Positions 1 through 64,000 of a DNA stretch of 64,000 nucleotides are shown piece by piece (positions within the stretch are counted from its first letter, which is position 1; the number at the start of each line of letters is the position of its first letter). The notes below the pieces were generated by a model, which searched no databases, was not told the origin of the DNA, and saw only the letters and a program-made list of their open reading frames with translations. The stretch is taken from IMG/VR virus record IMGVR_UViG_3300036770_008028, positions 62,001 through 126,000 of that record. One strand, 5' to 3'. This stretch comes from a virus. Both the position numbers and the translations under genes were made by a program.

Positions 1-2
1 TA

Positions 3-266
3 GACAACAAGGCATCAGAGCTCACCACCGGTGGTGTGAGACTGGGAGGATTCACCAGCACAGTAGAGCGAGGTGCAGTAGATCGCGCAGTGTCTGGCAT
101 TATCAACAATCCCAAGGTGCCTGTGCCAAACTTTGATACGGGATTGTACAGCAACACTCCCACCAGTAACTTGACCTACGAGGGCGACGACCCCATAGTG
201 ATCGAGCGAGTAAATGCTGAACGCCGGCGCCGTGGACTGCCACCTCTGGGCGGCATTGATATCTAG
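3..266 (+). CDS. C-terminal part of a probable virion protein (partial)
   Basis: The frame is already open at the window edge (from position 3) and ends at TAG 264-266, so this is the 3' end of a gene that starts upstream. A GTG at 36 is not a convincing start, because the frame continues unbroken above it. About 87 residues are visible. They are polar, with a basic stretch ERRRRGLPPLGG near the end, and contain no domain I can name. It lies 11 nt before the gp25-like baseplate gene, so by position it is probably a baseplate, tail-hub or tail-tip component. That assignment rests on context only. Confidence 0.6.
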   Translation, partial: DNKASELTTGGVRLGGFTSTVERGAVDRAVSGIINNPKVPVPNFDTGLYSNTPTSNLTYEGDDPIVIERVNAERRRRGLPPLGGIDI

Positions 267-274
267 TTAAATAC
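267..274 (+). promoter_or_regulatory. TTAAATAC, weak match to a T4-type late promoter
   Basis: The octamer TTAAATAC sits 3 nt before the gp25-like start codon. It resembles CATAAATA found before the gp6-like and fibre genes. It is too close to the ATG to leave room for a leader with a Shine-Dalgarno sequence, so its role is doubtful. Confidence 0.2.
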
Positions 275-277
275 AGC

Positions 278-652
278 ATGCCTACGTTCATCGGATTCAA
301 CACCATCAATCAGTTCAAGAAATTCACCCTGGTGGATTTTGAACTGATCAAGAGAGATCTCGCCAATGCTTTCAATATCCAGCAGGGAGAATTGCCAGGT
401 CGGCCAGCCTATGGTACCACGCTCTGGAGTTATGTGTTTGAGAGCCAGACTCCAGAAAGCCAGCAGGCTATCCTGCAGGAGATACAACGGGTGGCCGGCG
501 GTGATCCCAGGATCTACATCGCGGACGCCAATGCATATCCACAGGACAATGGTATACTGATAGAGATCTTGGTGCAGGTAGTGGCCAGTGAGACTGCCGA
601 GCGCCTGGTCATATTCTTTGATCAAGAAACACGCAGGGCCAGTTTCATCTAA
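278..652 (+). CDS. gp25: gp25-like baseplate wedge protein
   Basis: This 124-residue protein matches the gp25 family of contractile-tail baseplate wedges (T4 gp25 is about 132 residues). Members sit at the sheath-baseplate junction and help start sheath polymerisation. The diagnostic stretch is the early 'NIQQGELPGRPAYGTTLWS' (about residues 33-51), corresponding to the family's 'tpkGErvmrPdfGsgl' region, followed by a helical segment with regularly spaced acidic residues. No Shine-Dalgarno is obvious before ATG 278. The next gene is the gp6-like wedge protein, the usual neighbour in T4-like phages of aquatic bacteria. Confidence rests on length, the motif and synteny. Confidence 0.88.
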   Translation: MPTFIGFNTINQFKKFTLVDFELIKRDLANAFNIQQGELPGRPAYGTTLWSYVFESQTPESQQAILQEIQRVAGGDPRIYIADANAYPQDNGILIEILVQVVASETAERLVIFFDQETRRASFI

Positions 653-673
653 AACTGCGCAGTTTTTGACTGC

Positions 674-681
674 CATAAATA
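674..681 (+). promoter_or_regulatory. CATAAATA, T4-type late promoter candidate
   Basis: CATAAATA lies 18 nt upstream of the gp6-like start codon. T4-like phages use TATAAATA (NATAAATA in marine relatives) as the -10-only late promoter read by a phage sigma factor. The same octamer occurs twice before the fibre gene at 19309. A start about 6-7 nt downstream would give a very short leader. Confidence 0.5.
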
Positions 682-699
682 TCAGAAAGATGAGATGCC

Positions 700-3600
700 A
701 TGGCCAAAACCGCTAGACAGACTGCTATTTTCGGTGTAGAAGACTGGAAAAGACTGTATCAGACTTTCCGTGAAGCCGACTTCCAATCCTATGATTTCGA
801 GACCCTACGCAAGAGTTTTGTTGACTATCTCCGCGTGTACTATCCGGAAACGTTCAATGATTACATAGAATCTTCTGAATTCATAGCCCTGCTTGATGTG
901 ATGGCGTTCATGGGCCAGGCTCTGGCCTTCCGTAATGATCTCAATGCTAGGGAAAACTTCTTAGACACTGCGGAGCGACGAGATTCTGTGGTTCGTTTGG
1001 CCAACTTGGTTAGTTATACTCCCAAACGCAATCAAGCGGCACAGGGTTTTCTCAAAGTGTTTTCTGTGGCCACCACAGAAAATCTCACAGATTTCAACGG
1101 AATCAGCCTGGCCAATGTCACTGTGGATTGGAACGATCCTACCAATCCCAACTGGTTAGAACAGTTCACTCAGATCATCAATGCTGCCTTGGTGGACAGC
1201 CAGAAATTTGGACGTCCGGGTGCCAGCCAGAACATCCTGGGTGTGCGCACCGACGAGTATGCGATCAATATCGTGCCAGGCTTTCTAGCAGTGGTGCCTT
1301 ATACTGCCACGGTTGATGGTGTGAACATGCCTTTTGAAGCTGTGTCTGCCACCACCGAAGGACAAGACTACGTTTACGAACCTGCACCTCGACCATCGGG
1401 TGTGTTCAATATCTTGTATCGCAATGATCAACTGGGATTCGGCAGCGATGACACAGGCTTTTTCTTCCTGTTCAAGCAGGGTGTGTTGCAGAATCAGGAT
1501 TTCAACTTGGCAGAGGCAGTGGCCAACCGTACAGTGAATATCAACATTGAAGGCTGTAATCAAGAAGACCACTGGCTTTATAAACTGGATGACGTGGGCA
1601 GCATCGCAGATGAGTGGACGTTTGTGGAAAGCATCTATGCTGGCGCGGTTGAACAACTGGCACCGGACCAACGACAACTGTACTCTATAACCAGCCGCGC
1701 CAATGATCAGATCACTCTTACCTTTGGCGACGGGGTGTTTGCAGAAATTCCCGTAGGTTTTTTCCGAGCCTATGTACGGGCGTCAAATGGTCTGCAGTAT
1801 ATCATCAACCCGGAAGAAATGCAGGCGGTGCCTATCACGCTGTCTTACATATCTCGATTTGGCAGACTAGAAACACTGACCTTGACCTGTGGTATCACAC
1901 AACCTGTGAGCAATGCTCAGCCACGCGAGACCATACAGGAAATCAAGCAACGTGCTCCGGCGCGTTACTACACCCAGAACAGGATGGTGAACGGTGAAGA
2001 CTACAATAACTTTCCCTTCACGAAGTTCAATTCTATCATCAAGAGCAAGGCCGTGGCCCGCAGTAGCATCGGTACAAGTCGTTACATCGATCTCACGGAT
2101 ATCACCGGAAAATATTCATCTACCAATATCTTTGCCAGCGACGGGCTGATCTATCGCGAGAATGTGTTGCCCACTTTCAATTTCGCATGGATCAATCGCA
2201 ACGAGATCGTGGATGTGATCAACAATTCAGTGGAACCATTGTTGGGCACACGCAGCCTCAACCAGTTTTACTATGCCAATTTCATCCGTCCCAATCTCGC
2301 TGTGCTCAATCTATCTTGGCAGCAGAGCACGAGATTGGTCAACGAAACAACTGGATTTTTCTATGTAGGCACTGCGGCCTCGCCGAGACCCATTGGAGAG
2401 TTTTCCAGCAACAACACCAGATACATCACACAGGGCAGCCTGATTAAATTTGAACCACCCGCGGGATTTTTCTTTGATGCCAACAATCGGCTGGTGGCAG
2501 GTGTACCTGTGCGAGCCGATGAAAAATTGGTAGTCTGGGCCACAGTCACAGCAGTGGTAGGTGATGGCACCAATCAAGGACAGGGCAATCTCGACGATGG
2601 ATCTGGCCCAGTGACCTTGAACAATTTCGTGCCAACTGGCGCACGAGCCACACAGGTCATTCCTAAATTTTCCACAGATCTTACCAGCACTGTAGAAAAC
2701 AGCGCGATACAGCAGATCGAACTGTTTCGTAATTTCGGCCTGGGATATAACAATCTCGCAGGTGAATGGTACGTGATCACCAGCACCAATCTCGCTGCTG
2801 ATGCTGCATTCAGTCTGGCCAACCAGCAGAGCACCGCAGGAACCAATCTTGATGCATCGTGGCTGGTGCAGTTTGTCACGGATGGTGTGAGTTATACCGT
2901 GACCAGCCGCGGCCTAGATTATCTCTGGGGATCAGTGATACAGACACGTTTCACATTTGATGGCAGCGAAGAAGTCTACGATAGCCGCACAGGCCTGGTG
3001 ATCAATGATTTCGTCCGAGCGCTCAAGACCAACAGTCGACCTGATACCAACGAACCATTGACCAATGATATCACCATGGACATCATCGCGCAGCCGGTTG
3101 AAAGCGATGGATATGTCAACGATTATCAGGTCGTGGTTAGTTACGCTGACAGCGATGCTGATGGGGTCGCTGACGATCCTGATTTCTTTGATACCTTGGT
3201 AGCGCCCACAGTGGATTCCACACGCAAACTGGTGTTCTTGCAACTAGTCACTGACTTCGATGATCTTGAGAGATATCTTCCAGTGGCCAGCGGAGTGGTT
3301 AACACGCTTTATGCAACCAAAGATGCCATAGAATTAGTGAAAACTGAATTTGTAGATGGCCAGATTTTTTACGCCACTACAGAACAGGCTTTCTATGAAC
3401 TAGAAGTTGACGTGATCAATGGTGTGATCCAGCGTGTTCTGGTACCTCGCACAGACTTTGAATCTCGGGTGGGACGCCAGGATCTTTATTTCCAATATCG
3501 TCACAATTCGCCATTGACCAACGTGATCGATCCGGGTGTGACCAATATCATCGATCTCTATGTAGTGGTGCAGGAATACTATACCCAGTATCAGAATTAC

Positions 3601-4170
3601 ATACGTGACACCACTGGCTCTGTTCCAGAGCCTCCTATTCCGACTCTGGGACAGTTGACCACGGCCTATTCTGGACTCAATGATTTCAAGATGATATCGG
3701 ATAACATCGTACTGAATTCTGTGTTATTCAAACCCTTGTTTGGCGCTAAAGCCGCTCCAGAACTCAGAGCAGTGATCAAAGTGGTGCGTGCGCCAAAGAC
3801 CACGGCTTCGGTAAGCGAGATCAAGAGCCAGGTAGTGGCCAATATGAACAACTATTTCAGCATTGACAAATGGGACTTTGGTGACAGTTTCTTCTTCTCG
3901 GAGTTGGCAGCATATCTGCATGAGCAGATGGGCAGCATCATCAGTTCTGTGGTGTTGGTGCCGTTGAATCCTCTCAAGAGTTTTGGAGATCTCTACGAAA
4001 TAAGATCCGCACCTAACGAGATTTTCGTCAATGCTACCACGGTCACTGACGTAGAAGTGATCGAAGCATTGACACAGAGTAATCTCCGTAGCCAGACCGC
4101 AGTTTCTGGACTGGCACCTACCAGCATCAGCCAAGGTACTGCAGGCCGCGGCACAGTGACAGGCGCATGA
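700..4170 (+). CDS. gp6: gp6-like baseplate wedge protein, enlarged
   Basis: This 1156-residue protein has an N-terminus typical of gp6 of T4-like phages: 'FREADFQSYDFETLRKSFVD' followed by 'YYPETFNDYIESSEFIALLD' and 'MAFMGQALAFRNDLNARENF'. gp6 dimerises to form the inner ring of the baseplate. T4 gp6 is about 660 residues. Here extra beta-rich segments lie in the middle (roughly residues 500-900), and the conserved-looking C-terminal part (about 950-1130) includes 'LFGAKAAPELRAVIKVVRAP'. The gene follows gp25 by 47 nt and is preceded by CATAAATA at 674. It ends in TGA one nucleotide before the ATG of the giant structural gene, so the two are probably translationally coupled. Confidence 0.88.
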   Translation: MAKTARQTAIFGVEDWKRLYQTFREADFQSYDFETLRKSFVDYLRVYYPETFNDYIESSEFIALLDVMAFMGQALAFRNDLNARENFLDTAERRDSVVRLANLVSYTPKRNQAAQGFLKVFSVATTENLTDFNGISLANVTVDWNDPTNPNWLEQFTQIINAALVDSQKFGRPGASQNILGVRTDEYAINIVPGFLAVVPYTATVDGVNMPFEAVSATTEGQDYVYEPAPRPSGVFNILYRNDQLGFGSDDTGFFFLFKQGVLQNQDFNLAEAVANRTVNINIEGCNQEDHWLYKLDDVGSIADEWTFVESIYAGAVEQLAPDQRQLYSITSRANDQITLTFGDGVFAEIPVGFFRAYVRASNGLQYIINPEEMQAVPITLSYISRFGRLETLTLTCGITQPVSNAQPRETIQEIKQRAPARYYTQNRMVNGEDYNNFPFTKFNSIIKSKAVARSSIGTSRYIDLTDITGKYSSTNIFASDGLIYRENVLPTFNFAWINRNEIVDVINNSVEPLLGTRSLNQFYYANFIRPNLAVLNLSWQQSTRLVNETTGFFYVGTAASPRPIGEFSSNNTRYITQGSLIKFEPPAGFFFDANNRLVAGVPVRADEKLVVWATVTAVVGDGTNQGQGNLDDGSGPVTLNNFVPTGARATQVIPKFSTDLTSTVENSAIQQIELFRNFGLGYNNLAGEWYVITSTNLAADAAFSLANQQSTAGTNLDASWLVQFVTDGVSYTVTSRGLDYLWGSVIQTRFTFDGSEEVYDSRTGLVINDFVRALKTNSRPDTNEPLTNDITMDIIAQPVESDGYVNDYQVVVSYADSDADGVADDPDFFDTLVAPTVDSTRKLVFLQLVTDFDDLERYLPVASGVVNTLYATKDAIELVKTEFVDGQIFYATTEQAFYELEVDVINGVIQRVLVPRTDFESRVGRQDLYFQYRHNSPLTNVIDPGVTNIIDLYVVVQEYYTQYQNYIRDTTGSVPEPPIPTLGQLTTAYSGLNDFKMISDNIVLNSVLFKPLFGAKAAPELRAVIKVVRAPKTTASVSEIKSQVVANMNNYFSIDKWDFGDSFFFSELAAYLHEQMGSIISSVVLVPLNPLKSFGDLYEIRSAPNEIFVNATTVTDVEVIEALTQSNLRSQTAVSGLAPTSISQGTAGRGTVTGA

Positions 4171-4171
4171 T

Positions 4172-7100
4172 ATGGCAAGACGCAGAACAGTAGACCTACT
4201 ACCTGAGATTTTCCGCACCGAAACCAACCGGCAGTTCCTGTCGGCCACCTTGGATCAACTCGCACAGGAACCCAACCTCAAGCGCACACAAGGTTATGTA
4301 GGTCGCCGAGTCGGGCCTGGAGTCAACCCTGCCGATAACTACGTAGCAGAATCTACGGCCGCACGAGCAGATTACCAGTTAGAACCAGGAGTGGTATTCT
4401 TCAGACCAGAGACCACCACGGCCACGGATGCTATCACGTATCCTGGCATGATCGATGCCTTGGCTTTGCAAGGTGCCAACACCGACCGCCAAGATCGATT
4501 GTTCCAGAGCCAGTACTATTCCTGGGATCCATTCTGCGATCTAGACAAGTTTACCAATTATAGCCAATACTACTGGTTGCCAGAAGGCCCGGATTCAGTA
4601 GATGTAAGTTCGGCATTCTATCCTACCACCGATTCGTGGGAAGTCACACGCAGCGGGGGTGCTTACCAGTTCAGCGACGAAGCCGGCAACAATCCTGTGA
4701 TCACTTTGGTACGTGGCGGCAACTATACCTTTGATGTGAGCCAGACTGGAAATCCGTTCTGGATACAGGCTGCTCCGGGCATCGCTGGCACCATGCCAGG
4801 TACGCCCAACATCTCTAGCCGCAATGTGCTAGGAGTGATCAACAACGGCGAAGATCTTGGTACAGTGACGTTTAATGTACCTCTCAAGACCGCACAAAAT
4901 TTCTTCTATGGACTTACCGATATCGGCACGGTGGATCTGATCACCGATATTAAATTCAACGAAATCAATAACATCTACGTCAGTGAATTCCTGCAGCGAT
5001 ATCCAGATGGTATCGACGGTATCACCAATCTTAACAATCGCACAGTGGTATTCACCAACCGAATTGAAAATGCACAGGACGGTGGATGGCAGATAACCAC
5101 ACAGTTTGATCCTCTGTTGAGAGAACAACCTCCTGAGATTATTACCAATGGTCTTCCTGGAAGTTTTGACACTACTTTGTTTGATCAGACCACGGACATC
5201 GCCACACAAGCACAACGCTATAGTATATGGCAGATACAGTATATCTTGGACAATGATGGTCAGCCTTTCATGCGCCTCGGCAGCATCCGTCCGGTGCCTA
5301 ATCTCAACAAGTTCAGCATAGCATTTGGTACTGAATTCAGCAGCACCCAGTGGTACAAAAATGCCGAGGGATTTTTTGAGCGCATACCGTTGCTTACCGC
5401 GGTGCTGGATACCTTGTATTATCAAGATGGCACAGATCCCACTATCTTTGGTCGTATACAACTGGTAGATCAGAGCGAAAACAATCCAATCAACATCGAC
5501 GATATCATTGGGGCTAAAAATTATATATCGCCCAATGGTGTGGTATTCACCAATGGACTCAAAGTACAGTTCCGCGGGCTAACCGAACCTGCACGTTATC
5601 AGGATCTTGAGTACTATGTGGAAGGTGTGGGTACGGGTCCCGGAATCGACAGTCGTGTGGGATTTATCGACGGTGAAGCCTATTTCGGTGCTTATCATAC
5701 TGTGGGCACGCAGAAGGTCACTGGTGCCACACAGAGCACTGAATTTTTCCAACAGTACATCTATGACACTGTGGAAGAAAGCCTGCTTAATATCGGCGCC
5801 GGAACTCCAGCCGGGGCTCCTTTGCCTCCAGATGGAATATTGAATGCCACGGTGGGCAACGGTATCAAATTGTTGCCAGTATCTAGTTTTGTCACTCCTG
5901 AAACGTATACTCGCAGCCTAAGTACACCTTACGACAGCACTCCTTACGATGCTACACCCTATGATGACACACTGAATGCACCTATCATTCCAGACTACAT
6001 CACTATAAATCGTGCCAGCCGAGATCTCAACCCCTGGACACGCAGCAATAGATGGTTCCACAGAGACGTGATCCAGGCTACGGCAGATTACAACAATCAG
6101 ATACCAATTTTTGACAATGATGCCCGCGGCAAGCGCCCCATCATTGAATTCCGCAACAATCTCAAACTGTTTAATTTTGGAACACAGGCCAAGATCCCAG
6201 TCAACATAGTGGACTTCCAAGAAACAGATGCACTCAGCAACATCAATGGCCAATTGGGCTACGGTGTTGACGGGTACAATTTCATCGACGGATCTTTGGT
6301 GATATTCGCTGCGGATATCGATCCAGATGTGCGCAATCGCATCTATCGGGTGGAGTTCATCGATCCTGATGGCACAGATGCATCGCCCAGGATCATCAAT
6401 CTCGAAACAGTTTTCCAAGGGGAAGCCTTGGTCAATCAAACAGTGGTCAGTCTCAGTGGAACCACCCAACAAGGACTGAGTTACTGGTTTGATGGCAGCA
6501 ACTGGATTCCGACACAGCAGAAAACCGGAGTGAATCAGGCTCCCTTGTTTGATGTCTATGATATCACTGGGCACAGTCTTAGCGATCAAACGGTGTACCC
6601 CAGCAGCACATTTGCCGGTAGTCGATTGTTCGGTTATGCAGTGGGCGGCACACAGAGATCCGACGAAGTGTTGGGATTCGCTCTGCAGTTCCTCAACATC
6701 AACAACGTGGGCGACATCGTCTTTGAGAATTATTTCTACACAGACACATTCCTCTACGTGAGGAATTCTGTGAGCCAGACAGAACCCATCAGCATAGGCT
6801 TCGTGCGCCAGTATGTGGATCGTACATCATTCTCAGATCTCATCGGATGGCAACGAGCAGCAGCAGAAAATCGCAGCCGCCAGGTGTTTAGATTCATATA
6901 TGACGATACGCCGTTGGTTTTGGATATACCAGTGGATGAAACTGCGGTGTATGCTCCGCTGCAGGTATTCCAAGGAACCACTTTCCTTGACCCCGATCAG
7001 TATACCTATGTGATTTCGGACAATGCCACAGTGATCACCATCACAGATCCTCCAGAGACTGGCACCATCATCGAAGTACAGGTGATCAGCAATGAGACCA

Positions 7101-10100
7101 GTGGTGTGGGTTTTTACCAGGTGCCATTGAATCTAGAAAACAATCCTCTCAATGAAAATTCAGAGAGGTTCACACTGGGCACTATCCGCACGCATTATCA
7201 GAGTATCGGACAGAATCTCCGAGACATCCGCGGTGACATCGACGGTCCCAACAATTCTCGAGACCTGGGCAATATCTTGCCCTACGGCGATAACATCGTG
7301 CAACACAGTTCGCCATTGGCCTTGTCCGGAGTATTCCTCCGTCGTCAGCAGTATGAAGTGATCTCGGCCATAGAGTTCAACTCGAGAGAATATCAAAAAT
7401 ACAAAGCCCTGTTGATTGATCTGGCCGGCAAAGGTGATTTTGTCAACAATACTCCCACACAGGTACTAGACACAGTGATGACCGAGATCGCTCTCACACG
7501 CAGCGATGTCAGTCCTTTCTATTGGTCAGACATGGTACCTTTTGGACAGAACTACACAGAGACCGTGTACACATTCAGTGCGATCAGTACTTCTACCTTT
7601 GACACCCGACAGACCTATGATTATACCCAGAGCAACTTCCAGGGTCTCAATGTCTATCTCAATGGGCGCATACTCACACGAGGTTACGATTACGAAACAG
7701 GAATAGACAGCCCCACTGTGACTATCACGGTGCCATTGACAGTGGGAGATGTGATCTCGATCCGCGAATTTGCTGTCACATACGGCAACTTTGTACCCAA
7801 TACCCCTACCAAGATGGGTTTGTACGGTGCCTATCGTCCACAGAAATTCCTAGACGAAACCTATGTCACACCCACGGAAGTGATACAGGGTCATGACGGA
7901 TCCATCACTGTGGCCTTTGGCGATTATCGCGATGATGTGTTACTGGAATTTGAAACACGCATATTCAACAACATCAAGATAACGAGTTCGATTCCTTTGA
8001 CCCAGGATGAAATCATTCCCGGACAATGGAGACAGACCGATTACACGCTCCAAGAGATAACAAATATTCTCGCGCCTGACTTTTTGAGTTGGGTTGGCTG
8101 GAACAAACTTGACTACACCGCCCAGACCTATGTTAGCGACAACGGATTCACTTGGAACTACAGTCAGAGCGCCAACAAGATCGATCAACAACCATTGCTG
8201 GGAGCCTGGAGAGGCATATACAACTATTACTATGACACCACTACTCCCAACACCACACCGTGGGAAATGCTGGGATTTTCTGAAAAGCCAAATTGGTGGG
8301 AAGACTACTACGGCCCTGCACCTTATACTTCGGGCAACTTGGTGCTGTGGGAAGATCTGGCCAATGGTCTGGTGAGAGATCCTGATGGTGAATATGTGAT
8401 ACCCCTATTCCGCCGGCCGGACTTGCTGCAAGTTATCCCGTCGGGATCAGAAGGTGCGCTGTTACCACCCATTGACGTGGCCACCGGCAACTATGACGCG
8501 ACCAGTTTCCGTAGATCCTGGGTGTTTGGTGACGATGGTCCGGTAGAGAATGTGTGGCGCACATCATCCGCCTGGCCATTCGCTGTGATGCGGCTATTGG
8601 CCTTGACCAAACCAGCCAAATTTTTCAGTCTGTTTGCGGACCGAGATCGCTATGTGTTTGATCCGAATCTGGATCAGTATCTCTGGGACGGCCGTTATAG
8701 ACTAGATGCCAAGCAGTTGACTCCTCTCTACGGCGAAGCCATAGACGGCCAGGCCACAAGCAAAGCAAGTTACATCAATTGGATAATTGATTATAATCGC
8801 CAGCGCGGCACCAACAGCACAGTGAGTCTTACCGAAACTCTCAACAACATTGGGGTACGGCTGTGCTGGCGCGTGGGCGGTTTTACTGACAAACGCTATC
8901 TCAAACTTTTCACAGAGCGCTCGACACCCAACAGCCTCAACACCAGCCTGCTGCTGCCGGACGAGAGTTATCAGATCTTGCTATACAAGAATCAACCATT
9001 CCGCCAGAGTGTGTTCAGCAGTGTTGTGGTACAGAGCACGGACACAGGGTGGCAGGTGTACGGATACAGCACCACACGTCCTTATTTCAATGTGCTGGCC
9101 AGCAGGCCCAATGGTAATTTTACCGTGATAACTGCCGGCGGTCAGACCGTGAGGGTAGCGTTGGACCACAGTGATGACGTGGTACAGGTGCCCTACGGAT
9201 ATACCTTTACCTCACTCACGGCCGTGTGTGATTTCCTTTACAGTTACGGTCTGCTGTTAGAACAGCAGGGATTCGTGTTCGACACACGTGAAAATGGTTA
9301 TATCATGAACTGGCTGCAGATGGCCCAGGAATTTTTGTATTGGGCTAATCAAGGCTGGGCTCCTGGATCGATCATCAACCTCAATCCAGGAGCCACAAGA
9401 GTATCTATCTCACAACCTTTCAGTGTGGTGGACAGCCTGGCTGAATTGCGACCAGAAAATCTCATTCTGAATCAAAATCGTCAACCATTACCGTCCGGCA
9501 ATCTCGTGATAGAACGCCTGGAAAACAAATTCCAGGTCACCAGTCTGACCAGTGATACCATAAATTTCCTCAATCTCAACTTCACAGCCTTTGAACATCT
9601 GGTCATCATTGACAACGTCACTGTGTTTGCTGATCTCATATATGAGCCCGTGACTGGTGCACGCCAGAGCCGTATCTTGGTATCCGGTGCCATCTCCGGC
9701 GACTGGAACGGCACAGTAGATGCGCCAGGTTTTGTGCTCAACGAAGACAACATACAGGAATGGCGACCAAATCAGCAGTACAGCAAGGGCGAGATCGTGT
9801 TGTTCAAGAACGAATACTGGTCCGCTTCTGAGATCATACAGCCTTCTCAAGAATTTGATTACACACTCTGGGTCAAGAGTGACTATGACCAGATACAGAC
9901 TGGCCTCCTGCCCAATGCTGCCAATGCTTCTGACCAATTGGCATCTGCGTATTCCATCTATGATGCGGCCCTGGATCAAGAAGTGGATCTGTTCAGTTTT
10001 GGATTGATTGGATTCCGTCCGAGAGAGTACATGCAGGCCCTGAATCTCGACGATGTCAGCCAAGTAGGATTGTACCAGCAGTTCCTAGGCAGCAAAGGCA

Positions 10101-13100
10101 CACTGCGCAGCGCAGAAATTTTCAGTCTGGCCGATCTGGGCAAAGAAATCGCGCAGTATGATATTGATGAATACTGGGCCATCCAGCGCAGCCAGTACGG
10201 CGCTACTGCCAATCGTAATTACATAGAACTACAACTCAATGCCGCTTTGCTCAAGAGCGATCCCAGTCTGGTGCAGGTTGTACAACCCCAACAGGTCTCG
10301 CAGGCCGACCAGGCAATTTTATTGCAAAACATCTGGAAAAGCAGTGCACCGTTGAACAGCACTGATATATTCCCTACCACGCTGGTAGCAGCACGTGATG
10401 CATCTTTGCCGTCGGCTGGCTATGTCAATCTTGAAGATGTAAACTTTACCACGTTTGATCTTGACACACTCACTGATATATTGAGCAGGATCGGCAGCAT
10501 CGAACAATTGGCCGTGGGCAGCACTATCTGGGTAGCCAAAAGCAACGCCTACGATTGGAATGTGTATCGAGCCGAGCGAGTTCCTGGAAATATCATCACA
10601 GTCAGTGACAATCTCGATGGCCTTGCTCTCGTGGAGTTCAATCGCCAGCACGGATTGAACACTGGAAATCAACTGGTCATCAGATTCTTCGACGAAGAAA
10701 TTGACGGTGCATATCGCGTGCGCGGTGTCCCCAGCCTTACCAGCCTGTTGATTGATTACCAGTTTGTAGGTGCTCAGACCACAGCTACTGGCCAAGGACT
10801 GGGATTCACTCTGCAGACTGCTCGAGTCGCACAAGCCAGTGACATAGTGGGATTGTCCTACAGCAAATTACTTGTACCAGGCAGCCTTACTTGGGTCGAC
10901 GACATCGGTATCGGCCGCTGGGCCGTGATAGAAAAAACCAATCCGTTTACTCCAGCAGACCAGGTAGATCCTGAACTTCCTGTGGAGAATTCTCGATTTG
11001 GCGCCAGCCTCACACAAGGCTTCCAGAATCTGGCAGCCATGGTTGGCGCACCGGGCTACGCCGGAGATGACAGTGCTCTGTCCGGAGCCAAAGGTGCGGT
11101 CTATACCTATGTCAAGATCGACACTGGTCGTTATGCACAGAACATAATCCTGTTGCTAGAAACTGAAGAAGCTCAAGGATTTGGCAATGCCATGGACATG
11201 GGCGACCAGACCTGGGCCGTGATAGGCGCATCAGCCAGTTGGAGCGGACGCGGTTATGCCGTGATTATATTCAATCCTCCCACCAGCAATGCATTCACTC
11301 AGCATCAGATCTTGCTGAGAGACACAGATGTGCAGGCCGGCGACGAGTTTGGCTACAGCGTGACTATCAGCCAAAATGAACGTTGGCTCTATGTGGGTGC
11401 ACCGGGCAACAACAGAGTTTTCGCCTATGGTCGTGTGGACGTACAAGAACAAAGCGTGCGATATGTCACCGACGGGGAAACCGGTGCCTTTAATTACAAC
11501 AATTCTATCACAGTAGCTGATGGTAGTCAGTTGGTAGTGGTACTCAATAATGTGGTACAGATCCTCAATACCGATTTCACGATAGAAAGTGGCAACGTTG
11601 TTTTCCCAGCGCCACCCCTCACGGGACTACCACTGATAATCACACGTCGCACCACACTGACTCCAGTGGGAGACGGAATAGAAGATACCTATGATCTCAG
11701 TGAGTTATATTCTGCTGATAATATCTATAGTTTTGCGGTCTATCTAGACAATGTGATACAGCGTCCTTACCAAGACTATACTTTCGACAGCAATACCAAA
11801 GAATTGGTATTTGCAGACCCGCCGGCAAATACCTCGCAGATTTCCATCAGGGCCACTACCTGGTGGCGTCCAGTCGCCGCACTCACTGATGCTGGGGTAG
11901 TCAATGGTGCGAGATTTGGTAACAGTGTCAGCACCACTACAGATGGCCGACAGGTCCTGATCGGAGCACCGTTCCAAGGACAAGCCGACACAGTGTCTGT
12001 GGCAGCAGGATCTTTTTCGATCGGCCTCGATTATCAGATTGAAACAGTGGGCACCACAGATTTTACCTTGATCGGCGCTGCTTCCAACACTGTGGGACTG
12101 GTTTTCACAGCCACAGGAACAGGCACCGGTAACGGCACAGCAGTACGCTATCAGCGACAAGGTTGTACCTATGTGTTTGATCGCTCAGTGGAAAGATTCC
12201 AGATAACCAATGCTTCACAGACTACGTACACCACTGTCGAGAGCTTGACCAATCCGGGTGCTCCGATCAATGTAAAACTCAACGGATCTTTCCTCACAAA
12301 CTCCACAGGCAATCCCAGCGGAGGATTCTCTATCACAGGTGCCAACACCGTGGACATTTCAGTGGATCTTGCTGTGGGAGACATCCTGGAGATAGAAACC
12401 AATCAATTTACTCTATTGCAGGTCATCGAGGACAGCGCACCATTCGAATCGGCCCGCTACGGCACAGTAGTGGATCAATGTATCAATGACTGTAGTCTGT
12501 ATGTCGCTGCGCCTTATGATGGTAGCGTGCTGCCTGAGGCCGGACATGTGCAGTTCTTGCAGAATCAGAGCAGAGTCTATGGCACGACCACTTCTCGTCG
12601 GGCCAATGCTACACTGACTCCGGGAGAATACCTGCGCGTCAATAATACCTATCTGGCAGTGAGCACACCTGCTACCTGGAGTTCTCTGTCAGCGTATGCG
12701 GCTGGAACTTTCGTGCTAGACGGTACAGATCTGTTCCGCGCTGTCATTGCTGTACCGGTAGGCACAGCGATCACCGATCTTGATCACTGGTTACCTACAA
12801 ATTGGGCTGCTGTTCTGTCTCAAGACATCAATGATAGCGGCATCCCCAACGTGTCAGCCAGCCTCACTGACAGCGATGTAGAATTTGAAGGTGATGGAGA
12901 TACCACTGAATTCTCTGTGGGCACAGCCTACTCTGCGGCAGATTCATACACAACTTTGGTTTATGTTGACAATGTGATACAAGCTTCGCCTGGTGACTAT
13001 GTCTACGACAACAATGATGAGACTGTGACATTCTCGACGGCACCCAATCGTGGTTCTACTGTCAGAGTCATAGCTTCGAGACTGATCATATCCGTGATCA

Positions 13101-16100
13101 ACGATGCCGCAGCAATTCCGTTGAGCAAACTCGCAGTGTTACCAGCATCCGATGCCGGCGGTATCGCCTTGTTTGATGATCTCGATTTTGAAACTTATGC
13201 AAGCCAGCAGATTATCCAGAGTCCGGTACCTCAGGCCTATGCGCACTTTGGTGCCGCAGTGTTCATCAGCGATAGCGTGGTTGATCTGGTTGTGGGTGCA
13301 CCGCAGGCCACGGCCTTCAACCCCACTACTTTTGACAATGGTACCACGATATTTGATGCTGCCAGCACCAACTTCTTGGATCCGGTGTCCGAGAGTGGTG
13401 CTGTCTATACGTTTGAGCTGCTGCCCGCAGCCAATGCATCTGTGACCAACCCTGCACAGTGGATATTCGGTCAGCAGTTGTACGATCCGTTGGTAGGCCC
13501 GTTGGACCAGTTTGGTACCGCAGTAGATTACACCACTGGTGTGCTCCTGGTAGGTGCACCAGGAGAGGATGCCGGGGACAGCAATGCCAACTACGGTACA
13601 ATAATAGAATTTAACAATCCTGACCGTCAACCGGCTTGGTCGATCAAGAGACTGCAACAGCCGGTGGTCGATATCGATCTCATGAACACAGTGTTCATGT
13701 ATGATCTCAACACTTCTGGTACCAAACAATATTTTGATTTCTTTGATCCTTTGCAGGGCAAGATCCTGGGCGCAGTACGGCAGAATCTTGATTACATCGG
13801 CGCAGTGGATCCAGCAGCCTACAACGTGGGCGCATTGAACAACTATGGCAATCGATGGGGACAGGATCGTGTGGGTCAAGTCTGGTGGGACACTAACCGT
13901 GCCAGATTCATCGATCCCAATCAAGACGACATAACCTATGCCAGCCGCAGATGGGGACAGCTTTTCCCAGGATCCAGCGTAGAAATATACCAATGGGTCA
14001 GCAGTTCGGTACCTCCTGCACAGTACACAGGCCCAGGAATACCCAAGTACACCGACAGTTATGTGATCACGTCCAACATCAATGAACAAGGTGTATTTGG
14101 AACCACATACTTCTTCTGGGTCAGTGGTATCCGCACTGTGGATCGCACTGCCCGCAAGACCTTGAGCATCGATACGCTCGCACGCTACATCGAGAATCCT
14201 CGCAGCAGCGGTATCGCTTACATCGCTCCCATGAACTCTAGCACTGTGGCCATCTACAATGGTCTAGAATACATCTCTGCGCAAGACACAGTGATACATG
14301 TAGAATACGATCAAACCCCCAATGATGCTGTGGTGCACGTGGAATACCAGTTGGTGGCTCAGGATCGCGGCGACTCATTCTTGACCGACGGGTTGTATCG
14401 CAAACTGCAAGACAGTTTCTGCGGCGTAGATCTAGTGGGAAATCCTGTGCCAGATCCCAGACTGGCACCCAGCGAGCTCTATGGCGTACAGTTCCGTCCT
14501 CGCCAGAGCATGTTTGCCAACAGGTTCTTGGCCTTGGAAAACTATCTAGTAGAAGTCAATCGAGTGATGGCCCAGTACCCCTTGGCAGAAAGTCGCAAGT
14601 TTCCTTTGTTGCTGAGCGAGGATCCAGAGCCAACACCGGGATCTGGCGCATGGAACAAGCGTGTGGCCGACCTGGCAGAACTCAGTTACCAAGATTTGCA
14701 AGCAGTGCCGGTGGGATATCTCTATCTTGTTGGCAATGACAGTGATAACAATGGTCTATGGACCATATACGAAGTACAGTCTGGGACTGTACCCGGAAGC
14801 CGTGTATTGGGGCTGATACGGGTGCAAAGTTATGATACCAAACTTTACTGGAAGTACATCAACTGGTATCAGGCAGATTACAATCCTCTCACAGTGATCA
14901 CGGCCGAAGTCGAGAATTTTGCTGACCTAGCCACTCTCACCCTGCCTGCCGGAAGCACAGTCAAGGTACTGGATAACGCCGCGGGCAAATTTGAAATCTA
15001 TAGACTTGACGCAGATAATTGGGTGCGCGTGGCTCTGCAGGACGGAACCATGGAGATCCTGCCGCAGATATGGGACTACAGCCTGGGACGATTTGGGTTT
15101 GACGTAGAAGTGTTTGATGCACAATACTTCGATCAGGAGCCCGTGACAGAGACACGCAGGATCATCCAGAGCATCAATCAAGAAATATTCATCGACGATC
15201 TTGAAATCGAGCGTAACCGTCTCTTGATCCTGATGTTCAACTTCATCCTGAATGAACAGATCGCACCGATATGGTTGACCAAGACCAGCCTCATCGATGT
15301 GAATCACACTGTGCGACGCCTGGAACCATTCCAGATCTATCGACAAGACAATCAAGACTTTGTGCTGAATTACATACAAGAAGTCAAACCCTATCATACC
15401 CAGATCAGAGAATTCAATCTAATCTACAGTGGTGACGATGTATGGGATGGTACAGTCACAGATTTTGACGTGCCTGCCTATTACAACACCACAGAGCGTA
15501 TGTTTGTGAGTCCGGTGTTGGACGATACCGGAACACTGAGCACCACATCTAGCACACCCAGCACCAGTGCAATTTGGCAGACCTTGCCTTGGAGCCAGTG
15601 GTATCAGAATTATCTCTTGAGCATAGCGTCAGTCACAGTGATCGATGGAGGATCTGGTTACACTGTTCCGCCCGAAGTGATAGTGACCGGAGAAGCCGAG
15701 CGTCCAGCCATCATGCAAGCACGAATCAACACCGCGGGCGCAGTGGTCGGAATCGACGTGATCGATCCTGGCCTAGGATACCTGACCACTGCGCTGATTT
15801 CTTTTGATGGAGGCAACGGTACCGGAGCCCGAGCAGTGGCAGTGATGCAGAACCAATTGGTGCGTGATTTCGCTGTGACGATCAGGTATGATCGATATGA
15901 GTATCAGTCCACGATCCGCGAATGGCAACCCAACGAAAACTATGACAATGGCACACAGGTGCGCTATCTAGACCGTGTTTGGGCAGCCAGCAGCGATGAC
16001 AGCACCGGAGTACAGAGTGCTACATTTGATCCAGATCAGTGGACACTGGTCAATGCTGCCACACTGAGTGGTGCAGATCGCACCATGGGATTCTACGCAC

Positions 16101-18478
16101 CTGGACCAAACGAGCCCGGGCTAGATCTAGCCCAATTGATATCCGGAGTAGACTACCCGGGTGTGCAGGTATCGGCACCCACCTTCAGTCAGAACACAGG
16201 CTTTGATGTGGGCAATTTTGACATCAACCCGTTTGACAACATCTCCATTGGGCCAGAAGGTCGTCCCACTTATGACCCTGCGATCTTGGATGCGATCTAT
16301 GAGAGCGAATTCACTGATCCTTATCTAGGCACCTTGCCGGCACCGGCCTACGCCGGCGATCCTCCCAACGGCGGCCCAAATCCCATCGTGGTAAGCGGTG
16401 GTGCCTTTGTCGACACTTATTCGAGCCATGCGCCAGAAGAACTGGTTCCGGGCGCTATATTTGATACCTTGGACTTCCGCGTGTTCACTACGCCGGGTTC
16501 GGATTGGACCCAAGACGGTCACGGGTACGATCAAGTAGATATCATCTACACCTACGATACAGAAAACAATACCTACAGTTGGGCTGATCTGGTAGATTAT
16601 CCTGTGGTCATTGGTGTGTGGAACGGCACACAAGGTCTGCAGTTAGATCTCGGAGCGGACTACACTGTGGATTGGGTGGCACAGACAGTGACCGTGACTT
16701 CGGGTGCGCTCAACGGCGATTTGATCTTGATCGCTGCTTATAATCTTGGTGGTGGCAATCAGATTTTCCGTAACAGTTACACCGGAACAGATCTTAGCAA
16801 CAACACCCTGGTCATACCGGTGCAAGACATGCTGATAGAAGAATTGGTAATCTTCGTCAATGGTTCTCCTGTTTCTGGATTTTCGTCAGCACCTTATCAG
16901 ACTTTTGAAACTGTCATAACTTTCTCATCATCCTATGGCGCCGCCGACGCTATCACTGTGATAGCCTTGGGTTCCGTAGACGATAGTTTGCCGTATTCGT
17001 GGAGCACTCCGGTCACTCAATACGCCGTGGCCACAGGTTCTTCTCTGGCATTTACCCTGACCAACAGCCTGCAGGGCACCAATCCGGCCAATCTCATAGT
17101 GTGCAAAAACGGCACACGAGCCCGGCCCGCCGAAGGTGTAGAGTATCTGTCGGATGGATCTAGTCTGCAATACTATCTACCAAATCGCGGCGGATATAAC
17201 CAGGGTCTGATCGCTGACAACGAAGTCAGTATCTATATCAACAACGAACCATTGATATTAGGGGTCCAGTTTTTTGTTGATCCTTTTGTATCAGGATCTG
17301 ATCGTACCATCACTCTGGCCGAGTTACCTCCAGTAGGCGCTGTGATCTTGATATCCGTGAATCACGCCGCTGATTATTATGTCAGCGGTGATACCTTGAT
17401 CTGGAGACCCACCAGTGGACTATTGCCTATCGCTGGCGATATCATCAGCATTACCTCATTCAATGATACCAGCCAGCAGGAACTGCTGACACAGGTGTTC
17501 CAAGGACCAACTACCACAGGAATCGTGGTCGGCCAAGGTTATGATACCACAGTCTACGACGAAGGCAATATCAGCGGAGATCCTGGAAGTTTTGATTACT
17601 CCGAAGGCTCGGCTATCCAGACCAATGCTTTTGATACCGGTCGCCCGATAGAAAATCCCAGTCGCCTTACTGTGACGCTGGATGGTCGCTTCCAGGTCGA
17701 AGGAGAAGATTTTATTGTCGATGGAACCGCTGTAGTGATATTGGGACCGATCATAAACGCAGCGCAGGTCGTGGCCATCACCAGTGTGACCCAGAGCATA
17801 CTGCCAGGTGAAATAGCATTCCGTATATTCCAGGATATGCGTGGTACACAGACCACTTATCGCATCACCGCTGCATCGACCACTGCGTTGACACAGATCC
17901 TCCGCCCACAAGATGATACTATCTACGTGGCAGATGCCAGCAGCCTCAGCGAACCCAATCTAGAACAAGGCCTGTTTGGTCTGATCACGATCAACGGAGA
18001 ACGCATCGCCTATCGTAACAGAGACACCACTAACAATACCTTGAGCGGATTAAGGCGTGGTACCGCAGGAACCGGTGCCGCTGAGCACGCCGCAGGAACC
18101 GCAGTTTATGACATTGGAATAGGTAATCTGTTACCAGAAGCATACCAAGATCGCACGGTGAAAGAGGATTTCTTAGCCGATGGTTCCGAGACTACGTTTA
18201 TTGCTTCGGGGGTTCCTGTGTCTTCACTCACGCTTGCGCAGGCACAGGAAGCGGTACAGGTATTTGTGGGAGGAATCTTGCAACTGGGTGGATACACTAT
18301 AACTGCCAATGATCCGTTGACCGTGGTGTTTGATCGTGCTCCAACCAATGGATATCAGGTGACTGTGCTGGTACAACAAGGATTGAGTTGGTACGAGCCC
18401 GGAATAGGTACTGCAAGCAATGGTATCGCCCTGCAAGAAACTGATACTGCTGCTGCTAGGTTTATCCGGGGTACTTGA
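4172..18478 (+). CDS. Giant 4768-residue virion protein with an FG-GAP propeller and chitin-binding-like modules
   Basis: This 14.3-kb gene directly follows gp6, the slot held by gp7 in T4. Its N-terminal part ('DLLPEIFRTETNRQFL', then 'SWDPFCDLDKFTNYSQYYW' near residue 117) resembles large baseplate or tail proteins of aquatic T4-like phages. Seven FG-GAP-like repeats ('..FG.s......lvGAP......G.vy.y') begin near residues 2272, 2336, 2390, 2578, 2760, 3023 and 3112, enough for one seven-bladed propeller with large insertions between blades. Three short WxxxxxYxxGxxVxYxxxxWxA modules (about 1864, 2836, 3918) resemble chitin-binding CBM5/12 folds. Many copies of a 'vyvDNviq..DYtyd....tvtFstaP..g..v.v' beta module and a TPYD triplet repeat (about residues 585-600) are also present. 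The C-terminal INGERIAYRN/LSGLRRGTAGT module (near 4607) is of a phage-fibre kind. Probable role: baseplate periphery and receptor or glycan contact. The exact role is inferred. Confidence 0.85.
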   Translation: MARRRTVDLLPEIFRTETNRQFLSATLDQLAQEPNLKRTQGYVGRRVGPGVNPADNYVAESTAARADYQLEPGVVFFRPETTTATDAITYPGMIDALALQGANTDRQDRLFQSQYYSWDPFCDLDKFTNYSQYYWLPEGPDSVDVSSAFYPTTDSWEVTRSGGAYQFSDEAGNNPVITLVRGGNYTFDVSQTGNPFWIQAAPGIAGTMPGTPNISSRNVLGVINNGEDLGTVTFNVPLKTAQNFFYGLTDIGTVDLITDIKFNEINNIYVSEFLQRYPDGIDGITNLNNRTVVFTNRIENAQDGGWQITTQFDPLLREQPPEIITNGLPGSFDTTLFDQTTDIATQAQRYSIWQIQYILDNDGQPFMRLGSIRPVPNLNKFSIAFGTEFSSTQWYKNAEGFFERIPLLTAVLDTLYYQDGTDPTIFGRIQLVDQSENNPINIDDIIGAKNYISPNGVVFTNGLKVQFRGLTEPARYQDLEYYVEGVGTGPGIDSRVGFIDGEAYFGAYHTVGTQKVTGATQSTEFFQQYIYDTVEESLLNIGAGTPAGAPLPPDGILNATVGNGIKLLPVSSFVTPETYTRSLSTPYDSTPYDATPYDDTLNAPIIPDYITINRASRDLNPWTRSNRWFHRDVIQATADYNNQIPIFDNDARGKRPIIEFRNNLKLFNFGTQAKIPVNIVDFQETDALSNINGQLGYGVDGYNFIDGSLVIFAADIDPDVRNRIYRVEFIDPDGTDASPRIINLETVFQGEALVNQTVVSLSGTTQQGLSYWFDGSNWIPTQQKTGVNQAPLFDVYDITGHSLSDQTVYPSSTFAGSRLFGYAVGGTQRSDEVLGFALQFLNINNVGDIVFENYFYTDTFLYVRNSVSQTEPISIGFVRQYVDRTSFSDLIGWQRAAAENRSRQVFRFIYDDTPLVLDIPVDETAVYAPLQVFQGTTFLDPDQYTYVISDNATVITITDPPETGTIIEVQVISNETSGVGFYQVPLNLENNPLNENSERFTLGTIRTHYQSIGQNLRDIRGDIDGPNNSRDLGNILPYGDNIVQHSSPLALSGVFLRRQQYEVISAIEFNSREYQKYKALLIDLAGKGDFVNNTPTQVLDTVMTEIALTRSDVSPFYWSDMVPFGQNYTETVYTFSAISTSTFDTRQTYDYTQSNFQGLNVYLNGRILTRGYDYETGIDSPTVTITVPLTVGDVISIREFAVTYGNFVPNTPTKMGLYGAYRPQKFLDETYVTPTEVIQGHDGSITVAFGDYRDDVLLEFETRIFNNIKITSSIPLTQDEIIPGQWRQTDYTLQEITNILAPDFLSWVGWNKLDYTAQTYVSDNGFTWNYSQSANKIDQQPLLGAWRGIYNYYYDTTTPNTTPWEMLGFSEKPNWWEDYYGPAPYTSGNLVLWEDLANGLVRDPDGEYVIPLFRRPDLLQVIPSGSEGALLPPIDVATGNYDATSFRRSWVFGDDGPVENVWRTSSAWPFAVMRLLALTKPAKFFSLFADRDRYVFDPNLDQYLWDGRYRLDAKQLTPLYGEAIDGQATSKASYINWIIDYNRQRGTNSTVSLTETLNNIGVRLCWRVGGFTDKRYLKLFTERSTPNSLNTSLLLPDESYQILLYKNQPFRQSVFSSVVVQSTDTGWQVYGYSTTRPYFNVLASRPNGNFTVITAGGQTVRVALDHSDDVVQVPYGYTFTSLTAVCDFLYSYGLLLEQQGFVFDTRENGYIMNWLQMAQEFLYWANQGWAPGSIINLNPGATRVSISQPFSVVDSLAELRPENLILNQNRQPLPSGNLVIERLENKFQVTSLTSDTINFLNLNFTAFEHLVIIDNVTVFADLIYEPVTGARQSRILVSGAISGDWNGTVDAPGFVLNEDNIQEWRPNQQYSKGEIVLFKNEYWSASEIIQPSQEFDYTLWVKSDYDQIQTGLLPNAANASDQLASAYSIYDAALDQEVDLFSFGLIGFRPREYMQALNLDDVSQVGLYQQFLGSKGTLRSAEIFSLADLGKEIAQYDIDEYWAIQRSQYGATANRNYIELQLNAALLKSDPSLVQVVQPQQVSQADQAILLQNIWKSSAPLNSTDIFPTTLVAARDASLPSAGYVNLEDVNFTTFDLDTLTDILSRIGSIEQLAVGSTIWVAKSNAYDWNVYRAERVPGNIITVSDNLDGLALVEFNRQHGLNTGNQLVIRFFDEEIDGAYRVRGVPSLTSLLIDYQFVGAQTTATGQGLGFTLQTARVAQASDIVGLSYSKLLVPGSLTWVDDIGIGRWAVIEKTNPFTPADQVDPELPVENSRFGASLTQGFQNLAAMVGAPGYAGDDSALSGAKGAVYTYVKIDTGRYAQNIILLLETEEAQGFGNAMDMGDQTWAVIGASASWSGRGYAVIIFNPPTSNAFTQHQILLRDTDVQAGDEFGYSVTISQNERWLYVGAPGNNRVFAYGRVDVQEQSVRYVTDGETGAFNYNNSITVADGSQLVVVLNNVVQILNTDFTIESGNVVFPAPPLTGLPLIITRRTTLTPVGDGIEDTYDLSELYSADNIYSFAVYLDNVIQRPYQDYTFDSNTKELVFADPPANTSQISIRATTWWRPVAALTDAGVVNGARFGNSVSTTTDGRQVLIGAPFQGQADTVSVAAGSFSIGLDYQIETVGTTDFTLIGAASNTVGLVFTATGTGTGNGTAVRYQRQGCTYVFDRSVERFQITNASQTTYTTVESLTNPGAPINVKLNGSFLTNSTGNPSGGFSITGANTVDISVDLAVGDILEIETNQFTLLQVIEDSAPFESARYGTVVDQCINDCSLYVAAPYDGSVLPEAGHVQFLQNQSRVYGTTTSRRANATLTPGEYLRVNNTYLAVSTPATWSSLSAYAAGTFVLDGTDLFRAVIAVPVGTAITDLDHWLPTNWAAVLSQDINDSGIPNVSASLTDSDVEFEGDGDTTEFSVGTAYSAADSYTTLVYVDNVIQASPGDYVYDNNDETVTFSTAPNRGSTVRVIASRLIISVINDAAAIPLSKLAVLPASDAGGIALFDDLDFETYASQQIIQSPVPQAYAHFGAAVFISDSVVDLVVGAPQATAFNPTTFDNGTTIFDAASTNFLDPVSESGAVYTFELLPAANASVTNPAQWIFGQQLYDPLVGPLDQFGTAVDYTTGVLLVGAPGEDAGDSNANYGTIIEFNNPDRQPAWSIKRLQQPVVDIDLMNTVFMYDLNTSGTKQYFDFFDPLQGKILGAVRQNLDYIGAVDPAAYNVGALNNYGNRWGQDRVGQVWWDTNRARFIDPNQDDITYASRRWGQLFPGSSVEIYQWVSSSVPPAQYTGPGIPKYTDSYVITSNINEQGVFGTTYFFWVSGIRTVDRTARKTLSIDTLARYIENPRSSGIAYIAPMNSSTVAIYNGLEYISAQDTVIHVEYDQTPNDAVVHVEYQLVAQDRGDSFLTDGLYRKLQDSFCGVDLVGNPVPDPRLAPSELYGVQFRPRQSMFANRFLALENYLVEVNRVMAQYPLAESRKFPLLLSEDPEPTPGSGAWNKRVADLAELSYQDLQAVPVGYLYLVGNDSDNNGLWTIYEVQSGTVPGSRVLGLIRVQSYDTKLYWKYINWYQADYNPLTVITAEVENFADLATLTLPAGSTVKVLDNAAGKFEIYRLDADNWVRVALQDGTMEILPQIWDYSLGRFGFDVEVFDAQYFDQEPVTETRRIIQSINQEIFIDDLEIERNRLLILMFNFILNEQIAPIWLTKTSLIDVNHTVRRLEPFQIYRQDNQDFVLNYIQEVKPYHTQIREFNLIYSGDDVWDGTVTDFDVPAYYNTTERMFVSPVLDDTGTLSTTSSTPSTSAIWQTLPWSQWYQNYLLSIASVTVIDGGSGYTVPPEVIVTGEAERPAIMQARINTAGAVVGIDVIDPGLGYLTTALISFDGGNGTGARAVAVMQNQLVRDFAVTIRYDRYEYQSTIREWQPNENYDNGTQVRYLDRVWAASSDDSTGVQSATFDPDQWTLVNAATLSGADRTMGFYAPGPNEPGLDLAQLISGVDYPGVQVSAPTFSQNTGFDVGNFDINPFDNISIGPEGRPTYDPAILDAIYESEFTDPYLGTLPAPAYAGDPPNGGPNPIVVSGGAFVDTYSSHAPEELVPGAIFDTLDFRVFTTPGSDWTQDGHGYDQVDIIYTYDTENNTYSWADLVDYPVVIGVWNGTQGLQLDLGADYTVDWVAQTVTVTSGALNGDLILIAAYNLGGGNQIFRNSYTGTDLSNNTLVIPVQDMLIEELVIFVNGSPVSGFSSAPYQTFETVITFSSSYGAADAITVIALGSVDDSLPYSWSTPVTQYAVATGSSLAFTLTNSLQGTNPANLIVCKNGTRARPAEGVEYLSDGSSLQYYLPNRGGYNQGLIADNEVSIYINNEPLILGVQFFVDPFVSGSDRTITLAELPPVGAVILISVNHAADYYVSGDTLIWRPTSGLLPIAGDIISITSFNDTSQQELLTQVFQGPTTTGIVVGQGYDTTVYDEGNISGDPGSFDYSEGSAIQTNAFDTGRPIENPSRLTVTLDGRFQVEGEDFIVDGTAVVILGPIINAAQVVAITSVTQSILPGEIAFRIFQDMRGTQTTYRITAASTTALTQILRPQDDTIYVADASSLSEPNLEQGLFGLITINGERIAYRNRDTTNNTLSGLRRGTAGTGAAEHAAGTAVYDIGIGNLLPEAYQDRTVKEDFLADGSETTFIASGVPVSSLTLAQAQEAVQVFVGGILQLGGYTITANDPLTVVFDRAPTNGYQVTVLVQQGLSWYEPGIGTASNGIALQETDTAAARFIRGT

Positions 18479-18495
18479 TCAAGGTAAATAAAGCC

Positions 18496-18654
18496 ATGGA
18501 AGATAAAAATAATCAACCCGATAAAGATGCGTACACAGGTCAGATTGTGAAACCGGCAACTCGGGCCAACGAAAGCGCAGGATTGAACATCGACGAGCAC
18601 CTAAAGATCTTTGATCCGGAGTCTAAACAAGTATGGTTGGAGAAAAGAGCATGA
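18496..18654 (+). CDS. Small 52-residue protein with a KIFDPxSKxV motif
   Basis: ATG 18496 to TGA 18652-18654, 17 nt after the giant gene. The protein is acidic and basic with no membrane segment. Its last 17 residues, 'LKIFDPESKQVWLEKRA', repeat the pattern at the start of the next protein ('IKIFDPNSKEVLVEKSNA'), and the DNA of both copies shares the identical stretch aagatctttgatcc. The TGA overlaps the ATG of the next gene (ATGA), indicating coupled translation. It may be a short virion or assembly protein, or the N-terminal fragment of a duplicated copy of its neighbour. Function is unknown. Confidence 0.6.
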   Translation: MEDKNNQPDKDAYTGQIVKPATRANESAGLNIDEHLKIFDPESKQVWLEKRA

Positions 18655-19256
18655 TGAGTCTGGGTCCTGTGATGGTCGAAGGTCGTATCAAGATCTTTGA
18701 TCCCAACAGCAAAGAAGTTTTGGTAGAAAAGTCCAATGCTATCCATTATGAAAACATGAGCATCGCACTGGCACAAAGTCTAGCAAACAAAAACATAGGC
18801 TACATCTATGCCATGGCTTTTGGCAACGGTGGTTCCAGCGTGGATCCCACCGGAGTGATCACTTATCTCCCACCCAATGTCACGGGACAAAATGCTGATC
18901 TTTACAATCAGACCTACATCAAAGTGGTAGATGGTAATTCGGCTGCCAACACTGATCCCACACGCAACAATCTCACAGTGCTGCACACTGCAGGCAAGGT
19001 CTACACCGACATACTCGTGACATGTTTGCTGGACTACGGCGAACCGGCCGGGCAGCAGGCCTTTGATAACAGTACCAATTTCAACGGCGAATTTGTTTTT
19101 GATGAACTGGGACTGAAATCATGGGAAGGTGCTTCCGACGATTTGTTGCTGATTACCCATGTGATATTCCACCCGGTGCAGAAAAGCCTAAACAGGCAGA
19201 TACAGATTGACTACACTGTGAGGATCCAGACGCTGACTAACCTCAGCACGACATAA
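18651..19256 (+). CDS. Conserved phage structural protein
   Basis: A 201-residue protein. I choose ATG 18651 over the in-frame ATG at 18633 because GGAG lies 8 nt before it and the codon overlaps the previous stop. The N-terminus reads 'GRIKIFDPNSKEVLVEKSNA' then 'IHYENMSIALAQSLANK', a pattern I associate with virion genes that lie between baseplate and fibre genes in T4-like phages of aquatic hosts. The rest is beta-rich, with no enzyme motif. Its position between the giant virion gene and a tail-fibre gene supports a structural, probably appendage-related, role. The specific role is not known to me. Confidence 0.7.
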   Translation: MMSLGPVMVEGRIKIFDPNSKEVLVEKSNAIHYENMSIALAQSLANKNIGYIYAMAFGNGGSSVDPTGVITYLPPNVTGQNADLYNQTYIKVVDGNSAANTDPTRNNLTVLHTAGKVYTDILVTCLLDYGEPAGQQAFDNSTNFNGEFVFDELGLKSWEGASDDLLLITHVIFHPVQKSLNRQIQIDYTVRIQTLTNLSTT

Positions 19257-19259
19257 ATA
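19252..19259 (+). promoter_or_regulatory. CATAAATA, late promoter candidate (distal copy)
   Basis: The first of two CATAAATA octamers before the fibre gene at 19309. It overlaps the last codons of the preceding gene, 50 nt upstream of the ATG. Confidence 0.4.
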
Positions 19260-19276
19260 TGTATAGATTATTTGCC

Positions 19277-19284
19277 CATAAATA
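19277..19284 (+). promoter_or_regulatory. CATAAATA, late promoter candidate (proximal copy)
   Basis: The second CATAAATA, 24 nt before ATG 19309. A start about 7 nt downstream leaves a leader of roughly 18 nt containing GGAG 8 nt before the ATG, the geometry expected of a T4-type late promoter. Confidence 0.55.
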
Positions 19285-19308
19285 CCTACAGGATACGGAG
19301 TAACTGAC

Positions 19309-20751
19309 ATGGCATATACCATAAATCTAACAGATGGCACCATATTTGCTACCATAGCAGACGGTACTATCAATACCAGTTCCAGCATGATACTGGTTGG
19401 CAAGAACTACGCGGGCTACGGAGAATTTCTAGACGAAAACTTCATTCACTTGCTAGAAAGTGGTTCTAACACAACCCCCCCTGGCGCACCACTGGTGGGC
19501 CAACTGTGGTGGGACAAGACCAATTCGGTAATGAAAGTGTACAACGGAACCACATTCAAAGTGATTTCTGCTGCCACTGCCAGCGCATCGCAGCCTACTT
19601 CCAACGTGGCCGGTGATCTATGGTTTGACACTGTGAATGGCCAGTTGAAAGTGTACAACGGCACCTCATTCATACTAGTGGGTCCTGCCAGCACATCGGG
19701 CCAGGGCACATCGGGCGCCATCGTTACCACAGTGGTAGATACGCTGTCCGTACAGCACGTGATCGTGCAATTGTTTGTGAACAATGTGATCGTTGGCATC
19801 GTATCCAAAGACGCTACATTCACTCCTAGCCCTGCGATTTCGGGTTTTGGCACCATTGGTCCTGGCATCCAACTCAGCACCACGGTCAGCAACGCTCTGT
19901 TCCGTGGCACAGTGACCAATGCACAGACCCTGGACGGATTCAATCCTGCAGATTTCTTGAGCGCGATCGCCAATGACACTACCTCCGGCACACTGGGAAT
20001 CCTCAATGACACCGGACTCACAGTGGGTGCCGATCAGGATGCCAAGATATCCGTGACCACAGCCACATCGGCCGTGAATATCCAGAATCAAACCCAAGAT
20101 GCCAACATCAACATCATCGTGAATGACGGCGGAACGCCGACCACTGTGATGAGCGTGAATGGAGCCACTGCACAAGTATCATTCCCCACCACAGTGGCCA
20201 TCACTGGCAACATATCTATCGGTAATCTCACGGCCACAGGTACTGTGGCCGGTAACATTGTCAGTGCCGGCAGCATAACCAAGACCGGATCCAATGCAGT
20301 AGGCAACATCGGTTCGGCCAGCAACTATTTCAACCAGGTATTCGCTACAGCCACCACGGCTCTGTATGCCGACGTGGCTGAGCGTTTCGCAGCTGATGAA
20401 ATTATGCTGCCTGGCACAGTGGTTGAGTTGGGCGGTTCTGCTGAAATCACTACGGCCAGCGGTGAACTCAGTGAAAATGTATTTGGTGTGATAAGTACTA
20501 GAGCAGCCTATCTCATGAATGGCGGAGCTGGTACAGACGAAACACATCCCCCGGTCGCAATGACTGGACGAGTACCGGTCCGAGTGGTAGGTACGGTTCG
20601 CAAAGGCGATCGATTGGTGTCAGCAGGCAATGGTCTAGCTCGAGCAGCCAATCCAGGAGAAGCCACTTGGAACAACACCATTGGTCGAGCCTTGGAAGAC
20701 AGGATCGGCAGCGACGAAGGCACAGTTGAAGCCATCGTTACGATTAAGTAA
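19309..20751 (+). CDS. Tail-fibre-like virion protein
   Basis: A 480-residue protein. Near the N-terminus a repeated module occurs twice, 'GQLWWDKTNSVMKVYNGTTF' (about residues 62-81) and 'GDLWFDTVNGQLKVYNGTSF' (about 102-121), a pattern common in phage fibre and whisker proteins. The middle is Thr/Ser/Gly-rich beta sequence. The C-terminal domain starts with 'ALYADVAERFAADEIMLPGT' (about residue 351), shared by many fibre proteins of T4-like phages and similar in style to the last part of chaperone-type fibre tips, though no S74 catalytic dyad was identified. ATG 19309 has GGAG 8 nt upstream and two late-type promoter motifs. Likely a receptor-contacting appendage. Confidence 0.75.
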   Translation: MAYTINLTDGTIFATIADGTINTSSSMILVGKNYAGYGEFLDENFIHLLESGSNTTPPGAPLVGQLWWDKTNSVMKVYNGTTFKVISAATASASQPTSNVAGDLWFDTVNGQLKVYNGTSFILVGPASTSGQGTSGAIVTTVVDTLSVQHVIVQLFVNNVIVGIVSKDATFTPSPAISGFGTIGPGIQLSTTVSNALFRGTVTNAQTLDGFNPADFLSAIANDTTSGTLGILNDTGLTVGADQDAKISVTTATSAVNIQNQTQDANINIIVNDGGTPTTVMSVNGATAQVSFPTTVAITGNISIGNLTATGTVAGNIVSAGSITKTGSNAVGNIGSASNYFNQVFATATTALYADVAERFAADEIMLPGTVVELGGSAEITTASGELSENVFGVISTRAAYLMNGGAGTDETHPPVAMTGRVPVRVVGTVRKGDRLVSAGNGLARAANPGEATWNNTIGRALEDRIGSDEGTVEAIVTIK

Positions 20752-20796
20752 AAAAGGATTTAGTTGCCCAGCTATCATATTAAAAAAATGACGCCT

Positions 20797-20837
20797 GCGA
20801 TTTAGATCGCTTTACTGTAGTGTTGCTACAGAACGCC
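20797..20837 (+). promoter_or_regulatory. Two-hairpin 41-nt leader element, copy 1
   Basis: Hairpin 1 is GCGAT-TTAG-ATCGC (20797-20810), followed by TTTA. Hairpin 2 is CTGTAGT-GTT-GCTACAG (20815-20831, with one T-G inner pair), followed by AACGCC. A copy of identical length lies on the minus strand at 58196-58236. The last 27 nt differ at one base, and hairpin 1 differs in sequence but keeps pairing. It ends 49 nt before ATG 20887. It could be an RNA processing, stability or translational control element, or a pair of operator sites. A weak TAGTGT -10 overlaps it (20818-20823) without a good -35. Confidence 0.65.
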
Positions 20838-20886
20838 GTTGTTTGATAGCGTTGAATTAAATCAACTAATACAAAGGGAAAAAGAA

Positions 20887-21849
20887 ATGGCTTACAGTTC
20901 TGGATCACTGATCATCGATGATGATTATAATATATTTGCCACGGGCAATGCCTCCGGCACAGGCGACAACAACGTGGCCAATCTCAACACGGTCTGGGGT
21001 ACCGGAACCGGAGACAAGGGATGGGGACAGAGTAGCCCAGTTTCCGCGGTGAGCGCCGGATCGGTGATCACGGCCACACAATGGACCACGCTGCTTAATC
21101 GCATGACGGCCGAGGCCAATCATACCAATACTTCGATCACAGCAATTTCAAATCCCAGCGCAGGACAAACTATCACTGCTTTCACTGCTCTCAGCACCAA
21201 TATCACCAACATTTTCAATGGTCGTAACAATGCCGCTGCTGTAGGATCCACTATCACCCTTAATGGTGTAGCCACGCGTAGCACCGCCTGGGCAACATCT
21301 CTCACAGCCACGCACACTGTAACATTCGCTTCCGCAGATGCCATGCGCTACTTCTTCAACGCAGGCGGACGTATCACCTGGGCCGGCGCACGTTCAGGTG
21401 GATCGGTCAATGACAAAAACACTTCCTGGACCAATCTTCTCACAGCCTGCGGTACGCTGAACTGGACCACGGGCACATCTACCCAGACCATCGCAGGAAC
21501 TTCCTACACTGGAACCACCAAAGTGGGTGGCTCTGGTTCTCCTACCACACTGTTGACTGGCACTGGTTTCTATGATCTGACCACGGGCAACACCGAAGTA
21601 TTCAAGCAATTTGCCAGCACATATCTTTACACCGTGAACTTTGTTTCCGTCAATGTGAGTTTGAATGCTGTTCCGGGTTCTTCCACAGTAATGACTTTCA
21701 CTGTGCTGTTTTCGGATGTGGAAGCCTCTCCAGAAGAGAACGTGGACGGTACCTTGACATCCACCATAACCGCCGTGGCACCCAGCACTACCTATCTCTC
21801 AGCATCCTGGGGCACACCCACACTGGCCAGTTCGATCACCGGTAGCTAA
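20887..21849 (+). CDS. Ser/Thr/Gly-rich virion protein
   Basis: A 320-residue protein. ATG 20887 is preceded by AAAGGGAAAAAG, a good ribosome site, so the in-frame TTG at 20839 is not needed. The N-terminus ('SSGSLIIDDDYNIFATGNAS', then 'VWGTGTGDKGWGQ' and 'VITATQWTTLLNRMTAEANH') is typical of beta-rich virion or fibre proteins in T4-like phages of aquatic bacteria. No catalytic motif is visible. It has its own leader with the two-hairpin element at 20797-20837 and an intrinsic terminator at 21882-21909, so it may be a stand-alone, strongly expressed transcript. Virion role is inferred from style and position. Confidence 0.7.
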   Translation: MAYSSGSLIIDDDYNIFATGNASGTGDNNVANLNTVWGTGTGDKGWGQSSPVSAVSAGSVITATQWTTLLNRMTAEANHTNTSITAISNPSAGQTITAFTALSTNITNIFNGRNNAAAVGSTITLNGVATRSTAWATSLTATHTVTFASADAMRYFFNAGGRITWAGARSGGSVNDKNTSWTNLLTACGTLNWTTGTSTQTIAGTSYTGTTKVGGSGSPTTLLTGTGFYDLTTGNTEVFKQFASTYLYTVNFVSVNVSLNAVPGSSTVMTFTVLFSDVEASPEENVDGTLTSTITAVAPSTTYLSASWGTPTLASSITGS

Positions 21850-21881
21850 TCGGCAATACCAAATCGGTAAACGATCCGAAC

Positions 21882-21909
21882 AAAAGGGGCTCAGAGCCCC
21901 TTTACTTTT
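21882..21909 (+). terminator. Intrinsic terminator after the virion block
   Basis: AAAGGGGCTC-A-GAGCCCCTTT followed by ACTTTT: a perfect inverted repeat of ten bases on each side (functionally a GC-rich stem with a small loop) and a T-rich tail, 33 nt after the stop at 21849. Confidence 0.85.
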
Positions 21910-21936
21910 GAAGTTTTTCCTGTTATCATTAAGCCT

Positions 21937-22236
21937 ATGAGCGATCTCACTGAAAAAATACGCACTCGATTTGCCCACGAAGCCGCCAAAAAAATCCTCC
22001 GAGAAAAATATCAGGCCAAGATGCTGTTTGCACATGCAGGTGGCATGTGGCGGGCAGGCCCGGAATTACAGACCACTCTGTTGACCTGCCCTGATTCAGA
22101 GGCAGTGCTGCTCGATGTGTATGAAACACCGGTAAAAGTCCAAACACAAGAATTGTATCGTGTGTCTCAGCAGCGTTGGCAAGAGCAGATGAACGCTTGG
22201 TTGACTGAATGGACCGAACTGCAACGACAAAGATGA
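21937..22236 (+). CDS. Conserved small phage protein, 99 residues
   Basis: Highly helical, no membrane segment. It contains 'KMLFAHAGGMWRAGPELQTT' in the centre and a Trp-rich C-terminus ('RWQEQMNAWLTEW'). I recognise the general pattern from T4-like phages of aquatic bacteria but know no function. It opens the long plus-strand array after the terminator, and its TGA overlaps the ATG of the next gene (22233-22236). Confidence 0.7.
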   Translation: MSDLTEKIRTRFAHEAAKKILREKYQAKMLFAHAGGMWRAGPELQTTLLTCPDSEAVLLDVYETPVKVQTQELYRVSQQRWQEQMNAWLTEWTELQRQR

Positions 22237-23039
22237 AAGGTGTGTTGGTCTATGCTTTCAACAACGGCCGCGTGGACTATTGGCGCCAGGCCGTGTGGTG
22301 CGCTGACCGCGTGTCACGACATCTGGCCCTGCCTGTGACCATAGTGACCGATCAGCAGAGCCAACAAGATCGGCACTGCAGCCACGACATCGTGATTGCC
22401 CAGGCACGTTCTGGCGGAACTAGATTGTACGATCACAAAAATGACACAGCCGGGCACGCATGGTACAACAGCAATCGGTATCAGAGTTATGATCTAAGTC
22501 CTTACGAACAGACCCTGGTCCTGGACAGCGACTATGTGGTCTGCAGCGATCAGTTGCTGACCTTGTTTGGTAGCGGCATCTCTGTCACAGCCATGAAGCA
22601 TGTGTACGATGTGACCAACAGAGACCAATTCCGATTGTATCAACACATATCTGCGCACAGAGGATTGCATCACTATTGGGCCACTGTGCTGTACTTCGAC
22701 CGCAGTGTGCTTTCGCGAGATTTCTTTGCACTGATGAACATGATTTCCAATAACTACAATCACTATGCACAGATCTATGACATGCCCAGCCGACCTTTCA
22801 GGAATGACTTCGCTGTGAGCATAGCCTTGAACACGATATATGGTCATGTGCCGGAAGCCGTTCCAGAGATCCCCTGGGCCATGGCCAATGTTTTCAGCGA
22901 CGTAGATATCACGCAGATATCTGATGATGTGTTTGATCTCACTTATGCAGCAGGCAGCCAGGCACGGCGTGTGCGGATCTCTGGACAGGATTTCCATTTT
23001 ATGAACAAAGTGGCGTTGGAGAAGATCTGTGCAGTTTGA
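22233..23039 (+). CDS. Glycosyltransferase-like protein (GT-A type, DSD motif)
   Basis: A 268-residue protein starting at ATG 22233, which overlaps the previous stop (ATGA). The opening 'GVLVYAFNNGRVDYWRQAVW' and 'LPVTIVTD' form the first beta-alpha unit of a nucleotide-sugar fold, and 'LVLDSDYVVC' (about residues 91-100) supplies the D-x-D metal and sugar-nucleotide motif of GT-A transferases. The partner gene at 23029 has the same architecture. Substrate unknown. Probably part of the phage's glycan-modification cassette. Confidence 0.65.
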   Translation: MKGVLVYAFNNGRVDYWRQAVWCADRVSRHLALPVTIVTDQQSQQDRHCSHDIVIAQARSGGTRLYDHKNDTAGHAWYNSNRYQSYDLSPYEQTLVLDSDYVVCSDQLLTLFGSGISVTAMKHVYDVTNRDQFRLYQHISAHRGLHHYWATVLYFDRSVLSRDFFALMNMISNNYNHYAQIYDMPSRPFRNDFAVSIALNTIYGHVPEAVPEIPWAMANVFSDVDITQISDDVFDLTYAAGSQARRVRISGQDFHFMNKVALEKICAV

Positions 23040-23838
23040 ACACGAACGCGGATACTTGGTGATCGCCCAGAATACTGACACAGTGGACTATCTGCGCTGT
23101 GCCCGTGTGTTGGCCCGTAGCCTGCGCCGTGTGGAACCCGAGGCCAAGATATGTCTCCTCACTGATCGCGCTGACGTTGACGCTGAAGATTTTGATTTTG
23201 TAAGGACTTTCCCCTTTGGTGACCAAAGCGGAGACAGTGAGTGGAAGTTGCACAACGATTGGCAGTGCTTCTATGCTACGCCTTTCCGCCAGACCATCAA
23301 GATCGAAGCCGACGTAGTGGTACCCCACAGGATAGATCATTGGTTTGATGTCTGCCAGAGTCGAGACGTGGTCTTGACCATTGGTGCGAGAAACTGGCGC
23401 AACGAGTTATCCCCATCCCGTCATTATCGCAAAGTGTTTGACGACAACGACCTTCCTGATGTATACAATGCCATCACTTACTGGAGATTTAGCCGAGACG
23501 CTGAGATCTTTTTCAATACAGTAAAAAAGATCATGGGGGCCTGGCCAGCAGTGATGTCCGAATTAAAATTCGCGGCTGATCAACCCGTGAACACTGATCT
23601 GGCCTATGCGGTAGCAGCAAAGATGCTGGGCACAGAAAAATTCACGTTGCCGATGTCGGTTCCTAGCATGATACATCTCAAGCCTAGATTCAATAATCTG
23701 GCCTCTGACTCCTGGTGCAAAGAACTGGTATGGGAGATACTGCCCGATGGCATACGCATCAATACCGTGAACCAGACATGGCCTATACACTATCAGGAAA
23801 AAGCATTCGCCGAAGAGTTGGAGCGCCACTATGGATGA
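23029..23838 (+). CDS. Glycosyltransferase-like protein (GT-A type)
   Basis: A 269-residue protein starting at GTG 23029, with GGAG 7 nt upstream, overlapping the previous gene by 11 nt. The N-terminus 'GYLVIAQNTDTVDYLRCARV' and 'KICLLTDRAD' parallels the upstream protein. The metal-motif position reads 'IKIEADVVVP' (E-A-D), a relaxed D-x-D. A later region contains 'FAADQPVNTDLAYAVAAK', similar to substrate-side residues in such proteins. Paralogous to the upstream gene in organisation but not closely in sequence. Donor and acceptor are unknown. Confidence 0.65.
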   Translation: MQFEHERGYLVIAQNTDTVDYLRCARVLARSLRRVEPEAKICLLTDRADVDAEDFDFVRTFPFGDQSGDSEWKLHNDWQCFYATPFRQTIKIEADVVVPHRIDHWFDVCQSRDVVLTIGARNWRNELSPSRHYRKVFDDNDLPDVYNAITYWRFSRDAEIFFNTVKKIMGAWPAVMSELKFAADQPVNTDLAYAVAAKMLGTEKFTLPMSVPSMIHLKPRFNNLASDSWCKELVWEILPDGIRINTVNQTWPIHYQEKAFAEELERHYG

Positions 23839-24160
23839 ATTCTGGAAAGCAGTGGCAGAGGTCAACTGGGCTCCGCCTCCTCCGCCCGAATATCGTGTGT
23901 ATTACGATCCTGCCACTGGTGACATCATCGAGTACACCACCGAACATCACGACGGGGAATTTATCGTGGTGGACCGAGAAACATTTGCCTGCAATCGATT
24001 TGAACCCAAGATACGCGACGGGAGGATCACTTGGCCAGGTCCGCAAATCACCAAATTGGTACACAGTGCTGAGGGCACGACCTGCGATCCCTATGACATC
24101 ACGATCATCACAGATGCGCTCGAAGCACAACATTGGAGATTGAAGATCTATGAAAGTTGA
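23831..24160 (+). CDS. Unknown 109-residue protein
   Basis: ATG 23831 overlaps the previous gene by 8 nt. The protein has a proline run (APPPPP) near residue 15, then a beta-rich domain with 'YDPATGDIIEYTTE' and 'GEFIVVDRETFACNRFEPKI'. No catalytic motif. It overlaps the next gene by 11 nt. It is always flanked here by glycosyltransferase-like genes, so it may be an accessory part of that cassette (inference). Confidence 0.6.
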   Translation: MDEFWKAVAEVNWAPPPPPEYRVYYDPATGDIIEYTTEHHDGEFIVVDRETFACNRFEPKIRDGRITWPGPQITKLVHSAEGTTCDPYDITIITDALEAQHWRLKIYES

Positions 24161-25076
24161 TATCGCAGAACTGGACTGTGTATACCTCAGTTACGATGAA
24201 CCCGAGAAAGAAGAATTCTGGGTCAAGATACGAAATATGGTGCCCTGGGCTCGGCGTGTGGATGGTGTGAAAGGATCCGATGCTGCACACAAGGCTGCTG
24301 CCGATGCTTCAGACACAGAACGTTTTATCTTGATTGACGGTGACAATATTCCGGATCCGGAGTTTTTTAATCTCACCATGGAATTCCCAGACGAGTCATG
24401 GGAGCAGGCGGTGTTCCGTTGGCGTGCCCGCAATCATATCAATGGTCTCATGTACGGTAACGGTGGTATCAGTTCGTGGACAAAGGATTTTGTGCTTAAC
24501 ATGAAGACCCACGAAAATACCGACGGACGCGACGAGACCGTAGTGGAATTTTGTTTTGATCCCTTGTATTGGCCCATGCACGATTGTTACAGTACCACGT
24601 ATCCTAATGGGTCGGCTTTCCATGCCTGGCGTGCAGGATTCCGTGAAGGTGTGAAGATGTGTTTGGATGCCGGCCGTCGTCCTACCACGGCAGAATTCCG
24701 TGACCGAGTACATCGACGCAATCTCGATCATCTCACTATCTGGCACAATGTAGGACAGGATGTGGAACATGGTGCATGGGCCATAGCTGGTGCTCGTCAA
24801 GGTACCTTTAAGACCATGCTTACAGACTGGGATTATAGAGAAGTACAATGGTTTGATGCGCTGGAACGTATATGGAACGAAGAAACAGCACAGCAAGATC
24901 CTGACAGCATCAGTAGAGATTGCGAAGATGCGCTAAAAATCCAACTGGATTTGCCTATGTGCATGATGCCGGCGTCGCAGAGTCGATTTTTCAAACATCA
25001 CTATCGTAGCAACTGGCACAATCGAGGAGTGATGACACGAGAGATTGACGTGATAAGGCAACAAGAAGGATGGTAA
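24150..25076 (+). CDS. Glycosyltransferase-like protein with DGD motif
   Basis: A 308-residue protein starting at ATG 24150. It begins with a beta strand and 'YLSYDEPEKEEFWVKIRNMV', then 'RRVDGVKGSDAAHKAAADAS' (about residues 36-55) and 'RFILIDGDNIPD', where D-G-D is the presumed metal-binding DxD. The C-terminal part has 'LYGNGGISSW'-type aromatic and glycine motifs ('MYGNGGISSWTKDFVL'). It is clearly homologous to the third domain of the 610-residue protein at 42191, which lacks the DGD. Conserved in large aquatic T4-like phages. Function inferred as sugar transfer. Confidence 0.65.
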   Translation: MKVDIAELDCVYLSYDEPEKEEFWVKIRNMVPWARRVDGVKGSDAAHKAAADASDTERFILIDGDNIPDPEFFNLTMEFPDESWEQAVFRWRARNHINGLMYGNGGISSWTKDFVLNMKTHENTDGRDETVVEFCFDPLYWPMHDCYSTTYPNGSAFHAWRAGFREGVKMCLDAGRRPTTAEFRDRVHRRNLDHLTIWHNVGQDVEHGAWAIAGARQGTFKTMLTDWDYREVQWFDALERIWNEETAQQDPDSISRDCEDALKIQLDLPMCMMPASQSRFFKHHYRSNWHNRGVMTREIDVIRQQEGW

Positions 25077-25102
25077 GATATACCCATTGGTAAAGGATAA
25101 AA

Positions 25103-25720
25103 ATGCCCGCAAAACTTTTCTCTCAAATTTTTTCTCAAGATGAGATCAAACAGATAATAGACTACTATGCCACGCAACCGGTAATGGCACAGGACGAATG
25201 GTCCATCAACAAAGGTCTAGAATATTTCATACCAGGTAGTTTTATCGAAAAACTTTGCGGCCCAAAAATAACGGCAGTACTGGGTCCTCATGAATTTGCT
25301 ACTGGTGCCTATAAAGAATGTATCAAACCATATCCATTGCATGTGGACACCCATGTTGCTCATGATGAACTGAAAACCGTGACCAATTTTTCTGATCGTA
25401 AGATTCATGATCGGGCTCTATTGATACCATTGGTTCAAGGAGATTTTTTTAGAACAGTAATTTTTGATTGTGTATCATCCGAGAATGATTTTGATGATGA
25501 TATTGTTAATTGGATAGGACAACCGAATCATTTGCAGATCGAAGATTTCTCCCATTGTGTCAGAGACTTTAATCGGCACATCCAGTATCTGCCAGTGGAC
25601 TTAGATTATAAGTGGTCACTCGGAGACATGATAATGTGGAATCGAGATCAATTACACATCAGCACAGATTTTACAAGGTCGACTCAAACTAAACGATTCT
25701 TGATATTTTTCGTAGCATGA
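25103..25720 (+). CDS. 2OG-Fe(II) oxygenase-like protein
   Basis: A 205-residue protein. ATG 25103 has AAAGGA 5 nt upstream. The non-haem iron site is visible as H80-x-D82 ('PLHVDTH') and distal H185 ('QLHISTDF'), and R198 ('TKRFLIFF') fits the residue that binds the 2-oxoglutarate carboxylate. The family hydroxylates or demethylates small molecules, peptides or sugars; the substrate here is unknown. It precedes the B12-binding radical SAM gene, overlapping it by 4 nt, and the DNA turns AT-rich from about here. Confidence 0.7.
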   Translation: MPAKLFSQIFSQDEIKQIIDYYATQPVMAQDEWSINKGLEYFIPGSFIEKLCGPKITAVLGPHEFATGAYKECIKPYPLHVDTHVAHDELKTVTNFSDRKIHDRALLIPLVQGDFFRTVIFDCVSSENDFDDDIVNWIGQPNHLQIEDFSHCVRDFNRHIQYLPVDLDYKWSLGDMIMWNRDQLHISTDFTRSTQTKRFLIFFVA

Positions 25721-27123
25721 TTGATATTTTGATATGTTCTGTACCGGGCACTTTTAGTGATAGGCCTGCATTGGCTCCGGCAGTGTTAAAAGCATCTGTA
25801 CAGGAATACGGCTACACAGCAGTGGCATTGGATCTAAATATCGAGGTGTACAACGCCGTTAAGAAAAGCAGCAATCGAGTCATGCTGGAAAATTTTTTCC
25901 TCCGCCAAGAAATCAGTCCGCAGACTTCGACTGAAATCGGAGACTTGATAGAATATTGTATACAGCGTATCGTGTCTTATAAACCTCGGGTATTGGCACT
26001 GAGTTTGCTAACACAAGACAATCAGTTTTTCGCGATCTGGCTGTGTTGGTATGTTAAAATACAACATCCAGAATTACATATCGTGATAGGTGGCAGCGGA
26101 ATCAAAAATTTTATCGCAGAATCTAACATCAGTTTTGCCCAACTTTTATACGATAAATCGTTGATTGACGGTTATATCAACGGCGATGGAGAGTGCAGTC
26201 TGGTAGAGTACCTCAAGGACAATCGTGATTTTCCTGGAATAAATCACAGTGATTGGGAACCCGTGCAAGATCTAAATGCAATACCTTTTGCGGATTTTGA
26301 TGATTATACTTTTTCCAATTACAAAGAACCTGGAATTCCTATCTGCGACAGCAGAGGCTGTGTTAGATCCTGTGAATTTTGTGACATAATAGAACACTGG
26401 AAAAAATATCAATATCGCAGAGCAGAACATATCTTTGAAGAAATGCAGCATCAGATCCAGAAACACAACATCAAACGTTTTTTCTTTTATAATAGCCTGA
26501 CCAATGGAAACATGAAAGAATTTCGTAAACTGTTGGAAATGATTAGCGATTACAACAGTCGATGTCCAGAGCAGACTATTTCCTGGGATGGTTACTTTAT
26601 CGTCAGAAATAGCAAGCAGCATCCTGACGAATTATGGCAATTGATTAAACGAAGCAATGGTTCTCTGCAACTTGGTATCGAAAGTGTAGTAGAGCCGGTA
26701 CGTGTGTCCTTAGGAAAAAACTTCACCAATCCAGACATCGATTATCATCTAGAAATGGCAAAAAAATATCAAATACCGTTGCTGTTGTTGTTAATCGTTG
26801 GCTATCCAACTGAGACCAAACAAGATTTTGAATATACTAAACAGTGGTTCCGCGATCGAAAAGATTTCGCTGGCGATCCTGTGACACAGGTTGTTTTTAG
26901 CTTGGCTGCCATATTGCCAAATACCAAGTTGGATAGAAAAAGCACAGAATATGGAATTACTAAAGGAGAAATCCCCACAATCTGGATGCAACAATCTATA
27001 TCAGTTACCTTGCAAGATAGATTACAATATCATAATGAACTCGGCCAATTGCTTCAAGATTTACGATTCAGTGTCAGTGACGGCGGGAAATCAGTTGAAG
27101 TTTTCCAGGCGGAGATTTCATGA
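25717..27123 (+). CDS. B12-binding-type radical SAM enzyme
   Basis: A 468-residue protein. The N-terminal part ('ILICSVPGTFSDRPALAPAV', a Rossmann-like region to about residue 150, 'IVIGGSGIKNF') fits the cobalamin-binding domain of class B radical SAM enzymes. The cluster motif is C215-x3-C219-x2-C222 ('RGCVRSCEFCDI'). Further on, 'LQLGIESV' and 'LLLIVGYPTETKQDF' are typical of this barrel. Such enzymes often methylate unreactive carbons. Base use is clearly AT-richer than the rest of the array, suggesting separate acquisition. It overlaps both neighbours by 4 nt. Confidence 0.8.
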   Translation: MIDILICSVPGTFSDRPALAPAVLKASVQEYGYTAVALDLNIEVYNAVKKSSNRVMLENFFLRQEISPQTSTEIGDLIEYCIQRIVSYKPRVLALSLLTQDNQFFAIWLCWYVKIQHPELHIVIGGSGIKNFIAESNISFAQLLYDKSLIDGYINGDGECSLVEYLKDNRDFPGINHSDWEPVQDLNAIPFADFDDYTFSNYKEPGIPICDSRGCVRSCEFCDIIEHWKKYQYRRAEHIFEEMQHQIQKHNIKRFFFYNSLTNGNMKEFRKLLEMISDYNSRCPEQTISWDGYFIVRNSKQHPDELWQLIKRSNGSLQLGIESVVEPVRVSLGKNFTNPDIDYHLEMAKKYQIPLLLLLIVGYPTETKQDFEYTKQWFRDRKDFAGDPVTQVVFSLAAILPNTKLDRKSTEYGITKGEIPTIWMQQSISVTLQDRLQYHNELGQLLQDLRFSVSDGGKSVEVFQAEIS

Positions 27124-27572
27124 AACAGGTTCCTGTGTCTCTGATGATACAATCCCATCATTGTAACGGATCAATGTCTTTGAAACTGTTCAACGATGAT
27201 CGGAATCTTCTAGATTTGACAAGTCTAGAATCGGGCCATCACAAACTAGATTTCATGATCGACTGGCCTTCAAAGATAAGGATCTTTGTCGAAGGAAAAA
27301 ATCAAAACGATACCGAGGTCGACAGCGGTGGTAATGTGATAGCAGATAAAGCCATTGAACTCATCTCAATCATGATAAACAATTTTCCATTACATCCTGA
27401 TCTAATAGATAAATTATGTTGCTGCCGCAGATCAAATCAACAGTCTATAAGTCATGAGAATTATTGGGGCTTTAATGGACTAGTGGAAATCATTTTCGAT
27501 CATGCCAACCCATTGAGATTTATGTTGGCATTATCGAGTAAATTTGAAATACCACGATTAGAAAATCAATGA
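27120..27572 (+). CDS. Predicted beta-sandwich protein, possibly carbohydrate-binding
   Basis: A 150-residue protein with alternating beta pattern. The segment 'GNVIADKAIELISIMINNF' followed by 'ENYWGFNGLVEIIFDHANPL' aligns in order with the 156-residue protein at 54221-54691 ('IIDHYVEIMDIEIASIRLEH' and 'LRLNGIWSMDFTTPFWQW'). Both sit immediately beside a radical SAM gene. The shape suggests a CBM-like sandwich, but no ligand site is proven. ATGA overlaps on both sides show coupled translation. AT-rich like the preceding gene. Confidence 0.5.
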   Translation: MKQVPVSLMIQSHHCNGSMSLKLFNDDRNLLDLTSLESGHHKLDFMIDWPSKIRIFVEGKNQNDTEVDSGGNVIADKAIELISIMINNFPLHPDLIDKLCCCRRSNQQSISHENYWGFNGLVEIIFDHANPLRFMLALSSKFEIPRLENQ

Positions 27573-28969
27573 CCACTAACAAAAGCCAATTCCTCAGCGA
27601 CGCTGAATCGATAAAAGAACGACTGGATTCAGTGAGCCCTTGCCTGTGCTTGGCCAAATGGAAGCAGGTCAGCCTGCACCTTACTACTGGACTCAATAAT
27701 AGTTGTTACCATCCACCGTTACATCGCATACCCATAGAAGAGATCAAACGCGATCCGGGTGCGTTACACAATACCCAGCACAAAAAAGAGCAACGGAAAA
27801 TGATGTTGCGTGGCAAAAGGCCTGCTGAATGTCAGTACTGTTGGAACATGGAAGATCTTGGTCAGATGTCGGACCGTCACTATCGTTCTGGAGAGCCCTG
27901 GGCTGCCGTGGATTTCGACCATATCGCAAATTCAACCGGAGATGAAGATGATGTCGTACCTAGTTATGTTGAAGTTAATTTTAATCACGCTTGCAATCTC
28001 AAGTGCAGCTATTGTAGTCCACAATTTTCGTCATCTTGGCAGGATGAATCGCAACGTCTGGGTGCCTATCCTACTAGCACTCCTCATAACGCTCCCGAGC
28101 ATTTCCTTGGAGATCGTCGCCCGATCCCTGTGAGAGAATATAATCCCTATGTGGAAGCCTTCTGGCAGTGGTGGCCTACACTGTATCCCAAACTCAGGCA
28201 TTTCCGCATGACCGGTGGCGAGCCGCTCATGGACAAGAACACATATCGAGTGTTTGACTACGTATTGGCCTTGCCCAAACCAGATCTGCATCTCAACGTC
28301 ACAAGCAACTTCTCGGTGGAAGAGAAACTGTGGCAGAAGTATCTAGACTATACCAAAAGTCTTTGCTCGACCAATATCGAACACTTCATGCAGTATGTTT
28401 CAATCGATTCGGGCTATATCGCACATGCCGAATACATACGCCACGGATTAGATGCTGCCAAATGCCTAGGACGTGTGGCACAGTGGCTGGATGAGATACC
28501 GGGACGAAACAGTCTCACTTTCATAATCACTATGAACAATCTGTCAGTGCTGGGTCTGCAGAAACTTTTGGAATTTGTTTTAGATCTAAGACGCACACAC
28601 AGCACCACCTATCAACGTGTGTGGTTCGACACGCCGGTGCTTCGACAGCCTGCTTGGCAGAGCCTGCAGACCTTGCCCGAAAGTTATGCTGCCATCTTGG
28701 AACGCACCGCAGACTGGATGGAACTGAACATGGAAACCGCAGCGGATCCTTTCCACGGATTCAAAGATTTCGAAGTGCAACGTCTGAGGCGTGACATAGC
28801 CTGGATGCGTAAAGGTCAGACCTTGCCGGCGCAGCAAGTAAATAAAGACAAAGCAGATTTTTATCGTTTCTTTTTAGAACACGACCGACGCCGCGGTACC
28901 AATTTCCTGTCAACATTTCCTGAAATGACTGCCTGGTGGAAAGAGTGTGAATACCATGCCAAACAATGA
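27569..28969 (+). CDS. Radical SAM protein, array member 1
   Basis: A 466-residue protein. Cluster motif C142-x3-C146-x2-C149 ('CNLKCSYCS'), SAM-binding GGEP in 'MTGGEPLMD', and a conserved 'HAEYIRHGLD' motif. An N-terminal cysteine set ('SPCLCLAKW', 'NNSCYHPP', 'ECQYCWNMED' within residues 23-95) could bind an auxiliary Fe-S cluster, like a twitch/SPASM domain placed at the N-terminus. First of five similar genes in tandem. Such enzymes modify peptides or sugars; the substrate is unknown. Confidence 0.8.
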   Translation: MTTNKSQFLSDAESIKERLDSVSPCLCLAKWKQVSLHLTTGLNNSCYHPPLHRIPIEEIKRDPGALHNTQHKKEQRKMMLRGKRPAECQYCWNMEDLGQMSDRHYRSGEPWAAVDFDHIANSTGDEDDVVPSYVEVNFNHACNLKCSYCSPQFSSSWQDESQRLGAYPTSTPHNAPEHFLGDRRPIPVREYNPYVEAFWQWWPTLYPKLRHFRMTGGEPLMDKNTYRVFDYVLALPKPDLHLNVTSNFSVEEKLWQKYLDYTKSLCSTNIEHFMQYVSIDSGYIAHAEYIRHGLDAAKCLGRVAQWLDEIPGRNSLTFIITMNNLSVLGLQKLLEFVLDLRRTHSTTYQRVWFDTPVLRQPAWQSLQTLPESYAAILERTADWMELNMETAADPFHGFKDFEVQRLRRDIAWMRKGQTLPAQQVNKDKADFYRFFLEHDRRRGTNFLSTFPEMTAWWKECEYHAKQ

Positions 28970-30296
28970 TCTAGAATTCCGCCAGCAAGTGCTGGACCCA
29001 ATCTCTTCCAGTTTCTGCGGAGCCAAATGGTACAATGCCACCATCTGGCTAGGTTCCGGCATGACCACATCATGCCACCATCCCCCGGCGCACCCGGTCG
29101 ACATTGATGCAGTGAAATCCAATCCCCGCCTGTTGCACAACACCGCCCAGAAGAAACAGGACCGTGCAGACATGCAGGCTGGTCGCAGGCCCGCAGGCTG
29201 TGAATACTGCTGGAAGATCGAAGACATGGGGCGCGATGCTGTGAGCGATCGCATATATAAGAGCAAGATTTATGAAATACATGACCTACATACGGCTGCT
29301 CGCACGCCGCCAGATCAAGATATCAATCTCAAAACCCTTGAGATATCATTTGATCGTACTTGCCAGTTTGCTTGCTCTTACTGTAATCCTGCTTTCAGTA
29401 GTACATGGGTTAAAGATATTAGGAACCATGGACCCTACCTCGACCTTGTTTCAGACGGTAGAAATCATTTTACTCACGAGCATGATAGTGCTCAACGCTT
29501 TCGCTTTGGAGAACGTAATCCATACGTGGATGCGTTTTTCTCGTGGTGGGAAACCGATCTTCACCGCACACTGGACGAACTCCGTATTACAGGCGGCGAG
29601 CCGCTCATGTCCGGATACACATGGAAACTTGTTGACTGGTTCCGGGACAATCCAGGACGATCCAAAACCAGACTGGCCATAAACTCAAATCTTGGCATGG
29701 AATTTGACACGATCAAGAGATTGTTGGATTCCACCCAGGGCCTTGAACTAGATATCTATACTTCAAACGAAAGCATGGACGTACATGCCGAGTATATCCG
29801 CGATGGCCTGGCCTGGCCCCAGTGGATCTACAACATGCGACAGATCATGGAATCCGGCCGTGTGCGAGCTCTGCACGTGATGTGCACCATAAATGCCTTG
29901 TGCCTAGAGAGCCTGCCGGAATTCCTGGATCAACTCATGTGGTGGAAAAATCACTACGGAACCAATTTCCCCAACTTTACCCTGAATATCTTGCGCTTCC
30001 CCAGTTTCCAGTCGCCCTTGGTATTGCCTGACGATATCCGCATGCGGCATCGAGATCGTCTACAGTGCTGGCTGGATCAGTGGACCAACAATGTCATGCT
30101 GCAGGAACATGAACGCAACCATGTCAGACGGCTGATAGACTATCTTGACGTTGTCAAAACTCCGCACAGCGACGCGTTTGACATGCCACGATTACACAAC
30201 GACTTCCGTCGGTTTTTTACCCAGTACGATCAACGCCGCGGTAAAGATTTTGTCACGACTTTTTCAAATCTCAAAGATTGGTATCTCTCATTATGA
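28956..30296 (+). CDS. Radical SAM protein, array member 2
   Basis: A 446-residue protein from ATG 28956; an in-frame GTG at 28947 with its own weak ribosome site is an alternative. Cluster motif C136-x3-C140-x2-C143 ('CQFACSYCN'), 'ITGGEPLMS', and 'VHAEYIRDGLAW'. The N-terminal 'SSFCGAKWY', 'TSCHHPPAHP' and 'GCEYCWKIED' match array member 1 closely, so these two are the nearest paralogues. It ends with 'FFTQYDQRRGKDFVTTFSNL', also shared with member 1. It overlaps the preceding and next genes. Confidence 0.8.
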   Translation: MPNNDLEFRQQVLDPISSSFCGAKWYNATIWLGSGMTTSCHHPPAHPVDIDAVKSNPRLLHNTAQKKQDRADMQAGRRPAGCEYCWKIEDMGRDAVSDRIYKSKIYEIHDLHTAARTPPDQDINLKTLEISFDRTCQFACSYCNPAFSSTWVKDIRNHGPYLDLVSDGRNHFTHEHDSAQRFRFGERNPYVDAFFSWWETDLHRTLDELRITGGEPLMSGYTWKLVDWFRDNPGRSKTRLAINSNLGMEFDTIKRLLDSTQGLELDIYTSNESMDVHAEYIRDGLAWPQWIYNMRQIMESGRVRALHVMCTINALCLESLPEFLDQLMWWKNHYGTNFPNFTLNILRFPSFQSPLVLPDDIRMRHRDRLQCWLDQWTNNVMLQEHERNHVRRLIDYLDVVKTPHSDAFDMPRLHNDFRRFFTQYDQRRGKDFVTTFSNLKDWYLSL

Positions 30297-31999
30297 CCAT
30301 GCTGGAACTGATAGATCAGTATCAAAAAATTTATGACGTCGTGGCAGTGATTAATCTGGATCAGTGCTTTGACGTACCGTTTTATCAAAGAGAAATTTGG
30401 CTCAAATCGCAGATCGAACCTGCGTGGAGAAACCAATTCACTGAAAATCAGCGGGTGATTTTCACCATGACTCAGGGCGAGGAGTATAGTTCGCAGCACA
30501 GCCAGCGACCCAACATACTTTCTATTGTGCAAAAACTTTTAAATGAAGTTGATATCAGCAATTGTTTTGTGATTGTGCTGACCAATGACTGCCAAAATGT
30601 CGAATCACAAAAACAATATCTCAAACAGATCAGCACAGATAGCACTGCAATCACTTGGTACGTGTTTGATGATCCTCCATGGCCTGGATCAAAGCATGTG
30701 AAATCTTTGCCACAGGATTATGAATACAATAGCAGCCGTCCTGTGAAGATCGACCTGTCAGATCTGGACATCCGACAGCAGAATCTCTTGATGCAGAGCA
30801 AAGTGTTTTGCATGTACCCATGGGTACATCTACATGCCTACCCCACCGGAGAAGCCTGGCCGTGCTGCCAATCAGAGATGAAAGCCGGTGCAGTAGGTAA
30901 TTGTAAAACGCATACCTTGAGCGAGATCTGGAACAACACGCGTATGAAAGAACTACGAGTCAACATGTTGACAGGTATCCCAGATCCGCTGTGTGTGCGA
31001 TGTTACGAGCAAGAAGACAGCGGTTTTTTTTCTGGTAGACAAAGCGCAAATAAACATCACGGTCATCACATAGGACGTGTGGCTCATACCGCTGAAGATG
31101 GCCACCTTAGTCAATTCTCATTGACATATTGGGACATCCGATTTTCAAATCTGTGCAATCTACGTTGCCGCAGTTGTGGTCACATCTTTTCGAGCCAGTG
31201 GTACCAGGATCAGGCCAAACTGGCAGGGCATGAGTGGAAGTCGCGTAATCAAGTGTTGAACTATGCCGGCCGCACAGAACTCGACATGTGGGAACAACTA
31301 GAACCTCACTTGGACTGTGTGGAGCAGATCTATTTCGCTGGTGGCGAACCTTTGCTGATGGAGGAGCACTATCGCATCCTGGACGAGCTGGTGAAACGTA
31401 AACTGTTCCATGTGCGTCTAATCTACAATACCAATTTCACACACACCGATCTCAAAGGCCGTAGTGTGTTTGAGTACTGGAAGCAATTTCACAGTGTATC
31501 TGTTGGAGCCAGCTTGGACGCACAGGAAGAAAAAGCAGAATACATCCGGAAAGGCACTGATTGGGCCGCAGTAGAACAGAACAGACGAGACATGTTGGCC
31601 ATATGTCCAGAAGTGGATTTCTATGTATCCCCCACACTGAGTGTGCTCAATGCCTGGCATTTGCCTGATTTTCATCGATCCTGGGTTGATAAAGGCTTGA
31701 TACGAGCACAGGATCTTAATGTAAACATTTTGCAGGATCCGGCATATTATCGTATAGACATAGCGCCCATGGAGTACAAACAGCGATTGAGAGTGAAGTT
31801 TGAAGAACATCTTGATTGGTTACGATCTCGAGACCCGTTGCAACGTGCTACAGTGGGATTTACCAGCGCGATTAAATTCATGATGGCCACCGATAACAGT
31901 CATCTCCTTGACAAATTTTGGTCAAAAACCAAAGAACTGGATGCTATCCGAGGAGAAAACATACTGCAAGTGCTGCCAGAATTAGAGGCCATGCAATGA
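30293..31999 (+). CDS. Radical SAM protein with N-terminal extension and twitch-like domain, array member 3
   Basis: The longest of the array at 568 residues; ATG 30293 overlaps the previous stop (ATGA). Residues 1-165 form an extra region without cysteine motifs. Then comes a twitch-like set 'FCMYPWVHLHAYPTGEAWPC' (about 172-191) and 'CVRCYEQED' (about 235). The radical SAM motif is C288-x3-C292-x2-C295 ('CNLRCRSCG'), with 'FAGGEPLLM' and 'KAEYIRKGTDW'. This domain order, twitch before barrel, is seen in a phage-enriched radical SAM group. Substrate unknown. Confidence 0.82.
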   Translation: MTMLELIDQYQKIYDVVAVINLDQCFDVPFYQREIWLKSQIEPAWRNQFTENQRVIFTMTQGEEYSSQHSQRPNILSIVQKLLNEVDISNCFVIVLTNDCQNVESQKQYLKQISTDSTAITWYVFDDPPWPGSKHVKSLPQDYEYNSSRPVKIDLSDLDIRQQNLLMQSKVFCMYPWVHLHAYPTGEAWPCCQSEMKAGAVGNCKTHTLSEIWNNTRMKELRVNMLTGIPDPLCVRCYEQEDSGFFSGRQSANKHHGHHIGRVAHTAEDGHLSQFSLTYWDIRFSNLCNLRCRSCGHIFSSQWYQDQAKLAGHEWKSRNQVLNYAGRTELDMWEQLEPHLDCVEQIYFAGGEPLLMEEHYRILDELVKRKLFHVRLIYNTNFTHTDLKGRSVFEYWKQFHSVSVGASLDAQEEKAEYIRKGTDWAAVEQNRRDMLAICPEVDFYVSPTLSVLNAWHLPDFHRSWVDKGLIRAQDLNVNILQDPAYYRIDIAPMEYKQRLRVKFEEHLDWLRSRDPLQRATVGFTSAIKFMMATDNSHLLDKFWSKTKELDAIRGENILQVLPELEAMQ

Positions 32000-33213
32000 A
32001 TGTGCCTCACGAAAAATTCTGTATCCTGCCCTGGATCAGTTTAGAAGCCAGCCCTGTTGGCACAGTGCGACCTTGTTGTCTGGCAGAAGAAGAGATCTCT
32101 GACGATGACGGAAACAAGTTTGAATTGATCGACGCAGAATTTTCTTCAGTGCAAAACAGTAGATACATGCGAGATCTCAGACAGCAATTCTTGGATCAAA
32201 AACAACCACGCACCTGTCGCAAATGCTGGAACGAGGAGCGTGCTGGCCGGACCTCCAAGCGCATGCATACCTTGGACCGTCTCAAACACATGGTCACGGA
32301 CCGTGATTGGACCGCAGATGCCAAGCCATTGATGTTCTTGGATCTCAAATTGGGAAATATCTGTAATCTCAAATGCCGTATCTGTGGGTCATGGAGCAGC
32401 AGCCAGTTTGCCGCCGAAGAGTTGCATTTCTTGAGGCAAGAAGAAAAAAAGACCAGTGTACACTATGAGATGCTGAAAAAAGGAGCATGGCCTCGAGAGA
32501 ACAAACGATTCTGGCAAGAAGTCGACACTGTGCTTGACCAGATACGCTATATCGAATTCACCGGCGGCGAACCTTTCATGATACGTGAGCACTTTGAAAT
32601 GTTACAGGGCATCGTGGATCGTGGTATCGCACACCAGGTCGAGATACACTATAATACCAATGGTACACAATGGCCGGAAGCTGCCGAACAGATCTGGCAG
32701 CACTTCAAAACAGTAGAGATCGCTTTCAGCATCGACGACCTTGACAGCAGATTTGAGTATCAAAGAACCAATGCGATATGGCAAGAAGTGATCACGAATC
32801 TACAGCGTTTCCGAGATCTTAGGTCTCGATACAAAAATATAACTCTGCAGGTATGTTCCACAGTGAACGTGTTCAATGTGTTTTATCTTGAAAGCCTGGC
32901 ACACTGGATAGACTCTCAGGATTTTGATTTCATTTATTGGAACATGCTACACGAGGCCTATTATCTTTCTGTGGGCACCATGCCAGACAAGGCCAAACAA
33001 GAAGCCATACGTAGGTTAGAAAACGCCGAGGTGAGAGATTTCCATCGCAGCGAATTCAATCGAGTGGCTGATTTCATCCGCAATGGTAACAGCCTGGACG
33101 GGAATATCTTGCGCATGAAAGTGGCCGACCTAGATCGCAAACGCAGTACGGATCTCAGAGTGGATCATCTGGATCTGGCCTTGGCCATTGATTACAACGG
33201 TCCCAATGGATAA
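31996..33213 (+). CDS. Radical SAM protein, array member 4
   Basis: A 405-residue protein; ATG 31996 overlaps the previous stop (ATGA), so the longer in-frame extension to 31918 is not used. Twitch-like N-terminus 'FCILPWISLEASPVGTVRPC' plus 'TCRKCWNEE'. Cluster motif C123-x3-C127-x2-C130 ('CNLKCRICG'), 'FTGGEPFMI', and a degenerate 'RFEYQRTNAIW' in place of (A/G)EYIRxGxDW. The most divergent array member at that conserved site. Confidence 0.8.
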   Translation: MNVPHEKFCILPWISLEASPVGTVRPCCLAEEEISDDDGNKFELIDAEFSSVQNSRYMRDLRQQFLDQKQPRTCRKCWNEERAGRTSKRMHTLDRLKHMVTDRDWTADAKPLMFLDLKLGNICNLKCRICGSWSSSQFAAEELHFLRQEEKKTSVHYEMLKKGAWPRENKRFWQEVDTVLDQIRYIEFTGGEPFMIREHFEMLQGIVDRGIAHQVEIHYNTNGTQWPEAAEQIWQHFKTVEIAFSIDDLDSRFEYQRTNAIWQEVITNLQRFRDLRSRYKNITLQVCSTVNVFNVFYLESLAHWIDSQDFDFIYWNMLHEAYYLSVGTMPDKAKQEAIRRLENAEVRDFHRSEFNRVADFIRNGNSLDGNILRMKVADLDRKRSTDLRVDHLDLALAIDYNGPNG

Positions 33214-34504
33214 ACCGACTACCTTGTGTATGGCGCCCTGGACTCATACCTATCTGAGTCCGCAGACTGAGCGTCGCCTGTGCTGCGCCAGCCGAGAACC
33301 TGCACAGAATTTCCAGCAGTACATTGACACAGCCGCGGGCACAGGCGAATACATTCCCATCACGCTGGAACAGCACTGGAACTCGGAACACATGCGTTCG
33401 GTTCGCAGGCGCATGATGGCCGGAGAGATCTTGCCCGAATGCGACGTGTGCAACAACAAACTGTTGAACACCGATGTATATCGCACATACTTCAATGGAT
33501 TGTTCGGTCACAAATACCAAGAGGCCATGCACAGCACAGACCAAGATGGCCGTACCACTATGCTGCCAGTGAGCTGGGATTATCGATTCAGTAATCTCTG
33601 TAATTTCAAATGTCGTACCTGTGGCGACATGCTGAGTTCGGCATGGGAAAGTGAACAACGGCAGCACAAAATGATAGATTGGACCAATCCTAAGAACGGT
33701 TGGATGGTTCCAGCAGTACGTCAAGAAATCGTCAAGTTCCAAGAAACTCAGATAGAACAAGAATTCGCAGAAGCAGTAGAACAACACCGTGTGGAAGAAA
33801 TATATTGGGTGGGAGGCGAGCCATTGATGTATGAGCAACACTGGCGATACATGAAACGTATCGTAGAACTCGGTGATGGACCCAGACTCTATGCCAGATA
33901 TAATACCAATCTCTCTAGGGTAGATTATCGCGGTATCAATCTTTATCTGGACATCCTACGTCATGTAAGAGATTGGCAGATCTGCGCCAGCCTCGATGGA
34001 ACCGGTGCTGTGGGAGAATATATCCGCACCGGACTTGACTACGAGCAGTGGAAACAAAACTTTGCTCGCGGACTAGACATATCCCGCCATCGCAGGCAGA
34101 TGAGAATCGACTTCACTCTTACACTTCCGGGACTGTTCGAAGTAGCCAATATTCAAGCATTGTCTCAAGAATTTGACGTGGACATCCTGGCCAAGGTTGT
34201 GTTCAGTTTCACGCCGGACATCATAATGAGTCCGTTGGTATTACCACGTAATTTACTGGATCGCATGATAGATCGATCACTAGATGGTCTACCCCCGGGC
34301 GCACTGCGAGACGTATTGACTCAATTAAAAACCAGACCAACCTTCCAGGAACAATGGCCGGATACATGGCAGGCAGGATTGATCAAAGGCAAGCGACGAA
34401 TTCTCAAGATTGAAAGTGTACGCAATGATACCTACAAATTTGAGGACATCATACAACAAGATGAGGAGATATATGCCTGGTGGCAAGATATTAGAACGGA
34501 TTGA
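33206..34504 (+). CDS. Radical SAM protein, array member 5
   Basis: A 432-residue protein from ATG 33206 (8-nt overlap). Twitch-like start 'LCMAPWTHTYLSPQTERRLC' and 'ECDVCNNKLL'. Cluster motif C132-x3-C136-x2-C139 ('CNFKCRTCG'), 'WVGGEPLMY', and 'VGEYIRTGLDYEQW'. It ends the radical SAM run and overlaps the next, unrelated gene by 32 nt. Confidence 0.8.
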   Translation: MDKPTTLCMAPWTHTYLSPQTERRLCCASREPAQNFQQYIDTAAGTGEYIPITLEQHWNSEHMRSVRRRMMAGEILPECDVCNNKLLNTDVYRTYFNGLFGHKYQEAMHSTDQDGRTTMLPVSWDYRFSNLCNFKCRTCGDMLSSAWESEQRQHKMIDWTNPKNGWMVPAVRQEIVKFQETQIEQEFAEAVEQHRVEEIYWVGGEPLMYEQHWRYMKRIVELGDGPRLYARYNTNLSRVDYRGINLYLDILRHVRDWQICASLDGTGAVGEYIRTGLDYEQWKQNFARGLDISRHRRQMRIDFTLTLPGLFEVANIQALSQEFDVDILAKVVFSFTPDIIMSPLVLPRNLLDRMIDRSLDGLPPGALRDVLTQLKTRPTFQEQWPDTWQAGLIKGKRRILKIESVRNDTYKFEDIIQQDEEIYAWWQDIRTD

Positions 34505-35567
34505 AATAGGTTTACGCAACACAACCGATGAATCGATTCTCAGGATTTATATGGATGCCTATGATAACAGCTTGAGTCGAAAATGGCTGCAATCACTAGA
34601 GCACTGCCTGGCGGAACAATATCATCTAGAGAAAAATTACTGTTTCATGGGCTTTGTCACACATCGTCGTGACGGCGAATTTATTCTGCGTCAGATCAAC
34701 AACTCGATCGCAGCCATCAATGACAGTGCGCTGCCATATCACATAGATGATCAGTTTACCATGGAGAACACTATCCATGAGCATCCGTTGCCTGGCTGGC
34801 AGCATGGTAAAATGCTGAATCAAGATAAATTTAATGCGCTACATAGATATTTTGAAGATCTACAAGGAGTCAGCGGCAATCTCAGTGGATTATACAAACA
34901 GGCCACTGCTGAGATTCGTTGGCACATCAGGCAATTGAATTTGCTCTGTCACGAATTTGAAACATGGGCAATCAGTTATCGCAAATTACACATGGCACCC
35001 GAATGGCAGAGACCAAGTCAATTGATGTGCTGGCTAAATGCTCCAAGATTTATGCTGGATCAAGAAGACTACGAACTTTTTGGCATTGACACCATCAATA
35101 GATCACTGGGCGGAGTGTTTGTGGGTGTAAACAAAGCTGTGGGCAAACATCATTGGGAGGTTTTCCATGATGAAGGTAGGGACAGTAGAATAAATGAACT
35201 TACAACGTCAACCATGAAGGTTCAGACAGAGGCTTCGGCAGATTTTGACATTGAGTGGGCCAGAGATCCCGGTGGGTTTGACTGGCAGATACAGGAACTC
35301 AATGAATTTCGACGATGGTTGATAGTCAATGGATTTGATCCAGAAGACAAATCATTGACCATCGGTCATCCTCAGATTGGCCAGATAGATCTTTTGAACT
35401 CCTTTGGTACAGACCATTATGACAGCATATGGAAAATATTGTCCCAGCATCTAGATGTGAAATACATAAAGACATCGACGGTTAGAGCGGATTATCCTTA
35501 CTGTTGGAGCGATCAAGATTTCATGCATCAACAGATAGAATTGATTGAAAATGGAGCATCATTATGA
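34473..35567 (+). CDS. Unknown 364-residue phage protein
   Basis: I choose ATG 34473 because AGGAG lies 4-5 nt before it; the frame is open further up to 34410. The protein is soluble and rich in aromatic and acidic residues, with 'ALPYHIDDQFTMENTIHEHP' and 'NAPRFMLDQEDYELFG', and no family I can name with certainty. Histidine/aspartate clusters such as 'HIDDQ' and 'HEHPLPGW' could bind metal, but no spacing pattern is conclusive. Translated with the radical SAM array and the 33-residue peptide, with overlaps on both sides, so it likely acts in the same process. Confidence 0.6.
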   Translation: MPGGKILERIEIGLRNTTDESILRIYMDAYDNSLSRKWLQSLEHCLAEQYHLEKNYCFMGFVTHRRDGEFILRQINNSIAAINDSALPYHIDDQFTMENTIHEHPLPGWQHGKMLNQDKFNALHRYFEDLQGVSGNLSGLYKQATAEIRWHIRQLNLLCHEFETWAISYRKLHMAPEWQRPSQLMCWLNAPRFMLDQEDYELFGIDTINRSLGGVFVGVNKAVGKHHWEVFHDEGRDSRINELTTSTMKVQTEASADFDIEWARDPGGFDWQIQELNEFRRWLIVNGFDPEDKSLTIGHPQIGQIDLLNSFGTDHYDSIWKILSQHLDVKYIKTSTVRADYPYCWSDQDFMHQQIELIENGASL

Positions 35568-35665
35568 AATGGCTTAAAAATATTTTCTACAAGATACGCC
35601 TGGAAGTGCGTTACCGGAAAAAATTACGAGACCTGCGCAAAAGAGATCCGTTTATCTATAAATGA
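35564..35665 (+). CDS. 33-residue highly basic peptide
   Basis: ATG 35564 and TGA 35663-35665 overlap the previous stop and the next start as ATGA on both sides, strong evidence of real translation. The sequence begins MKWLKNIFYKIRLEVRY and ends LRDLRKRDPFIYK, with about 12 Lys/Arg, forming a probable amphipathic helix. Similar tiny proteins ending RKRDPFIY occur in related phages, in my recollection. Function is unknown. Its place right after radical SAM genes raises the untested idea that it is a substrate peptide. Confidence 0.7.
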   Translation: MKWLKNIFYKIRLEVRYRKKLRDLRKRDPFIYK

Positions 35666-36312
35666 AACTTTTGACACTGGGATGTAGTTTTACCCGAGGC
35701 AGCGAATTAGTAGAACCAAATGTCACGTCGTGGCCAGTCGTGTTGGCCACAAAGTTGGGATGGGACGTCGATAACCGCGCAGAATTTAATGGTAGCAATG
35801 ACATGATGTTTCGTAAGGCCATAGAGCGAGATCAAGATTACGATCTTGTCATAGTGGCCTGGAGTGAGGCACATCGCATGGAAGTGTGGCTCAATGACAA
35901 GATAATTTCAGCACGCCGACGCCATCCCATTGGGCCGTTCAGTGTGAATCACAATTCAGCAGGACAGACACTGGAATGGGTGAAACCTTTTTTCGCCAAC
36001 CACTACGACGAACAGTATTTCTTGAGAAAGTGGTTGTGCCAAGCGGTAAGTTTACAGGATCATTTCAAACTGCACAGTCAGCGCTATGTTTTTCTCACGG
36101 CTTTTGGCAACGAGGAACCTTTGAAAAACTATCAAGGTGTGTTAAAATCTAAGATTGACACAGATCGTTGGGTAGGATGGCCGGATCAGAGTATCATGAC
36201 ATGGACTGCGGGTCTGCCCTATGGTCCCTACGGACACCCACTAGAACAAGGACATGCTGTAGTGGCAGATAAAATCTATGAACATATTAGGCATCTCGGC
36301 TGGGTTTCATGA
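35662..36312 (+). CDS. SGNH-hydrolase-like protein
   Basis: A 216-residue protein. It opens 'LLTLGCSFTRGSEL', the block I nucleophile pattern G-x-S of SGNH/GDSL proteins (S9), contains 'DLVIVAWSEAHRMEVW', and ends with 'YGHPLEQGHAVVADKIYEHI', resembling block V (x-x-H) although the canonical DxxH aspartate is not clear. Members often remove acetyl groups from glycans. ATG 35662 overlaps the preceding stop, and the gene overlaps the carbamoyltransferase by 35 nt. Confidence 0.65.
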   Translation: MKLLTLGCSFTRGSELVEPNVTSWPVVLATKLGWDVDNRAEFNGSNDMMFRKAIERDQDYDLVIVAWSEAHRMEVWLNDKIISARRRHPIGPFSVNHNSAGQTLEWVKPFFANHYDEQYFLRKWLCQAVSLQDHFKLHSQRYVFLTAFGNEEPLKNYQGVLKSKIDTDRWVGWPDQSIMTWTAGLPYGPYGHPLEQGHAVVADKIYEHIRHLGWVS

Positions 36313-37759
36313 TGCTGCTGTGAGCATTGTGTCGCCTCAGGGCGACATACTGTTCGCCGGTCACAGTGAACGTTATAGCCGTATCAAGAATGACTCCAGC
36401 ATACATCCAGATCTGCTGAAAGAATGCTGCGACTATGAGTTTGATACCGTGGCCTTCTATGAACGTCCTTGGATGCACAATTATCAACAGTGGAGATCTG
36501 GACAACGGGTCTACGGACCCTGGACCACCCGACAGGCTATACGACAGCATCTTGGTTCATGGTATCAACATCCGGCCAGGCGAGAAGTCAGTTATCGCCA
36601 TCATCTCAGCCATGCCGCATCTGGATTCCAGACTTCACCTTTCCAGGAAGCTGCTGTGGTAGTGATAGATGCCATCGGCGAGATGGATACCATATCAATC
36701 TGGCAGGCCCACTACGATGATCGTGGTCAAGCACAGTACCGATTGCGCTGGCGTCAAGGCTATCCACACAGCATAGGATTGTTTTATTCTGCAGTGACCA
36801 AGGCCGTGGGACTGAAACCCATGGAAGAAGAATACATCACCATGGGCATGGCTGCATATGGCACGGGTCTGGGCACAGCCTGGATGAAACAACAGGTCAT
36901 TGACAGCATGACGGATGTGCGCTTCCTGCGCAATCTACATATTGGGTTTGACGACCATGAGTGGTCATCTTACCACAAAGAAGATCTGGCTGCAGCAGCA
37001 CAACATCTCACTGAACTGTTGATCCGCAATGTGATGCTGCGCGCCAGGTCCTTGATCCACAGCGACAACTTGGTTTACATGGGCGGAGTGGCCTTGAACT
37101 GTGTAGCAAACTCTAGACTAGGAGACATCTATGACAAAATCTGGATCATGCCCAACCCGGGCGATGCGGGTTCCAGCCTTGGAGCCGCCGCTCTGGCTCA
37201 CGGAGGACGGCTTCGCTGGCGCGATGCTTTTCTTGGGCACGATATCCATGGTGCTTACCCTGTTCGCGATGTTCTTGATCATCTCCATACCCATCGTATC
37301 GTTGGCGTGGCTAGCGGTCGCGCTGAATGGGGCCCGCGAGCGCTGGGGAATCGTAGCCTACTCGCAGACCCCCGAGGGTCTGAAATCAAGGATCGGGTGA
37401 ATGAGATCAAACGCAGACAGAAATTCCGACCCTTTGCTCCAGTCATACTGGAAGAGTTGGCTGATGAGTATTTTGCTATGCCCCGCGGCTGGGGTCATTG
37501 CCGTTACATGCAGTCAGTCGCTCGTTGTCGGGAGCCTGACCGTTTTCCTGCTATATGCCATGTTGATGGCACCAGCCGAGTACAGACAGTACCGCAGGAT
37601 GGTTCAGGCATCCGGCAACTCCTAGAGCAATGGTATCTGCTCACAGGATGTCCTATGCTGCTGAACACCAGTCTCAACATCCGAGGAGAACCCGTGGTCA
37701 ACGATCGTGCGGATGCTGACCGATTCGAACAACTGTATGGCGTGAAAGTGTGTAGTTAG
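36278..37759 (+). CDS. Carbamoyltransferase (NodU/CmcH family)
   Basis: A 493-residue protein that transfers a carbamoyl group from carbamoyl phosphate via carbamoyl-adenylate to a hydroxyl, usually on a sugar. The N-terminal Kae1-like domain has 'MNILGISAGFHDAAVSIV', 'HHLSHAASGF' (metal-binding histidines), 'YMGGVALNCVANSRL' and 'NPGDAGSSLGAAALAH'. The C-terminal YrdC-like part has 'GRAEWGPRALGNRSLLADPR' and 'KFRPFAPVIL'. Slightly shorter than typical members (about 550-600). It ends the plus-strand array, and its stop overlaps that of the convergent amidinotransferase gene. Likely decorates a phage-directed glycan. Confidence 0.9.
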   Translation: MNILGISAGFHDAAVSIVSPQGDILFAGHSERYSRIKNDSSIHPDLLKECCDYEFDTVAFYERPWMHNYQQWRSGQRVYGPWTTRQAIRQHLGSWYQHPARREVSYRHHLSHAASGFQTSPFQEAAVVVIDAIGEMDTISIWQAHYDDRGQAQYRLRWRQGYPHSIGLFYSAVTKAVGLKPMEEEYITMGMAAYGTGLGTAWMKQQVIDSMTDVRFLRNLHIGFDDHEWSSYHKEDLAAAAQHLTELLIRNVMLRARSLIHSDNLVYMGGVALNCVANSRLGDIYDKIWIMPNPGDAGSSLGAAALAHGGRLRWRDAFLGHDIHGAYPVRDVLDHLHTHRIVGVASGRAEWGPRALGNRSLLADPRGSEIKDRVNEIKRRQKFRPFAPVILEELADEYFAMPRGWGHCRYMQSVARCREPDRFPAICHVDGTSRVQTVPQDGSGIRQLLEQWYLLTGCPMLLNTSLNIRGEPVVNDRADADRFEQLYGVKVCS

Positions 37760-38781
37760 AGATAGGACTCTAGTCCGCCACGGCGGCGTATGTCTTGAGT
37801 GCAACAACTGATTCCGCCGTCCCAGAAATAACTGTGACGCAGCTCTGACACGATGGGTTCTATGCGATGTCGACGGCAGAAATCAAACACATCTCGATTG
37901 TAGGCTGAAAATATCACGTGACTCTCGTCTAGCACCAAGCAGTTGACATCAAACACTGTCTCGGCCACGAATCCGGTCCACTTCTTGAGATAGGTATCAA
38001 CGAATGCTGTGAATTCTGGAGTAGGAGTCTGTCCCTGCACATACCAAGCTCCCGGAGATTCTTCATATTTGAACTTGCCTACTTCCATGGCAGCCCAGAT
38101 AGAACTGTCCCAAATCTTCAGCACTTCCCAACCGGGAAAGTCTCTGGCCAGATCTAGATTGACATCGTGCTTGCTGCTGAGGATCACTCCGGGTTTGAGG
38201 ATCGCGAATACAGCATCTCCATGCCCATCTGTGACAGCTTCATGTACGCGATATTCTGGACCCAGCACGTTATCCACGATCCAGCGAGTCTGTTCCGGGC
38301 GCAGGAAATCGCTGTTGTCGAAAAACACGTCCTGACCCACTCTCACGATACAACTGGCGCTGGCTCCGTTGAGTATGCAGTCGGGATTCCAAGTACCGCC
38401 ATGGGGATCTATCACCGCTGCTCCATAACTCTGACAGATGCGATCTAGTTCTGGCATGGGCAACACACGCAGGAGTTTTTGTCCCAGCGTGATCTGCCAG
38501 TCTCTGGGAGTGAGTGGCGGCAACGGAGCACCCTGTCCCGAAGTCTGTTGCTGTTGGAACTGGTCTTTATCTGGTAGATCCGGTCTCAGCACACGTGCAC
38601 CAAACTGTTCTATGGTGCGCTGCAAATTATCGAGATCTTCCGCGGTCTCTGACAGGATCTGTTGTAGTTGATTCCTGACCTGCGCATCTTCTATGAAATC
38701 AAAATAGTCGGGATCATAGGCACGCCCCACTATGACTTCTTCCAATGGTTGCCAACTGGTGTATGAGTTTACTGATGACAT
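37756..38781 (-). CDS. Amidinotransferase / arginine deiminase-fold enzyme
   Basis: A 341-residue protein of the pentein fold. 'SYTSWQPLEEVIVGRAYDPD' at the N-terminus is typical of glycine/arginine amidinotransferases. The catalytic set is visible as H in 'VTDGHGDAVF' and C in 'WDGGISCCTQDIRRRGG' near the C-terminus, with 'PDCILNGA' upstream. The family transfers an amidino group from arginine to an amine, or hydrolyses guanidino compounds. ATG 38781 has AAGGA 5 nt upstream and overlaps the preceding minus-strand gene by 13 nt. Last gene of a four-gene operon running from 42192. An amidino-sugar or amidino-amino-acid product is conceivable. Confidence 0.8.
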   Translation of the reverse strand: MSSVNSYTSWQPLEEVIVGRAYDPDYFDFIEDAQVRNQLQQILSETAEDLDNLQRTIEQFGARVLRPDLPDKDQFQQQQTSGQGAPLPPLTPRDWQITLGQKLLRVLPMPELDRICQSYGAAVIDPHGGTWNPDCILNGASASCIVRVGQDVFFDNSDFLRPEQTRWIVDNVLGPEYRVHEAVTDGHGDAVFAILKPGVILSSKHDVNLDLARDFPGWEVLKIWDSSIWAAMEVGKFKYEESPGAWYVQGQTPTPEFTAFVDTYLKKWTGFVAETVFDVNCLVLDESHVIFSAYNRDVFDFCRRHRIEPIVSELRHSYFWDGGISCCTQDIRRRGGLESYL

Positions 38782-39956
38782 CGTAATCCTTGTATCAAAA
38801 TATTTAATCTATCGCGCTTGGAGCTCAAGAAAAGTTGTTGATTGTGGGCGACGATATCCCAATTTTCGAGATACAACTGATGCAATGATTCTAGATCCAT
38901 GGCCAATAGTCTTTTTGTTTCCGCCATGGCTGCTTGATATCTTTCAGTGGTATCAGATATATCGTCGTAGCTATTATCTATTCCCCTGGGCAATCGGTAG
39001 CCAAGATCAGTCAGTGTGCGTAAAGTCCGCGAACATCCCAATACTACAAATGGCTGTGCATGTTTCAATGGTTTGAAGATTTTTTCAGTTAGAAAAGCAC
39101 CACCACTCTGATCTGCATCCATGTGTGTTTCCAGCACCAGATTAAAATAAGAATCTGAATAATGCTGATCCACATGTAGACTATGATCATTGTGTTGATC
39201 GCTGGTGAGATCGTCTGCAGCGAAAGGGCAACAAGCAAGGAACGCATCAAGACTTGATCTGAGACCGAGAAAACGATCTATTTCTATAGGATTATCTTCG
39301 CTGCGATCGCCCACAGACACAGAATTGTCGTAACTGAAAAAAACGTCTCGAGCAAGATCCAAACGCCAAATGTCGGCCATGGCAGTGGCACGCCACCATT
39401 TGTGAGTCCTTACCAGGGCAGTGCATTTATGAGATCTTGGTCGGTCGTGCATCTCGGCGGCCGGGATGTCTTGATTACGCAGGCGGTACAACAGTTCATC
39501 GTCCGCGAAATACACACATTGTGATAGATCGTTGGCCCGTGTGTTAGCGGAAACCAGCCATATGCGATCAGCACAGATACCGGCCTCTTGTGCTTGCTGA
39601 TATAGATGCTGTTGTATTTTCTGTGGATCGTCACCTTCGCTGTACCAAAACAACAGTTTCATGAGTCTGTGTTTTAGTCTGTCCAATGCAGCGGGAGATA
39701 GAAGTTCAAACCATCGTACACCAAAATCAAAAAAAGAAACAGACACGATGTAAAAACTATCTCTGTCGCTGCGATCCACGGTCTGTATTTCGTGATCCAC
39801 ATGTTCGGTCCGGAGATAATCCAGGAGCATAGGAGGTTCTGAATACGGCCATGTCACGCTGAATTTTTTCCAAGATTCCTCTCCTGGTGTGGCCACGTGT
39901 GTCGCTAGATTTGGGTAGAATCTATTTCGTACCTGTTGATCGATTATCAATTTCAT
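38769..39956 (-). CDS. Glycosyltransferase-like protein, paralogue C (TEK family)
   Basis: A 395-residue protein from ATG 39956, which overlaps the previous stop (ATGA); the frame extends to 40022 without a ribosome site. C-terminal signature 'METHMD..DQSGGAFLTEK', then 'FKPLKHAQPFVVLG' and 'LTDLGYRLPRGIDNSYD'. This E/T-E-K plus PFV pattern resembles the donor-binding half of GT10 or exostosin-type (GT-B) transferases. Close paralogue of the next two minus-strand genes and related to 49621 and 59325. Sugar unknown. Confidence 0.6.
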   Translation of the reverse strand: MKLIIDQQVRNRFYPNLATHVATPGEESWKKFSVTWPYSEPPMLLDYLRTEHVDHEIQTVDRSDRDSFYIVSVSFFDFGVRWFELLSPAALDRLKHRLMKLLFWYSEGDDPQKIQQHLYQQAQEAGICADRIWLVSANTRANDLSQCVYFADDELLYRLRNQDIPAAEMHDRPRSHKCTALVRTHKWWRATAMADIWRLDLARDVFFSYDNSVSVGDRSEDNPIEIDRFLGLRSSLDAFLACCPFAADDLTSDQHNDHSLHVDQHYSDSYFNLVLETHMDADQSGGAFLTEKIFKPLKHAQPFVVLGCSRTLRTLTDLGYRLPRGIDNSYDDISDTTERYQAAMAETKRLLAMDLESLHQLYLENWDIVAHNQQLFLSSKRDRLNILIQGLRCHQ

Positions 39957-41113
39957 TTCAGCAACCTGATCATTGGTTCTAATGCGAGCCATTGGCGTTG
40001 GGAAAACCAATATCGATTCCACTCAACGTCGTGTAGACAGCGACGATATAGATCTTTTATCTTTGAAGATTTGATATCTTGGAGCAACTTTTTGATCGCT
40101 AGCCATCTTTCTGTGGGGTCAGAGATACCATCATAACTGTTGTCCAACACAGAATCAAACACCCTGTAGCCCAGATCTCTGAGATGTTGCAAAGTTCCTG
40201 CTGGTCCAACGATCACAAAAGGTTGCGCATACTTGATGCATTTCCATGTTTTTTCAGTCAAGAAAGTACCGTCGCTCTGATCTGCGTCAAAATGTGTTTC
40301 CATGACGACGTGGAAACAAGATCGACTGTACAATTCTTCGTTGACATAGCGATGATCATTTTTCTGGGCACGGTCAAGATCGTCACAGATGTAGGGGCCG
40401 CTAGATAAAAATTCGCCGGTTGCTTTCTCCCAACCTGGAACGGTTTTTATAGATATAGGGTTGTCTATGTCGCTGTCAATGATTTTAACAGAAGTATCAT
40501 AACTCCAAAGACTATTTTCTAGCAGTCCTTCCCTCCAGAGATCCGTCACACAAGACAGTCTCCACCATTTGTTTACACGGTTTAACAGAGTAAAATCATG
40601 CTCCGGAATGCTGTCTATCTGTTTTCTAGGAGACTGATTCCTGTTGACATATCTGAAAAAACATTCGTGGTCGTCGAAATAGTTCTCTGCCGCGGTATTG
40701 GCCGAGACAAATATGAATCGATCTAGTAGACCATGCGCTGTTGCTAACTCAACGAGTCTCGACGAGATCCTCGAAGGATTGTCTCCTTCGTGATAATAAA
40801 ATAAAATCTTAAATTTTCCCTGCTTCGCCCGGTCTCTGGTAACCTCAGGAATCAGCGAAAAATAATCTATATCAAAGTCAAACCAGTTCAATCCAATAGG
40901 GTACCAACCGTTTTCTGCCCATTGGGTCTGTTCCACTCTATATGATATGTGGTTGTGATCTAGATACATCAAAAATCTAAAAGGTATGACCCAAGGCCAA
41001 TGCTGTCCAAATTCGTGCCATTCTTTGGTGAAAGGTTCCGCTTCCATGAGAGACAGATTCGGATGGCCGATATTACTGCCCGCTGTGTGATCGTATACCC
41101 AAGTCAATTGCAT
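39953..41113 (-). CDS. Glycosyltransferase-like protein, paralogue B (TEK family)
   Basis: A 386-residue protein from ATG 41113; a GTG at 41155 in frame would add 14 residues but lacks a clear ribosome site. Signature 'METHFDADQSDGTFLTEK', 'WKCIKYAQPFVIVGPAG' and 'LRDLGYRVFDSVLDNSYDG'. Also shares 'FKILFYYHEGDNPSRI' and 'SANTAAENYFDD' with paralogue C, so these two arose by a fairly recent tandem duplication. It overlaps the upstream gene by 10 nt and the downstream gene by 4 nt. Confidence 0.6.
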   Translation of the reverse strand: MQLTWVYDHTAGSNIGHPNLSLMEAEPFTKEWHEFGQHWPWVIPFRFLMYLDHNHISYRVEQTQWAENGWYPIGLNWFDFDIDYFSLIPEVTRDRAKQGKFKILFYYHEGDNPSRISSRLVELATAHGLLDRFIFVSANTAAENYFDDHECFFRYVNRNQSPRKQIDSIPEHDFTLLNRVNKWWRLSCVTDLWREGLLENSLWSYDTSVKIIDSDIDNPISIKTVPGWEKATGEFLSSGPYICDDLDRAQKNDHRYVNEELYSRSCFHVVMETHFDADQSDGTFLTEKTWKCIKYAQPFVIVGPAGTLQHLRDLGYRVFDSVLDNSYDGISDPTERWLAIKKLLQDIKSSKIKDLYRRCLHDVEWNRYWFSQRQWLALEPMIRLLK

Positions 41114-42192
41114 GATACTTTGATGGAATCCAACATCTGTGTTAATTCCTTCCACAGTATTGATTCGAAATCACCTCCATAGAAGTGTCGGAAATTGTGT
41201 TCCACCGTGGATCGGGCATGCCGATGATATTGTGAGAGTTCATGAGCACTGCAGTCGTCGAGGTGTTTGAGCAGATCAGCCACGGCAATCAAACGATCAT
41301 GATCGTTCATGGTATCATAGTCTTCAGACCATAGATGATCAAAAGTCTGGAATCCATAACGCCGTAGATATTCTAAACTACCTTGTGTGGATACCATCAC
41401 GAAAGGCATCCGCAGGCAGATGGGTTTGAATGTTTTCTCGGTGAGGTGATTCCTACGTCCTGTATACACAGTCTCAGTGATCACATGTGCCAGGCTAGTG
41501 GCATTTTCCGCAAACAGACTCAACCAGCAACTGTGCATGGGATGGTCAGTTTCGCCCGGAAAACACATGGGCAATGATGCTTCGCGGAAAGTTTGTTGCA
41601 CTGTTGGTCCGAACTTTGCACTGAGTTCTACCACATCCTGCCCCTCTACTGGGCATACCCAGGGAAAACTGATCCAGGCGTTGCGGACCTTTCTTTCCAG
41701 GAGATGATACATCAACAAGATTCGATGATCTCTTTTACCGCCGATTATACGGTTGGGACTGATAAAACTGCGGGTGATTTTCCTCTGCTCTGGCGGTGCG
41801 ATCAAGAAGGTACGATCATACCCTCTGTACCAATCTAGGGCAGCCCATCCATGGAAAAAATAATAGAATGGAGTGAATCCATATTCTTTACACAGTGCGT
41901 CCACAAACTCGCTTTCTGACTCGCTGGTAATTATTATTTTTTGTCCCTCTATATCGCTATTTTTTTCTCGCACTGCATCAAACAAAGGTTGATGTGTGTC
42001 CAAATGAATAGGCTCTTGGTCGTGAAGTAATATATAATGTTGTTCGTAGTCTATATCCTGGCCAAAATTAAACAGGCTGTCGGGATCAGATCTCCCCGGA
42101 GGGTCACAGAACCACATGCGTGTAGGTAAAGTGATGTTGTTTCTGATCCAGGGCCAGAATATGTTGTTGTAAATCTCATCTATACGGATCAT
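41104..42192 (-). CDS. Glycosyltransferase-like protein, paralogue A (TEK family)
   Basis: A 362-residue protein and first gene of the minus-strand operon. The N-terminus 'MIRIDEIYNNIFWPWIRNNI' matches the style of the plus-strand relative at 49621 ('MITVENLYWVLFEQLLKPVG'), and both have 'LLHDQEPI'/'FHFDQEPL', 'FYYFFHGWAALDWY'/'WYFFFHGFAALAWY' and 'HLTEKTFKPI'/'HLTEKIFKPI'. So A is closer to 49621 than to its tandem neighbours. The start codon shares CATG with the divergent gene at 42191. Confidence 0.62.
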   Translation of the reverse strand: MIRIDEIYNNIFWPWIRNNITLPTRMWFCDPPGRSDPDSLFNFGQDIDYEQHYILLHDQEPIHLDTHQPLFDAVREKNSDIEGQKIIITSESESEFVDALCKEYGFTPFYYFFHGWAALDWYRGYDRTFLIAPPEQRKITRSFISPNRIIGGKRDHRILLMYHLLERKVRNAWISFPWVCPVEGQDVVELSAKFGPTVQQTFREASLPMCFPGETDHPMHSCWLSLFAENATSLAHVITETVYTGRRNHLTEKTFKPICLRMPFVMVSTQGSLEYLRRYGFQTFDHLWSEDYDTMNDHDRLIAVADLLKHLDDCSAHELSQYHRHARSTVEHNFRHFYGGDFESILWKELTQMLDSIKVSCN

Positions 42193-44023
42193 GTTTGACG
42201 TTTTTTATCTAGGAAAAAAGCCAGGATTGTTTGCCCACGAGCGCGAGGCAGATAGCATTGAGCATGCCATGAGCCTGAGTCGTACTCGATATTGCTGGGT
42301 CGTAAATTACTTAGCGGATTACACTGGTTGGGATTTCCTTTGGGAACCCCCTCCCTGGCAGGCTCATCAGCGTCATGCCTGGGCGAGCCAATGGCAGCGA
42401 GATTCGGGAACTTATCTCGTGCCCCAATCTGGGTATATTGACACTAATTATCATGATCGTCCCCAGATCACTATGACAGCCGACATGGATCTCTGGCAGA
42501 ACATCGACAGTGTGGCAGAGTTTGATTTTTCCTGGCATCCAGATTACACAGATCCAGTATTCAATTACGAATTTGGTACTCAATGGCAAAAAACTGGGGG
42601 TCCTCGATATCCCATGCCAGGCGCAGCGGAGACCAAATACGTGAGCCAAAGTGGCAGCACAGTACGAGCCGTGGCACAGCATGTCTATGTGATCGATCAC
42701 ATGGACGCACATGCACAGATCACAGCGGGCGAAGTTCCGATGACCGTGGTCAAGACTGTGAGATTTTTTGACAACTACAAGGATACATTGACTAGACTAG
42801 CCAATTCTGTGCCTGCGGATCAAGAATTCATCTGGATCGTGAGCAGTGTGTGTGATTATCAAGATTTTGATTTCACTTGGCATCCAGAAGCCTGGCAGAA
42901 CCACATGTTGCATGTTTTTGCTTCCGGAGATCAAAAGTTCGGTGATACCTTTTTCATGCATGTTCCCACTTTCAGATCCAAGATCTCGGAGTTCGAACTG
43001 CTGGATTGGTATGATCTCAATTTCGTTTCCGGTATCCGGGTACCTCGACGGCCAATGCCGGTAGTACTGCACAGCGGAGATTCTCAAGTCGATGCTGTGA
43101 GGACACAGGACTGGCCGGGCCCATTGGCATTGTTTACTGTCAAAGACTCGGTCAGTGATGCCATGACCACTGTTCCATTATGGAGAGAAAAGACTCGTAC
43201 CATAGTGCCTCTCAGCAATGGAGCCGGTTCAGTGATCGTGCCGAAATCAGCGGTGTCTTATATCAAGACTCAGTTATATGATTATCCATATATCGATCGT
43301 GATCATAGGATGTTGAAAGATGATCCATCGGATGTGGTTTTTATCAGCAATGGGGAATATGGCGCAGAGCATCATTGGGACGTTTTAAACCAGTCAGTTT
43401 CAAAACACAACAACAGAGTGTGCCGTGTCGATGGAGTAAATGGCAGGGTGGCTGCTTATCAGGCCGCGGCCAAAGCCAGCCACACTGATTGGTTTTTTGC
43501 TGTGTTTGCCAAACTACAGGTCAATGAAGACTTTGATTGGTCATGGCAGCCCGATCGTATGCAACAGGCCAAGCACTATATCTTCCATGCCTATAATCCT
43601 GTGAATCATCTCACCTACGGTCACCAGGCCATGATCGCCTACAATCGTAGATTGGTCTTGGACAACACCGGACACGGCCTGGACTTTACCCTAGATGATG
43701 CACACGAAGTGGTGCCCGTGGTATCAGGAACCGCATACTATGACAACGATCCCTGGACCTGCTGGCGCACTGCTTTCCGAGAGTGTATCAAATTACGGCA
43801 CAGTCTTCCAGATGTTGAAAATGACTATAGATTACAACAATGGTTATCGGTTGGGGAAGGTGCAAATGGACACTGGTCGACCACAGGTGCCAATGACGCT
43901 GTGAATTACTACGATTCAGTGGGAGGCGATTTTGACCAACTCCGAAAGAGTTATGAATGGGCATGGTTGGCTTCATATGCCATGATGCTTCATCCCGAAC
44001 TGGTCACGCAGTCTCGTACCTGA
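42191..44023 (+). CDS. Three-domain glycosyltransferase-like phage protein
   Basis: A 610-residue protein. It opens 'MFDVFYLGKKPGLFAHEREA' and has three related sections, each with an acidic/aromatic 'FDFsWHPd.....HvFas' pattern (about residues 110-150, 220-260 and 445-485). The third (from about 375: 'DVVFISNGEYGAEHHWDVLN', 'RVDGVNGRVAAYQAAAKASH') is homologous to the start of the protein at 24150, but the DGD there is replaced by 'FFAVFAK', so this domain probably cannot bind metal and sugar nucleotide in the usual way. ATG 42191 overlaps the divergent start at 42192. The 3' end overlaps the convergent aminotransferase by 34 nt. Confidence 0.65.
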   Translation: MFDVFYLGKKPGLFAHEREADSIEHAMSLSRTRYCWVVNYLADYTGWDFLWEPPPWQAHQRHAWASQWQRDSGTYLVPQSGYIDTNYHDRPQITMTADMDLWQNIDSVAEFDFSWHPDYTDPVFNYEFGTQWQKTGGPRYPMPGAAETKYVSQSGSTVRAVAQHVYVIDHMDAHAQITAGEVPMTVVKTVRFFDNYKDTLTRLANSVPADQEFIWIVSSVCDYQDFDFTWHPEAWQNHMLHVFASGDQKFGDTFFMHVPTFRSKISEFELLDWYDLNFVSGIRVPRRPMPVVLHSGDSQVDAVRTQDWPGPLALFTVKDSVSDAMTTVPLWREKTRTIVPLSNGAGSVIVPKSAVSYIKTQLYDYPYIDRDHRMLKDDPSDVVFISNGEYGAEHHWDVLNQSVSKHNNRVCRVDGVNGRVAAYQAAAKASHTDWFFAVFAKLQVNEDFDWSWQPDRMQQAKHYIFHAYNPVNHLTYGHQAMIAYNRRLVLDNTGHGLDFTLDDAHEVVPVVSGTAYYDNDPWTCWRTAFRECIKLRHSLPDVENDYRLQQWLSVGEGANGHWSTTGANDAVNYYDSVGGDFDQLRKSYEWAWLASYAMMLHPELVTQSRT

Positions 44024-45096
44024 TCCGCGATGTACTCCACTTGCAGATCCGTAAGTTCGGGATAGATAGGTAGGCTCAACACTCTACGACACAACGCAGA
44101 TGCTGAACTAAGGAATGAAGGTCCTGGCCATTGCCGATAGATGTCGATCTCGTGCAAAGGCTGGGCGTAATGTACCTTGGTCTCGATGCCACGTATAGCG
44201 AGATTTTTTTGTAGGATATCACGACCTTCTACATCGATCACGAATTTATGGAATGAATGATCATGCCAATTCTCGCGTGTGGTCAGACAGCGCACAGCAC
44301 TTGCTCCTAATTTATCCATCCAAAACTGGGCTATCTCGGCCCTGCGTTTCTGCCAATCATCAAGATAACGAGTCTTTACCAAAAGTCCTGCACAGTCGAT
44401 TTCACTCATGCGGCTATTGGTTCCAACATCATGATGGTTGGGCTTGCCGTTGTTACGCCGTGACTGTGCGTAGCGATAAAGATCGGGATCATTGGTCACA
44501 ACAGCACCACCGTTGCCGTAGGCAGCCAGATTTTTCATGGGATCAAAACTGATAGCGGCAGCCTGACCGATGCGCACAGCGCCGCCAGCCAGCCAGTGTT
44601 GAGCAGCATCTTCTATTACAAGACCATCATGGAGCACTGTATGGCGCCATATTTTGGTATCCCCGATGTGCGTGATTGATGCTCCGTAGAGACCCACCAA
44701 CACCATGGCCTGATAGCTCACGTCCGGTATTGATCGCATGTCAAAGATGCCCGAGGCATCTACATCAACAAAATGAACGTCCCACCCTGCACGCATGAAT
44801 GCATTGGCAGTGGCCACATAGGTCACAGCCGGTATCAGCACAGTGGGAGGATTGGGTGCGCTATTCCGAGTGGCATAGTAGGTGGCAATGATTTCCAAAG
44901 CCTGTGTACCAGAATGGCAGGTCACTGCATATTTGCTGCCATTGCGTCGTGCCAGCCAGTTTTCGAACTCTGCTGTGAAATTGCCATCCATAAGATTGCC
45001 CGATCTCAGCACCTCATCTGTGGCATCTAGGATCTCAGATCTGAGATTGCTATACTGTTTTTGGAGCCCAGTAAACGGAATCTTTAAACCAAGCAT
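43990..45096 (-). CDS. DegT/DnrJ/EryC1/StrS-type aminotransferase
   Basis: A 368-residue, PLP-dependent enzyme that aminates keto-sugars attached to nucleotide diphosphates. Visible features: 'IPFTGLQKQY' start, the acceptor region 'CHSGTQALEI', D163 in 'VIEDAAQHW' (PLP pyridine nitrogen) and K188 in 'SFDPMKNLAAYGNGGAVVT' (Schiff-base lysine). ATG 45096 is preferred over the longer frame to 45144. It overlaps the epimerase gene by 47 nt. Together with the epimerase it suggests synthesis of an amino-sugar donor for the transferases in this region. Confidence 0.88.
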   Translation of the reverse strand: MLGLKIPFTGLQKQYSNLRSEILDATDEVLRSGNLMDGNFTAEFENWLARRNGSKYAVTCHSGTQALEIIATYYATRNSAPNPPTVLIPAVTYVATANAFMRAGWDVHFVDVDASGIFDMRSIPDVSYQAMVLVGLYGASITHIGDTKIWRHTVLHDGLVIEDAAQHWLAGGAVRIGQAAAISFDPMKNLAAYGNGGAVVTNDPDLYRYAQSRRNNGKPNHHDVGTNSRMSEIDCAGLLVKTRYLDDWQKRRAEIAQFWMDKLGASAVRCLTTRENWHDHSFHKFVIDVEGRDILQKNLAIRGIETKVHYAQPLHEIDIYRQWPGPSFLSSASALCRRVLSLPIYPELTDLQVEYIADQVRDCVTSSG

Positions 45097-46036
45097 GATA
45101 TCTCTGGAATCCTTCTTCAATGTCCACCTTGGGGTCAAAGCCAAAATCCCTGCGAGCCCGATCGATGTTCAGAGCGCCGCGGCTGGGGAAATCCGCGTCT
45201 TTGTCACGTACTTCTACGGTGCCACGGCCTGCTATCTTCACAGCAAGATTGGCTGCATCCAGCAGGCTCCATGAATGGCTTTTGGTTATGTTATAGGTTT
45301 GATTTCTCACTGTGGGACTCACGGCAGCAGCCACGATACCATCAGCGGCATCTTCTACATAGGTAAAATCCAAGGTCTCAGAGGCACCATTGACTTTGAG
45401 TGTTCCGCCGCGCATGGCAGTGAGCAAGAATTTAGAGATCACTCGATCTTCTACATCAAGTTCACCATATACCGCACTGGGACGGATGATCACATGATCG
45501 AACAGACCGCGCCGTGTGTAATCGCGCACCAACCATTCTCCGGCCAATTTCATGATACCGTACTGTCCTTGTGGCCGGCATTCAGCATCTTCTCGCACAT
45601 CGTCAGTGAAGTCACCATAGACCATACTGGACGAGATATAGATGAATCGACTTACATGGTGTTTTTTAGATTCTTCTAAGAGATTCAACAGACCTTCACT
45701 CATGGCGCGGCTGCCAATCATGGGATTCACGTTGACCACTTTCTGTCTAGGAAAACTGGCCATGTGTATCACCATATCGGGCCGATATTGGCGCATCATC
45801 CAATTGATACCGTCATTGTCAGCGATATCGATCTTGTGCGTTTGCAGTCCGACCTCTGGGATCTTCTTGCGCCGTTCGGCCATGAGATAGTCTAATTCAT
45901 CTTGGGGGACCAAACCGTAGTTTGTGCGTGTGTCGGCGATCGAGACATCGTGCCCTAGGTCCAACAATCTACGCACTACATTGTGTCCAATAAGACCCAG
46001 CCCACCGGTGACTAGGATTTTTCTTTTTATTTCCAT
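45050..46036 (-). CDS. NAD-dependent sugar epimerase/dehydratase (extended SDR)
   Basis: A 328-residue protein. The NAD-binding loop 'ILVTGGLGLIGHNVV' (G11, G14, G17), acidic 'IADTRTNYG' after the second strand, S/T and 'YGIMK' (Tyr-x3-Lys catalytic pair) after 'ISSSMVYGDF', and 'IIRPSAVYGE' are all standard for nucleotide-sugar epimerases. It probably acts on an NDP-sugar; the exact sugar cannot be told. It lies between the small gene at 46027 (10-nt overlap) and the aminotransferase in a minus-strand operon. Confidence 0.88.
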   Translation of the reverse strand: MEIKRKILVTGGLGLIGHNVVRRLLDLGHDVSIADTRTNYGLVPQDELDYLMAERRKKIPEVGLQTHKIDIADNDGINWMMRQYRPDMVIHMASFPRQKVVNVNPMIGSRAMSEGLLNLLEESKKHHVSRFIYISSSMVYGDFTDDVREDAECRPQGQYGIMKLAGEWLVRDYTRRGLFDHVIIRPSAVYGELDVEDRVISKFLLTAMRGGTLKVNGASETLDFTYVEDAADGIVAAAVSPTVRNQTYNITKSHSWSLLDAANLAVKIAGRGTVEVRDKDADFPSRGALNIDRARRDFGFDPKVDIEEGFQRYHAWFKDSVYWAPKTV

Positions 46037-46263
46037 TTTAAAAAATACTCCGTGGCTTGTTTTTCTTCCAACGATCCTCTTATGGTGATTTTGTGACCGA
46101 ACGTGCTAGGATCTGCAGATGTGTGGTACGCTAAGTCTCGGGCATTTTCCATCACCCACTTGCCCTTTTCAGTCTGTTGCCATTGATAGATTGGTTCGGC
46201 CACATAGACATCAACATCGTCAACATCGCCCATGATAAAAGAGTGGAAAGTTATGCTGATCAC
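46027..46263 (-). CDS. Conserved small phage protein, 78 residues
   Basis: It begins at GTG 46263 or the internal ATG at 46233; no clear ribosome site decides. It contains 'SFIMGDVDDVDVYVAEPIYQ' and 'QTEKGKWVMENARDLAY', ending 'EKQATEYFLKWK', a pattern I recognise in many T4-like phages of aquatic bacteria as a conserved protein of unknown function. It sits 18 nt after thyX. Confidence 0.65.
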   Translation of the reverse strand: MISITFHSFIMGDVDDVDVYVAEPIYQWQQTEKGKWVMENARDLAYHTSADPSTFGHKITIRGSLEEKQATEYFLKWK

Positions 46264-46281
46264 TGTGACATTATAACAGGG

Positions 46282-46971
46282 CTAGGCTGATTGATCTACG
46301 AAGTCTGACGACATTGGAAAGATTTTTGCGATCACTTCAGCACAGGCCCTGGCCACAGCCTGATGCTCTCGTTGTGTACCGTTGGCACTCCTGAGCTCGA
46401 TGAAATGCACCCATGATCGCAAGGTACCGTTCATGTATAGCCGGCTTTCGGTAAGACCCTCGGGCAACACAGCACGGGCCTGCTCTTTGGCTATGCCATT
46501 ACTGATAGCCCAGATGTAGGCATATCGTGCTGATCGTATGACTTGATCTTGCTTTTCCTGCCAAAGTCGTGCGAGTTCTCGATCATCTGGATCGCTGAGG
46601 TTGAGTTCTGTGGAGTTCTGTCTGTTTTTTGTATCTTGCAGTCGTGCATCTCTACGAACAAACGCGAGATCTTCAACAGGGTTAGCATATCGCTGGCTGA
46701 ACTCTTGAAATGAGAATGATCGGTGTCTGAGGATCTGTCGGGCGATGTCTCGGGTGGTTCGGATTTCAAGACAAGCTGACACCATTTCGAGTGGCGACCA
46801 GTGTTGGTGCCGGACCAAGTATCGGATGAGTGTCTCGGACGTCTCTGTGTTGAATTGATTGGCGGGATTGGACACACGGGCGCAATACGCGATGAGTTCT
46901 TGCGCATCCGAGATGCCCAGATCTCGGAATTCGCCTGTGGGTTGACTGTGGGATACCAAGCGAACATGCAT
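46282..46971 (-). CDS. thyX: Flavin-dependent thymidylate synthase
   Basis: A 229-residue enzyme converting dUMP to dTMP with FAD, NADPH and methylene-tetrahydrofolate. The signature RHR-x7-S is complete: R82-H83-R84 to S92 ('RHRSFSFQEFSQRY'). 'TLRSWVHFIELR' and 'QREHQAVARAC' match the C-terminal FAD and dUMP regions. ATG 46971 has AAGGG 6 nt upstream; the GTG at 46974 overlapping the previous stop is an alternative. Typical length. Phages use it to raise dTTP during replication. It is the only nucleotide-metabolism gene seen in the window. Confidence 0.95.
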   Translation of the reverse strand: MHVRLVSHSQPTGEFRDLGISDAQELIAYCARVSNPANQFNTETSETLIRYLVRHQHWSPLEMVSACLEIRTTRDIARQILRHRSFSFQEFSQRYANPVEDLAFVRRDARLQDTKNRQNSTELNLSDPDDRELARLWQEKQDQVIRSARYAYIWAISNGIAKEQARAVLPEGLTESRLYMNGTLRSWVHFIELRSANGTQREHQAVARACAEVIAKIFPMSSDFVDQSA

Positions 46972-47273
46972 CACATACCCTTCAAAAGTTTGTCTGTTTC
47001 GGGCTGGATAATGCCAGCCACTGCCTCTACATCCAGCACCAATTCCATGCTCACGATTTCTTCTTCATTGTTGTTGATGAAGTTGGTGACGGCCTGTTCT
47101 ATGGATTCGTCGTCAATGCCCTGCTTTCGCAGGGTACGCAAATTGATAGATTTTTGTCTCCGATCGCGTGTTTTAAAGACTACTTTTTTAACGCACGAGA
47201 TGGGACAGTGATCTTTTTCTACGTCATTGACGATGCGTTCCCATTTGTCTAAAAAGTCGCTATCAAGCCGCAT
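46971..47273 (-). CDS. Conserved phage protein, 100 residues
   Basis: It begins 'MRLDSDFLDKWERIVNDVEK', with a short Cys pair 'HCPISCVKKVVFK' and a helical acidic C-terminus. No recognised domain. ATG 47273 overlaps the upstream gene by 11 nt, and the stop overlaps thyX by one base, so it is co-translated with thyX. Confidence 0.65.
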   Translation of the reverse strand: MRLDSDFLDKWERIVNDVEKDHCPISCVKKVVFKTRDRRQKSINLRTLRKQGIDDESIEQAVTNFINNNEEEIVSMELVLDVEAVAGIIQPETDKLLKGM

Positions 47274-47952
47274 CAGCAGTCTTGGCCTTCTTGGGGCGGC
47301 CTGCTTTGCCGGTAGTTACTTTCTCTGGCACAGCGCCAGACATAGCAGAAGCTTCTTTCATCAAGCGTTGGCTTTCTGCCAGGAGTCCCTGTGCTTCTCT
47401 ATGCATGCGTTCTGCTTGTTGGCGGAAGTTTTCGGCCAAGGACATGTCATCCAGCGCACGAGCCGCATCACTGCCGGCCACTGCCGCACCACGAGTATTC
47501 TCCGCAGGAGCACCCACTTCACGCCCAAAATCATCGCGAGGTTTCACTTTGCCTGTCATACCACGATTGGCATCAAGATCTGCCAGGCGCTTCACGGCAT
47601 CTTCGCCCATCTTCATTTCGCGGATGATAGAATTCATTTCTTCGAGATTGACATGACTAGTTGCATTGGGAGTGACCACTACCTGCTTGGTCTGCACTTT
47701 TTTGATCATGCCTTCGCTGTGTAAGGTCTGCAGGATGGGTCTACCATCGGGCAACAGACTGCGGAATAGGGCATCTCCGAGATTTTCTGCGGTTTGCCCT
47801 ACATCTGACTCGATCACTTTCATGATGCTGTCATGCATACTGACCGGAAGGGTTTCGGGATAGATAACCAGGCACATGTGTTCCTCGCCCGGCACTTCTC
47901 TGAATACGATGGCGACCTTGCGATCTCCGTGTTTACCGATGTGTTTGATCAT
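47263..47952 (-). CDS. Conserved phage protein with coiled coil and AT-hook-like tail
   Basis: A 229-residue protein with GGAG 7 nt before ATG 47952. The N-terminal half begins 'MIKHIGKHGDRKVAIVFREV' and contains 'LHSEGMIKKVQTKQVVVTP' and 'MGEDAVKRLADLDANRGMTG', conserved in T4-like phages of aquatic hosts. The C-terminal part (about 170-205) is a predicted coiled coil, and the tail 'KAGRPKKAKTADAA' contains the GRP core of an AT-hook, suggesting DNA contact. Function is unknown. Its ATG overlaps the stop of the 67-residue gene. Confidence 0.65.
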   Translation of the reverse strand: MIKHIGKHGDRKVAIVFREVPGEEHMCLVIYPETLPVSMHDSIMKVIESDVGQTAENLGDALFRSLLPDGRPILQTLHSEGMIKKVQTKQVVVTPNATSHVNLEEMNSIIREMKMGEDAVKRLADLDANRGMTGKVKPRDDFGREVGAPAENTRGAAVAGSDAARALDDMSLAENFRQQAERMHREAQGLLAESQRLMKEASAMSGAVPEKVTTGKAGRPKKAKTADAA

Positions 47953-48152
47953 TTTACTTCTCCTTGTGTATTTGCGTTGGCTTCGGCCTCGGCGACTACT
48001 GCGGTCAAAAATGCAGTTAATTTTTCGTAGGTTTCGCCCACGGTTTTCATCTCCGACGCCCGGAATGCACCACGTTCGCAGGCCAGATCGATGATGTTCT
48101 TGATCACGGCAAGATCGGTGATTGACAGTGGGGTCAAGGTTTGATTTTCCAT
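47949..48152 (-). CDS. Conserved small phage protein, 67 residues
   Basis: Helical, with 'LSITDLAVIKNIIDLACERG' and 'FRASEMKTVGETYEKLTAFL'. A pattern I recognise from related phages, without known function. It is the first gene of the operon that runs to the aminotransferase at 43990. GTAAATAT lies 10 nt before the start on the minus strand, a weak late-promoter match, just after the terminator of the VWA gene. Confidence 0.65.
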   Translation of the reverse strand: MENQTLTPLSITDLAVIKNIIDLACERGAFRASEMKTVGETYEKLTAFLTAVVAEAEANANTQGEVK

Positions 48153-48170
48153 GCTGATATTTACGTCATA

Positions 48171-48204
48171 AAAAAACCCTACTAACGGAAATCAGCAGGG
48201 TTTT
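48171..48204 (-). terminator. Intrinsic terminator of the VWA gene
   Basis: On the minus strand AAAACCCTGCT and AGTAGGGTTTT flank a short loop and are followed by a run of T. It lies 18 nt after the stop of the gene ending at 48222. Confidence 0.85.
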
Positions 48205-48221
48205 GGGGGATTTTGGATGAA

Positions 48222-49511
48222 TCAGTCTTGATCGTCTCCGTACTCTGCCCACACACCAAATGGTGGGCTTGGGTTTTTGTTACCATGTATGATCCATACT
48301 GTATCGCAATAATTCTCATCGCCCCAGGATCCAAATGGGTACCCATCTGTGAACACCACCAATTTCCGAGGTTCGATCTCTTCGGCTTTCATGAAGTTGA
48401 AGATCGCTTCGAAATCAGTACCACCACCGCCTTGCACGTCGTACTCTCCGATGTCTTCGAGATTGTCCGACGTGTAAACCTGGGGATTGTAGCACTGGGT
48501 ATCGAAAGTAAACACATGGATACGATAGGAATCAAAACTCTCCATGATACCTTGTATCTCGCTCAAGAAGTCTCGCGCCTGCTTGTCCGAAATGGATCCG
48601 GAAGTATCGATGGCCACAGCGATGTCGATGGCATCGGTGGTCTTCATGCCTGGCATCACTGCATCTACGTGCCAACCTTTGCGACTTGAACGCAACCAGG
48701 TAAAGTCAGACTTGATGGTGCTCTCCAGTTGCATGCGGAGCAGTTCACGCCAGTTCATCTTGGGTTCAGTGAGTTGCTGGATCAGACGCTTTACACCTAG
48801 GGGCAAGTTACCGGCGTCGCAGGTCTGTGCGGCACTGAGCATGGCTTCTTTGATCTCGTCTTTGATCTTGTCACGCTCTTCCTGACTTAACTTGGGTCGA
48901 CCCTTGCCTTCTTTTCCATCTTGGCCGGAACCTCCACTTTCGCCTTCGCCGTCCAAGTGCTCGTCAATCACACGATCCAGTAGATCATTGATGGAGATTT
49001 TTTCTGCATTCTCATACAGTTCGTCGTAAATCTCTTCGGAACTCTTGCCTTCGTATTTGGAATCGTAGAGACAGGGCACCGAAGTGATGAACTCGCCCAC
49101 GCGATGTTTTTTCAAGTCACCGTTGACACAGAAGTCATTGGCGATGTTCCAGAGCTGGGGATCACGATTGCCTCGGCGACCAAAATGATCATACACACAA
49201 TGGAGCACTTCATGCCCAAACAAGAATTCAATTTCTTTTGGCTTCAGCATCTTGATGAAGCGGCTGTTGTAATAGAAATTCCTACCATCCGTGGCAGCGG
49301 TGGCGCACCATTCATCGGCATTGACCAGTTTGAGCCGTGTGGCCAGATTGCCAAAAAACGAAGCACGGAGCAACATGCCCACACGGGCAGTGACCAGCAG
49401 TTCGCGTACCTCTCGATCCAGTTTGGGATCCATGGGACCGATGAGATTGGCAAAACGCTTGGCATCGTCCTTGTTGACAGTATCCGTGGCAGTGGCATGT
49501 AAAACAGTCAT
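48222..49511 (-). CDS. VWA-domain protein with HEXXH metallopeptidase-like motif
   Basis: A 429-residue protein. H100-E-V-L-H104 followed by 'VYDHFGRRGNRDPQLWNIAN' gives a zinc metallopeptidase-like site. A low-complexity Gly/Glu linker (about 188-205) leads to a VWA-like domain with MIDAS motif D302-T-S304-G-S306 ('AIDTSGSIS') and 'GGGGTDFEAIF'. The family pairs with MoxR AAA+ ATPases, present here at 51059. ATG 49511 is chosen because AAGGAG lies 5-6 nt before it and the promoter at 49537-49565 would otherwise fall inside the gene; the frame stays open to 49670. Own promoter and terminator make it a single-gene transcript. Confidence 0.85.
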   Translation of the reverse strand: MTVLHATATDTVNKDDAKRFANLIGPMDPKLDREVRELLVTARVGMLLRASFFGNLATRLKLVNADEWCATAATDGRNFYYNSRFIKMLKPKEIEFLFGHEVLHCVYDHFGRRGNRDPQLWNIANDFCVNGDLKKHRVGEFITSVPCLYDSKYEGKSSEEIYDELYENAEKISINDLLDRVIDEHLDGEGESGGSGQDGKEGKGRPKLSQEERDKIKDEIKEAMLSAAQTCDAGNLPLGVKRLIQQLTEPKMNWRELLRMQLESTIKSDFTWLRSSRKGWHVDAVMPGMKTTDAIDIAVAIDTSGSISDKQARDFLSEIQGIMESFDSYRIHVFTFDTQCYNPQVYTSDNLEDIGEYDVQGGGGTDFEAIFNFMKAEEIEPRKLVVFTDGYPFGSWGDENYCDTVWIIHGNKNPSPPFGVWAEYGDDQD

Positions 49512-49536
49512 ATCGGCTCCTTTAAGCATTTCTACT

Positions 49537-49565
49537 ATTATATATGAATGGTATTTTTCGGTCAA
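49537..49565 (-). promoter_or_regulatory. Sigma70-type promoter of the VWA gene
   Basis: TTGACC (49565-49560), a 17-nt spacer, then TATAAT (49542-49537) on the minus strand. The predicted start near 49530 leaves a leader of about 19 nt that contains the AAGGAG ribosome site. Confidence 0.85.
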
Positions 49566-49620
49566 CCTTGCAGCATGAGAAATTTTGCAGGCCATGACAT
49601 GGTCATCAAATACATAAAGC

Positions 49621-50775
49621 ATGATCACAGTGGAAAATTTGTATTGGGTGTTATTTGAGCAGTTGCTCAAGCCAGTAGGGCTTGATTGTTTTTATTACTA
49701 CCCTTTTGGAACCCAAAACAATCTCAGCAGGACGAACGAGTTCATAGTTCCGAGGTGTTTTAAAGAGCAACATCATGTGCTGTTTCATTTTGATCAAGAG
49801 CCATTGTGGCAAAACAATCTGGGATATCTTTATGATAAATTGGGCTACGAAGCATGGTCTCAAAAACTGATGAGAGTGTTGGCCAACAGCGAACATTCGC
49901 AGATTAAAAAAGACATCTGTCGAGATCGTGGTCATCTGGATTGGTATTTTTTCTTCCATGGATTTGCGGCACTGGCATGGTACAATGACAGCCAGTTCAT
50001 CCTAGATCAAGAACCGATCTCCAAGGTATTTCTCTCATTGAATCATTTAATCAGAGATAAAAGATCGTATCGTATCGCCCTGCTGGCCAGACTGGCGCAC
50101 CGAAAGATACTGCATCATGGAGCCATCAGTTTTCATGCCACCAGGTCCGAAGTTGATCTAGAGGCTGCTCAAGAGCACAGCCTACTGACCGATAAAGATA
50201 GGTCCATGCTGACAGATCTGCCCGATCTCCCCATGATATTGGATCCAGTTGAACCCAGCGGATCGATGAGCGCACAATTTGGTCATGCTGAATACAAAAT
50301 GTGGCAGAGTGCTTTTGTGCATTTGGTGAATGAAACGGTGTTTTATGAGCCCAAACTTCACCTAACAGAAAAAATCTTCAAACCCATAACCTGTCTAAGA
50401 CCTTTTGTGTTGGCGGCTGCGCCCGGAAATTTGGCCTATCTTCGCAGTTATGGGTTTTTGACATTTTCTGACTGGATCGACGAGTCCTATGATCAGGAAA
50501 CAGATCATGACAAACGACTCGACATGATCGCCGATGAATTGCAAAAACTCTGTTCACTGTCAATACCACAGTTGCAACGCATGTTGGATGATATGATGCC
50601 GATCTTGCAGCACAACAAGCAACATCTGTTTACAAATTTCCGACGCATCATAGTTAACGAACTGGTGGACAATTTTGACGCCTGTGTTCGGATCTGGAAC
50701 AATGGCCGGGTAGACGGCAGGCAGCGGCCTTGTATTCCCGATGTCGACTCGGTCAAACGATTGCTCCTGGCATAA
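49621..50775 (+). CDS. Glycosyltransferase-like protein, paralogue D (TEK family)
   Basis: A 384-residue protein starting at ATG 49621. It matches paralogue A (41104) along its length: 'MITVENLYWVLFEQLL', 'HFDQEPLWQNN', 'WYFFFHGFAALAWY', 'HLTEKIFKPITCLRPFVLAA' and 'LRSYGFLTFSDWIDESYD'. GT10/exostosin-like donor-site pattern; sugar unknown. It is an isolated plus-strand gene between minus-strand genes, diverging from the VWA gene and converging with no gap on the 79-residue gene (stops abut at 50775/50776). Confidence 0.62.
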   Translation: MITVENLYWVLFEQLLKPVGLDCFYYYPFGTQNNLSRTNEFIVPRCFKEQHHVLFHFDQEPLWQNNLGYLYDKLGYEAWSQKLMRVLANSEHSQIKKDICRDRGHLDWYFFFHGFAALAWYNDSQFILDQEPISKVFLSLNHLIRDKRSYRIALLARLAHRKILHHGAISFHATRSEVDLEAAQEHSLLTDKDRSMLTDLPDLPMILDPVEPSGSMSAQFGHAEYKMWQSAFVHLVNETVFYEPKLHLTEKIFKPITCLRPFVLAAAPGNLAYLRSYGFLTFSDWIDESYDQETDHDKRLDMIADELQKLCSLSIPQLQRMLDDMMPILQHNKQHLFTNFRRIIVNELVDNFDACVRIWNNGRVDGRQRPCIPDVDSVKRLLLA

Positions 50776-51015
50776 TTATCTTTGATATTTGAGACCAAAA
50801 ATCATGGCATCATGTGGGTCGCGGAAATGGAAATCAATGATCCAGACGTTGCCTTGGGTATCCGGCGTCGATGCTGTGACGAATTGCCATCTTCGGTTCT
50901 TTCCGGGATAACCAAAATCTGATGCGACTTTTGCAAGTAAATCTTTTACTTCGCCGTGGCTGTATGGTCTGAACTCGATACGCACCACAGATGTAGGGAG
51001 GGCAGGATCCGACAT
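50776..51015 (-). CDS. Conserved small phage protein, 79 residues
   Basis: It contains '[20 protein letters not shown]' and ends '[20 protein letters not shown]', a compact alpha/beta pattern found in related phages, function unknown to me. It follows the MoxR gene on the same strand after 43 nt and is probably on its transcript. Confidence 0.65.
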
Positions 51016-51058
51016 AGCCCTATGTCCGCTTGCGCGATGGACCCTGCCCTATTGACAC

Positions 51059-52150
51059 TTACGAGTTGGCCTGCAGGATGTACTTGCCGTAACGCTGATG
51101 GAACTCGTCAAAATTCTTGAGCTTGGTGGGCTGGAATGGCAGGTTGTAGGTTGTGAGCGCGATGCGAGCACCCATCACCACCAGCTCGGTCTCGAAGTTC
51201 TTCATCATGTAGCCGAAGAAATTATCCGCCATGGCATGGAACTCTTTGTCTGTGACCTTGCGGACCTCCAAGGCATCTTTGAGTTCATAGCACAATGAAA
51301 TCACCAGGCTGTACATGGCCGAAACTTCTTTGACCTGCAGTTCTTTTTCTTTGCCCGACAGAATGTCTTCTGGCTGTGGCAGTTTGCCGGAGATCTTGCG
51401 ATGTGCCTGGAATTTCACTGCCAAGCCCTCGCCCACTGTACCAGCGATCAAGTCAGTGGCCGAAGCATCATCGAGGTCCTCGTCCTCTAGCAGTTCGCTC
51501 ACAAAGGTCCATGAACGTGGTGTAGCGAATGCACGGCTGGACGATTTAGCATCGAAGTCGTAGAGGTCCTGCTTGGCGAAACTCAAGTATCCGACCACGT
51601 CTTTGTGGATGCCGTTGAGCACAGCCCACTCTTGCCAGACTGCAAAGTCAGGACGCATCTCCACATGGACGAAACGATTGGCCAAGGGCGTGGGCATGCG
51701 ATAGGTAACACCCTTGTCAGATTCACGGTTGCCCGCGGCGATCATCACAACATTGTCGGGCATGCGGTATTTGCCGATGCGTCGGTTCAGCACCAACTGA
51801 TAGGCCGCGGCCTGTACCGCAGGTGCCGCCGAGTTCATCTCGTCCATGAACAACACCACCACAGGATACTGGCTGGCCAGTTCATCGTCGGGCAAGTCGA
51901 TGGGCGGCGCCCAGTCCATCTTGCCTAACTCTTTGTTGAAGAACGGAATACCACGGATGTCGGTTGGGTCCATCTGTCCCAGGCGCAGATCGATCATGAA
52001 GCCGCCCAGTTCCTGGGTGATATCGGCCACTACCTCGCTCTTGCCGATACCGGGAGGCCCCCACAGGAACATGGGTCGTTTTTTGTTGAAACACTTTTTG
52101 ATTGCTCGGCGGGCACCAATCGCAGTAACGGTGCGGGTTTCTACGGACAC
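51059..52150 (-). CDS. MoxR-type AAA+ ATPase
   Basis: A 363-residue protein. Walker A 'GPPGIGKS' at residues 31-38, Walker B 'VVVLFMDEM' (D103-E104) and a sensor region 'VVMIAAGNRESDKGVTYRMP' are clear. MoxR ATPases act as chaperones with VWA-domain partners to remodel or activate proteins; the partner here is the VWA/HEXXH protein at 48222. I choose GTG 52150 because AAGGA lies 8 nt before it; the upstream TTG at 52186 lies at the promoter itself. Expressed from the promoter at 52189-52217, with a palindrome over its -10. Confidence 0.88.
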   Translation of the reverse strand: MSVETRTVTAIGARRAIKKCFNKKRPMFLWGPPGIGKSEVVADITQELGGFMIDLRLGQMDPTDIRGIPFFNKELGKMDWAPPIDLPDDELASQYPVVVLFMDEMNSAAPAVQAAAYQLVLNRRIGKYRMPDNVVMIAAGNRESDKGVTYRMPTPLANRFVHVEMRPDFAVWQEWAVLNGIHKDVVGYLSFAKQDLYDFDAKSSSRAFATPRSWTFVSELLEDEDLDDASATDLIAGTVGEGLAVKFQAHRKISGKLPQPEDILSGKEKELQVKEVSAMYSLVISLCYELKDALEVRKVTDKEFHAMADNFFGYMMKNFETELVVMGARIALTTYNLPFQPTKLKNFDEFHQRYGKYILQANS

Positions 52151-52180
52151 AGGGCTTTTCCTTTCGATCGTTGACTTACT

Positions 52181-52195
52181 GTACAATCATTGTAC
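52181..52195 (-). promoter_or_regulatory. Palindromic operator candidate over the MoxR -10
   Basis: GTACAATGATTGTAC on the minus strand: perfect 7-bp arms around a single central base. It contains the -10 hexamer TACAAT, so a dimeric repressor bound here would block transcription. Confidence 0.55.
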
Positions 52196-52217
52196 GATAT
52201 AACAATTTAGTGGTCAA
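52189..52217 (-). promoter_or_regulatory. Sigma70-type promoter of the MoxR gene
   Basis: TTGACC (52217-52212), 17-nt spacer, TACAAT (52194-52189). It lies 39 nt upstream of GTG 52150. Confidence 0.8.
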
Positions 52218-52237
52218 GTCTAGCGATATCGAGAGGT

Positions 52238-52257
52238 TAGTAGGTGCTTACCTACTA
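52238..52257 (-). repeat. Inverted repeat at the end of the ABC operon
   Basis: TAGTAGGT-GCTT-ACCTACTA, perfect 8-bp arms, overlapping the stop codon of the radical SAM gene. No T-run follows on the minus strand, so it is either a weak terminator, a 3' mRNA stabiliser or part of the MoxR control region. Confidence 0.5.
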
Positions 52258-53481
52258 GTAGCGTCCCTGTAGTTCCGGGATCAGTGCATCCAGGCTGGTG
52301 GACCGGATGGTATCATAACTACGTATTATGTCCTGCATCTGCGCCCATGCAGGATCAACAACTGCTTGCTGGCAGTGAGCCAGCATGGCTTGTACGCATT
52401 CCATAGATCGATGCCAATCTGATACACAGCGAAAGTTGCTTTGTCTGGACTGGACCAATTTCGCAGCCCTAGTCAACCTTTCGATAGACAACTGGATGAG
52501 ATCTGTGGGCAAATTGGCCACTGCCAGCGAACGGGGCCACATGATATATTCTAGGCTGTGGCGAAGTCCCCGTTCGCTGGCAAAATCGATCAGACGATCT
52601 ACAGCCAACACATTGAGTCCGTACAGCACTGTGTGCAGATCCATGTCGGGAAATCTAAGTTGACATGCGTCTACAAATTGCATTTTTTTTTGCCAATTGC
52701 TGGGATATCTCAGATATTCGTCCAGGGCACCGTGACCATCCACGCTGACAGTGATTGAGACCTTCTGGAACTGATCCAACAAGTCCATGAAAGACTCTTT
52801 GACATTCACACCATTGGTGGTAATTATCAGTCTTATATGTTGACTATGACCTTGATCCACACACCACCCTAGATAGTCATGCAATGGTCTACTGATGGTG
52901 GGCTCGCCGCCAGCCAAATTGATCCATTGCAGTTGTGGGGTGATCAGTTTTAGTCTATCGAGATCGTCTACAGTGAGCGAAAACACCTGATCTGTTCCAG
53001 CGGTCACAGCAAATCTTGATTTTTCGTGGATAGGCCAGCCAAGTCGATCGTAATCTTTTTTGATACTGCGGCTGTAATTGGGATTGCAAGTGATACAGCG
53101 CAATTGGCATAGATTGCCGCAACTGAGATTGAGTCCCTGGATCAGTGATCTGGACTCAATGTTATCGATCAAATGCTGCATATCAATATCATCGACCTCG
53201 TTCCGACCTAGATACCGAAGGTTGCGACGTTGGCGCATGCTGGTTTTTCCATCGGCTTCATTGCGCCAACACAGATCGCATTCGGGCACCGCATCGCCGT
53301 TGATAAATCTCCTACGGAGATCGACCATGTATCCGCCGTACCAGTGTTGATCAAGACCAACGGAACGGCTGTCGTTGTGCTGCACTAAACTTTGATTCTC
53401 TTTGCAACATAGACCATACTTGAATTCCGGATTGATCCATATTTCATACCATGGCACTGAGCAAATGCGCTTGGCAGTCAT
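52255..53481 (-). CDS. Radical SAM protein of the ABC-importer operon
   Basis: A 408-residue protein; ATG 53481 overlaps the previous stop (ATGA). N-terminal twitch-like cysteines C7, C25-C26, C68 and C71 ('ICSVPW', 'YGLCCKEN', 'ECDLCWRNE'). Cluster motif C125-x3-C129-x2-C132 ('CQLRCITC'), 'LAGGEPTIS', and 'LDEYLRYPSNW' in place of the array's EYIRxGxDW. Related to the five-gene array at 27-34 kb but encoded in a different operon. Last gene of the unit that starts with the ABC importer. Substrate unknown. Confidence 0.82.
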   Translation of the reverse strand: MTAKRICSVPWYEIWINPEFKYGLCCKENQSLVQHNDSRSVGLDQHWYGGYMVDLRRRFINGDAVPECDLCWRNEADGKTSMRQRRNLRYLGRNEVDDIDMQHLIDNIESRSLIQGLNLSCGNLCQLRCITCNPNYSRSIKKDYDRLGWPIHEKSRFAVTAGTDQVFSLTVDDLDRLKLITPQLQWINLAGGEPTISRPLHDYLGWCVDQGHSQHIRLIITTNGVNVKESFMDLLDQFQKVSITVSVDGHGALDEYLRYPSNWQKKMQFVDACQLRFPDMDLHTVLYGLNVLAVDRLIDFASERGLRHSLEYIMWPRSLAVANLPTDLIQLSIERLTRAAKLVQSRQSNFRCVSDWHRSMECVQAMLAHCQQAVVDPAWAQMQDIIRSYDTIRSTSLDALIPELQGRY

Positions 53482-54224
53482 TGATCAAACCATTGTTGTT
53501 TGACGCTGCAGTTCGTCATGTGCAACAGTTCTGCGTTCAGGCTGTGCCGATCGATCCGACCAACCAACACGTAACGAGTCCAACTGTCGGTATTGATCAC
53601 GCTGTGCAGCCAGGTCTGATTGTTCACCAAGTAGATGTACCCGCATCTGTGTTGCAGGTAACCCGCTGGCCAAAATTTCAGATTGGCTGCGCAAGGGTTC
53701 AACGGCATCCAGAAATATTCCATAGTGGTGGTTCCCTGGACTTTGGGATCTCGATGAGGTTGTATCCAACCTCCTGGTGCCAAGGCCTTGACATCTGCCC
53801 AGTGAAGGCGTATGCCTAATTCGCGCATGCGTTCGCGGATGTCTTGACACACTTCGGGATGCAACCGTGGACGGACAACTTCTGCTGGCATTTGTGTGCC
53901 GGAAATCTGAGCCGCCAGGGCAGGATAGTGGTCACGGAGAATAGCACATTGTTGCCAGCCTTTTTGGTGCTCGGTTGCGAACCATGAACGCCCTTGCGAC
54001 TGATTGTGTAATCTACGATTCTGTTGTTCTGCGATTTCGTCAAACAATACGTGGTGTTCTTGTTCCAGAATCTTAGCACTGTGGTGAGTATCGAATTTGA
54101 TGGGCAGTTCAACCCAGGGAATGTCAGTTCTATACCAAAAGGTTTCTGGATCCCACGACCACACTCCGGTAGGCCGGTAGCCGGGAAAATCTGCTGCATG
54201 GAAATCTGCGGTGTATTGATTCAT
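53478..54224 (-). CDS. Aspartyl/asparaginyl beta-hydroxylase-like 2OG oxygenase
   Basis: A 248-residue protein; ATG 54224 overlaps the upstream stop (ATGA). The iron site is H157-x-D159 ('IQPHRDP') with H207 ('TWLHSVIN'), and R217 ('SWTRYVLVG') fits the 2-oxoglutarate contact. The spacing and 'PLNP....KFWPAG' context resemble the Asp/Asn beta-hydroxylase branch of cupin-fold oxygenases, which hydroxylate amino-acid side chains. Coupled to the radical SAM gene downstream by a 4-nt overlap. Confidence 0.78.
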   Translation of the reverse strand: MNQYTADFHAADFPGYRPTGVWSWDPETFWYRTDIPWVELPIKFDTHHSAKILEQEHHVLFDEIAEQQNRRLHNQSQGRSWFATEHQKGWQQCAILRDHYPALAAQISGTQMPAEVVRPRLHPEVCQDIRERMRELGIRLHWADVKALAPGGWIQPHRDPKVQGTTTMEYFWMPLNPCAANLKFWPAGYLQHRCGYIYLVNNQTWLHSVINTDSWTRYVLVGRIDRHSLNAELLHMTNCSVKQQWFDQ

Positions 54225-54691
54225 GAGCGCTCGGCACACCATTGCCAGAATGGCGTGGTAAAGTCCATGCTCCAGATGCCATTCAACCTTAGTTGAGTGG
54301 CTCCGGCATATATGGGGTCGATATGGATACCGCGTGCGGACATGTCGTTGACCCAGGCCTCCGGCATGCTGTGGCGGAATGTGCCCGCGCCATACAAAAG
54401 ATGTTCCAGGCGTATACTGGCTATCTCGATGTCCATGATTTCAACATAATGATCTATAATATCGTCCTGGTCCAGCACTAGATCCTGATCTGTTTTGTCT
54501 CGCATGATCAATTGCAAACGATTGACAGATTGTAAATCAGCATCATAGGCTAGTATCTGGCATTCTTGACACTGCGAATACGGGCTGGCCCACAGCAGAC
54601 GCTGTGCTAACCGCTGACCATTGAGCCAAACTTCGACGGTTGGTCTGCGACGGCCATAATGGAACTGCAAGAAAAATTTGATTGTTGTCAT
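54221..54691 (-). CDS. Predicted beta-sandwich protein, paralogue of 27120
   Basis: A 156-residue protein. The order 'LVLDQDDIIDHYVEIMDIEI', 'IRLEHLLYG' and 'LRLNGIWSMDFTTPFWQW' parallels the 150-residue protein at 27120. The N-terminus 'IKFFLQFHYGRRRPTVEVWL' is beta-rich. Possibly carbohydrate-binding. It starts 20 nt after the PP-loop gene, and its stop overlaps the oxygenase ATG. Confidence 0.5.
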   Translation of the reverse strand: MTTIKFFLQFHYGRRRPTVEVWLNGQRLAQRLLWASPYSQCQECQILAYDADLQSVNRLQLIMRDKTDQDLVLDQDDIIDHYVEIMDIEIASIRLEHLLYGAGTFRHSMPEAWVNDMSARGIHIDPIYAGATQLRLNGIWSMDFTTPFWQWCAERS

Positions 54692-54711
54692 CGATAATCA
54701 CTGTGTGGCAC

Positions 54712-55836
54712 TTACTTAGCGTGTGATAGATGTCTGAGATTTGATGCCAGAGGCCTCACAGGATACCAATCACTCAGTATGACTGGCAACCAATCACTAT
54801 CTCGCTGGTGTGGCACAGCAATTTTCGTAATCGTTTCTATGTCGCGCAATCCTTGTTGCCAGACTCCAAGTTCACTGCTGTTTTTATCATGGATGAGGTT
54901 TTTGGCTGACATACTTTCGGGACTGTTTGGATTTTGCGCGACTCGTGACTTAAGCCATCCCTGCCGCGCGCTGCTGTTGTCTACACAGGTTCGGCCCATG
55001 GCTCGGTTCCACACTTCATATTGCCAGTCCAGACATTGGTTACCTTGCACTTTGTGGAAATGATCAAACCCGTCAGGACCCATGACCATTATCATATTTT
55101 CAAAATGATCTATGGCCATGTGACACTGAGCCACGTGCAAATCGGTCAGATCATTGGTCATGTAGAAGAATTCGCAATCGGTATTCATGTACTGATACAT
55201 TCCGGCATCAACACCGAAATTGTACCATGTACCGTCGGCAAGCAGCACCCGAGGTTTGTCGTGAGCCCAGATATCAGCGCGTCGGCTGTGTTGGTCAATG
55301 ATCCGGGCAGTGCTAGATATATGATTTTGTAAAAAATATCTATGCATTTTTGGATACATAATGCTGCAGCCAGGACTGAAAATCCAATCTTCCCCTAGAT
55401 CACAGTATACCGAAGCAAAATGCCAGTGGTTGACAGGTACATGATTTACCACAAGTTTGGGCATGTGCTGTTGTTTTACCTGATGTGCGTAAGATACCGC
55501 ACTGTGGATTTCGGGATCATCAAACCACTGCCGATCATAGATCACCACCTCATCCAAGGCGATGCCATTGGCAACGAAGGCATCCAACACAGTGGTACTG
55601 TCCCATCCCCCGCTGAACCATAGAGTCAACCAATCATATCGGTCGCGCAGTTGCAGGCAACGCTGTCGAAGTAGGTCTTGCCATGTCGCAGACGGTCTTG
55701 CAAAATTGCACTGCCCAAATGTGGAGCGTAAAAAATTGAAACGTATACGAGATACATCTCCTTGTGCCTCTCGGAAAGCATCTATCTTGCTATGTGTACG
55801 ATAATTTCCCACCTCATAATAAAGTTCCTGTATCAT
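54712..55836 (-). CDS. PP-loop ATPase, asparagine-synthase-like
   Basis: A 374-residue protein. The PP-loop S75-G-G-W-D-S80 ('LWFSGGWDSTTVLDAF') binds the pyrophosphate of ATP, as in asparagine synthetases, thiouridylases and related adenylating enzymes. No N-terminal glutaminase domain with a catalytic Cys2 is present, so the nitrogen or sulfur donor differs or a partner supplies it. ATG 55836 overlaps the permease stop (ATGA). It could activate a carboxylate or amide in the same pathway as the oxygenase and radical SAM genes. Confidence 0.8.
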   Translation of the reverse strand: MIQELYYEVGNYRTHSKIDAFREAQGDVSRIRFNFLRSTFGQCNFARPSATWQDLLRQRCLQLRDRYDWLTLWFSGGWDSTTVLDAFVANGIALDEVVIYDRQWFDDPEIHSAVSYAHQVKQQHMPKLVVNHVPVNHWHFASVYCDLGEDWIFSPGCSIMYPKMHRYFLQNHISSTARIIDQHSRRADIWAHDKPRVLLADGTWYNFGVDAGMYQYMNTDCEFFYMTNDLTDLHVAQCHMAIDHFENMIMVMGPDGFDHFHKVQGNQCLDWQYEVWNRAMGRTCVDNSSARQGWLKSRVAQNPNSPESMSAKNLIHDKNSSELGVWQQGLRDIETITKIAVPHQRDSDWLPVILSDWYPVRPLASNLRHLSHAK

Positions 55837-56582
55837 CTACGTGGTATCAATCTTGAAAATGACCATGACATGATGCCACCCAAAATCATGATCATGAGCA
55901 GGCACGCGTAGACCTCTAGGTGATCGAATCTTCCCTTGAAGTCATACATCAAGGTACCAATGCCAATGTGTCCACCCACTGTGCCAAACACTATTTCGAC
56001 CGCAAACAGGATGCGCCACAGGAACATGAAATAGGTTTTGCTCAATGACACCAATCCCGGCAGCATGCTGGGCACATAGACCTTGATCACTGCCTGCCAC
56101 GGCGTGAGTCTTAGGTCACGTATCTGTCGGCTCCATGTGTCGTGACTGATGGTCACTAAGCTGTACACACTAGGCAAAAAAACCCAAAGCACGCCCCATG
56201 TCATGAGGGTGAAAATCAGGCTCTGTGAAAATCCAAAGAAGATCAAAAAAACCGGTAACCAACTCATGGTCGGGGTGGGTCCCAGCATATCACAAAAATT
56301 TATGGTGAGCCGTCGGGCAAATTTGTTAGGGTATGTGGCCAGTACAATGACCAACATAAGAATCGACACCATGGCAAATGATACCACTGTCATCCAAACG
56401 CTGTTTGCCACTGCCTCTAGAAATTGCACCCTGCCCAGCATTTCAACCAGTTTTATCAGTACCAAATGTAGATGCGGCCACAGCAGCTGATTGTCTACCA
56501 CCCATGCTGTGGTCTGCCACAGCATGGCCAGCAGTAGCAGCATGGCCAGTCTAGTCTGAAAGGTATTGTTTGACATGGTCAT
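55833..56582 (-). CDS. ABC importer permease (nitrate/sulfonate/thiamine-precursor type)
   Basis: A 249-residue membrane protein with about six hydrophobic segments: the first at residues 11-30, then clusters near 60-85, 100-130 and 125-150, with two more after 180. The cytoplasmic EAA-like loop is 'IRDLRLTPWQAVIKVYVPSM' with 'LPGL' following, as in SsuC/TauC/ThiX-type permeases that contact the ATPase. The gene overlaps the ATPase by 32 nt and the PP-loop gene by 4 nt. With its neighbours it completes an importer in the inner membrane. Confidence 0.88.
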   Translation of the reverse strand: MTMSNNTFQTRLAMLLLLAMLWQTTAWVVDNQLLWPHLHLVLIKLVEMLGRVQFLEAVANSVWMTVVSFAMVSILMLVIVLATYPNKFARRLTINFCDMLGPTPTMSWLPVFLIFFGFSQSLIFTLMTWGVLWVFLPSVYSLVTISHDTWSRQIRDLRLTPWQAVIKVYVPSMLPGLVSLSKTYFMFLWRILFAVEIVFGTVGGHIGIGTLMYDFKGRFDHLEVYACLLMIMILGGIMSWSFSRLIPRR

Positions 56583-57180
56583 AGGTGATTTGTTCCGGTC
56601 GGAGTTTGATCAATGAGTCTGGGGTCAGCATGCAGCAGTGATCCGACAGCAAAGCGGCCTCGTCGATGTTGTGTGTGATCCATAGCACTCCTAAATTTTG
56701 TTCCCTGACCAATCTACGGAAGTCATCTGCTATGGTCATCGCAGTGAAACTATCCAGATGATTCAACGGTTCATCGCACAGCAGCAGTTCTGCTCCACGA
56801 TATATAGATCTCAACAACACAAAGCGCTGCCGTTGACCACCGCTGATCTCGTCAGGTCTGCGATCGATCAGCGGTGTAAGTTTCCAGCGCTCCGCCACTG
56901 TGGTCCAGGCTTCATTGACCTTGGCCAGCAGGAAATTTTGTTTCACGGTCATCCAGGGAAACAGTTGATTGTCTCCCTGGTACACACTGTGCAAGATTGG
57001 CTTGCCTATGATTCGACCTTGGTGTGCAAGGTCACCTCTGATGGACTCCAACAAGGTAGTTTTGCCCACCCCACTGCGGCCCATCAGTACCAGAATTTCT
57101 CCTGGCCTGATTTCGAGGTCAACCTGCGGTAGGCAAGCCACACCCTGCCGCAAGGGTTGAAAACCTTCAAGACGTATCAC
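56551..57180 (-). CDS. ABC importer ATPase subunit
   Basis: A 209-residue protein from GTG 57180, which overlaps the previous stop (GTGA); the frame extends to a TTG at 57219. Walker A 'GRSGVGKT' (34-41), Q-loop 'YQGDNQLFPWMTV', signature 'ISGGQRQR', Walker B 'LLLCDEPLNHLDS' and H-switch 'WITHN' are all intact, so it should hydrolyse ATP. Length and motifs fit the NitT/TauT group. Q-loop 'DNQLFPW' is as in SsuB/TauB. Confidence 0.92.
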   Translation of the reverse strand: MIRLEGFQPLRQGVACLPQVDLEIRPGEILVLMGRSGVGKTTLLESIRGDLAHQGRIIGKPILHSVYQGDNQLFPWMTVKQNFLLAKVNEAWTTVAERWKLTPLIDRRPDEISGGQRQRFVLLRSIYRGAELLLCDEPLNHLDSFTAMTIADDFRRLVREQNLGVLWITHNIDEAALLSDHCCMLTPDSLIKLRPEQITYDHVKQYLSD

Positions 57181-58136
57181 AGCAGATCTTCGCGCCAGAT
57201 GATGCTTTTTTGGTCCCAAGACTTCATGCTGCCTGCAGGTAGCATGCCCATTTCTTCAGTTAGATGCAACCAATCCATCACAGCAGGTGTGAATTTGGTA
57301 AAGGCAACTATGTTCATCTCTTTGTAGTAGCGCACGATGGTATCAGCGTCAAGGTCTTTGAGATCATGTCTTTCTACCATGGCTCGCGCCAGGACCGGCA
57401 TGTTAGTGTTGTACTCCTGCTGAGCCACCTTGATGGTATCCAGCAAGGCCAGTGCCAATTTGGGATTGTCTTTGGCCCATTGTGTGTTGATCACTGCAGA
57501 ATTAAGAAAGCCGGTTTGACCGGGATACAGCACTCGGTTACCCATTTCGCGCAATTTATTGCTGATTGGTGCTCCTTGGATAGCACAATCAATACCTTTC
57601 GTCCCACTGGCAAATGCCTGCAGTGTCTGTACTTGGCTGAGCAACACGATCTGGTCTTCCAGCGCCAAGGGGTCACCAAAATTATCGCGGGCCAGTTTCT
57701 GGATGATCAGATGACTGCCGCTCTGCTTGCCCGAAATGATGATGCTGCGTTTGTTGGCTTTGATGTCCTGGATATCTTTCACATAGGGCTTGCAGACCAA
57801 TGGGGCGTCTGAAGTATTGAACATGCTGATAAATTGCAGTTTTCCCGGAGACTCTTTGTGCAGTTTTACGATGGTGGGCAAACTGGCAATGTTGATGTGG
57901 CTCTTGCCAGTCATGAGATTGGTCAAGGCCTCCACTGAGCCTCTGGAATATTGGATTTCCAATTTTGCGTTGTTGATGCCGTGGCGCTTGGCCACTTCCG
58001 GAAAGTGTTTTTGCATGGACAGCACGATCATTTCCGGACTGGCCAATTTTACTGCGGTCAAAGTGAGCGTCTCGGCCCAGGCCACGGATGTGGTCAGTGC
58101 AGCGGCCATGACGGTCCCTAAAAAGATGCGTTTCAT
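57177..58136 (-). CDS. Periplasmic substrate-binding protein of the ABC importer
   Basis: A 319-residue protein. ATG 58136 has GGAG 8 nt upstream. The signal peptide is clear: MKRIF, a hydrophobic stretch, and AWA before ETLTL, with no lipobox Cys, so it is exported and soluble in a Gram-negative periplasm. The fold pattern ('LTAVKLASPEMIVLSMQKHF', 'EALTNLMTGKSHINIASLPT', 'DCAIQGAPISNKLREMG') fits the NMT1/SsuA/ThiY type-2 binding proteins, whose ligands include sulfonates, nitrate, riboflavin and thiamine precursors. The ligand cannot be deduced. First gene of the seven-gene operon, with the two-hairpin element in its leader or promoter. Confidence 0.88.
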   Translation of the reverse strand: MKRIFLGTVMAAALTTSVAWAETLTLTAVKLASPEMIVLSMQKHFPEVAKRHGINNAKLEIQYSRGSVEALTNLMTGKSHINIASLPTIVKLHKESPGKLQFISMFNTSDAPLVCKPYVKDIQDIKANKRSIIISGKQSGSHLIIQKLARDNFGDPLALEDQIVLLSQVQTLQAFASGTKGIDCAIQGAPISNKLREMGNRVLYPGQTGFLNSAVINTQWAKDNPKLALALLDTIKVAQQEYNTNMPVLARAMVERHDLKDLDADTIVRYYKEMNIVAFTKFTPAVMDWLHLTEEMGMLPAGSMKSWDQKSIIWREDLL

Positions 58137-58195
58137 CAAAAAATCTCCATAAAGATGTAAGTGAAATTGCTAGTAGAAGAACTCTACACACGGTA

Positions 58196-58236
58196 GGCGT
58201 TCTGTAGTAACACTACAGTAAAGACATTGATATGTC
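58196..58236 (-). promoter_or_regulatory. Two-hairpin 41-nt leader element, copy 2
   Basis: On the minus strand hairpin 1 is GACAT-ATCA-ATGTC, then TTTA, hairpin 2 CTGTAGT-GTT-ACTACAG (perfect 7-bp arms), then AACGCC. Same 41-nt length and order as at 20797-20837. Hairpin 1 differs at two positions in each arm, but pairing is kept. Ends 59 nt before ATG 58136. Confidence 0.7.
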
Positions 58237-58238
58237 AA
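58210..58238 (-). promoter_or_regulatory. Sigma70-type promoter of the ABC-importer operon
   Basis: TTGACA (58238-58233), 17-nt spacer, TAGTGT (58215-58210). The -35 overlaps hairpin 1 and the -10 overlaps hairpin 2 of the repeated element, so binding of a regulator or a transcript start could both depend on these sequences. Confidence 0.65.
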
Positions 58239-58316
58239 GCGTCTAAGAAAATCCGACGTCGAACCATTCGGCGCTGCTGAATTTATTTATTGCAGCAAAT
58301 CGTGTTAAATAAAAAA

Positions 58317-58880
58317 ATGAATGACTATTTTTTCCAACCAATAGATCTGCCACCGCTTCCGGAGCGCTTTGTCGAACAGGCTCTGACTGGAACTCGGACT
58401 GATCTCTTGGTGACCAGCGTTGACAGGCAGATACATGATCGAGGCAGTGTTTATCGTAATGCACAACTACAACGCTGGCGACTTAGCCAAGATCTGGTAG
58501 AGTGGCTGCACCAACAGGGCATCAAAGGATTCGACGACGTTTCGGTACAGACCATACAGCAAGGCGATACCTTGGGCCCGCACACTGACAGTTGGCAAAG
58601 CTGCAAACTGTTCTATCTTTTGGAACCGGGTGGTCCAAACGTGGAAACGATATGGTATCAGCAACCAGGACATGATTTGATCCGGGAAAAATTCCTTTTG
58701 ATTGAAGATACCAAGGACCTTGAAGTGGTTCATAGGATGGTTATTCCACCGCGGCAGTGGGGCTTCATCAATGTGCGAATTATACATGAAGTAAAAAACA
58801 TGACCAACCGCAGAGAAACTGTGGTTGCCAGTTTCACTGACTACATCGATTTCTCACCTTTGGTGGTGCAGAAAAAATAG
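58317..58880 (+). CDS. 2OG-Fe(II) oxygenase-like protein
   Basis: A 187-residue protein from ATG 58317; the in-frame start at 58290 has no ribosome site, and GTTAAATAAA precedes the ATG. Iron ligands H89-x-D91 ('LGPHTDSW') and H157 ('IIHEVKN'), with R166 ('NRRETVVASF') as the 2-oxoglutarate contact. A different family branch from the oxygenases at 25103 and 53478. Diverges from the ABC operon. The intrinsic terminator of the tmRNA lies at its 3' end on the opposite strand. Confidence 0.72.
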   Translation: MNDYFFQPIDLPPLPERFVEQALTGTRTDLLVTSVDRQIHDRGSVYRNAQLQRWRLSQDLVEWLHQQGIKGFDDVSVQTIQQGDTLGPHTDSWQSCKLFYLLEPGGPNVETIWYQQPGHDLIREKFLLIEDTKDLEVVHRMVIPPRQWGFINVRIIHEVKNMTNRRETVVASFTDYIDFSPLVVQKK

Positions 58881-58899
58881 GCCCCATAACAGGGCCTAT
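58877..58899 (-). terminator. Intrinsic terminator of the tmRNA transcript
   Basis: ATAGGCCC-TGTTATG-GGGCCTAT followed by a T-run on the minus strand, right after the tmRNA coding piece. On the plus strand a looser T-run also follows, so it may serve the gene at 58317 as well. Confidence 0.8.
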
Positions 58900-58924
58900 C
58901 CTGACATTTTTGATAACAAGGCAT

Positions 58925-59225
58925 GTCTGCCCCGGAGATCATGCTGCTAAGGCAAAGATCTCGTCATTGGATGCGTTGGCATCTATTGGTTTTGCTTGAT
59001 TTAGGGTCATCGCCTACCCCGCTGTCCACTCGGCTACTCCTTGCCCTGTCGAAACCATGTTCAGGCCCATCATAAGCAGTCGCAATCGGTATAGGTTGAT
59101 CAAATCTATACCAATCCGTCCTAAGCGTAACAACTGCTTATGGTGGACCTGCCGGGATTCGAACCCGGGTCCAGAACACATTTTGCTCTGCTTCATACAG
59201 CGATAATGACGAAACTGCCAGGACA
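58925..59225 (-). ncRNA. ssrA: Circularly permuted two-piece tmRNA
   Basis: The acceptor piece comes first: T-arm CCGGG-TTCGAAT-CCCGG, then CAGGTCC-ACCA ending at 59141. A 72-nt intervening segment (59140-59069) has TAAGCAGT pairing with ACTGCTTA and an inner GGTATAG/CTATACC hairpin. The coding piece starts at 59068 with GGGCCTG, which pairs with CAGGTCC through all seven positions, the third being G-U as required for alanine charging. 'GGTTTCGACAGGGC' follows. ACAGCG (59025-59020) pairs with CGCTGT (59202-59197), giving helix 2. The tag frame (58995-58939) reads AKPIDANASNDEIFALAA then TGA, with GAGATC/GATCTC enclosing the stop. The outer 5' end is approximate. Confidence 0.9.
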
Positions 59226-59324
59226 TGTACGGGCTTCGCCTGCCCTAAGGCCTCACACCTTATCGATCTTGCCAGTGGATTGATCAAGCGCCACTGGGGA
59301 TATACTCCTGCACAGTAAGTCTAT

Positions 59325-60323
59325 TTATTTTACACTGATTGCAAGATTTTGCAACCAGTTTCCAAAATCTCCTGTCCAATCTTGTCGCCACTGGCGCAGG
59401 AGAGACTGGTTGTGCTCGGCCGCCTGCTGCAATCTCCCTGCATGACACCCGAGATCTTTTATGCTGGCCAGAGCCGACACAACGAATCGATCTGTCTTGG
59501 CCTGTGCTCGTGTCAGTGTGTCATATCCATGATCTACCAGATCATCCAAGACATCAAACCCAAGATAGCGCAAACGTTGCACAGCGAATCTGCCGGCAAA
59601 TACCACCCAGGGTCTGGGCAATTGCAGTGCTGTAAAGATCTTCTCGCTGAACGCCACAGAATCGTCGCTGCTGTAGGTCTCAACCACGATGTTTAATCGG
59701 GCAGATTGCAGGGCTTGATCATGATCAAAATCGTGATTGCGATAGGGCATCTTTGGCGCCAATCGCCCATAGGTTTTTTGATAGCGATTCTGTATCTCGG
59801 ATCCAAGATTGGTCCATTGGTGTCGTAAGTTGTCTTGGGCCTGTTGGTGATTGTGCTGGCGCCAATTTTCCGGAATCACACAGTTGAAATTAACAGTGCC
59901 TTGGTGTAGATGTATTTTTTCGCTGAGTGCCAGCATGAGTTCCAACCGCACAGCATCTATTCTGTTGATCAAGAAACTGTAGTCACGCTCAGCGGGTTGA
60001 TTGATCACAGGGCTGTAACCATAGATCCCATGCCAGGAATCTGGCAAACGGATCACGGTGGCGTTGCAGGGCCTGGATATCACGGTGTCAGTGATTACGA
60101 TGTCTCCCGCTGCAAAATCATTTATGTCGATCATGGCGGCAACATCGTCTACCAGGCATATGGCCGCTCTTTTTTGACCACGCCGCCAGACGTATGTGTG
60201 TTCTTGTTGGAATCCTGCGATTTCTACACAGGTCTTGACAAAGGCCAGAGAATTGGCTTCTGATTGGACATATCCACTGCGGGACATGATTTCATTTTGG
60301 AACACATCGTGTGCAGTGGTCAT
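59325..60323 (-). CDS. Glycosyltransferase-like protein, paralogue E (TEK family)
   Basis: A 332-residue protein from ATG 60323 or the in-frame ATG at 60287; neither has a clear ribosome site. Signature 'VVETYSSDDSVAFSEKIFTA', 'PRPWVVFAGRFA' and 'LRYLGFDVLDDLVDHGYD' in the C-terminal half match the family at 38769-42192 and 49621, with S-E-K for T-E-K. The most divergent member. It lies directly upstream of the tmRNA on the same strand, so the two may share a transcript. Confidence 0.6.
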   Translation of the reverse strand: MTTAHDVFQNEIMSRSGYVQSEANSLAFVKTCVEIAGFQQEHTYVWRRGQKRAAICLVDDVAAMIDINDFAAGDIVITDTVISRPCNATVIRLPDSWHGIYGYSPVINQPAERDYSFLINRIDAVRLELMLALSEKIHLHQGTVNFNCVIPENWRQHNHQQAQDNLRHQWTNLGSEIQNRYQKTYGRLAPKMPYRNHDFDHDQALQSARLNIVVETYSSDDSVAFSEKIFTALQLPRPWVVFAGRFAVQRLRYLGFDVLDDLVDHGYDTLTRAQAKTDRFVVSALASIKDLGCHAGRLQQAAEHNQSLLRQWRQDWTGDFGNWLQNLAISVK

Positions 60324-60338
60324 GATGCAAAGGTATAT

Positions 60339-60896
60339 ATGGACATGAGATATTTACTGTGCTGGCTGTCTGACACTGACATTAATCTGTTGCGTCCGGC
60401 CTTGGATGTGGATGGATTGTTAGATCTGGCCAATCAGGGCGATCCAGATGCCTTGGCCAATATGGTGCGATTGAATTGGATGGTATCGGATGTGCGCCAC
60501 ACAGGCATCATCAAACCTGTGTTCGTACGAGATCACACCATGGATGTGATAGTGGGAGACACACGCATCATGGCTGCTCGTTTGGCAGGACTACAGCGCG
60601 TACCGGTAATGGCTTATCTCAAACAGGCACAGGGCATGACATGTTCATCTATACATGATATCTTGACACTGACCGGGTTCGGCTCTGATGCATCAATACA
60701 CTGGACTCCTGCCGACATAGACATACTGTCAGAACCACCTGCCTGGATAGACATCGGCGATAGTCGCACACAGCATCACGGACACGATCAGCAACGGCGA
60801 CTAGAGGTCATGCAAGATTATGTCAAAAAAAATCCCCAACCCTTAAGCCGAGACTGGTTGCTCGAGCCCAGAGATTGGGGAGACATTTTTAACTAG
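60339..60896 (+). CDS. ParB/sulfiredoxin-fold protein
   Basis: A 185-residue protein. ATG 60339 has AAAGG 5 nt upstream; the frame extends to 60264. The ParB-like core is 'TGIIKPVFVRDHTMDVIVGD' with G73-D-T-R76 ('GDTRIMAARLAGLQRVPVMA'), as in the CTP/phosphate-binding domain of ParB and related nucleases and kinases. No helix-turn-helix typical of ParB partition proteins is evident, so it is probably not a partition factor. It converges on and overlaps the 52-residue gene by 8 nt. Confidence 0.75.
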   Translation: MDMRYLLCWLSDTDINLLRPALDVDGLLDLANQGDPDALANMVRLNWMVSDVRHTGIIKPVFVRDHTMDVIVGDTRIMAARLAGLQRVPVMAYLKQAQGMTCSSIHDILTLTGFGSDASIHWTPADIDILSEPPAWIDIGDSRTQHHGHDQQRRLEVMQDYVKKNPQPLSRDWLLEPRDWGDIFN

Positions 60897-61047
60897 GCAC
60901 CTGTCTCGGAAGATAAGGCACCGATCGTGGCCCATGCAATTGTTGCAACAAGCGTCGCGCTTCTTCGGCAGTTTCGGCCCCGATCCTGACCTTTATTTCT
61001 TCGGTGCCCGGACCTGGCTGCCTCACAGTGGCTTCCCATAGTTTCAT
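60889..61047 (-). CDS. Small 52-residue protein
   Basis: ATG 61047 begins 2 nt after the phosphoesterase stop, so translation is probably coupled. It begins 'MKLWEATVRQPGPGTEEIKV', then 'GAETAEEARRLLQQL', a short beta-beta-alpha pattern. No family recognised. Its end overlaps the convergent ParB-like gene. Confidence 0.6.
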   Translation of the reverse strand: MKLWEATVRQPGPGTEEIKVRIGAETAEEARRLLQQLHGPRSVPYLPRQVPS

Positions 61048-61049
61048 AG

Positions 61050-61655
61050 TCAGTCCACTATGGGTCCGTTGCCGTTGCGAAAGCCCACGGTACCACCTTC
61101 GGCTTCGATGCGCTTGATCACATCCTCGAACAAGATAGGCGCGAAGTCCGGAGTCTGCTCTACACAAACGCAGTGGTAACGACTATCGAGTTCTGTGCCG
61201 TAAAGAGTCGCTCCGGTACGAGCATCAACGCCACGAGCTCGACGCACGCGTTGGTAATGCAAGTGTCCATGGATGTTGGTGCCAAAGCGACCAAGGCTGG
61301 CTTCGTGAACAGGAATATGACTAAGGATCATTCCGTTCATCACATGGTAAGCACGCAGTTCACGGAAGTACTCACGGTATTCATCATCGCGGAAGATGTC
61401 GTGGTTGCCACGGATAAGCACCTTGTCGCCGTTGATGCGAGCAAGAGTCTTGAGACTCTTCCGGTTGATTACGACGTCTCCGAGGTGATATACCTTGTCT
61501 TGAGGTCGGACACGTTCGTTCCACACCCGCACCAGATGTTCATCCATCTCTTCTGGATCTGTCCAAGGCCGCAGTTTGCTACCGTCGTCTCGGGTGAAGC
61601 GGCACACACCAGCGTGACCAAAGTGCGTGTCAGATACTAACCATACTGCTGGCAT
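61050..61655 (-). CDS. Calcineurin-like metallophosphoesterase
   Basis: A 201-residue protein. I take the second of two ATGs (61655) because the G-rich ribosome site touches the first. Metal-binding motifs are complete: 'SDTHFGH' (D-x-H), 'YHLGDVV' (GD), 'IRGNHD' (GNHD), 'LSHIPVH' and 'NIHGHLH' (GHxH). The family hydrolyses phosphodiesters or phosphomonoesters; phage members are often of unknown substrate. Followed by the coupled 52-residue gene. Confidence 0.9.
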   Translation of the reverse strand: MPAVWLVSDTHFGHAGVCRFTRDDGSKLRPWTDPEEMDEHLVRVWNERVRPQDKVYHLGDVVINRKSLKTLARINGDKVLIRGNHDIFRDDEYREYFRELRAYHVMNGMILSHIPVHEASLGRFGTNIHGHLHYQRVRRARGVDARTGATLYGTELDSRYHCVCVEQTPDFAPILFEDVIKRIEAEGGTVGFRNGNGPIVD

Positions 61656-61676
61656 CATGCCCCCCTTTCTTGGTGA

Positions 61677-61838
61677 TTATCTGCCCCGACCAGTGGTTTT
61701 TTTCTGCGGTCGGTTGTTACCCACACGCACTGGTGCGGTGGCTGTGATCTTGACTTCAGTACCATCTGTAGTCTTGGTATCGGGATTTTGCTGTGCTCTT
61801 TTTTTGGCCAGCGCTTCTTTCAATCCTTTGATGCTCAT
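61677..61838 (-). CDS. Small basic 53-residue protein
   Basis: ATG 61838 has AGGAG 6 nt upstream, so the longer frame to 61889 is not used. 'MSIKGLKEALAKKRAQQNPD' then a Thr-rich segment and the tail 'VRVGNNRPQKKTTGRGR'. Net positive, with a GRGR tail suggestive of nucleic-acid binding. Lies between the phosphoesterase and the structured noncoding region. Confidence 0.6.
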   Translation of the reverse strand: MSIKGLKEALAKKRAQQNPDTKTTDGTEVKITATAPVRVGNNRPQKKTTGRGR

Positions 61839-62297
61839 TGAGATCTCCTGTCGGGGCATGGCAGCGAGAGGTCGATGCTTCGTAAGCATCTGCGGGCGTT
61901 GCAGACCCTAACATCGCTGTGAATCCATGTCTAGTAGTTATCGCGAGAGGCCAAGACCAACTGCATCTCTCTGACTGATAGAGCATCGCGATAGTGAACG
62001 AGCATGAGGCTAGCGGCGCCGGGCGTTAGGGCTTACAAGGCCGCCCCGGTTGACATAACGCATTGCCCTTGACCCATGGTCAAGCCCACTGTGCTGTGTT
62101 TAAGACGCCAATGCTGGCGGAACCAGCCTTTGCCGGGCTACCAACCCGGCCTTGACATCCCCTGATGCGTGTTCATCTCCAGCCACGGAGCACGGCCTAT
62201 AACGGCTACAGCGGCCCAGGGTGGTAGTGCTTCCCTCACAGTTGGGATATAGTGGCCAGCCTGCTTTCTCTCACAGGCTTGACCATGGATCATTGGT
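61839..62297 (-). ncRNA. Hairpin-rich noncoding region, candidate structured RNA
   Basis: No convincing ORF in about 460 nt. On the minus strand several perfect stems occur: AGCCTG/CAGGCT, GCCGGG/CCCGGC, GCTGG/CCAGC, CTTGACC/GGTCAAG, GATGC/GCATC, and a larger TATCGCGA/TCGCGATA pair about 40 nt apart. The CATGGTCAAG block and its complement CTTGACCATG occur at both ends of the first half. I could not match RNase P RNA, 6S, SRP RNA, tmRNA, group I or group II cores. Strand is chosen because the flanking genes are on the minus strand. Confidence 0.4.
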
Positions 62298-62534
62298 TTA
62301 ATTGTCCTGAGGTGGACGCTCGCGTCGATCAAGATTTGCCGGCTTCAGGAGATAATCTCGACCGATGTTGCCGGCTTCGATCTCTCGTAGTGCAGTGACC
62401 ACAGGACCATTGTCGCAGGTCACAGTTGGTCTCCATCCTCGGTTTAGTTCGCGCGCCCGTCGGGCGCCAATCAGCACGAGATCGTATTTGCTGCCCACTG
62501 CTCGTGCTGCCAGTTCGCTTGAAATCCTTGCCAT
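62298..62534 (-). CDS. rpoZ: RNA polymerase omega subunit homologue
   Basis: A 78-residue protein; ATG 62534 has GGAG 7 nt upstream. 'KYDLVLIGARRARELNRG' and 'VVTALREIEAGNIG' match the two conserved blocks of bacterial RpoZ (E. coli: 'RFDLVLVAARRARQM', 'VIALREIEEG'). The order, spacing and the MARI start agree, and the length is slightly shorter than the E. coli protein (about 91). RpoZ clamps the beta-prime subunit and aids assembly of RNA polymerase. A phage copy could alter or stabilise the host enzyme. It has its own promoter (62561-62589). Confidence 0.85.
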   Translation of the reverse strand: MARISSELAARAVGSKYDLVLIGARRARELNRGWRPTVTCDNGPVVTALREIEAGNIGRDYLLKPANLDRRERPPQDN

Positions 62535-62560
62535 TGTGTGCTCCGATCATGTAAACAACA

Positions 62561-62589
62561 ACTGTAACACATCTGGCCGGATGTGTCAA
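62561..62589 (-). promoter_or_regulatory. Sigma70-type promoter of the omega-subunit gene
   Basis: TTGACA (62589-62584), 17-nt spacer, TACAGT (62566-62561), 27 nt before ATG 62534. Confidence 0.78.
62567..62586 (-). promoter_or_regulatory. Inverted repeat between -35 and -10 of the omega promoter
   Basis: ACACATC-CGGCCA-GATGTGT, 7-bp perfect arms, filling the spacer and overlapping the -35. Operator candidate. It could also act as an RNA hairpin ending transcription from the tRNA cluster upstream, but no T-run follows. Confidence 0.5.
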
Positions 62590-62596
62590 TAGAGTT

Positions 62597-62672
62597 TGGC
62601 CCGTCCAGGAGGAATCGAACCCCCGTATAGATGTTTAGAAGACACCTGCGTCATCCACTACGCTATGGACGG
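62597..62672 (-). tRNA. trnR-TCT: tRNA-Arg(TCT)
   Basis: Acceptor CCGTCCA/TGGACGG, T-arm with TTCGATT loop, anticodon loop CTTCTAA on a five-pair stem. CCA is encoded. Reads AGA. Confidence 0.92.
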
Positions 62673-62679
62673 ATTGTGC

Positions 62680-62753
62680 TGGAGCGCCCGGAGAGAATCG
62701 AACTCTCGATCCCACGTTGGCAACGTGGCGTTTTGCCCCTAAACTACGGACGT
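62680..62753 (-). tRNA. trnG-GCC: tRNA-Gly(GCC)
   Basis: Acceptor ACGTCCG/CGGGCGC with one A-C mismatch at the first pair, anticodon arm CCACG-TTGCCAA-CGTGG, T-loop TTCGATT, encoded CCA. Reads GGC/GGT. Confidence 0.9.
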
Positions 62754-62756
62754 TAG

Positions 62757-63227
62757 TTATGCGGCTCTCACGCTCTTGAGCCTGTCGGCGGCATAACTGG
62801 CAGCCCAGGCCACGGGCTTTACCATGGGGATCACATTGCATGTACCACGGATGTATCCGATAGCCTGTTGCACCACGCAACTGGATCCATGCATCTCGTT
62901 GGGATTTAGATCTAGGTGCACTTCGATGGGCCACCCTGCCAGCACCGGAGCCAACCTCTGGAACAGTTCGCTCACGCGATACACTTCGTTCATGAGACGC
63001 ATGCTGGGACGATTGTACCGCTGATCATAGTCGCGTTCGCGGTCCATCTCACCAAAGATCTTGCAACCATTGTTGCCGTTGCGATGGATCACAGCCACGG
63101 TGGTGTATTCGGCCCACCACTGTCGACCCACTTTGAAACGTTCTGAATCCGCACCAATATAGATGCGTGTGCCAGGCCCTAAGTCATGCACATAGATTTG
63201 TATTTGTTCTGGATCTATCCTTGGCAT
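62757..63227 (-). CDS. YkuK-like RNase H-fold protein
   Basis: A 156-residue protein from the second of two ATGs (63227), since GGGAGG lies 4 nt before it. 'RIYIGADSERF' (first strand with Asp), 'TTVAVIHRNGNNGCKIFGEM' and 'IEVHLDLNPN' (second acidic strand) match the DUF458/YkuK family of RNase H-like proteins, whose substrate is unknown. It is embedded inside the tRNA cluster, 4 nt before tRNA-Gly and about 25 nt after tRNA-Arg(TCG), so it is probably released from a common precursor transcript. Confidence 0.72.
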   Translation of the reverse strand: MPRIDPEQIQIYVHDLGPGTRIYIGADSERFKVGRQWWAEYTTVAVIHRNGNNGCKIFGEMDRERDYDQRYNRPSMRLMNEVYRVSELFQRLAPVLAGWPIEVHLDLNPNEMHGSSCVVQQAIGYIRGTCNVIPMVKPVAWAASYAADRLKSVRAA

Positions 63228-63252
63228 CATGCCTCCCTTGGTTATTTACTCT

Positions 63253-63329
63253 TGGCCGGTCCTGACGGATTCGAACCGCCGGCTTCCTGTTTCGAAGACA
63301 GGCACTCTAGTCCACTGAGTTAAGGACCG
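63253..63329 (-). tRNA. trnR-TCG: tRNA-Arg(TCG)
   Basis: Acceptor CGGTCCT/AGGACCG, anticodon arm CCTGT-CTTCGAA-ACAGG, T-loop TTCGAAT, encoded CCA. Reads CGA. Confidence 0.92.
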
Positions 63330-63333
63330 CGAC

Positions 63334-63426
63334 TGGTGGAGAGTGTGGGATTCGAACCCACGGCCCCGATTTCTCGAAGCAACACCTTAGCAGGGTGCCG
63401 ATTTAAACCGACTCATCCAACTCTCC
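63334..63426 (-). tRNA. trnS-GCT: tRNA-Ser(GCT)
   Basis: Acceptor GGAGAGT/ACTCTCC, anticodon loop CTGCTAA, a normal long variable arm of about 20 nt, T-loop TTCGAAT, encoded CCA. Reads AGC/AGT. Confidence 0.92.
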
Positions 63427-63430
63427 GACA

Positions 63431-63523
63431 TGGTGGAAGAGGTGAGACTCGAACTCACACACCCATCTCTGGGCCTTCGGTTTTCAAGACCGCTGCCGCT
63501 ATGCCGATTCGGCTAACTCTTCC
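63431..63523 (-). tRNA. trnS-TGA: tRNA-Ser(TGA)
   Basis: Acceptor GGAAGAG/CTCTTCC, anticodon loop CTTGAAA, long variable arm, T-loop TTCGAGT, encoded CCA. Reads TCA. Confidence 0.92.
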
Positions 63524-63636
63524 ATATTCGTACCGGTTACCGGATCCGGTGCAGACTTTTGGTCCCTGCGGCTCGTAAACTCACCCACCCTTGACGCCAT
63601 GCTCTGCAGAGGGCCAGCCGGGTGACGCTGTGTGCT

Positions 63637-63714
63637 TGGTACCCCTGCTCAGATTCGAACTGAGAGTGCTTCTCCTTTTGAGAGAGACGGCTTTACCAAT
63701 TTGCCCACAGGGGT
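63637..63714 (-). tRNA. trnL-CAA: tRNA-Leu(CAA) with short variable loop
   Basis: Acceptor ACCCCTG/CAGGGGT, discriminator A, CCA. Anticodon stem TCTCT/GGAGA with loop CTCAAAA (anticodon CAA). D-arm 'GGCAAATTGGTAAAGCC' is like leucine tRNAs. The variable loop is only AGCACT (6 nt), unlike the long arm of bacterial leucine tRNAs. Reads TTG if charged with leucine. Confidence 0.82.
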
Positions 63715-63715
63715 C

Positions 63716-63792
63716 TGGTGCGGAACCTGGGATTCGAACCCAGACTGTGAGGTGTTTAAGACCTTGACCTCTGCCGATTGGGCTAGTTCCGC
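63716..63792 (-). tRNA. trnL-TAA: tRNA-Leu(TAA) with short variable loop
   Basis: Acceptor GCGGAAC/GTTCCGC, discriminator A, CCA. Anticodon loop CTTAAAC on a stem with one A-C mismatch, variable loop ACAGT (5 nt), T-loop TTCGAAT. Class I shape. Reads TTA if charged with leucine. Confidence 0.8.
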
Positions 63793-63798
63793 TTGATA

Positions 63799-63876
63799 TG
63801 GTACCCCAGGAGAGACTCGAACTCTCAATGAACAGTTTCTAAGACTGCCGTGTATACCTGATTCCACCACCGGGGC
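63799..63876 (-). tRNA. trnL-TAG: tRNA-Leu(TAG) with short variable loop
   Basis: Acceptor GCCCCGG/CTGGGGT, discriminator A, CCA. Anticodon arm GCAGT-CTTAGAA-ACTGT. D-arm 'TGGTGGAATCAGGTATACAC' is characteristic of leucine tRNA, yet the variable loop is only TCATT (5 nt). Reads CTA. Confidence 0.85.
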
Positions 63877-63882
63877 ATTGAT

Positions 63883-63958
63883 TGGTGCTGATTGAGAGAA
63901 TCGAACTCCCGACCGGCGCATTACGAGTGCGTTGCTCTACCAACTGAGCTAAATCAGC
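63883..63958 (-). tRNA. trnT-CGT: tRNA-Thr(CGT)
   Basis: Acceptor GCTGATT/AATCAGC, D-arm GCTC-AGTTGGTAGA-GC, anticodon loop CTCGTAA, T-loop TTCGATT, encoded CCA. Reads ACG. Confidence 0.92.
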
Positions 63959-63963
63959 GTGTA

Positions 63964-64000
63964 TGGTGCCGACTCCTGGTTCCGCGCCAGGCTCTCCTGC
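63964..64000 (-). tRNA. Possible tRNA 3' end cut by the window edge
   Basis: CCA at 63964, acceptor strand AGTCGGC with discriminator A, and a stem CCTGG/CCAGG enclosing the loop CGCGGAA. The position and stem fit a T-arm, but the loop lacks the usual TTC-A pattern, so the call is tentative. Confidence 0.35.

Follow-up and report, generated by a model that had tools for sequence, protein, structure and literature searches.

The leader of the Escherichia coli ompA transcript is a stabilising 5' leader in which the 5' end of the transcript is base-paired. In phage T4, the mobile regulatory cassettes named PeSL, which Arbiol et al. reportedly described in 2010, are said to consist of early promoters and simple stem-loops. 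Predicted glutamine (glnA) riboswitches are known in T4-like phages, for example in the methylophage Melnitz (PMC9004378), and the yjdF motif, as it stood before ligand studies (PMC4793209), was an orphan riboswitch candidate.

Here, we analyse a 109-nt element found in a 64,000-nt stretch of DNA (the window; bases 62001–126000 of a 157,498-base virus record) that resembles each of these systems in part. Like the Melnitz riboswitch, it is a predicted structured regulatory RNA in a T4-like phage genome, but its sequence differs, the glutamine riboswitch models of Rfam (glnA / Downstream-peptide) do not match it, and it heads uptake operons, not tmRNA. As in the yjdF motif, a conserved covarying leader goes with an uncharacterised gene family, whereas the element is phage-only here, follows a late-type promoter box, precedes many transporter families and shows no evident expression platform. 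A paired 5' end is common to the element and the ompA leader, but the element also has near-invariant unpaired residues and is confined to about one operon in each phage. With PeSL it shares the union of a promoter and an RNA stem-loop near exchangeable phage genes, but it has a multi-helix RNA and an invariant core; membership of the PeSL cassettes was rejected because the box is of the late TAAATA type, not an early sigma-70-type promoter.

Architecture and position of the element

The first-pass annotation had noticed a 41-nt two-hairpin sequence on both strands, at 20797–20837 (+, copy 1) and 58196–58236 (−, copy 2), and its description holds. The copies are equal in length and layout and agree at 33 of the 41 bases, the final 27 nt showing a single-base difference; hairpin 1, GCGAT/ATCGC in copy 1 and GACAT/ATGTC in copy 2, is a compensated stem, and gaps of 49 and 59 nt separate the copies from start codons that begin 50 and 60 nt past the last base. 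This likeness far exceeds chance and reaches further upstream, to GACGCYTG. Copy 2 is the middle of the 109-nt element (Table 1), of which that annotation had seen only part. A LexA-type box, suggested by CTGT...ACAG, was rejected, as its spacing is 9 rather than 8 and its arms covary.

The exact 27-nt core also occurs in three other viral contigs, and relaxed pattern searches recovered dozens more loci with the same layout and flanking hairpins. From the pattern matches we extracted 81 distinct elements and aligned 70, drawing the structure from the sequences and then testing it. The covariance model R1, trained on 70 copies, gives copy 2, a member of that training set, 111.6 bits (E 9e-21) and copy 1, which lies outside it, 45.5 bits (E 4e-7) as a partial match over 20784–20839. 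In all, the element occurs in about 80 other uncultured-phage loci. A search of the 157,498-base record with the covariance model, as had been proposed, found no third copy.

P1, P0, P4 and P5 flank or enclose the two central hairpins, P2 and P3. P1 has an outer pair that is A-U in 59 sequences, G-C in 13 and G-U in 11, and a C-G to G-C swap in one locus (L055). The strands of P0 lie some 60 nt apart and change together, to GGG/CCC in L065 and L072 and to CAG/CTG in L017 and L053. P5 joins the terminal 5' GC to the final 3' GC, and in L022 and L037 the first and last bases change together to A-U. Near-invariant positions are unpaired in 19 of 30 cases, mainly within GACGC.UG, UUUA and AACGCC, and the P2-P3 module stands in tandem within one scaffold in three loci (L021 134–305, L039 231–402 and L099 1800–1990). 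Specific recognition, and not simply a hairpin, is indicated by these unpaired positions together with the doubled modules, and P2-P3 is likely the recognition core. A subtype with P1 and P2-P3 and no recognisable P4 (L004 5267–5375, L005 4117–4225 and L130 11592–11706) precedes TctA or F0-like genes.

Table 1. Coordinates in the window of the element, its operon and the lone module
Feature	Position	Strand	Basis or remark
TAAATA box, T4-late-type promoter of operon	58284..58289	-	12 nt before the element's first base
Structured leader RNA, full length (P5-P1-P0[P2,P3]-P4), predicted	58169..58277	-	model R1, 111.6 bits; covariation in alignments A1, A3
P1 hairpin, conserved C.A mismatch	58256..58274	-	outer pair A-U, G-C or G-U
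P0 5' strand CGG (partner CCG 58191-58193)	58253..58255	-	compensated changes
P2-P3 module, GACGCUUG-[P2]-UUUA-[P3]-GAACGCC, includes copy 2	58196..58243	-	near-invariant unpaired residues; tandem copies
P0 3' strand CCG	58191..58193	-	compensated changes with 5' strand
P4 hairpin, pyrimidine-rich loop (possible weak anti-Shine-Dalgarno)	58173..58187	-	five covarying pairs
Periplasmic substrate-binding protein, operon gene 1	57177..58136	-	signal peptide by eye
ABC transporter ATPase	56551..57219	-	PF00005
ABC importer permease	55833..56582	-	PF00528
F0, PP-loop (SGGxDS) enzyme	54712..55836	-	near element in 14/15 records
GCTATCA, 5' strand of 7-bp stem around lone module (3' strand 20844-20850)	20771..20777	+	predicted fold
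Lone P2-P3 module, includes copy 1	20790..20837	+	model R1 partial match, 45.5 bits
Virion-region hypothetical protein, gene after lone module	20887..21849	+	no Pfam or PHROG match

Covariation, strand asymmetry and promoter position bear on whether the element acts as RNA or DNA. The 70-sequence alignment contains 245 double-change cells against 67 with partners shuffled. Among 90 model-fitted sequences, such cells number 375, compared with 89 after shuffling, 96.6% of cells are paired, and sliding the partners by one to three columns lowers pairing to 24–55%; the smaller alignment is the fairer test, because the larger was fitted to the model. On the sense strand the helices hold 43 G-U wobbles against 17 A-C (p = 0.001, an optimistic value given the relatedness of the sequences and an alignment fitted to the model), so that the strand-symmetric palindrome conservation expected of paired DNA operators is not found. 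T4 late promoters carry TATAAATA at about -13 to -6. TAAATA begins 10–15 nt (mostly 11 or 12) ahead of the element in 76 of 81 loci, against a background of 0.8%, a TATAAATA-type box at fixed spacing like that of T4-type late leaders. If the T4 late geometry holds, this near-fixed distance therefore places the predicted +1 at the element's first base. In the element operon the box lies 153 nt from the ATG, whereas other TAAATA boxes in the window's phage mostly give short leaders, often of 10–40 nt.

The suggestion of an RNA structure in the leader is thus backed by the covariation, the sense-strand wobble bias and the box at near-fixed distance, and a leader RNA is well supported. The same three observations, with the covarying long-range helices P0 and P5, disfavour the alternative that had been offered, two stacked DNA operator half-sites. 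More broadly, we hold it very improbable that the element works as DNA, whether as such half-sites or as a recombination cassette that moves uptake genes between phages, although the cargo varies behind the same leader and the module occurs in one virion spacer while absent from relatives. A self-cleaving ribozyme or a separate small RNA would fit the compact multi-helix fold and invariant core; it is the least probable of the readings, given that Rfam ribozyme models do not match the element and that a start codon about 20–35 nt past the element in most loci leaves little room for a terminator.

Occurrence and gene context

The element is restricted to phages within the collections searched. 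Rfam 15 holds no family that matches it at the gathering threshold, and no relevant match even at E up to 10. Isolate phages and plasmids in the collections searched gave no BLAST match, and a pattern scan covering 84,980 species of bacteria and archaea (one genome each) gave nine matches, none with the element layout; these resemble coding sequence, and a bacterial origin was rejected. Distant relatives could be missed in these searches, because neither BLAST nor pattern searching is as sensitive as a covariance model. The RNA family appears to be undescribed: no prior description was found in the part of the literature that was searched. The carriers are T4-like, with the Gp23 capsid protein (PF07068) in 14 of 15 records and a T4-type major capsid gene in the window's own record, and their hosts are apparently betaproteobacterial. 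Phage records of 130–349 kb carry one copy in 13 cases and two in the remaining one of 14; as the records were reached through copies, presence in them is by construction, but copy number is not.

In the window, the operon runs from the binding protein through the ABC ATPase and permease to F0 and further genes. The binding protein has no Pfam match and a weak match to TIGR01729, below cut-off. Within 52255–54242 (−) the same gene cluster holds a twitch-domain radical SAM protein (NF033640) and, at 53478–54242, an Asp/Arg-hydroxylase-like oxygenase. A permuted tmRNA gene of betaproteobacterial type lies just upstream of the operon (58873–59234, −), a tmRNA gene likewise lies about 2.5 kb from the element in L052, and nine tRNA genes cluster at 62600–63958 (−).

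In the other phages the element is followed by genes for uptake, TRAP binding proteins among them, and for enzymes rather than by virion genes. The first downstream genes, of which representatives were confirmed with profiles, include 30 TctC-like binding proteins, DctP-type, SBP_bac_8 and ABC binding proteins, TctA, porins, a sodium/solute symporter, TauD-type oxygenases, a tryptophan halogenase, DUF2061 and F0. A link to all TctC genes was rejected: most of those at other sites in these phages have late-type boxes, yet no element, and the full covariance model run without filters found no hidden elements before them. What the element goes with is therefore a particular operon and not TctC genes in general. 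Four of these other TctC genes (L272, L274, L276 and L279) have a TAAATA box and then a different hairpin at the predicted start (e.g. CAAGACC...GGTCTTG).

F0 lies near the element in all but one of the 15 records: in 12 it follows the element on the same strand, no more than about 3.1 kb away, in G010 it is just upstream, and in G009 it is on both sides. The sole exception is G016, which has the element and no F0 that we could find. This linkage may be partly inherited, because the phages are related. F0 belongs to no family in Pfam or NCBIfam. Its AlphaFold model (pLDDT 88) resembles PP-loop enzymes, with LarE as the best PDB match at a low TM-score, and also unnamed proteins of uncultured phages. 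Members are about 18–35% identical to the window's F0, and 43 diverse phage members were aligned; an F0 profile proved too variable for a collection search of further loci.

The lone module at the virion gene

P1, P5 and the CGG/CCG P0 are missing from the virion-gene copy, of which the model scores the P2-P3 module only. Its immediate upstream sequence has no TAAATA; those at 19254 and 19279 lie ahead of the upstream gene. The hypothetical protein encoded behind it has no Pfam or PHROG match. The module is absent before all nine relatives of the virion gene, the relative L261 has a hairpin without the module at the corresponding place, and blastn of the virion spacer returned chance pieces only. 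Further upstream of the virion gene region lies a 4768-codon open reading frame (4172–18478, +). The first-pass annotation had taken the two copies to link the metabolic operon to virion gene control; this part of its account is not supported, since the virion copy is partial, has no box directly upstream and is missing from the nine relatives. The module here is most simply read as a recent transfer that may be without function.

Possible functions of the leader

We favour, at a probability of about 0.48, a cis-acting leader with a P2-P3 recognition core, most likely a small-molecule aptamer, that tunes the late uptake operon. The structured RNA would occupy about +1 to +109, at the 5' end of a single late transcript; P5 would close the junction of P1, P0 and P4, with P0 enclosing the P2-P3 module; and this module, as an aptamer most likely for a small molecule, would bind a ligand and so tune stability or translation of the operon, uptake proteins and F0 alike, late in infection. 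We infer the ligand recognition, as well as the direction and mode of control. The element has the covarying 5'-leader structure and the highly conserved unpaired core of a riboswitch. Further points favour this reading. First, some aptamers are also doubled, as the module is in the three tandem loci. Second, there is usually one copy per record, at the head of uptake operons of different transporter families. Third, F0 is close by in nearly all records, and other TAAATA boxes mostly have short leaders. Fourth, a predicted riboswitch is already known in T4-like phages (PMC9004378).

Other observations count against it. No expression platform is evident: sequestration of the ribosome-binding site was not seen, real and shuffled elements leaving this region equally accessible by prediction (0.55 vs 0.54), and complementarity of the P4 loop to ribosome-binding regions is 4.81 vs 4.35 for shuffled letters, without locus-specific matching. 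The cargo is heterogeneous (porins, 2OG oxygenases, a halogenase) and suggests no shared pathway for a ligand; the element is absent from other TctC genes of these phages; and, unlike most riboswitch classes, it is carried by no bacterial genome in the scan. In addition, a single copy has a predicted fold no better than its own shuffles. The more specific proposal, a phage-confined riboswitch class in which a late-transcript aptamer senses a host metabolite and tunes an import-and-modify operon around F0, is accordingly put forward as tentative and rather doubtful.

Second in our order of preference, and unlikely, is a constitutive leader that senses nothing and whose paired 5' end protects the late mRNA against 5'-end-dependent decay or aids translation. 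The pairing of the first two bases with the last two, compensated in L022 and L037, with +1 predicted at the first base, is consistent with it, as are the open ribosome-binding region and the TSS-proximal hairpins at the start of these phages' other late TctC genes. Stability alone, however, does not account for the near-invariant unpaired residues, the doubled modules or the limitation to about one operon per genome.

Third, and less probable again, a phage or host protein, possibly F0 itself, might bind P2-P3 and repress or stabilise the mRNA, as a form of autoregulation. PP-loop enzymes include RNA modifiers, which fits such binding, as do the F0 linkage and the lone module in another transcript. 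Against it, the best solved fold match of F0, LarE, is a small-molecule sulfur transferase, F0 has diverged widely whereas the RNA core varies hardly at all, and G016 keeps the element without F0.

Whichever of these applies, the element defines a strongly covarying RNA family outside Rfam 15, so far seen only in uncultured large T4-like phages, and it draws attention to F0, a phage enzyme family not yet studied, as its partner. Its predicted place at the start of a late transcript, before the uptake cluster, suggests a phage-specific RNA control device. A dedicated RNA leader is here joined to viral auxiliary (nutrient-uptake) genes, and regulation of such genes by the phage according to cell state therefore becomes directly testable with one 109-nt RNA.

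Follow-up and report, generated by a model that had tools for sequence, protein, structure and literature searches.

Five tandem twitch-domain radical SAM genes recur as an ordered set in freshwater and marine phages

Radical SAM enzymes of aminoglycoside and sugar pathways include BtrN and DesII. Twitch domain-containing radical SAM proteins (N_Twi_rSAM) are grouped by the NCBIfam model NF033640 (curated cut-off 170 bits), a family that is defined by sequence only, with no substrate attached to it. Radical-SAM-rich phages, and host-recognition clusters with radical SAM genes, have already been published, as far as the accessible parts of two accounts go: the host recognition cluster of the T4-like pelagimyophages holds fibre genes, glycosyltransferases and radical SAM cassettes in the same island, described as non-syntenic and hypervariable (PMC7029224); and in the marine T4-like genome TARA_ERS488813_N000010, 12 radical SAM genes are accompanied by an A-type Fe-S carrier (PMC5332604). 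A phage carbamoyltransferase that makes 5-carbamoyloxymethylcytosine has also been described (PMC8670742).

We analyzed a window of 64,000 nucleotides (positions 62,001 to 126,000 of the IMG/VR virus record IMGVR_UViG_3300036770_008028; coordinates below are those of the window unless stated). Five consecutive, overlapping open reading frames lie on the same strand between 27,569 and 34,504 (R1-R5; Table 1); their starts were refined (the R2 frame opens at a GTG at 28,947; refined start 28,956), and ATGA overlaps join R2 to R3 and R3 to R4. The original prediction of five tandem radical SAM genes was borne out, since all five score far above the NF033640 cut-off and their motifs are conserved across orthologues; with the gene at 52,255, they match the model over its full length at 237-397 bits. 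All orthologues (100%) of each of R1-R5 have CxxxCxxC and GGEP, and 99-100% have the four N-terminal twitch cysteines (90-114 distinct orthologues per member); in R1, Cys 27/46/88/91 and the CxxxCxxC are invariant (114 orthologues), and the R2 motifs are conserved in 108. The cysteine set is therefore equally complete in R1 and R2, contrary to the suggestion that members 3-5 have the clearer twitch N-termini; and member 4, thought to have lost EYIR, has a conserved variant instead, FEYQR, in 87 of 90 orthologues. R1 and R2 are indeed sisters, as predicted, but at 31% identity they are not close paralogues. R3 has an additional N-terminal extension of ∼150 aa (the median length of R3 orthologues is 426 aa). 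R1 and its closest relative differ by ∼0.17/0.11/0.52 substitutions per codon position, with similar values for R2-R5, indicating purifying selection. Judged from sequence, R1-R5 appear to be five different, intact radical SAM enzymes, each with a further N-terminal set of twitch (cluster-binding) cysteines.

Table 1. Features of the five-gene locus and its flanks (window coordinates).
Feature	Coordinates	Strand	Evidence or remark
T4 gp6-like baseplate wedge protein, marks structural region	700..4170	+	36% identity over 87%
Tail-fibre-like protein (fam 9)	19309..20751	+	PHROG virion structural matches; 60/62 testable loci
Fibre-like virion protein (fam 7), putative	20839..21849	+	61/62 testable loci
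A1 copy 1, GT8-like	22209..23039	+	LDSDYV + C-terminal H...K
A1 copy 2, GT8-like	23029..23838	+	weak profile match + motifs
Small conserved protein (SM5 family)	23831..24160	+	59/62 testable loci
A2, GT-A-like protein	24150..25076	+	invariant D63-G64-D65; 62/62 testable loci
R1, twitch-domain radical SAM protein (NF033640)	27569..28969	+	466 aa; 302.9 bits
R2, twitch-domain radical SAM protein	28956..30296	+	446 aa; 284.3 bits
R3, twitch-domain radical SAM protein	30293..31999	+	397.4 bits
R4, twitch-domain radical SAM protein	31996..33213	+	405 aa, FEYQR variant; 325.1 bits
R5, twitch-domain radical SAM protein	33206..34504	+	432 aa; 286.4 bits
A3, conserved protein without assigned function	34473..35567	+	27/27 testable loci
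33-aa conserved small protein, C-terminus RKRDPFIYK	35564..35665	+	two genes after R5
DUF6071 protein, SGNH-like by inspection	35662..36312	+	PF19547 E 1.6e-15
TobZ/NodU-type carbamoyltransferase	36278..37759	+	PF02543 129.9 bits, PF16861 160.8 bits, both above cut-off
Amidinotransferase-superfamily protein	37756..38781	-	23/27 testable downstream flanks
DegT/DnrJ aminotransferase + NAD-dependent sugar dehydratase/epimerase (accessory)	43990..46036	-	PF01041 E 3e-60, PF01370 E 2e-42
Remote NF033640 member, outside conserved set	52255..53481	-	237.3 bits

R1-R5 are co-linear in ∼114 freshwater phage contig groups. The complete set was found in 80 of 83 testable freshwater loci and in all 46 marine loci that could be tested (there, slots 4 and 5 have traded places), counts that are inflated by kinship because the first loci were collected through members of the set. 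In an independent sample, picked by the GT-A-like gene (the 24,150 family), R1 lies downstream in 61 of 63 loci, and the two exceptions are relatives that have lost the set en bloc. Contigs L177-L180 were placed in bacterial bins and have phage gene content. A relocated R3 within the L269 record was considered and rejected: the top-scoring gene reaches 207 bits with R3 and 195 with R4, so it is not a clear R3 orthologue. A quick tree with long branches, in which the R1-R5 clades are solid and the deep joins are not, places the five in separate lineages older than the freshwater/marine split and groups R3 and R4 with bacterial proteins; simple tandem duplication as the origin of the set was rejected, as only R1 and R2 are sisters. 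We looked among the relatives for members occurring singly and independently of each other, which had been set beforehand as evidence against the original prediction, and found none for R1-R5. Searches of the INPHARED cultured phages with R1 and A2 (tblastn) returned no phage with the set, the Vibrio phages K566 and K567 being distant. Because the set is whole and ordered in diverged phages, its lineages are old and separate, and it is lost as a block, R1-R5 most likely act one after another in a single modification pathway.

The block follows T4-like baseplate and fibre genes: the protein at 700 matches proteins annotated as baseplate wedge in Sinorhizobium phage Phosso and others, and the virion role of the 20,839 product, which has no library match, is suggested by position and composition. 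Two A1 copies are present in 62 of 62 testable loci; A1 has no match in Pfam, GT8 included, and aligns weakly with the GT8 proteins of Vibrio phage K566 (hhalign, E 9e-4, probability 22.6%). A2 has a mean column identity of 78%, and its model (pLDDT 74.6) resembles GT-A/nucleotidyltransferase folds at Z 5.7-7.7, below the tool's safe level. Between R1 and R2, 93 of 111 groups have a further gene, A4, GT-like by motif only; a GT10-like assignment (motif TEK...GF.TF...ESYD) was not backed by Pfam, by PHROGs, or by PDB sequences, so we term it just GT-like. PDB sequence searches with A1-A5 found nothing, and the GT calls for A1, A2, and A4 are moderate or weak.

The two fibre genes (19,309 and 20,839), present in 60-61 of 62 testable loci, would be the most likely substrate if R1-R5 modified a phage protein directly, for example by epimerising or cross-linking side chains of the neighboring fibre or adhesin, with glycosylation later. 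Many related NCBIfam models are peptide maturases, and SkfB and anSMEcpe, which the R3 model matches best in the PDB, act on peptides (DesII is among the weak fold matches); but the fold match is limited to the common radical SAM core, which also matches viperin, and the R3 profile has no match among PDB sequences. We consider direct protein modification unlikely, since loci L262 and L268 keep the same fibres although the five genes are gone, and it would leave the GT-like and sugar genes to explain.

The downstream flank was assessed in the 27 loci whose sequence extends 6.5 kb or more beyond R5, and the carbamoyltransferase is present in all of them. A3, whose start is uncertain (its frame opens at 34,410), has no match in Pfam, NCBIfam, PHROG, or PDB sequences. 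The amidinotransferase-superfamily protein at 37,756 matches the profiles of glycine amidinotransferase (E 7e-19) and inosamine-phosphate amidinotransferase (E 1e-13). We recognised no gene for a flippase, a polymerase, or a lipid carrier. Together with its 33-aa partner, the carbamoyltransferase is also found apart from the five, flanked by primase-like and helicase-like genes in other phages, a position that would suit DNA or nucleotide hypermodification; and it shares superfamily and invariant residues with the characterised 5hmC carbamoyltransferase (PMC8670742). Such a role is improbable, however: the identity to that enzyme is 26%, GT-flanked carbamoyltransferases are found in unmodified contigs (PMC8670742), and DNA carbamoylation was rejected on the absence of a dCMP hydroxymethylase homologue, the thymidylate-synthase-family hydroxymethylase (PF00303) being found in 0 of 17 records, partial records included.

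The whole virus record (157,498 bp), itself a fragment with one radical SAM gene at its end, has nine NF033640 genes and the 25,717 gene. All nine proteins exceed the cut-off (205-399 bits), eight of them essentially over the full model and one (48,437-49,486 in record coordinates) over 336 of 398 positions; the CxxxCxxC and the N-terminal auxiliary-cluster cysteines are also present in the members outside the set. The seven proteins originally proposed (the five and those at 25,717 and 52,255) are all radical SAM proteins, and six pass the NF033640 cut-off; the exception, proposed to be B12-type, has a weak match to the B12-binding domain (E 0.005, below cut-off). The last two stand outside the set: the 25,717 family is found in three contig groups and was rejected as a set member (as was the 150-aa gene at 27,120, its family also in three contig groups), and the 52,255 gene appears linked to the five by family membership alone. 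The four remaining NF033640 genes of this virus are found singly; relatives have 6-21 members per record in total, those other than R1-R5 coming and going one by one, and variation across loci is mainly due to insertions, many within the block. One could thus picture independent accessory genes piled up in a variable region with no common pathway, but the same five genes, in conserved order, in two deep clades and with block-wise loss, leave little room for it.

A check for co-occurring small peptides, proposed with the original prediction, came out against a link to the five. The sole recurrent small gene, which encodes the 33-aa protein, overlaps the ends of both its neighbors, has codon-position differences of 0.148/0.053/0.419, and lies within 2.5 kb upstream of a carbamoyltransferase in 126 of 127 loci. 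Among 78 loci selected by its pattern, the carbamoyltransferase is adjacent in 60, and most lack any of R1-R5, so the gene tracks the carbamoyltransferase and not the set. A suspected resemblance to DUF5989 gave no match, nor did a search of cultured phages with the peptide. That R1-R5 mature a short ribosomal peptide (a RiPP pathway) is very improbable, since the 33-aa gene, the candidate precursor two genes after R5, was rejected once the pattern scan tied it to the carbamoyltransferase, the coding strand of the block has no other recurrent small ORF, and known peptide maturase models all score far below cut-off for R1-R5.

Of the proposed stepwise pathway for a peptide or sugar, the stepwise part is well supported, and the choice narrows towards sugar because the neighbors are GT-like proteins, a carbamoyltransferase, an amidinotransferase, a DegT aminotransferase, and a sugar-nucleotide dehydratase/epimerase; the target is probably a surface sugar. 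We put at about even the chance that R1-R5 form the fixed core of a pathway that tailors a sugar or glycoconjugate in several steps and lies in a phage host-recognition cluster. Elsewhere, Vibrio phage K566 has its NF033640 genes in alternation with GT4-like genes and GT8 genes, the latter above the Pfam cut-off, and a Bdellovibrionaceae contig has a carbamoyltransferase beside two NF033640-type radical SAM genes. In the sugar-tailoring pathway, each enzyme would cleave SAM at its CxxxCxxC cluster and use the 5′-deoxyadenosyl radical to drive a single reaction on a sugar or glycoconjugate, be it an oxidation, an epimerisation, a deoxygenation, or the formation of a bond; assembly would fall to the GT-like proteins and capping to the carbamoyltransferase, the target being either the virion's own fibres or a host surface glycan. 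Larger relatives encode IscU (11 of 17 records) and an A-type (IscA-type) carrier (17 of 25 records), with no convincing match for a viral IscS; phage IscU/IscA-type proteins and a host cysteine desulfurase could supply the many Fe-S clusters needed. More tentatively, and with some doubt, we suggest that in large freshwater and marine T4-like phages a five-step radical pathway, with phage Fe-S assembly in the larger ones, builds a modified glycan or glyco-fibre on the virion or on the infected cell, and that the carbamoyltransferase depends on its 33-aa partner.

Given how oxygen-sensitive and costly radical SAM enzymes are, the upkeep of a fixed set of five by a virus implies that their product repays the expense. 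At the cell surface, phages compete over recognition with their hosts and with rivals, and a radical-tailored glycan or fibre, if true, would be a tool of a new kind in that contest. As the set is widespread (hundreds of contigs, from lakes and sea), the product could be common in nature; and as R1-R5 have no known substrate, they may be a source of new enzyme chemistry. The association of the 33-aa gene with 126 of 127 carbamoyltransferases and the IscU/IscA-type genes in larger relatives are new observations, and the conserved 33-aa partner is open to direct test.

Compared with known systems, all nine matching proteins of the record belong to NF033640 by score, eight over full length, and a fixed five-member set is not part of that family's definition. 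The BtrN and DesII pathways similarly have radical SAM sugar chemistry beside aminotransferase, amidinotransferase, or carbamoyltransferase steps, but here the twitch domain is N-terminal. TARA_ERS488813_N000010, compared by description only, is likewise a T4-like phage that is rich in radical SAM genes and carries an Fe-S assembly gene of its own; the accessible part of its account contains no analysis of gene order, orthologous set, or sugar context (PMC5332604). The pelagimyophage host recognition cluster may be similar in its setting, as the window has a gp6-like baseplate gene, fibres nearby, and GT-like proteins (weak-to-moderate calls); the five-enzyme set, the carbamoyltransferase unit, and the small gene are not described in the accessible part of that report (PMC7029224). 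Unlike the pelagimyophage island as described there, the core is syntenic here, in all 62 flanks examined upstream and all 27 examined downstream.

In the 157,498-bp virus record, of which bases 62001-126000 form the window, we identified nine members of the twitch-domain radical SAM family NF033640. The five tandem genes R1-R5 scored, in order, 302.9, 284.3, 397.4, 325.1, and 286.4 bits (cut-off 170 bits). With refined starts, neighbouring ORFs in this block overlap by 4 to 14 bases, so their arrangement suggests a single operon with coupled translation.

Features in the window discussed in the text
Feature	Coordinates	Strand	Remarks
R1-R5	27569-34504	+	five overlapping genes, full-length NF033640 members
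Radical SAM protein, putative B12-dependent type	25717		one, additional to the record's nine NF033640 members
33-aa small gene	35564-35665		ends RKRDPFIYK; sequence MKWLKNIFYKIRLEVRYRKKLRDLRKRDPFIYK
tmRNA candidate and nine tRNA genes	58848-63958	-	

We surveyed motifs in 90-114 distinct orthologues for each of R1-R5. CxxxCxxC and GGEP are universal in all five members, and 99-100% of the orthologues of every member have the four N-terminal auxiliary-cluster cysteines; most differences between R1-R5 and their closest relative fall at third codon positions. The EYIR motif, which the original prediction held to be lost in R4, has instead changed, since a conserved FEYQR occupies the site of the EYIR-like motifs of the other members. 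The window's R3 has an N-terminal extension of ∼150 aa that is missing from the median orthologue.

Searching IMG/VR with R3 and R1 gave 160 loci (∼115 contig groups). The exact order R1-R2-R3-R4-R5 was found in 87 of the 160, the order in most remaining loci being broken only by insertions, and all five genes were present in 80 of the 83 contig groups with enough sequence. Since these loci were picked by resemblance to the set, two further samples were used. Among loci selected by the neighbouring gene 24150 and having at least 5 kb of downstream sequence, 61 out of 63 contained R1; in the two exceptions (L262 and L268) R1-R5 are absent as a block, their place being taken by other radical SAM and SGNH-like genes, while the fibres and glycosyltransferase (GT)-like genes are retained. 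Locus L269, without a clear R3, is a partial exception. The third sample, of marine relatives, was reached via L179, a phage contig binned with Pelagibacter, whose R3 is ∼49% identical; every one of the 46 testable loci had all five genes, slots 4 and 5 of the block being swapped. Because the tree groups freshwater with marine copies member by member (SH-aLRT support: R1 100, R2 93, R3 100, R4 94, R5 100), the sequences place the origin of the five lineages before the freshwater/marine split, with all five kept on both sides.

Upstream of the block, all 62 testable groups have two copies of a family we call A1 and one of A2 (gene 24150), and 60-61 of them have the fibre genes 19309 and 20839; on the downstream side, a conserved protein (A3, 34410) and a TobZ/NodU-type carbamoyltransferase are found in 27 of 27. 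The predicted structure of A2 (pLDDT 74.6), whose matches are almost all GT-A glycosyltransferases and nucleotidyltransferases (Z ≤7.7), provides moderate evidence that it is GT-A-like; its DGD motif is invariant. A1 resembles GT8 enzymes in sequence: it has a DxD-like motif and a C-terminal H...K, and its profile weakly matches GT8 proteins of Vibrio phage K566; comparison with Pfam did not confirm the likeness. In that phage, NF033640 genes alternate with Pfam-called GT8 and, below the cut-off, GT4-like genes. Another family, A4 (GT-like by motif only), lies between R1 and R2 in 93 out of 111 groups. The window also encodes a DegT aminotransferase, a dehydratase/epimerase, and an amidinotransferase-superfamily protein, all sugar-type genes, and a gp6-type baseplate protein upstream of the region indicates a T4-like structural context.

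Because the set is fixed and lost en bloc, has sugar-active neighbours, and follows the fibres, the R1-R5 region most likely encodes a multi-step pathway tailoring a sugar or glycoconjugate within a phage host-recognition cluster. Each enzyme, we infer, would perform one step, and the product may decorate the virion or the host surface. The main rival explanation is that R1-R5 modify the fibre proteins themselves; the folds closest to the predicted R3 model are peptide-acting enzymes, although this match spans the common core only.

The original prediction proposed looking for co-occurring small peptides, and one was indeed found, the 33-aa gene, which accompanies 126 of the 127 carbamoyltransferase loci tested. 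This presence and its codon-position differences (0.148/0.053/0.419, freshwater set) show the ORF to be a real protein-coding gene. A pattern scan of viral contigs for the peptide's C-terminus gave at least 78 loci with such an ORF; among the 78 listed, the carbamoyltransferase adjoins it in at least 60. Among the matches listed, most carbamoyltransferase-adjoining loci have none of R1-R5, and many sit between genes read as primase and helicase. Since the scan pairs the two genes mostly without R1-R5, we read the peptide as a partner of the carbamoyltransferase, and rejected it as a sign of a RiPP made by R1-R5. One phage carbamoyltransferase has 5-carbamoyloxymethylcytosine as its known product (PMC8670742), but the window's enzyme is only 26% identical to it, and a search of 17 records gave no hydroxymethylase.

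Each record of the freshwater relatives contains 7-21 NF033640 genes. Genes that could contribute to iron-sulfur supply were also seen: 17 of 25 records have an A-type carrier gene and 11 of 17 have IscU, including every tested record >315 kb; the two are adjacent in several. No convincing cysteine desulfurase was found, and the window's record, a fragment, has neither an A-type carrier nor a scaffold gene. The larger relatives (L343-L347) encode an IscU-type protein and an A-type Fe-S carrier, in many cases side by side, some with a cold-shock-like protein and more radical SAM genes alongside.

Several other gene groups were seen. Two small proteins, alike by eye, are each encoded near a radical SAM region (27120-27572, 150 aa; 54221-54691, 156 aa). 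At 48222-52186, adjoining radical SAM gene 52255, GT-like gene 49621 lies between gene 48222, for a DUF2201 metallopeptidase/VWA protein, and gene 51059, for an AAA ATPase. At 54712-58139, a PP-loop-like protein (54712) is followed by an ABC permease, an ABC ATPase, and a periplasmic-binding-like protein, possibly a complete ABC importer in a phage; at L014:8026-12974 (record 134-139 kb), sequence reading gave TctA-type tricarboxylate transporter-, glycosyltransferase-, and PstS phosphate-binding-like proteins. In L182 and L193 (Elusimicrobia bin-0981), large proteins of roughly 500-1,080 aa are encoded in a row, six in the former and four in the latter, and every one contains an NF033640-like radical SAM domain; L182 also has an asparagine-synthase-like gene.

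In the open-access literature searched, we found no description of a fixed five-member set common to freshwater and marine phages, nor of its syntenic core, nor of the 33-aa gene. All five enzymes belong to an already named family, NF033640. A 2017 paper reported T4-like phages that are rich in radical SAM genes and have Fe-S genes (PMC5332604), and one from 2020 reported host-recognition clusters of pelagimyophages that contain glycosyltransferases as well as radical SAM cassettes (PMC7029224).

What the first reader, a model, noticed from the sequence alone, without database searches (positions are those of the whole stretch)
52255..58136. Complete ABC importer in a phage operon with PP-loop, oxygenase and radical SAM enzymes
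Binding protein with signal peptide, ATPase with all motifs and permease are intact and translationally coupled to a PP-loop ATPase, a beta-sandwich protein, an Asp/Asn-hydroxylase-like oxygenase and a twitch-type radical SAM enzyme. Phages often carry single periplasmic binding proteins; a whole importer joined to four modification genes is, as far as I know, not described. It may import a precursor that the enzymes convert, or feed a host pathway during infection.
Basis: partly seen in the sequence, partly recalled or inferred. Interest (0 to 1): 0.88.

Follow-up and report, generated by a model that had tools for sequence, protein, structure and literature searches.

The report
Phage importer coupled to PP-loop enzyme
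A giant virus of freshwater bacteria carries a complete nutrient-import pump in one gene row with four enzymes, and its relatives repeatedly pair the same ATP-using enzyme with a different uptake protein, which suggests these viruses import a small molecule during infection and chemically activate it.

Summary
Seven intact, overlapping genes (52255-58139, minus strand) encode a NitT/TauT-type ABC importer (binding protein, ATPase, permease), then a PP-loop enzyme, an orphan, an Asp-hydroxylase-like protein and a twitch radical SAM enzyme. The contig is part of a jumbo myovirus. The cassette sits in a variable slot between genes conserved in relatives, so misassembly is very unlikely; the host is probably a betaproteobacterium.

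Two corrections. First, whole importers of this class are not unique among phages: Bacillus phage G, the Lak phages and the 735-kb phage carry them in another architecture. Second, the new point is elsewhere. The PP-loop gene belongs to a family found here only in environmental jumbo phages, and it lies next to a periplasmic solute-binding protein again and again. Eleven of 16 TctC-type binding proteins in 40 records are within 1.5 kb of a PP-loop gene (random mean 0.4-2.7). In two relatives the pair occupies this same slot. The window therefore looks like a variant in which an ABC importer replaces the TctC protein.

Best reading: import of a small carboxylate and its ATP activation by the PP-loop enzyme. 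Module strongly supported; ligand and chemistry inferred.

The parts
57177..58136 (-). periplasmic substrate-binding protein, NitT/TauT type, signal peptide MKRIFLGTVMAAALTTSVAWA
   Evidence: hhalign 90%, E 1.4e-6 to bacterial NitT SBPs; not TctC, 4.9%; phrog_6856 0.0014; RBS
56551..57219 (-). ABC ATPase with all motifs; true start probably downstream of the TTG at 57219
   Evidence: PF00005 3.1e-22; ntrCD 7e-28; NrtC/CmpC among best PDB hits
55833..56582 (-). ABC permease, BPD_transp_1, NitT/TauT type
   Evidence: 4.2e-10; phrog_6743 1.6e-11; NrtB, CmpB weak
54712..55836 (-). PP-loop ATP pyrophosphatase-fold enzyme, phage-specific family; ATGA overlap with the permease stop
   Evidence: SGGxDS; S75, G77, D79 invariant in 21; LarE fold
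54221..54691 (-).
   Evidence: no family; 33 no phage relative
53478..54242 (-). Asp/Asn-hydroxylase-like Fe(II)/2OG oxygenase, HRD...H...R residues
   Evidence: PF05118 0.0012, below cut-off; no close relative
52255..53481 (-). twitch-domain radical SAM enzyme, CQLRCITC
   Evidence: NF033640 237 bits, cut-off 170
51059..52186 (-). left boundary: phage-conserved MoxR-type ATPase
   Evidence: 72-86% in seven related phage contigs
61050..61658 (-). right boundary: phage-conserved phosphoesterase
   Evidence: 74-83% in related phage contigs, same order

Best explanation
A jumbo phage of freshwater Burkholderiales carries an import-and-activate cassette. During infection the binding protein is exported to the periplasm, captures a small organic acid, and hands it to the phage-encoded permease/ATPase, which pumps it in. 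The co-translated PP-loop enzyme then activates the molecule with ATP (adenylation of a carboxylate, followed by attack of an N or S nucleophile), and the oxygenase and radical SAM enzyme may tailor the product further. It is a variant of a two-gene module (solute-binding protein plus PP-loop enzyme) that recurs in jumbo phages, usually with a TctC-type binding protein that could use host TctAB permeases; here a full ABC importer takes the TctC protein's place. Shown: intact genes, phage location, the recurrent pairing, and the same slot in two relatives with TctC. Inferred: that the importer works, that the ligand is a carboxylate, and that the imported ligand is the substrate of the PP-loop enzyme.
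For: Phage: MCP 91-93% to IMG/VR contigs and 66% to PA5oct. The cassette lies between MoxR and a phosphoesterase that are collinear in relatives. PP-loop homologues in 26 viral loci. TctC/PP-loop adjacency: 11 of 16 TctC hits within 1.5 kb versus a random mean of 0.43 (any record) or 2.7 (own record), never reached in 20,000 placements; restricted to long records, 7 of 10 versus 0.52; TctC in 12 of 19 PP-loop records and 1 of 21 others. Overlapping TctC-PP-loop genes in the same MoxR slot in G033/G085 and G089. Fold: LarE, which adenylates a carboxylate (function from general knowledge), is the best PDB match (3e-5). The nearest bacterial importers stand next to MmgE/PrpD, tartronate-semialdehyde-reductase-like, Fe-S tartrate/fumarate hydratase, Ldh_2 and galactarate-dehydratase-type genes, and in L214 a TctC gene, which points to hydroxy- or dicarboxylates.
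Against: The permease is only 24-30% identical to bacterial relatives, so ligand transfer is weak. The LarE match covers only the catalytic core (about 145 residues, TM-score by query 0.24) and the LarE family model is far below its cut-off (13.8 of 150 bits). Some PP-loop genes lie beside other genes (a fatty-acid desaturase in L232, radical SAM genes in L245). The full seven-gene set was found once. No expression data. The SBP model failed (pLDDT 37).
Confidence: 0.42

Rival explanations
1. The importer is an ordinary auxiliary metabolic transporter: it feeds the infected host a nutrient (C, N or S), and the four enzymes merely share its promoter while serving surface or glycan modification.
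For: The same contig carries PstS, a TctC-like protein and TctA, i.e. several nutrient uptake genes; clusters of radical SAM, glycosyltransferase and carbamoyltransferase-like genes lie elsewhere in the window. Phage transport genes such as pstS and tctA are known (PMC6359870, PMC4164917).
Against: Does not explain why the PP-loop family lies beside binding proteins in many phage lineages and in this same slot.
Confidence: 0.3
2. The MoxR/phosphoesterase slot is a cargo hot spot that collects foreign genes; the neighbourhood of importer and PP-loop gene is coincidence without shared function.
For: The slot is highly variable across relatives: glycosyltransferases, PstS plus metallophosphoesterase, NodU-like genes.
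Against: The TctC/PP-loop pairing also occurs at other sites in other contigs, often with overlapping ORFs and in both gene orders, and far exceeds random placement. The PP-loop family was absent from 300 Burkholderiales genomes, so it is not recent host cargo.
Confidence: 0.15
3. The periplasmic protein or importer acts against rivals: it occupies or replaces a host transporter or receptor to exclude superinfecting phages.
For: It would explain phages keeping an exported binding protein and swapping its type.
Against: A complete importer with an intact ATPase is more than a decoy needs; no sequence evidence for receptor mimicry.
Confidence: 0.08
4. Misassembly or bacterial contamination.
For: The permease, ATPase and SBP have no close viral relative.
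Against: Uniform GC, conserved phage flanks on both sides in collinear order, PP-loop homologues in the same slot, no bacterial copy.
Confidence: 0.02

Closest known systems
NitT/TauT-family ABC importers (nitrate NrtABCD, bicarbonate CmpABCD, taurine TauABC, sulfonate SsuABC)
   Same: Three-part make-up, best family and PDB matches, SBP profile match
   Different: 24-30% identity, ligand unknown, encoded by a phage and coupled to a PP-loop enzyme
NitT-type importers of megaphages (Bacillus phage G gp243/245/249/250, Lak phages, 735-kb phage LR756501)
   Same: A complete importer of the same class in a huge phage; the window permease and the 735-kb phage permease both match phrog_6743
   Different: There the binding domain is fused to OmpA with an N-terminal anchor, the neighbours differ, and no PP-loop enzyme was seen; permeases 19-25% identical
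TctC/Bug solute-binding protein plus PP-loop pairs in environmental jumbo phages
   Same: Same PP-loop family, same position of the binding protein directly upstream in the MoxR slot
   Different: Binding protein of another family and no membrane parts in the pair; the window has its own permease and ATPase
LarE and other carboxylate- or thio-activating PP-loop enzymes
   Same: PP-loop SGGxDS and core fold
   Different: Far below the LarE model cut-off; 374 aa with a C-terminal half that matched nothing solved
Phage nutrient-uptake AMGs (pstS, tctA, amt)
   Same: Phage-borne uptake gene
   Different: Single subunits in the literature read here; here a full importer with enzymes

Membership tests
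NitT/TauT ABC importer | ABC ATPase with Walker A/B, signature, Q- and H-loops | tested here: met
   sequence of 56551-57219; PF00005 80 bits, cut-off 25
NitT/TauT ABC importer | BPD_transp_1 permease | tested here: met
   PF00528 40.1 bits, cut-off 26.4
NitT/TauT ABC importer | NMT1/TauA-type binding protein | tested here: inconclusive
   no Pfam hit; hhalign 90%, E 1.4e-6 to bacterial NitT SBPs; TIGR01729 0.0048
NitT/TauT ABC importer | uptake of a defined ligand | not testable with these tools
   needs binding and uptake assays
jumbo-phage binding protein/PP-loop module | PP-loop gene of this family adjacent to an exported solute-binding protein gene or its importer | tested here: met
   PP-loop gene overlaps the importer operon; recurrence
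jumbo-phage binding protein/PP-loop module | binding protein of the TctC family | tested here: not met
   hhalign of the window SBP to the TctC set 4.9%: a variant, not the TctC form
LarE sulfur transferase | TIGR00268 over cut-off | tested here: not met
   13.8 bits, cut-off 150; fold of the core similar
PP-loop ATP pyrophosphatase superfamily | SGGxDS loop and core fold | tested here: met
   S75, G77, D79 invariant in 21 sequences; model pTM 0.75; best PDB matches are PP-loop enzymes
N_Twi_rSAM (NF033640) | model over cut-off, CxxxCxxC | tested here: met
   237.3 bits, cut-off 170; CQLRCITC
Asp/Asn beta-hydroxylase (PF05118) | model over cut-off | tested here: not met
   19.1 bits, cut-off 22.6; the HxD...H...R residues are visible, so 'like' only

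The most novel reading that the evidence does not exclude
Jumbo phages of aquatic betaproteobacteria share a previously undescribed 'import-and-activate' module, in which an exported solute-binding protein of interchangeable type (TctC, or NitT with a full ABC importer) delivers an environmental small molecule to a phage-specific PP-loop enzyme that builds a phage-specified product.
Probability: 0.4. Interest if true: 0.87.

Novelty: new variant of a known kind. Interest (0 to 1): 0.72.

Why it matters
If true, these phages do more than boost host nutrition: they would bring their own uptake route for a building block and the enzyme that activates it, i.e. phage-directed import coupled to biosynthesis. 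The recurrent pairing names a specific enzyme family and specific binding proteins, so the ligand can be tested directly with purified proteins. It also shows that complete ABC importers of the NitT class have entered huge phages in at least two different architectures.

Tried and rejected
Close viral relatives of permease, SBP, PP-loop, AspH, 156-aa protein and radical SAM by single-sequence scans: none, apart from 21% identical Vibrio phage radical SAM proteins. Permease in 34 related jumbo contigs: none. Permease alignment against viral contigs: none. SBP against PDB sequences: none. AlphaFold of the SBP from a single sequence: pLDDT 37, discarded. PP-loop profile against PDB sequences: none, hence the fold search. 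Riboswitch upstream of the operon: no Rfam match there. Promoter and terminator scans close to chance, not used. 'Pseudomonas phage Y5/Y15' and 'Acinetobacter phage MD-2021a' hits look like bacterial DNA in phage records and were not counted as precedents. Text searches for phage-borne whole importers found no description in the open-access library; absence there is not proof.
Full report
1. Is it there? The six junctions are: SBP/ATPase 43-nt overlap at the listed TTG start, ATPase/permease 32-nt overlap, permease/PP-loop 4-nt overlap (ATGA), PP-loop/156-aa 20-nt gap, 156-aa/AspH 22-nt overlap, AspH/radical SAM 4-nt overlap (ATGA). Pfam and NCBIfam confirm ATPase, permease and radical SAM over cut-off; AspH is just under cut-off; the PP-loop and 156-aa proteins and the SBP have no Pfam family. 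The SBP matches NitT-type binding proteins of bacterial importers by profile (90%, E 1.4e-6) and not the TctC type (4.9%).

2. Is it phage? The window is bases 62001-126000 of a 157,498-base IMG/VR virus record. The record reads as a T4-related myovirus; its major capsid protein is 91-93% identical to other IMG/VR contigs and 66% to the 280-290-kb PA5oct group, so the record is probably about half of a jumbo genome. The MoxR-type ATPase left of the cassette is 72-86% conserved in seven related contigs, and the phosphoesterase to its right (61050-61658) is 74-83% conserved in the same order. What lies between varies: a cargo slot. GC is uniform. The host is probably a betaproteobacterium: the record's PstS is up to 82% identical to freshwater Burkholderiales and it carries a permuted tmRNA of the betaproteobacterial Rfam family.

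3. Origin of the importer. The permease is absent from 34 related jumbo contigs. In about 800 bacterial genomes the best match is 30% identical. The closest relatives whose neighbourhood could be read are complete NitT-type importers, and their neighbours are carboxylate enzymes: MmgE/PrpD, a 2-hydroxy-3-oxopropionate-reductase-like protein and a TctC gene (L214-L216), Fe-S tartrate/fumarate hydratase subunits, a fumarate-reductase-type flavoprotein, Ldh_2 and a 2-hydroxyacid dehydrogenase (L278), a galactarate/altronate dehydratase-type gene with the same two dehydrogenases (L279). This suggests, without proving, a small hydroxy- or dicarboxylate, or a sulfo-carboxylate such as sulfolactate.

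4. Precedent. The claim that a whole importer in a phage is undescribed needs correction at the level of sequence data. The 735-kb phage LR756501, fifteen Lak phages and Bacillus phage G carry SBP, permease and ATPase of the same class (the ATPase was read in one Lak genome). In phage G two are annotated as ABC transporter parts (gp243, gp245). Their binding domain is fused to OmpA, so the architecture is different. The open-access papers searched do not discuss these importers.

5. The recurrent module. Starting from the PP-loop homologue in contig G033 (24% identical over 271 residues, E 2e-17 in a direct comparison), 26 viral loci were found. In many of them the PP-loop gene overlaps or abuts a gene for an exported 290-340-residue solute-binding protein of the TctC family (Pfam PF03401); in some a DctP-family protein without an evident signal peptide follows (L228, L229). 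By my own count about 13 of 21 dereplicated PP-loop genes have a binding protein next to them or one gene away. Test: in 40 records (4.2 Mb, 25 PP-loop genes, 16 TctC hits), 11 TctC hits lie within 1.5 kb of a PP-loop gene, against a mean of 0.43 for random placement anywhere and 2.7 within the same record (some records are short); neither control reached 11 in 20,000 trials. In long records without the near-duplicate G086, 7 of 10 against 0.52, maximum 4. Caveat: the PP-loop records were found with a PP-loop copy that has a TctC neighbour, and the adjacency of divergent copies is the independent part.

6. The window as a variant. In G033/G085 and in G089 the same MoxR slot holds PP-loop plus TctC, with the binding protein directly upstream of the PP-loop gene. 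The window has the same order, but with a NitT binding protein and its ATPase and permease in place of the TctC protein. Two unrelated uptake proteins in the same position next to the same enzyme is the best evidence that the enzyme and the uptake belong together.

7. Mechanism. The PP-loop family keeps SGGxDS; its model (pLDDT 73, pTM 0.75) is closest to LarE and sulfur transferases in the PDB, on the core only. PP-loop enzymes of this fold activate a carboxylate or carbonyl as an adenylate and release PPi (general knowledge). I therefore propose import of a small carboxylate, adenylation, and transfer of N or S to it, with possible oxidation by the other two enzymes. The first half (module, phage location) is shown; ligand, chemistry and product are inferred. 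The PP-loop family was found in none of 300 Burkholderiales genomes and in no record of the phage collection by tblastn, so it looks phage-specific and environmental; the positive control for the same profile is (it matched in all 19 expected records).

8. Limits. No expression data; the ligand is unknown; the SBP fold model failed; the seven-gene set was seen once; IMG/VR and GTDB subsets only.

Noticed in passing
window 58848-59233 (-): Phage-encoded permuted tmRNA of the betaproteobacterial type (RF01850 107 bits, cut-off 84; RF04321 127 bits, cut-off 47), tag ANASNDEIFALAA.
   Followed up: partly
L006:10986-13974 (record 135986-138974, outside the window): Metallophosphoesterase (LpxH/PlcP-like), group-1 glycosyltransferase and PstS in a row on one strand: looks like a phage-borne phosphate-starvation lipid-remodelling set. 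In relative G025 an 82% identical phosphoesterase lies beside a 50% identical PstS.
   Followed up: partly
L006:7947-10468 (record 132947-135468): A second uptake system in the same phage: an intact TctA permease (PF01970 6e-92) overlapping an exported TctC-like protein that the Pfam TctC model does not recognise.
   Followed up: partly
L217:4990-8684, L220:6307-10201, L219:6534-13619: Conserved NitT-type importer with an SBP-OmpA fusion in the 735-kb phage, Lak phages and Bacillus phage G: a shared megaphage cassette across very different hosts.
   Followed up: partly
L228:2934-3878, L229:8231-9187, L231:5449-6441, L240:430-1386: DctP (TRAP) family binding proteins near PP-loop genes whose N-termini show no signal peptide (Pfam tested for L228 and L229; others by sequence likeness).
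   Followed up: no
window 22209-46036: Large cargo region with several twitch radical SAM genes, NodU-like carbamoyltransferase, amidinotransferase-like and DegT/epimerase-like genes; some have homologues beside PP-loop/TctC pairs (L241) and beside MoxR (L104).
   Followed up: partly
L258, L259, L260: TctC genes without a PP-loop gene are instead followed by a conserved about 210-aa gene (MKYIFVAGAPGSKWSS...) in three contigs: possibly another binding-protein/enzyme pair.
   Followed up: no
window 58290-58880 (+): Divergent gene with HTD...H...R residues of a 2OG-Fe(II) oxygenase; no family hit.
   Followed up: no

Follow-up and report, generated by a model that had tools for sequence, protein, structure and literature searches.

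Two-piece tmRNAs are known from alphaproteobacteria, cyanobacteria and some betaproteobacteria (PMC3968760), and phages have them too. Indeed, a 2022 study that screened 18,146 phage genomes counted 53 two-piece tmRNAs among 133 distinct ones (PMC9004378), and a 2025 database holds 79 phage tmRNA sequences (PMC11915505). The tmRNA of the Methylophilales phage Melnitz and those 53 two-piece calls, made by ARAGORN, are, like the gene that we report here, phage-encoded and permuted, with a full tag frame and a mostly aquatic origin (PMC9004378), while Marzo and other Menderavirus phages resemble our case in their beta-type permuted tmRNA beside tRNAs, contractile tail and size of about 160 kb (PMC8928761). 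With Melnitz and Marzo already published, our gene is another phage two-piece tmRNA, and a clear and conserved one; the novelty implied by the first-pass annotation of this DNA was overstated, since such RNAs were published in 2022 (PMC9004378).

The window, by which we mean the whole 64,000-nucleotide stretch analysed, is positions 62001–126000 of a 157,498-bp IMG/VR virus record. The permuted tmRNA that had been proposed there, with no strand named, is called by ARAGORN (as tmRNA*) on the minus strand (Table 1), and a check against covariance models, which had been suggested as a way to verify it, puts both relevant families above threshold: RF04321 (tmRNA_permuted) matches 59202–58939 with 126.6 bits (E 2.3e-24, cut-off 47) and RF01850 (beta_tmRNA) matches 59234–58873 with 107.2 bits (E 1.2e-31, cut-off 84), both on the minus strand. 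Among the permuted models of the Rfam clan beta_tmRNA is the best, and no alpha or cyano tmRNA model is listed for the window above its own cut-off.

Table 1. Features of the tmRNA gene and its surroundings, in window coordinates
Feature	Position	Strand	Evidence or remark
Baseplate wedge subunit	700..4170	+	phrog_10646, E 1.8e-276; marks record as contractile-tailed phage
Permuted tmRNA (ssrA) gene	58848..59233	-	ARAGORN; RF04321 and RF01850
Terminator hairpin and T-run	58872..58900	-	Read from sequence; within RF01850 match, folded
Helix 5	58935..58962	-	GAGAUC 58962-58957 with GAUCUC 58940-58935
Tag stop codon UGA, inside helix 5	58939..58941	-	
Tag reading frame ANASNDEIFALAA, 13 codons	58942..58980	-	ARAGORN; synonymous changes versus L130
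Helix 2 proximal 3' strand CAGGGCA	59042..59048	-	Pairs with UGUUCUG 59178-59172
5' acceptor strand GGGCCUG, predicted 5' end of coding piece	59062..59068	-	Read from sequence
Intervening segment, long hairpin	59069..59140	-	72 nt, z -5.06
Acceptor piece (helix 2 5' strand, T arm, 3' acceptor strand, discriminator A, encoded CCA)	59141..59202	-	Predicted extent at 5' end
3' acceptor strand CAGGUCC	59145..59151	-	7/7 pairs with 59068-59062
Nine tRNA genes, array continues beyond window	62597..63958	-	
157-aa RNase H-like protein, marker gene of related phages	62757..63230	-	PF04308, phrog_11311

The architecture, too, is much as first described. The acceptor piece precedes the coding piece, and when the two are brought together all seven acceptor pairs can be read from the sequence, including G3-U70, with CCA encoded at 59143–59141. 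The separator, claimed to be a foldable 72 nt, is exactly that long and has a predicted energy of -24.5 kcal/mol (0 of 200 shuffles as stable); in the predicted fold its ends place CCA close to G1. The two pieces also form helix 2, as had been stated, through UGUUCUG/CAGGGCA and CGCUGU/ACAGCG, the tag does end with its UGA inside a stem, and the terminator expected downstream is there as a hairpin with a T-run, which the output of a simple terminator scan does not include. The whole gene folds better than 100 of 100 shuffles (z -5.68). Upstream there is no clear promoter, the sole same-strand candidate (59354–59327, 9/12) being at chance level, and a GAUGC/GCAUC hairpin at the resume codon, by eye missing from relatives that share the tag, was taken as chance.

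How well are these elements kept among viruses? A pattern scan of IMG/VR gave at least 120 stretches, most of them with an ARAGORN permuted tmRNA, and in the 87 of these tmRNAs with extractable strands G3-U70 is kept without exception and all seven acceptor pairs are present in 85 (swapped partners form 5.37 on average). At the level of sequence, the pairs of the acceptor, the T stem and the seven-pair proximal helix 2 covary across about 90–100 relatives, 0 of 1000 permutations equalling the observed pairing (99 sequences); for distal helix 2, by the same simple test and on the same 99 sequences, 65 of 1000 permutations reach it, which is not significant. In 88 of 89 viral sequences the intervening segment, although variable in sequence, closes by pairing of its ends. 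In related virus records, gathered through the nearby RNase H-like gene and including some near copies, RF04321 scores above its cut-off in 18 of 27, or 16 of 19 among those of at least 100 kb. A permuted tmRNA is, in other words, common in this group of large phages, which are aquatic and have big tRNA arrays.

The tag is where we depart from the first reading of the sequence, which gave it 18 residues. ARAGORN reports ANASNDEIFALAA, of 13 residues, with the resume codon GCC at 58980 following UAGAU; the longer version adds AKPID upstream of the resume codon, which is unconserved in relatives, and the UAGAU-GCC motif fits 13. The tag ends in ALAA. In L130, a viral relative, the same 13 residues are encoded with seven nucleotide substitutions, all seven synonymous where random change would give 23% (p about 3e-5), and as far as sequence can tell the window tag frame is under selection for its amino acids. 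The call for L134 begins five codons early, and the same 13 residues follow from the later resume codon; L128, L129, L132 and L344 have ATAANDEIFALAA, ANAANDEIFALAA or ANAANDEVFALAA. In L128 and L132 helix 5 reads GAGAUU/AAUCUC, a compensatory change relative to GAGAUC/GAUCUC. A search of 84,980 species genomes of bacteria and archaea for NDEIFALAA followed by TAA or TGA found no match, but NDEIFALAA-stop is present in seven other viral contigs.

Viral tags run to 13 residues in the window and up to 33 elsewhere, and nearly all of the bacterial beta tags sampled have 10, of the form ANDExFAxAA or near it. Ten further IMG/VR loci (L029, L057, L065, L076, L082, L086, L091, L109, L110 and L114) have permuted tmRNAs with tags of 28–31 residues that start ANADT[FY]DF and have the common core FTGN[TS]V, conserved across distinct contigs, and several phages with such tags have genes in common with the window phage. 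Two other viral permuted tmRNAs, L048 (5586–6017) and L118 (2486–2931, on a contig of 355 kb), have long basic tags ending AKAEAFAV and AAADAAFA rather than AA, and such tags could be ones that do not mark proteins for degradation.

What, then, might the phage do with this RNA? We consider it very probable that the gene encodes a functional two-piece beta-type tmRNA serving rescue and tagging during infection, the role that the first-pass annotation had put forward and the one that we too grade as most likely. That reading draws on the form of the gene, the pairing under selection, the synonymous changes in the tag, the compensation in helix 5, the self-closing intervening segment and the recurrence in relatives. 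The window sequence keeps the parts for alanine aminoacylation (G3-U70, acceptor, T arm and CCA) and for two-piece assembly (helix 2 and acceptor), and the 13-residue tag frame and its termination are also kept. A single precursor would be transcribed and fold through the intervening hairpin, whereupon host RNase P at G1 and 3' processing at CCA would release two RNAs, one acceptor and one coding. Charging would fall to host AlaRS, and host SmpB and EF-Tu would bring the RNA to ribosomes that have stalled on a broken message, where the nascent chain would gain ANASNDEIFALAA, its ALAA end acting as a signal for host ClpXP-type proteases. SmpB was sought in the phage record at E up to 1 with no match, and none was found in 20 other virus records with a permuted tmRNA (records that may be incomplete), so the host protein is the likely partner. 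The phage would probably gain by recovering ribosomes and amino acids at a time of infection when messages are being degraded, beside its own large tRNA set; the tRNAs of the record, in an array near the tmRNA and on its strand, cover most amino acids.

Other readings deserve a hearing. The RNA might chiefly tag chosen host or phage proteins, a reprogrammed proteolysis in which altered tags shift the choice of protease or adaptor, and the departure of viral tags from the ten-residue bacterial form, together with those that do not end in AA, speaks for it; however, the window tag keeps its canonical ALAA end, and we think this unlikely as the main use. A still less probable role is that of a decoy which would bind to SmpB or to the ribosome and thereby block trans-translation in the host, as has been proposed for the TLD-only RNA of mycobacteriophage DS6A. 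A TLD-like RNA does inhibit tmRNA in E. coli (PMC4131195, PMC11915505), and the failure to find smpB in the phage would suit such a part, but for a decoy the tag would be superfluous, and here its frame is complete and selected for its amino acids, compensatory change preserves helix 5, and the acceptor pairs are all intact. It is because the tag itself is conserved that we regard a DS6A-like role as the less likely one.

One might also wonder whether the gene belongs to the phage in any useful sense, given that tmRNA genes of bacteria often serve as integration sites and that a lone contig may be a chimera. That the phage carries a host gene captured recently and useless to it, or that host DNA was mis-binned, seems to us very improbable: tail sheath and baseplate wedge genes lie on the same record, the tmRNA recurs in most related phages, and NDEIFALAA-stop is present in viral contigs but in none of the 84,980 species genomes. 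In a 127-column tree with many unresolved forks and a bacterial sample skewed by the pattern used to collect it, the window sequence falls among viral sequences, nearest to L093 at 89%, and not with the sampled bacteria, a placement that rests on few columns.

Beside the tmRNA gene on the minus strand (55833–58139) three genes follow one another, for a protein that is probably exported, for an ABC ATPase (PF00005) and for a permease (PF00528); together they look like a phage-borne uptake transporter. A phosphate-binding-like protein (PF12849) is found at L006:12464-13474, and in 12 of 123 viral loci relatives of it are encoded no more than 3 kb from the tmRNA. Directly after the baseplate wedge gene comes an open frame of 4768 codons (4172–18478), and several similar long frames, with CSAPW/CxxC-like motifs near the start, occur at 27569–35567 and elsewhere in the record, one of this type having a sub-threshold radical SAM match.

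The permuted form had also been offered as a clue to the host lineage, and here we disagree. Isolated phages with a permuted tmRNA include Stenotrophomonas phages Marzo, DLP_6, QDWS359 and BUCTxx99, Xanthomonas phages X1 and Rb1, Pseudomonas phage PaMx31, Alcaligenes phage QDWS595 and 'Synechococcus' phage BUCT-ZZ01; the beta-model cut-off is passed by Marzo, DLP_6, PaMx31, QDWS595 and BUCT-ZZ01, and RF04321 alone by QDWS359, BUCTxx99, X1 and Rb1. The recorded hosts of the beta-type RNAs are therefore Stenotrophomonas, Pseudomonas aeruginosa, Alcaligenes and Synechococcus, of which only Alcaligenes is in the beta group, and since such RNAs occur in phages outside the beta lineage, the form makes a poor host marker. 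By itself, it is not supported as a guide to host lineage on the sequences compared, and we would caution against reading a host from it. Similarity of the RNA serves no better: the best tmRNA matches, sought in 399 Burkholderiales genomes and in 200 genomes from the best family (75–80% over about 85 nt), are limited to the conserved core, blastn of the gene against isolated phages gives nothing at E 1e-5 and core matches only at E 0.5, and the NDEIFALAA-stop tag is without a bacterial match in the species genomes searched. The same phage record also contains a Polynucleobacter-1 RNA (L004:10836-10971, 100 bits) and a freshwater-2 RNA (L003:16165-16253, 68 bits) by Rfam, weak hints that suggest a freshwater betaproteobacterial setting.

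Stenotrophomonas, Xanthomonas and P. aeruginosa hosts probably have one-piece tmRNAs of their own. The authors of the Marzo study liken its tmRNA to one of beta class from S. maltophilia (PMC8928761), for which reason we give the one-piece state of these hosts only as probable. A tempting idea, which we hold tentatively and would not yet bet on, is that beta-type permuted tmRNAs form an old lineage that viruses have maintained and that passes between large phages whatever the form of the host's own tmRNA, with tags shaped by the phages; if this is true, a permuted tmRNA works in hosts whose own is of one piece. The function of such an RNA can be tested in the laboratory, since phages that have one of this kind have been isolated (Menderavirus, Samunavirus).

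Set against known systems, then, the window gene has the gene order, acceptor, T arm, helix 2, helix 5 and ALAA end of the betaproteobacterial two-piece tmRNA (RF01850), and differs from it in a tag that is longer and starts ANAS. The tmRNAs of mycobacteriophages Bxz1 and Wildcat and of Bacillus phage G are of one piece, and the hosts are actinobacterial or firmicute. Like ours, they are phage-encoded (PMC4131195). Melnitz has an alphaproteobacterial kind of tmRNA with a glutamine riboswitch, whereas that of the window is of the beta kind and has no riboswitch beside it that Rfam could find, and Marzo, for all its likeness, has another tag (VAANDDSYTVRIAA by ARAGORN) and a diverged sequence, and belongs to a different phage group.
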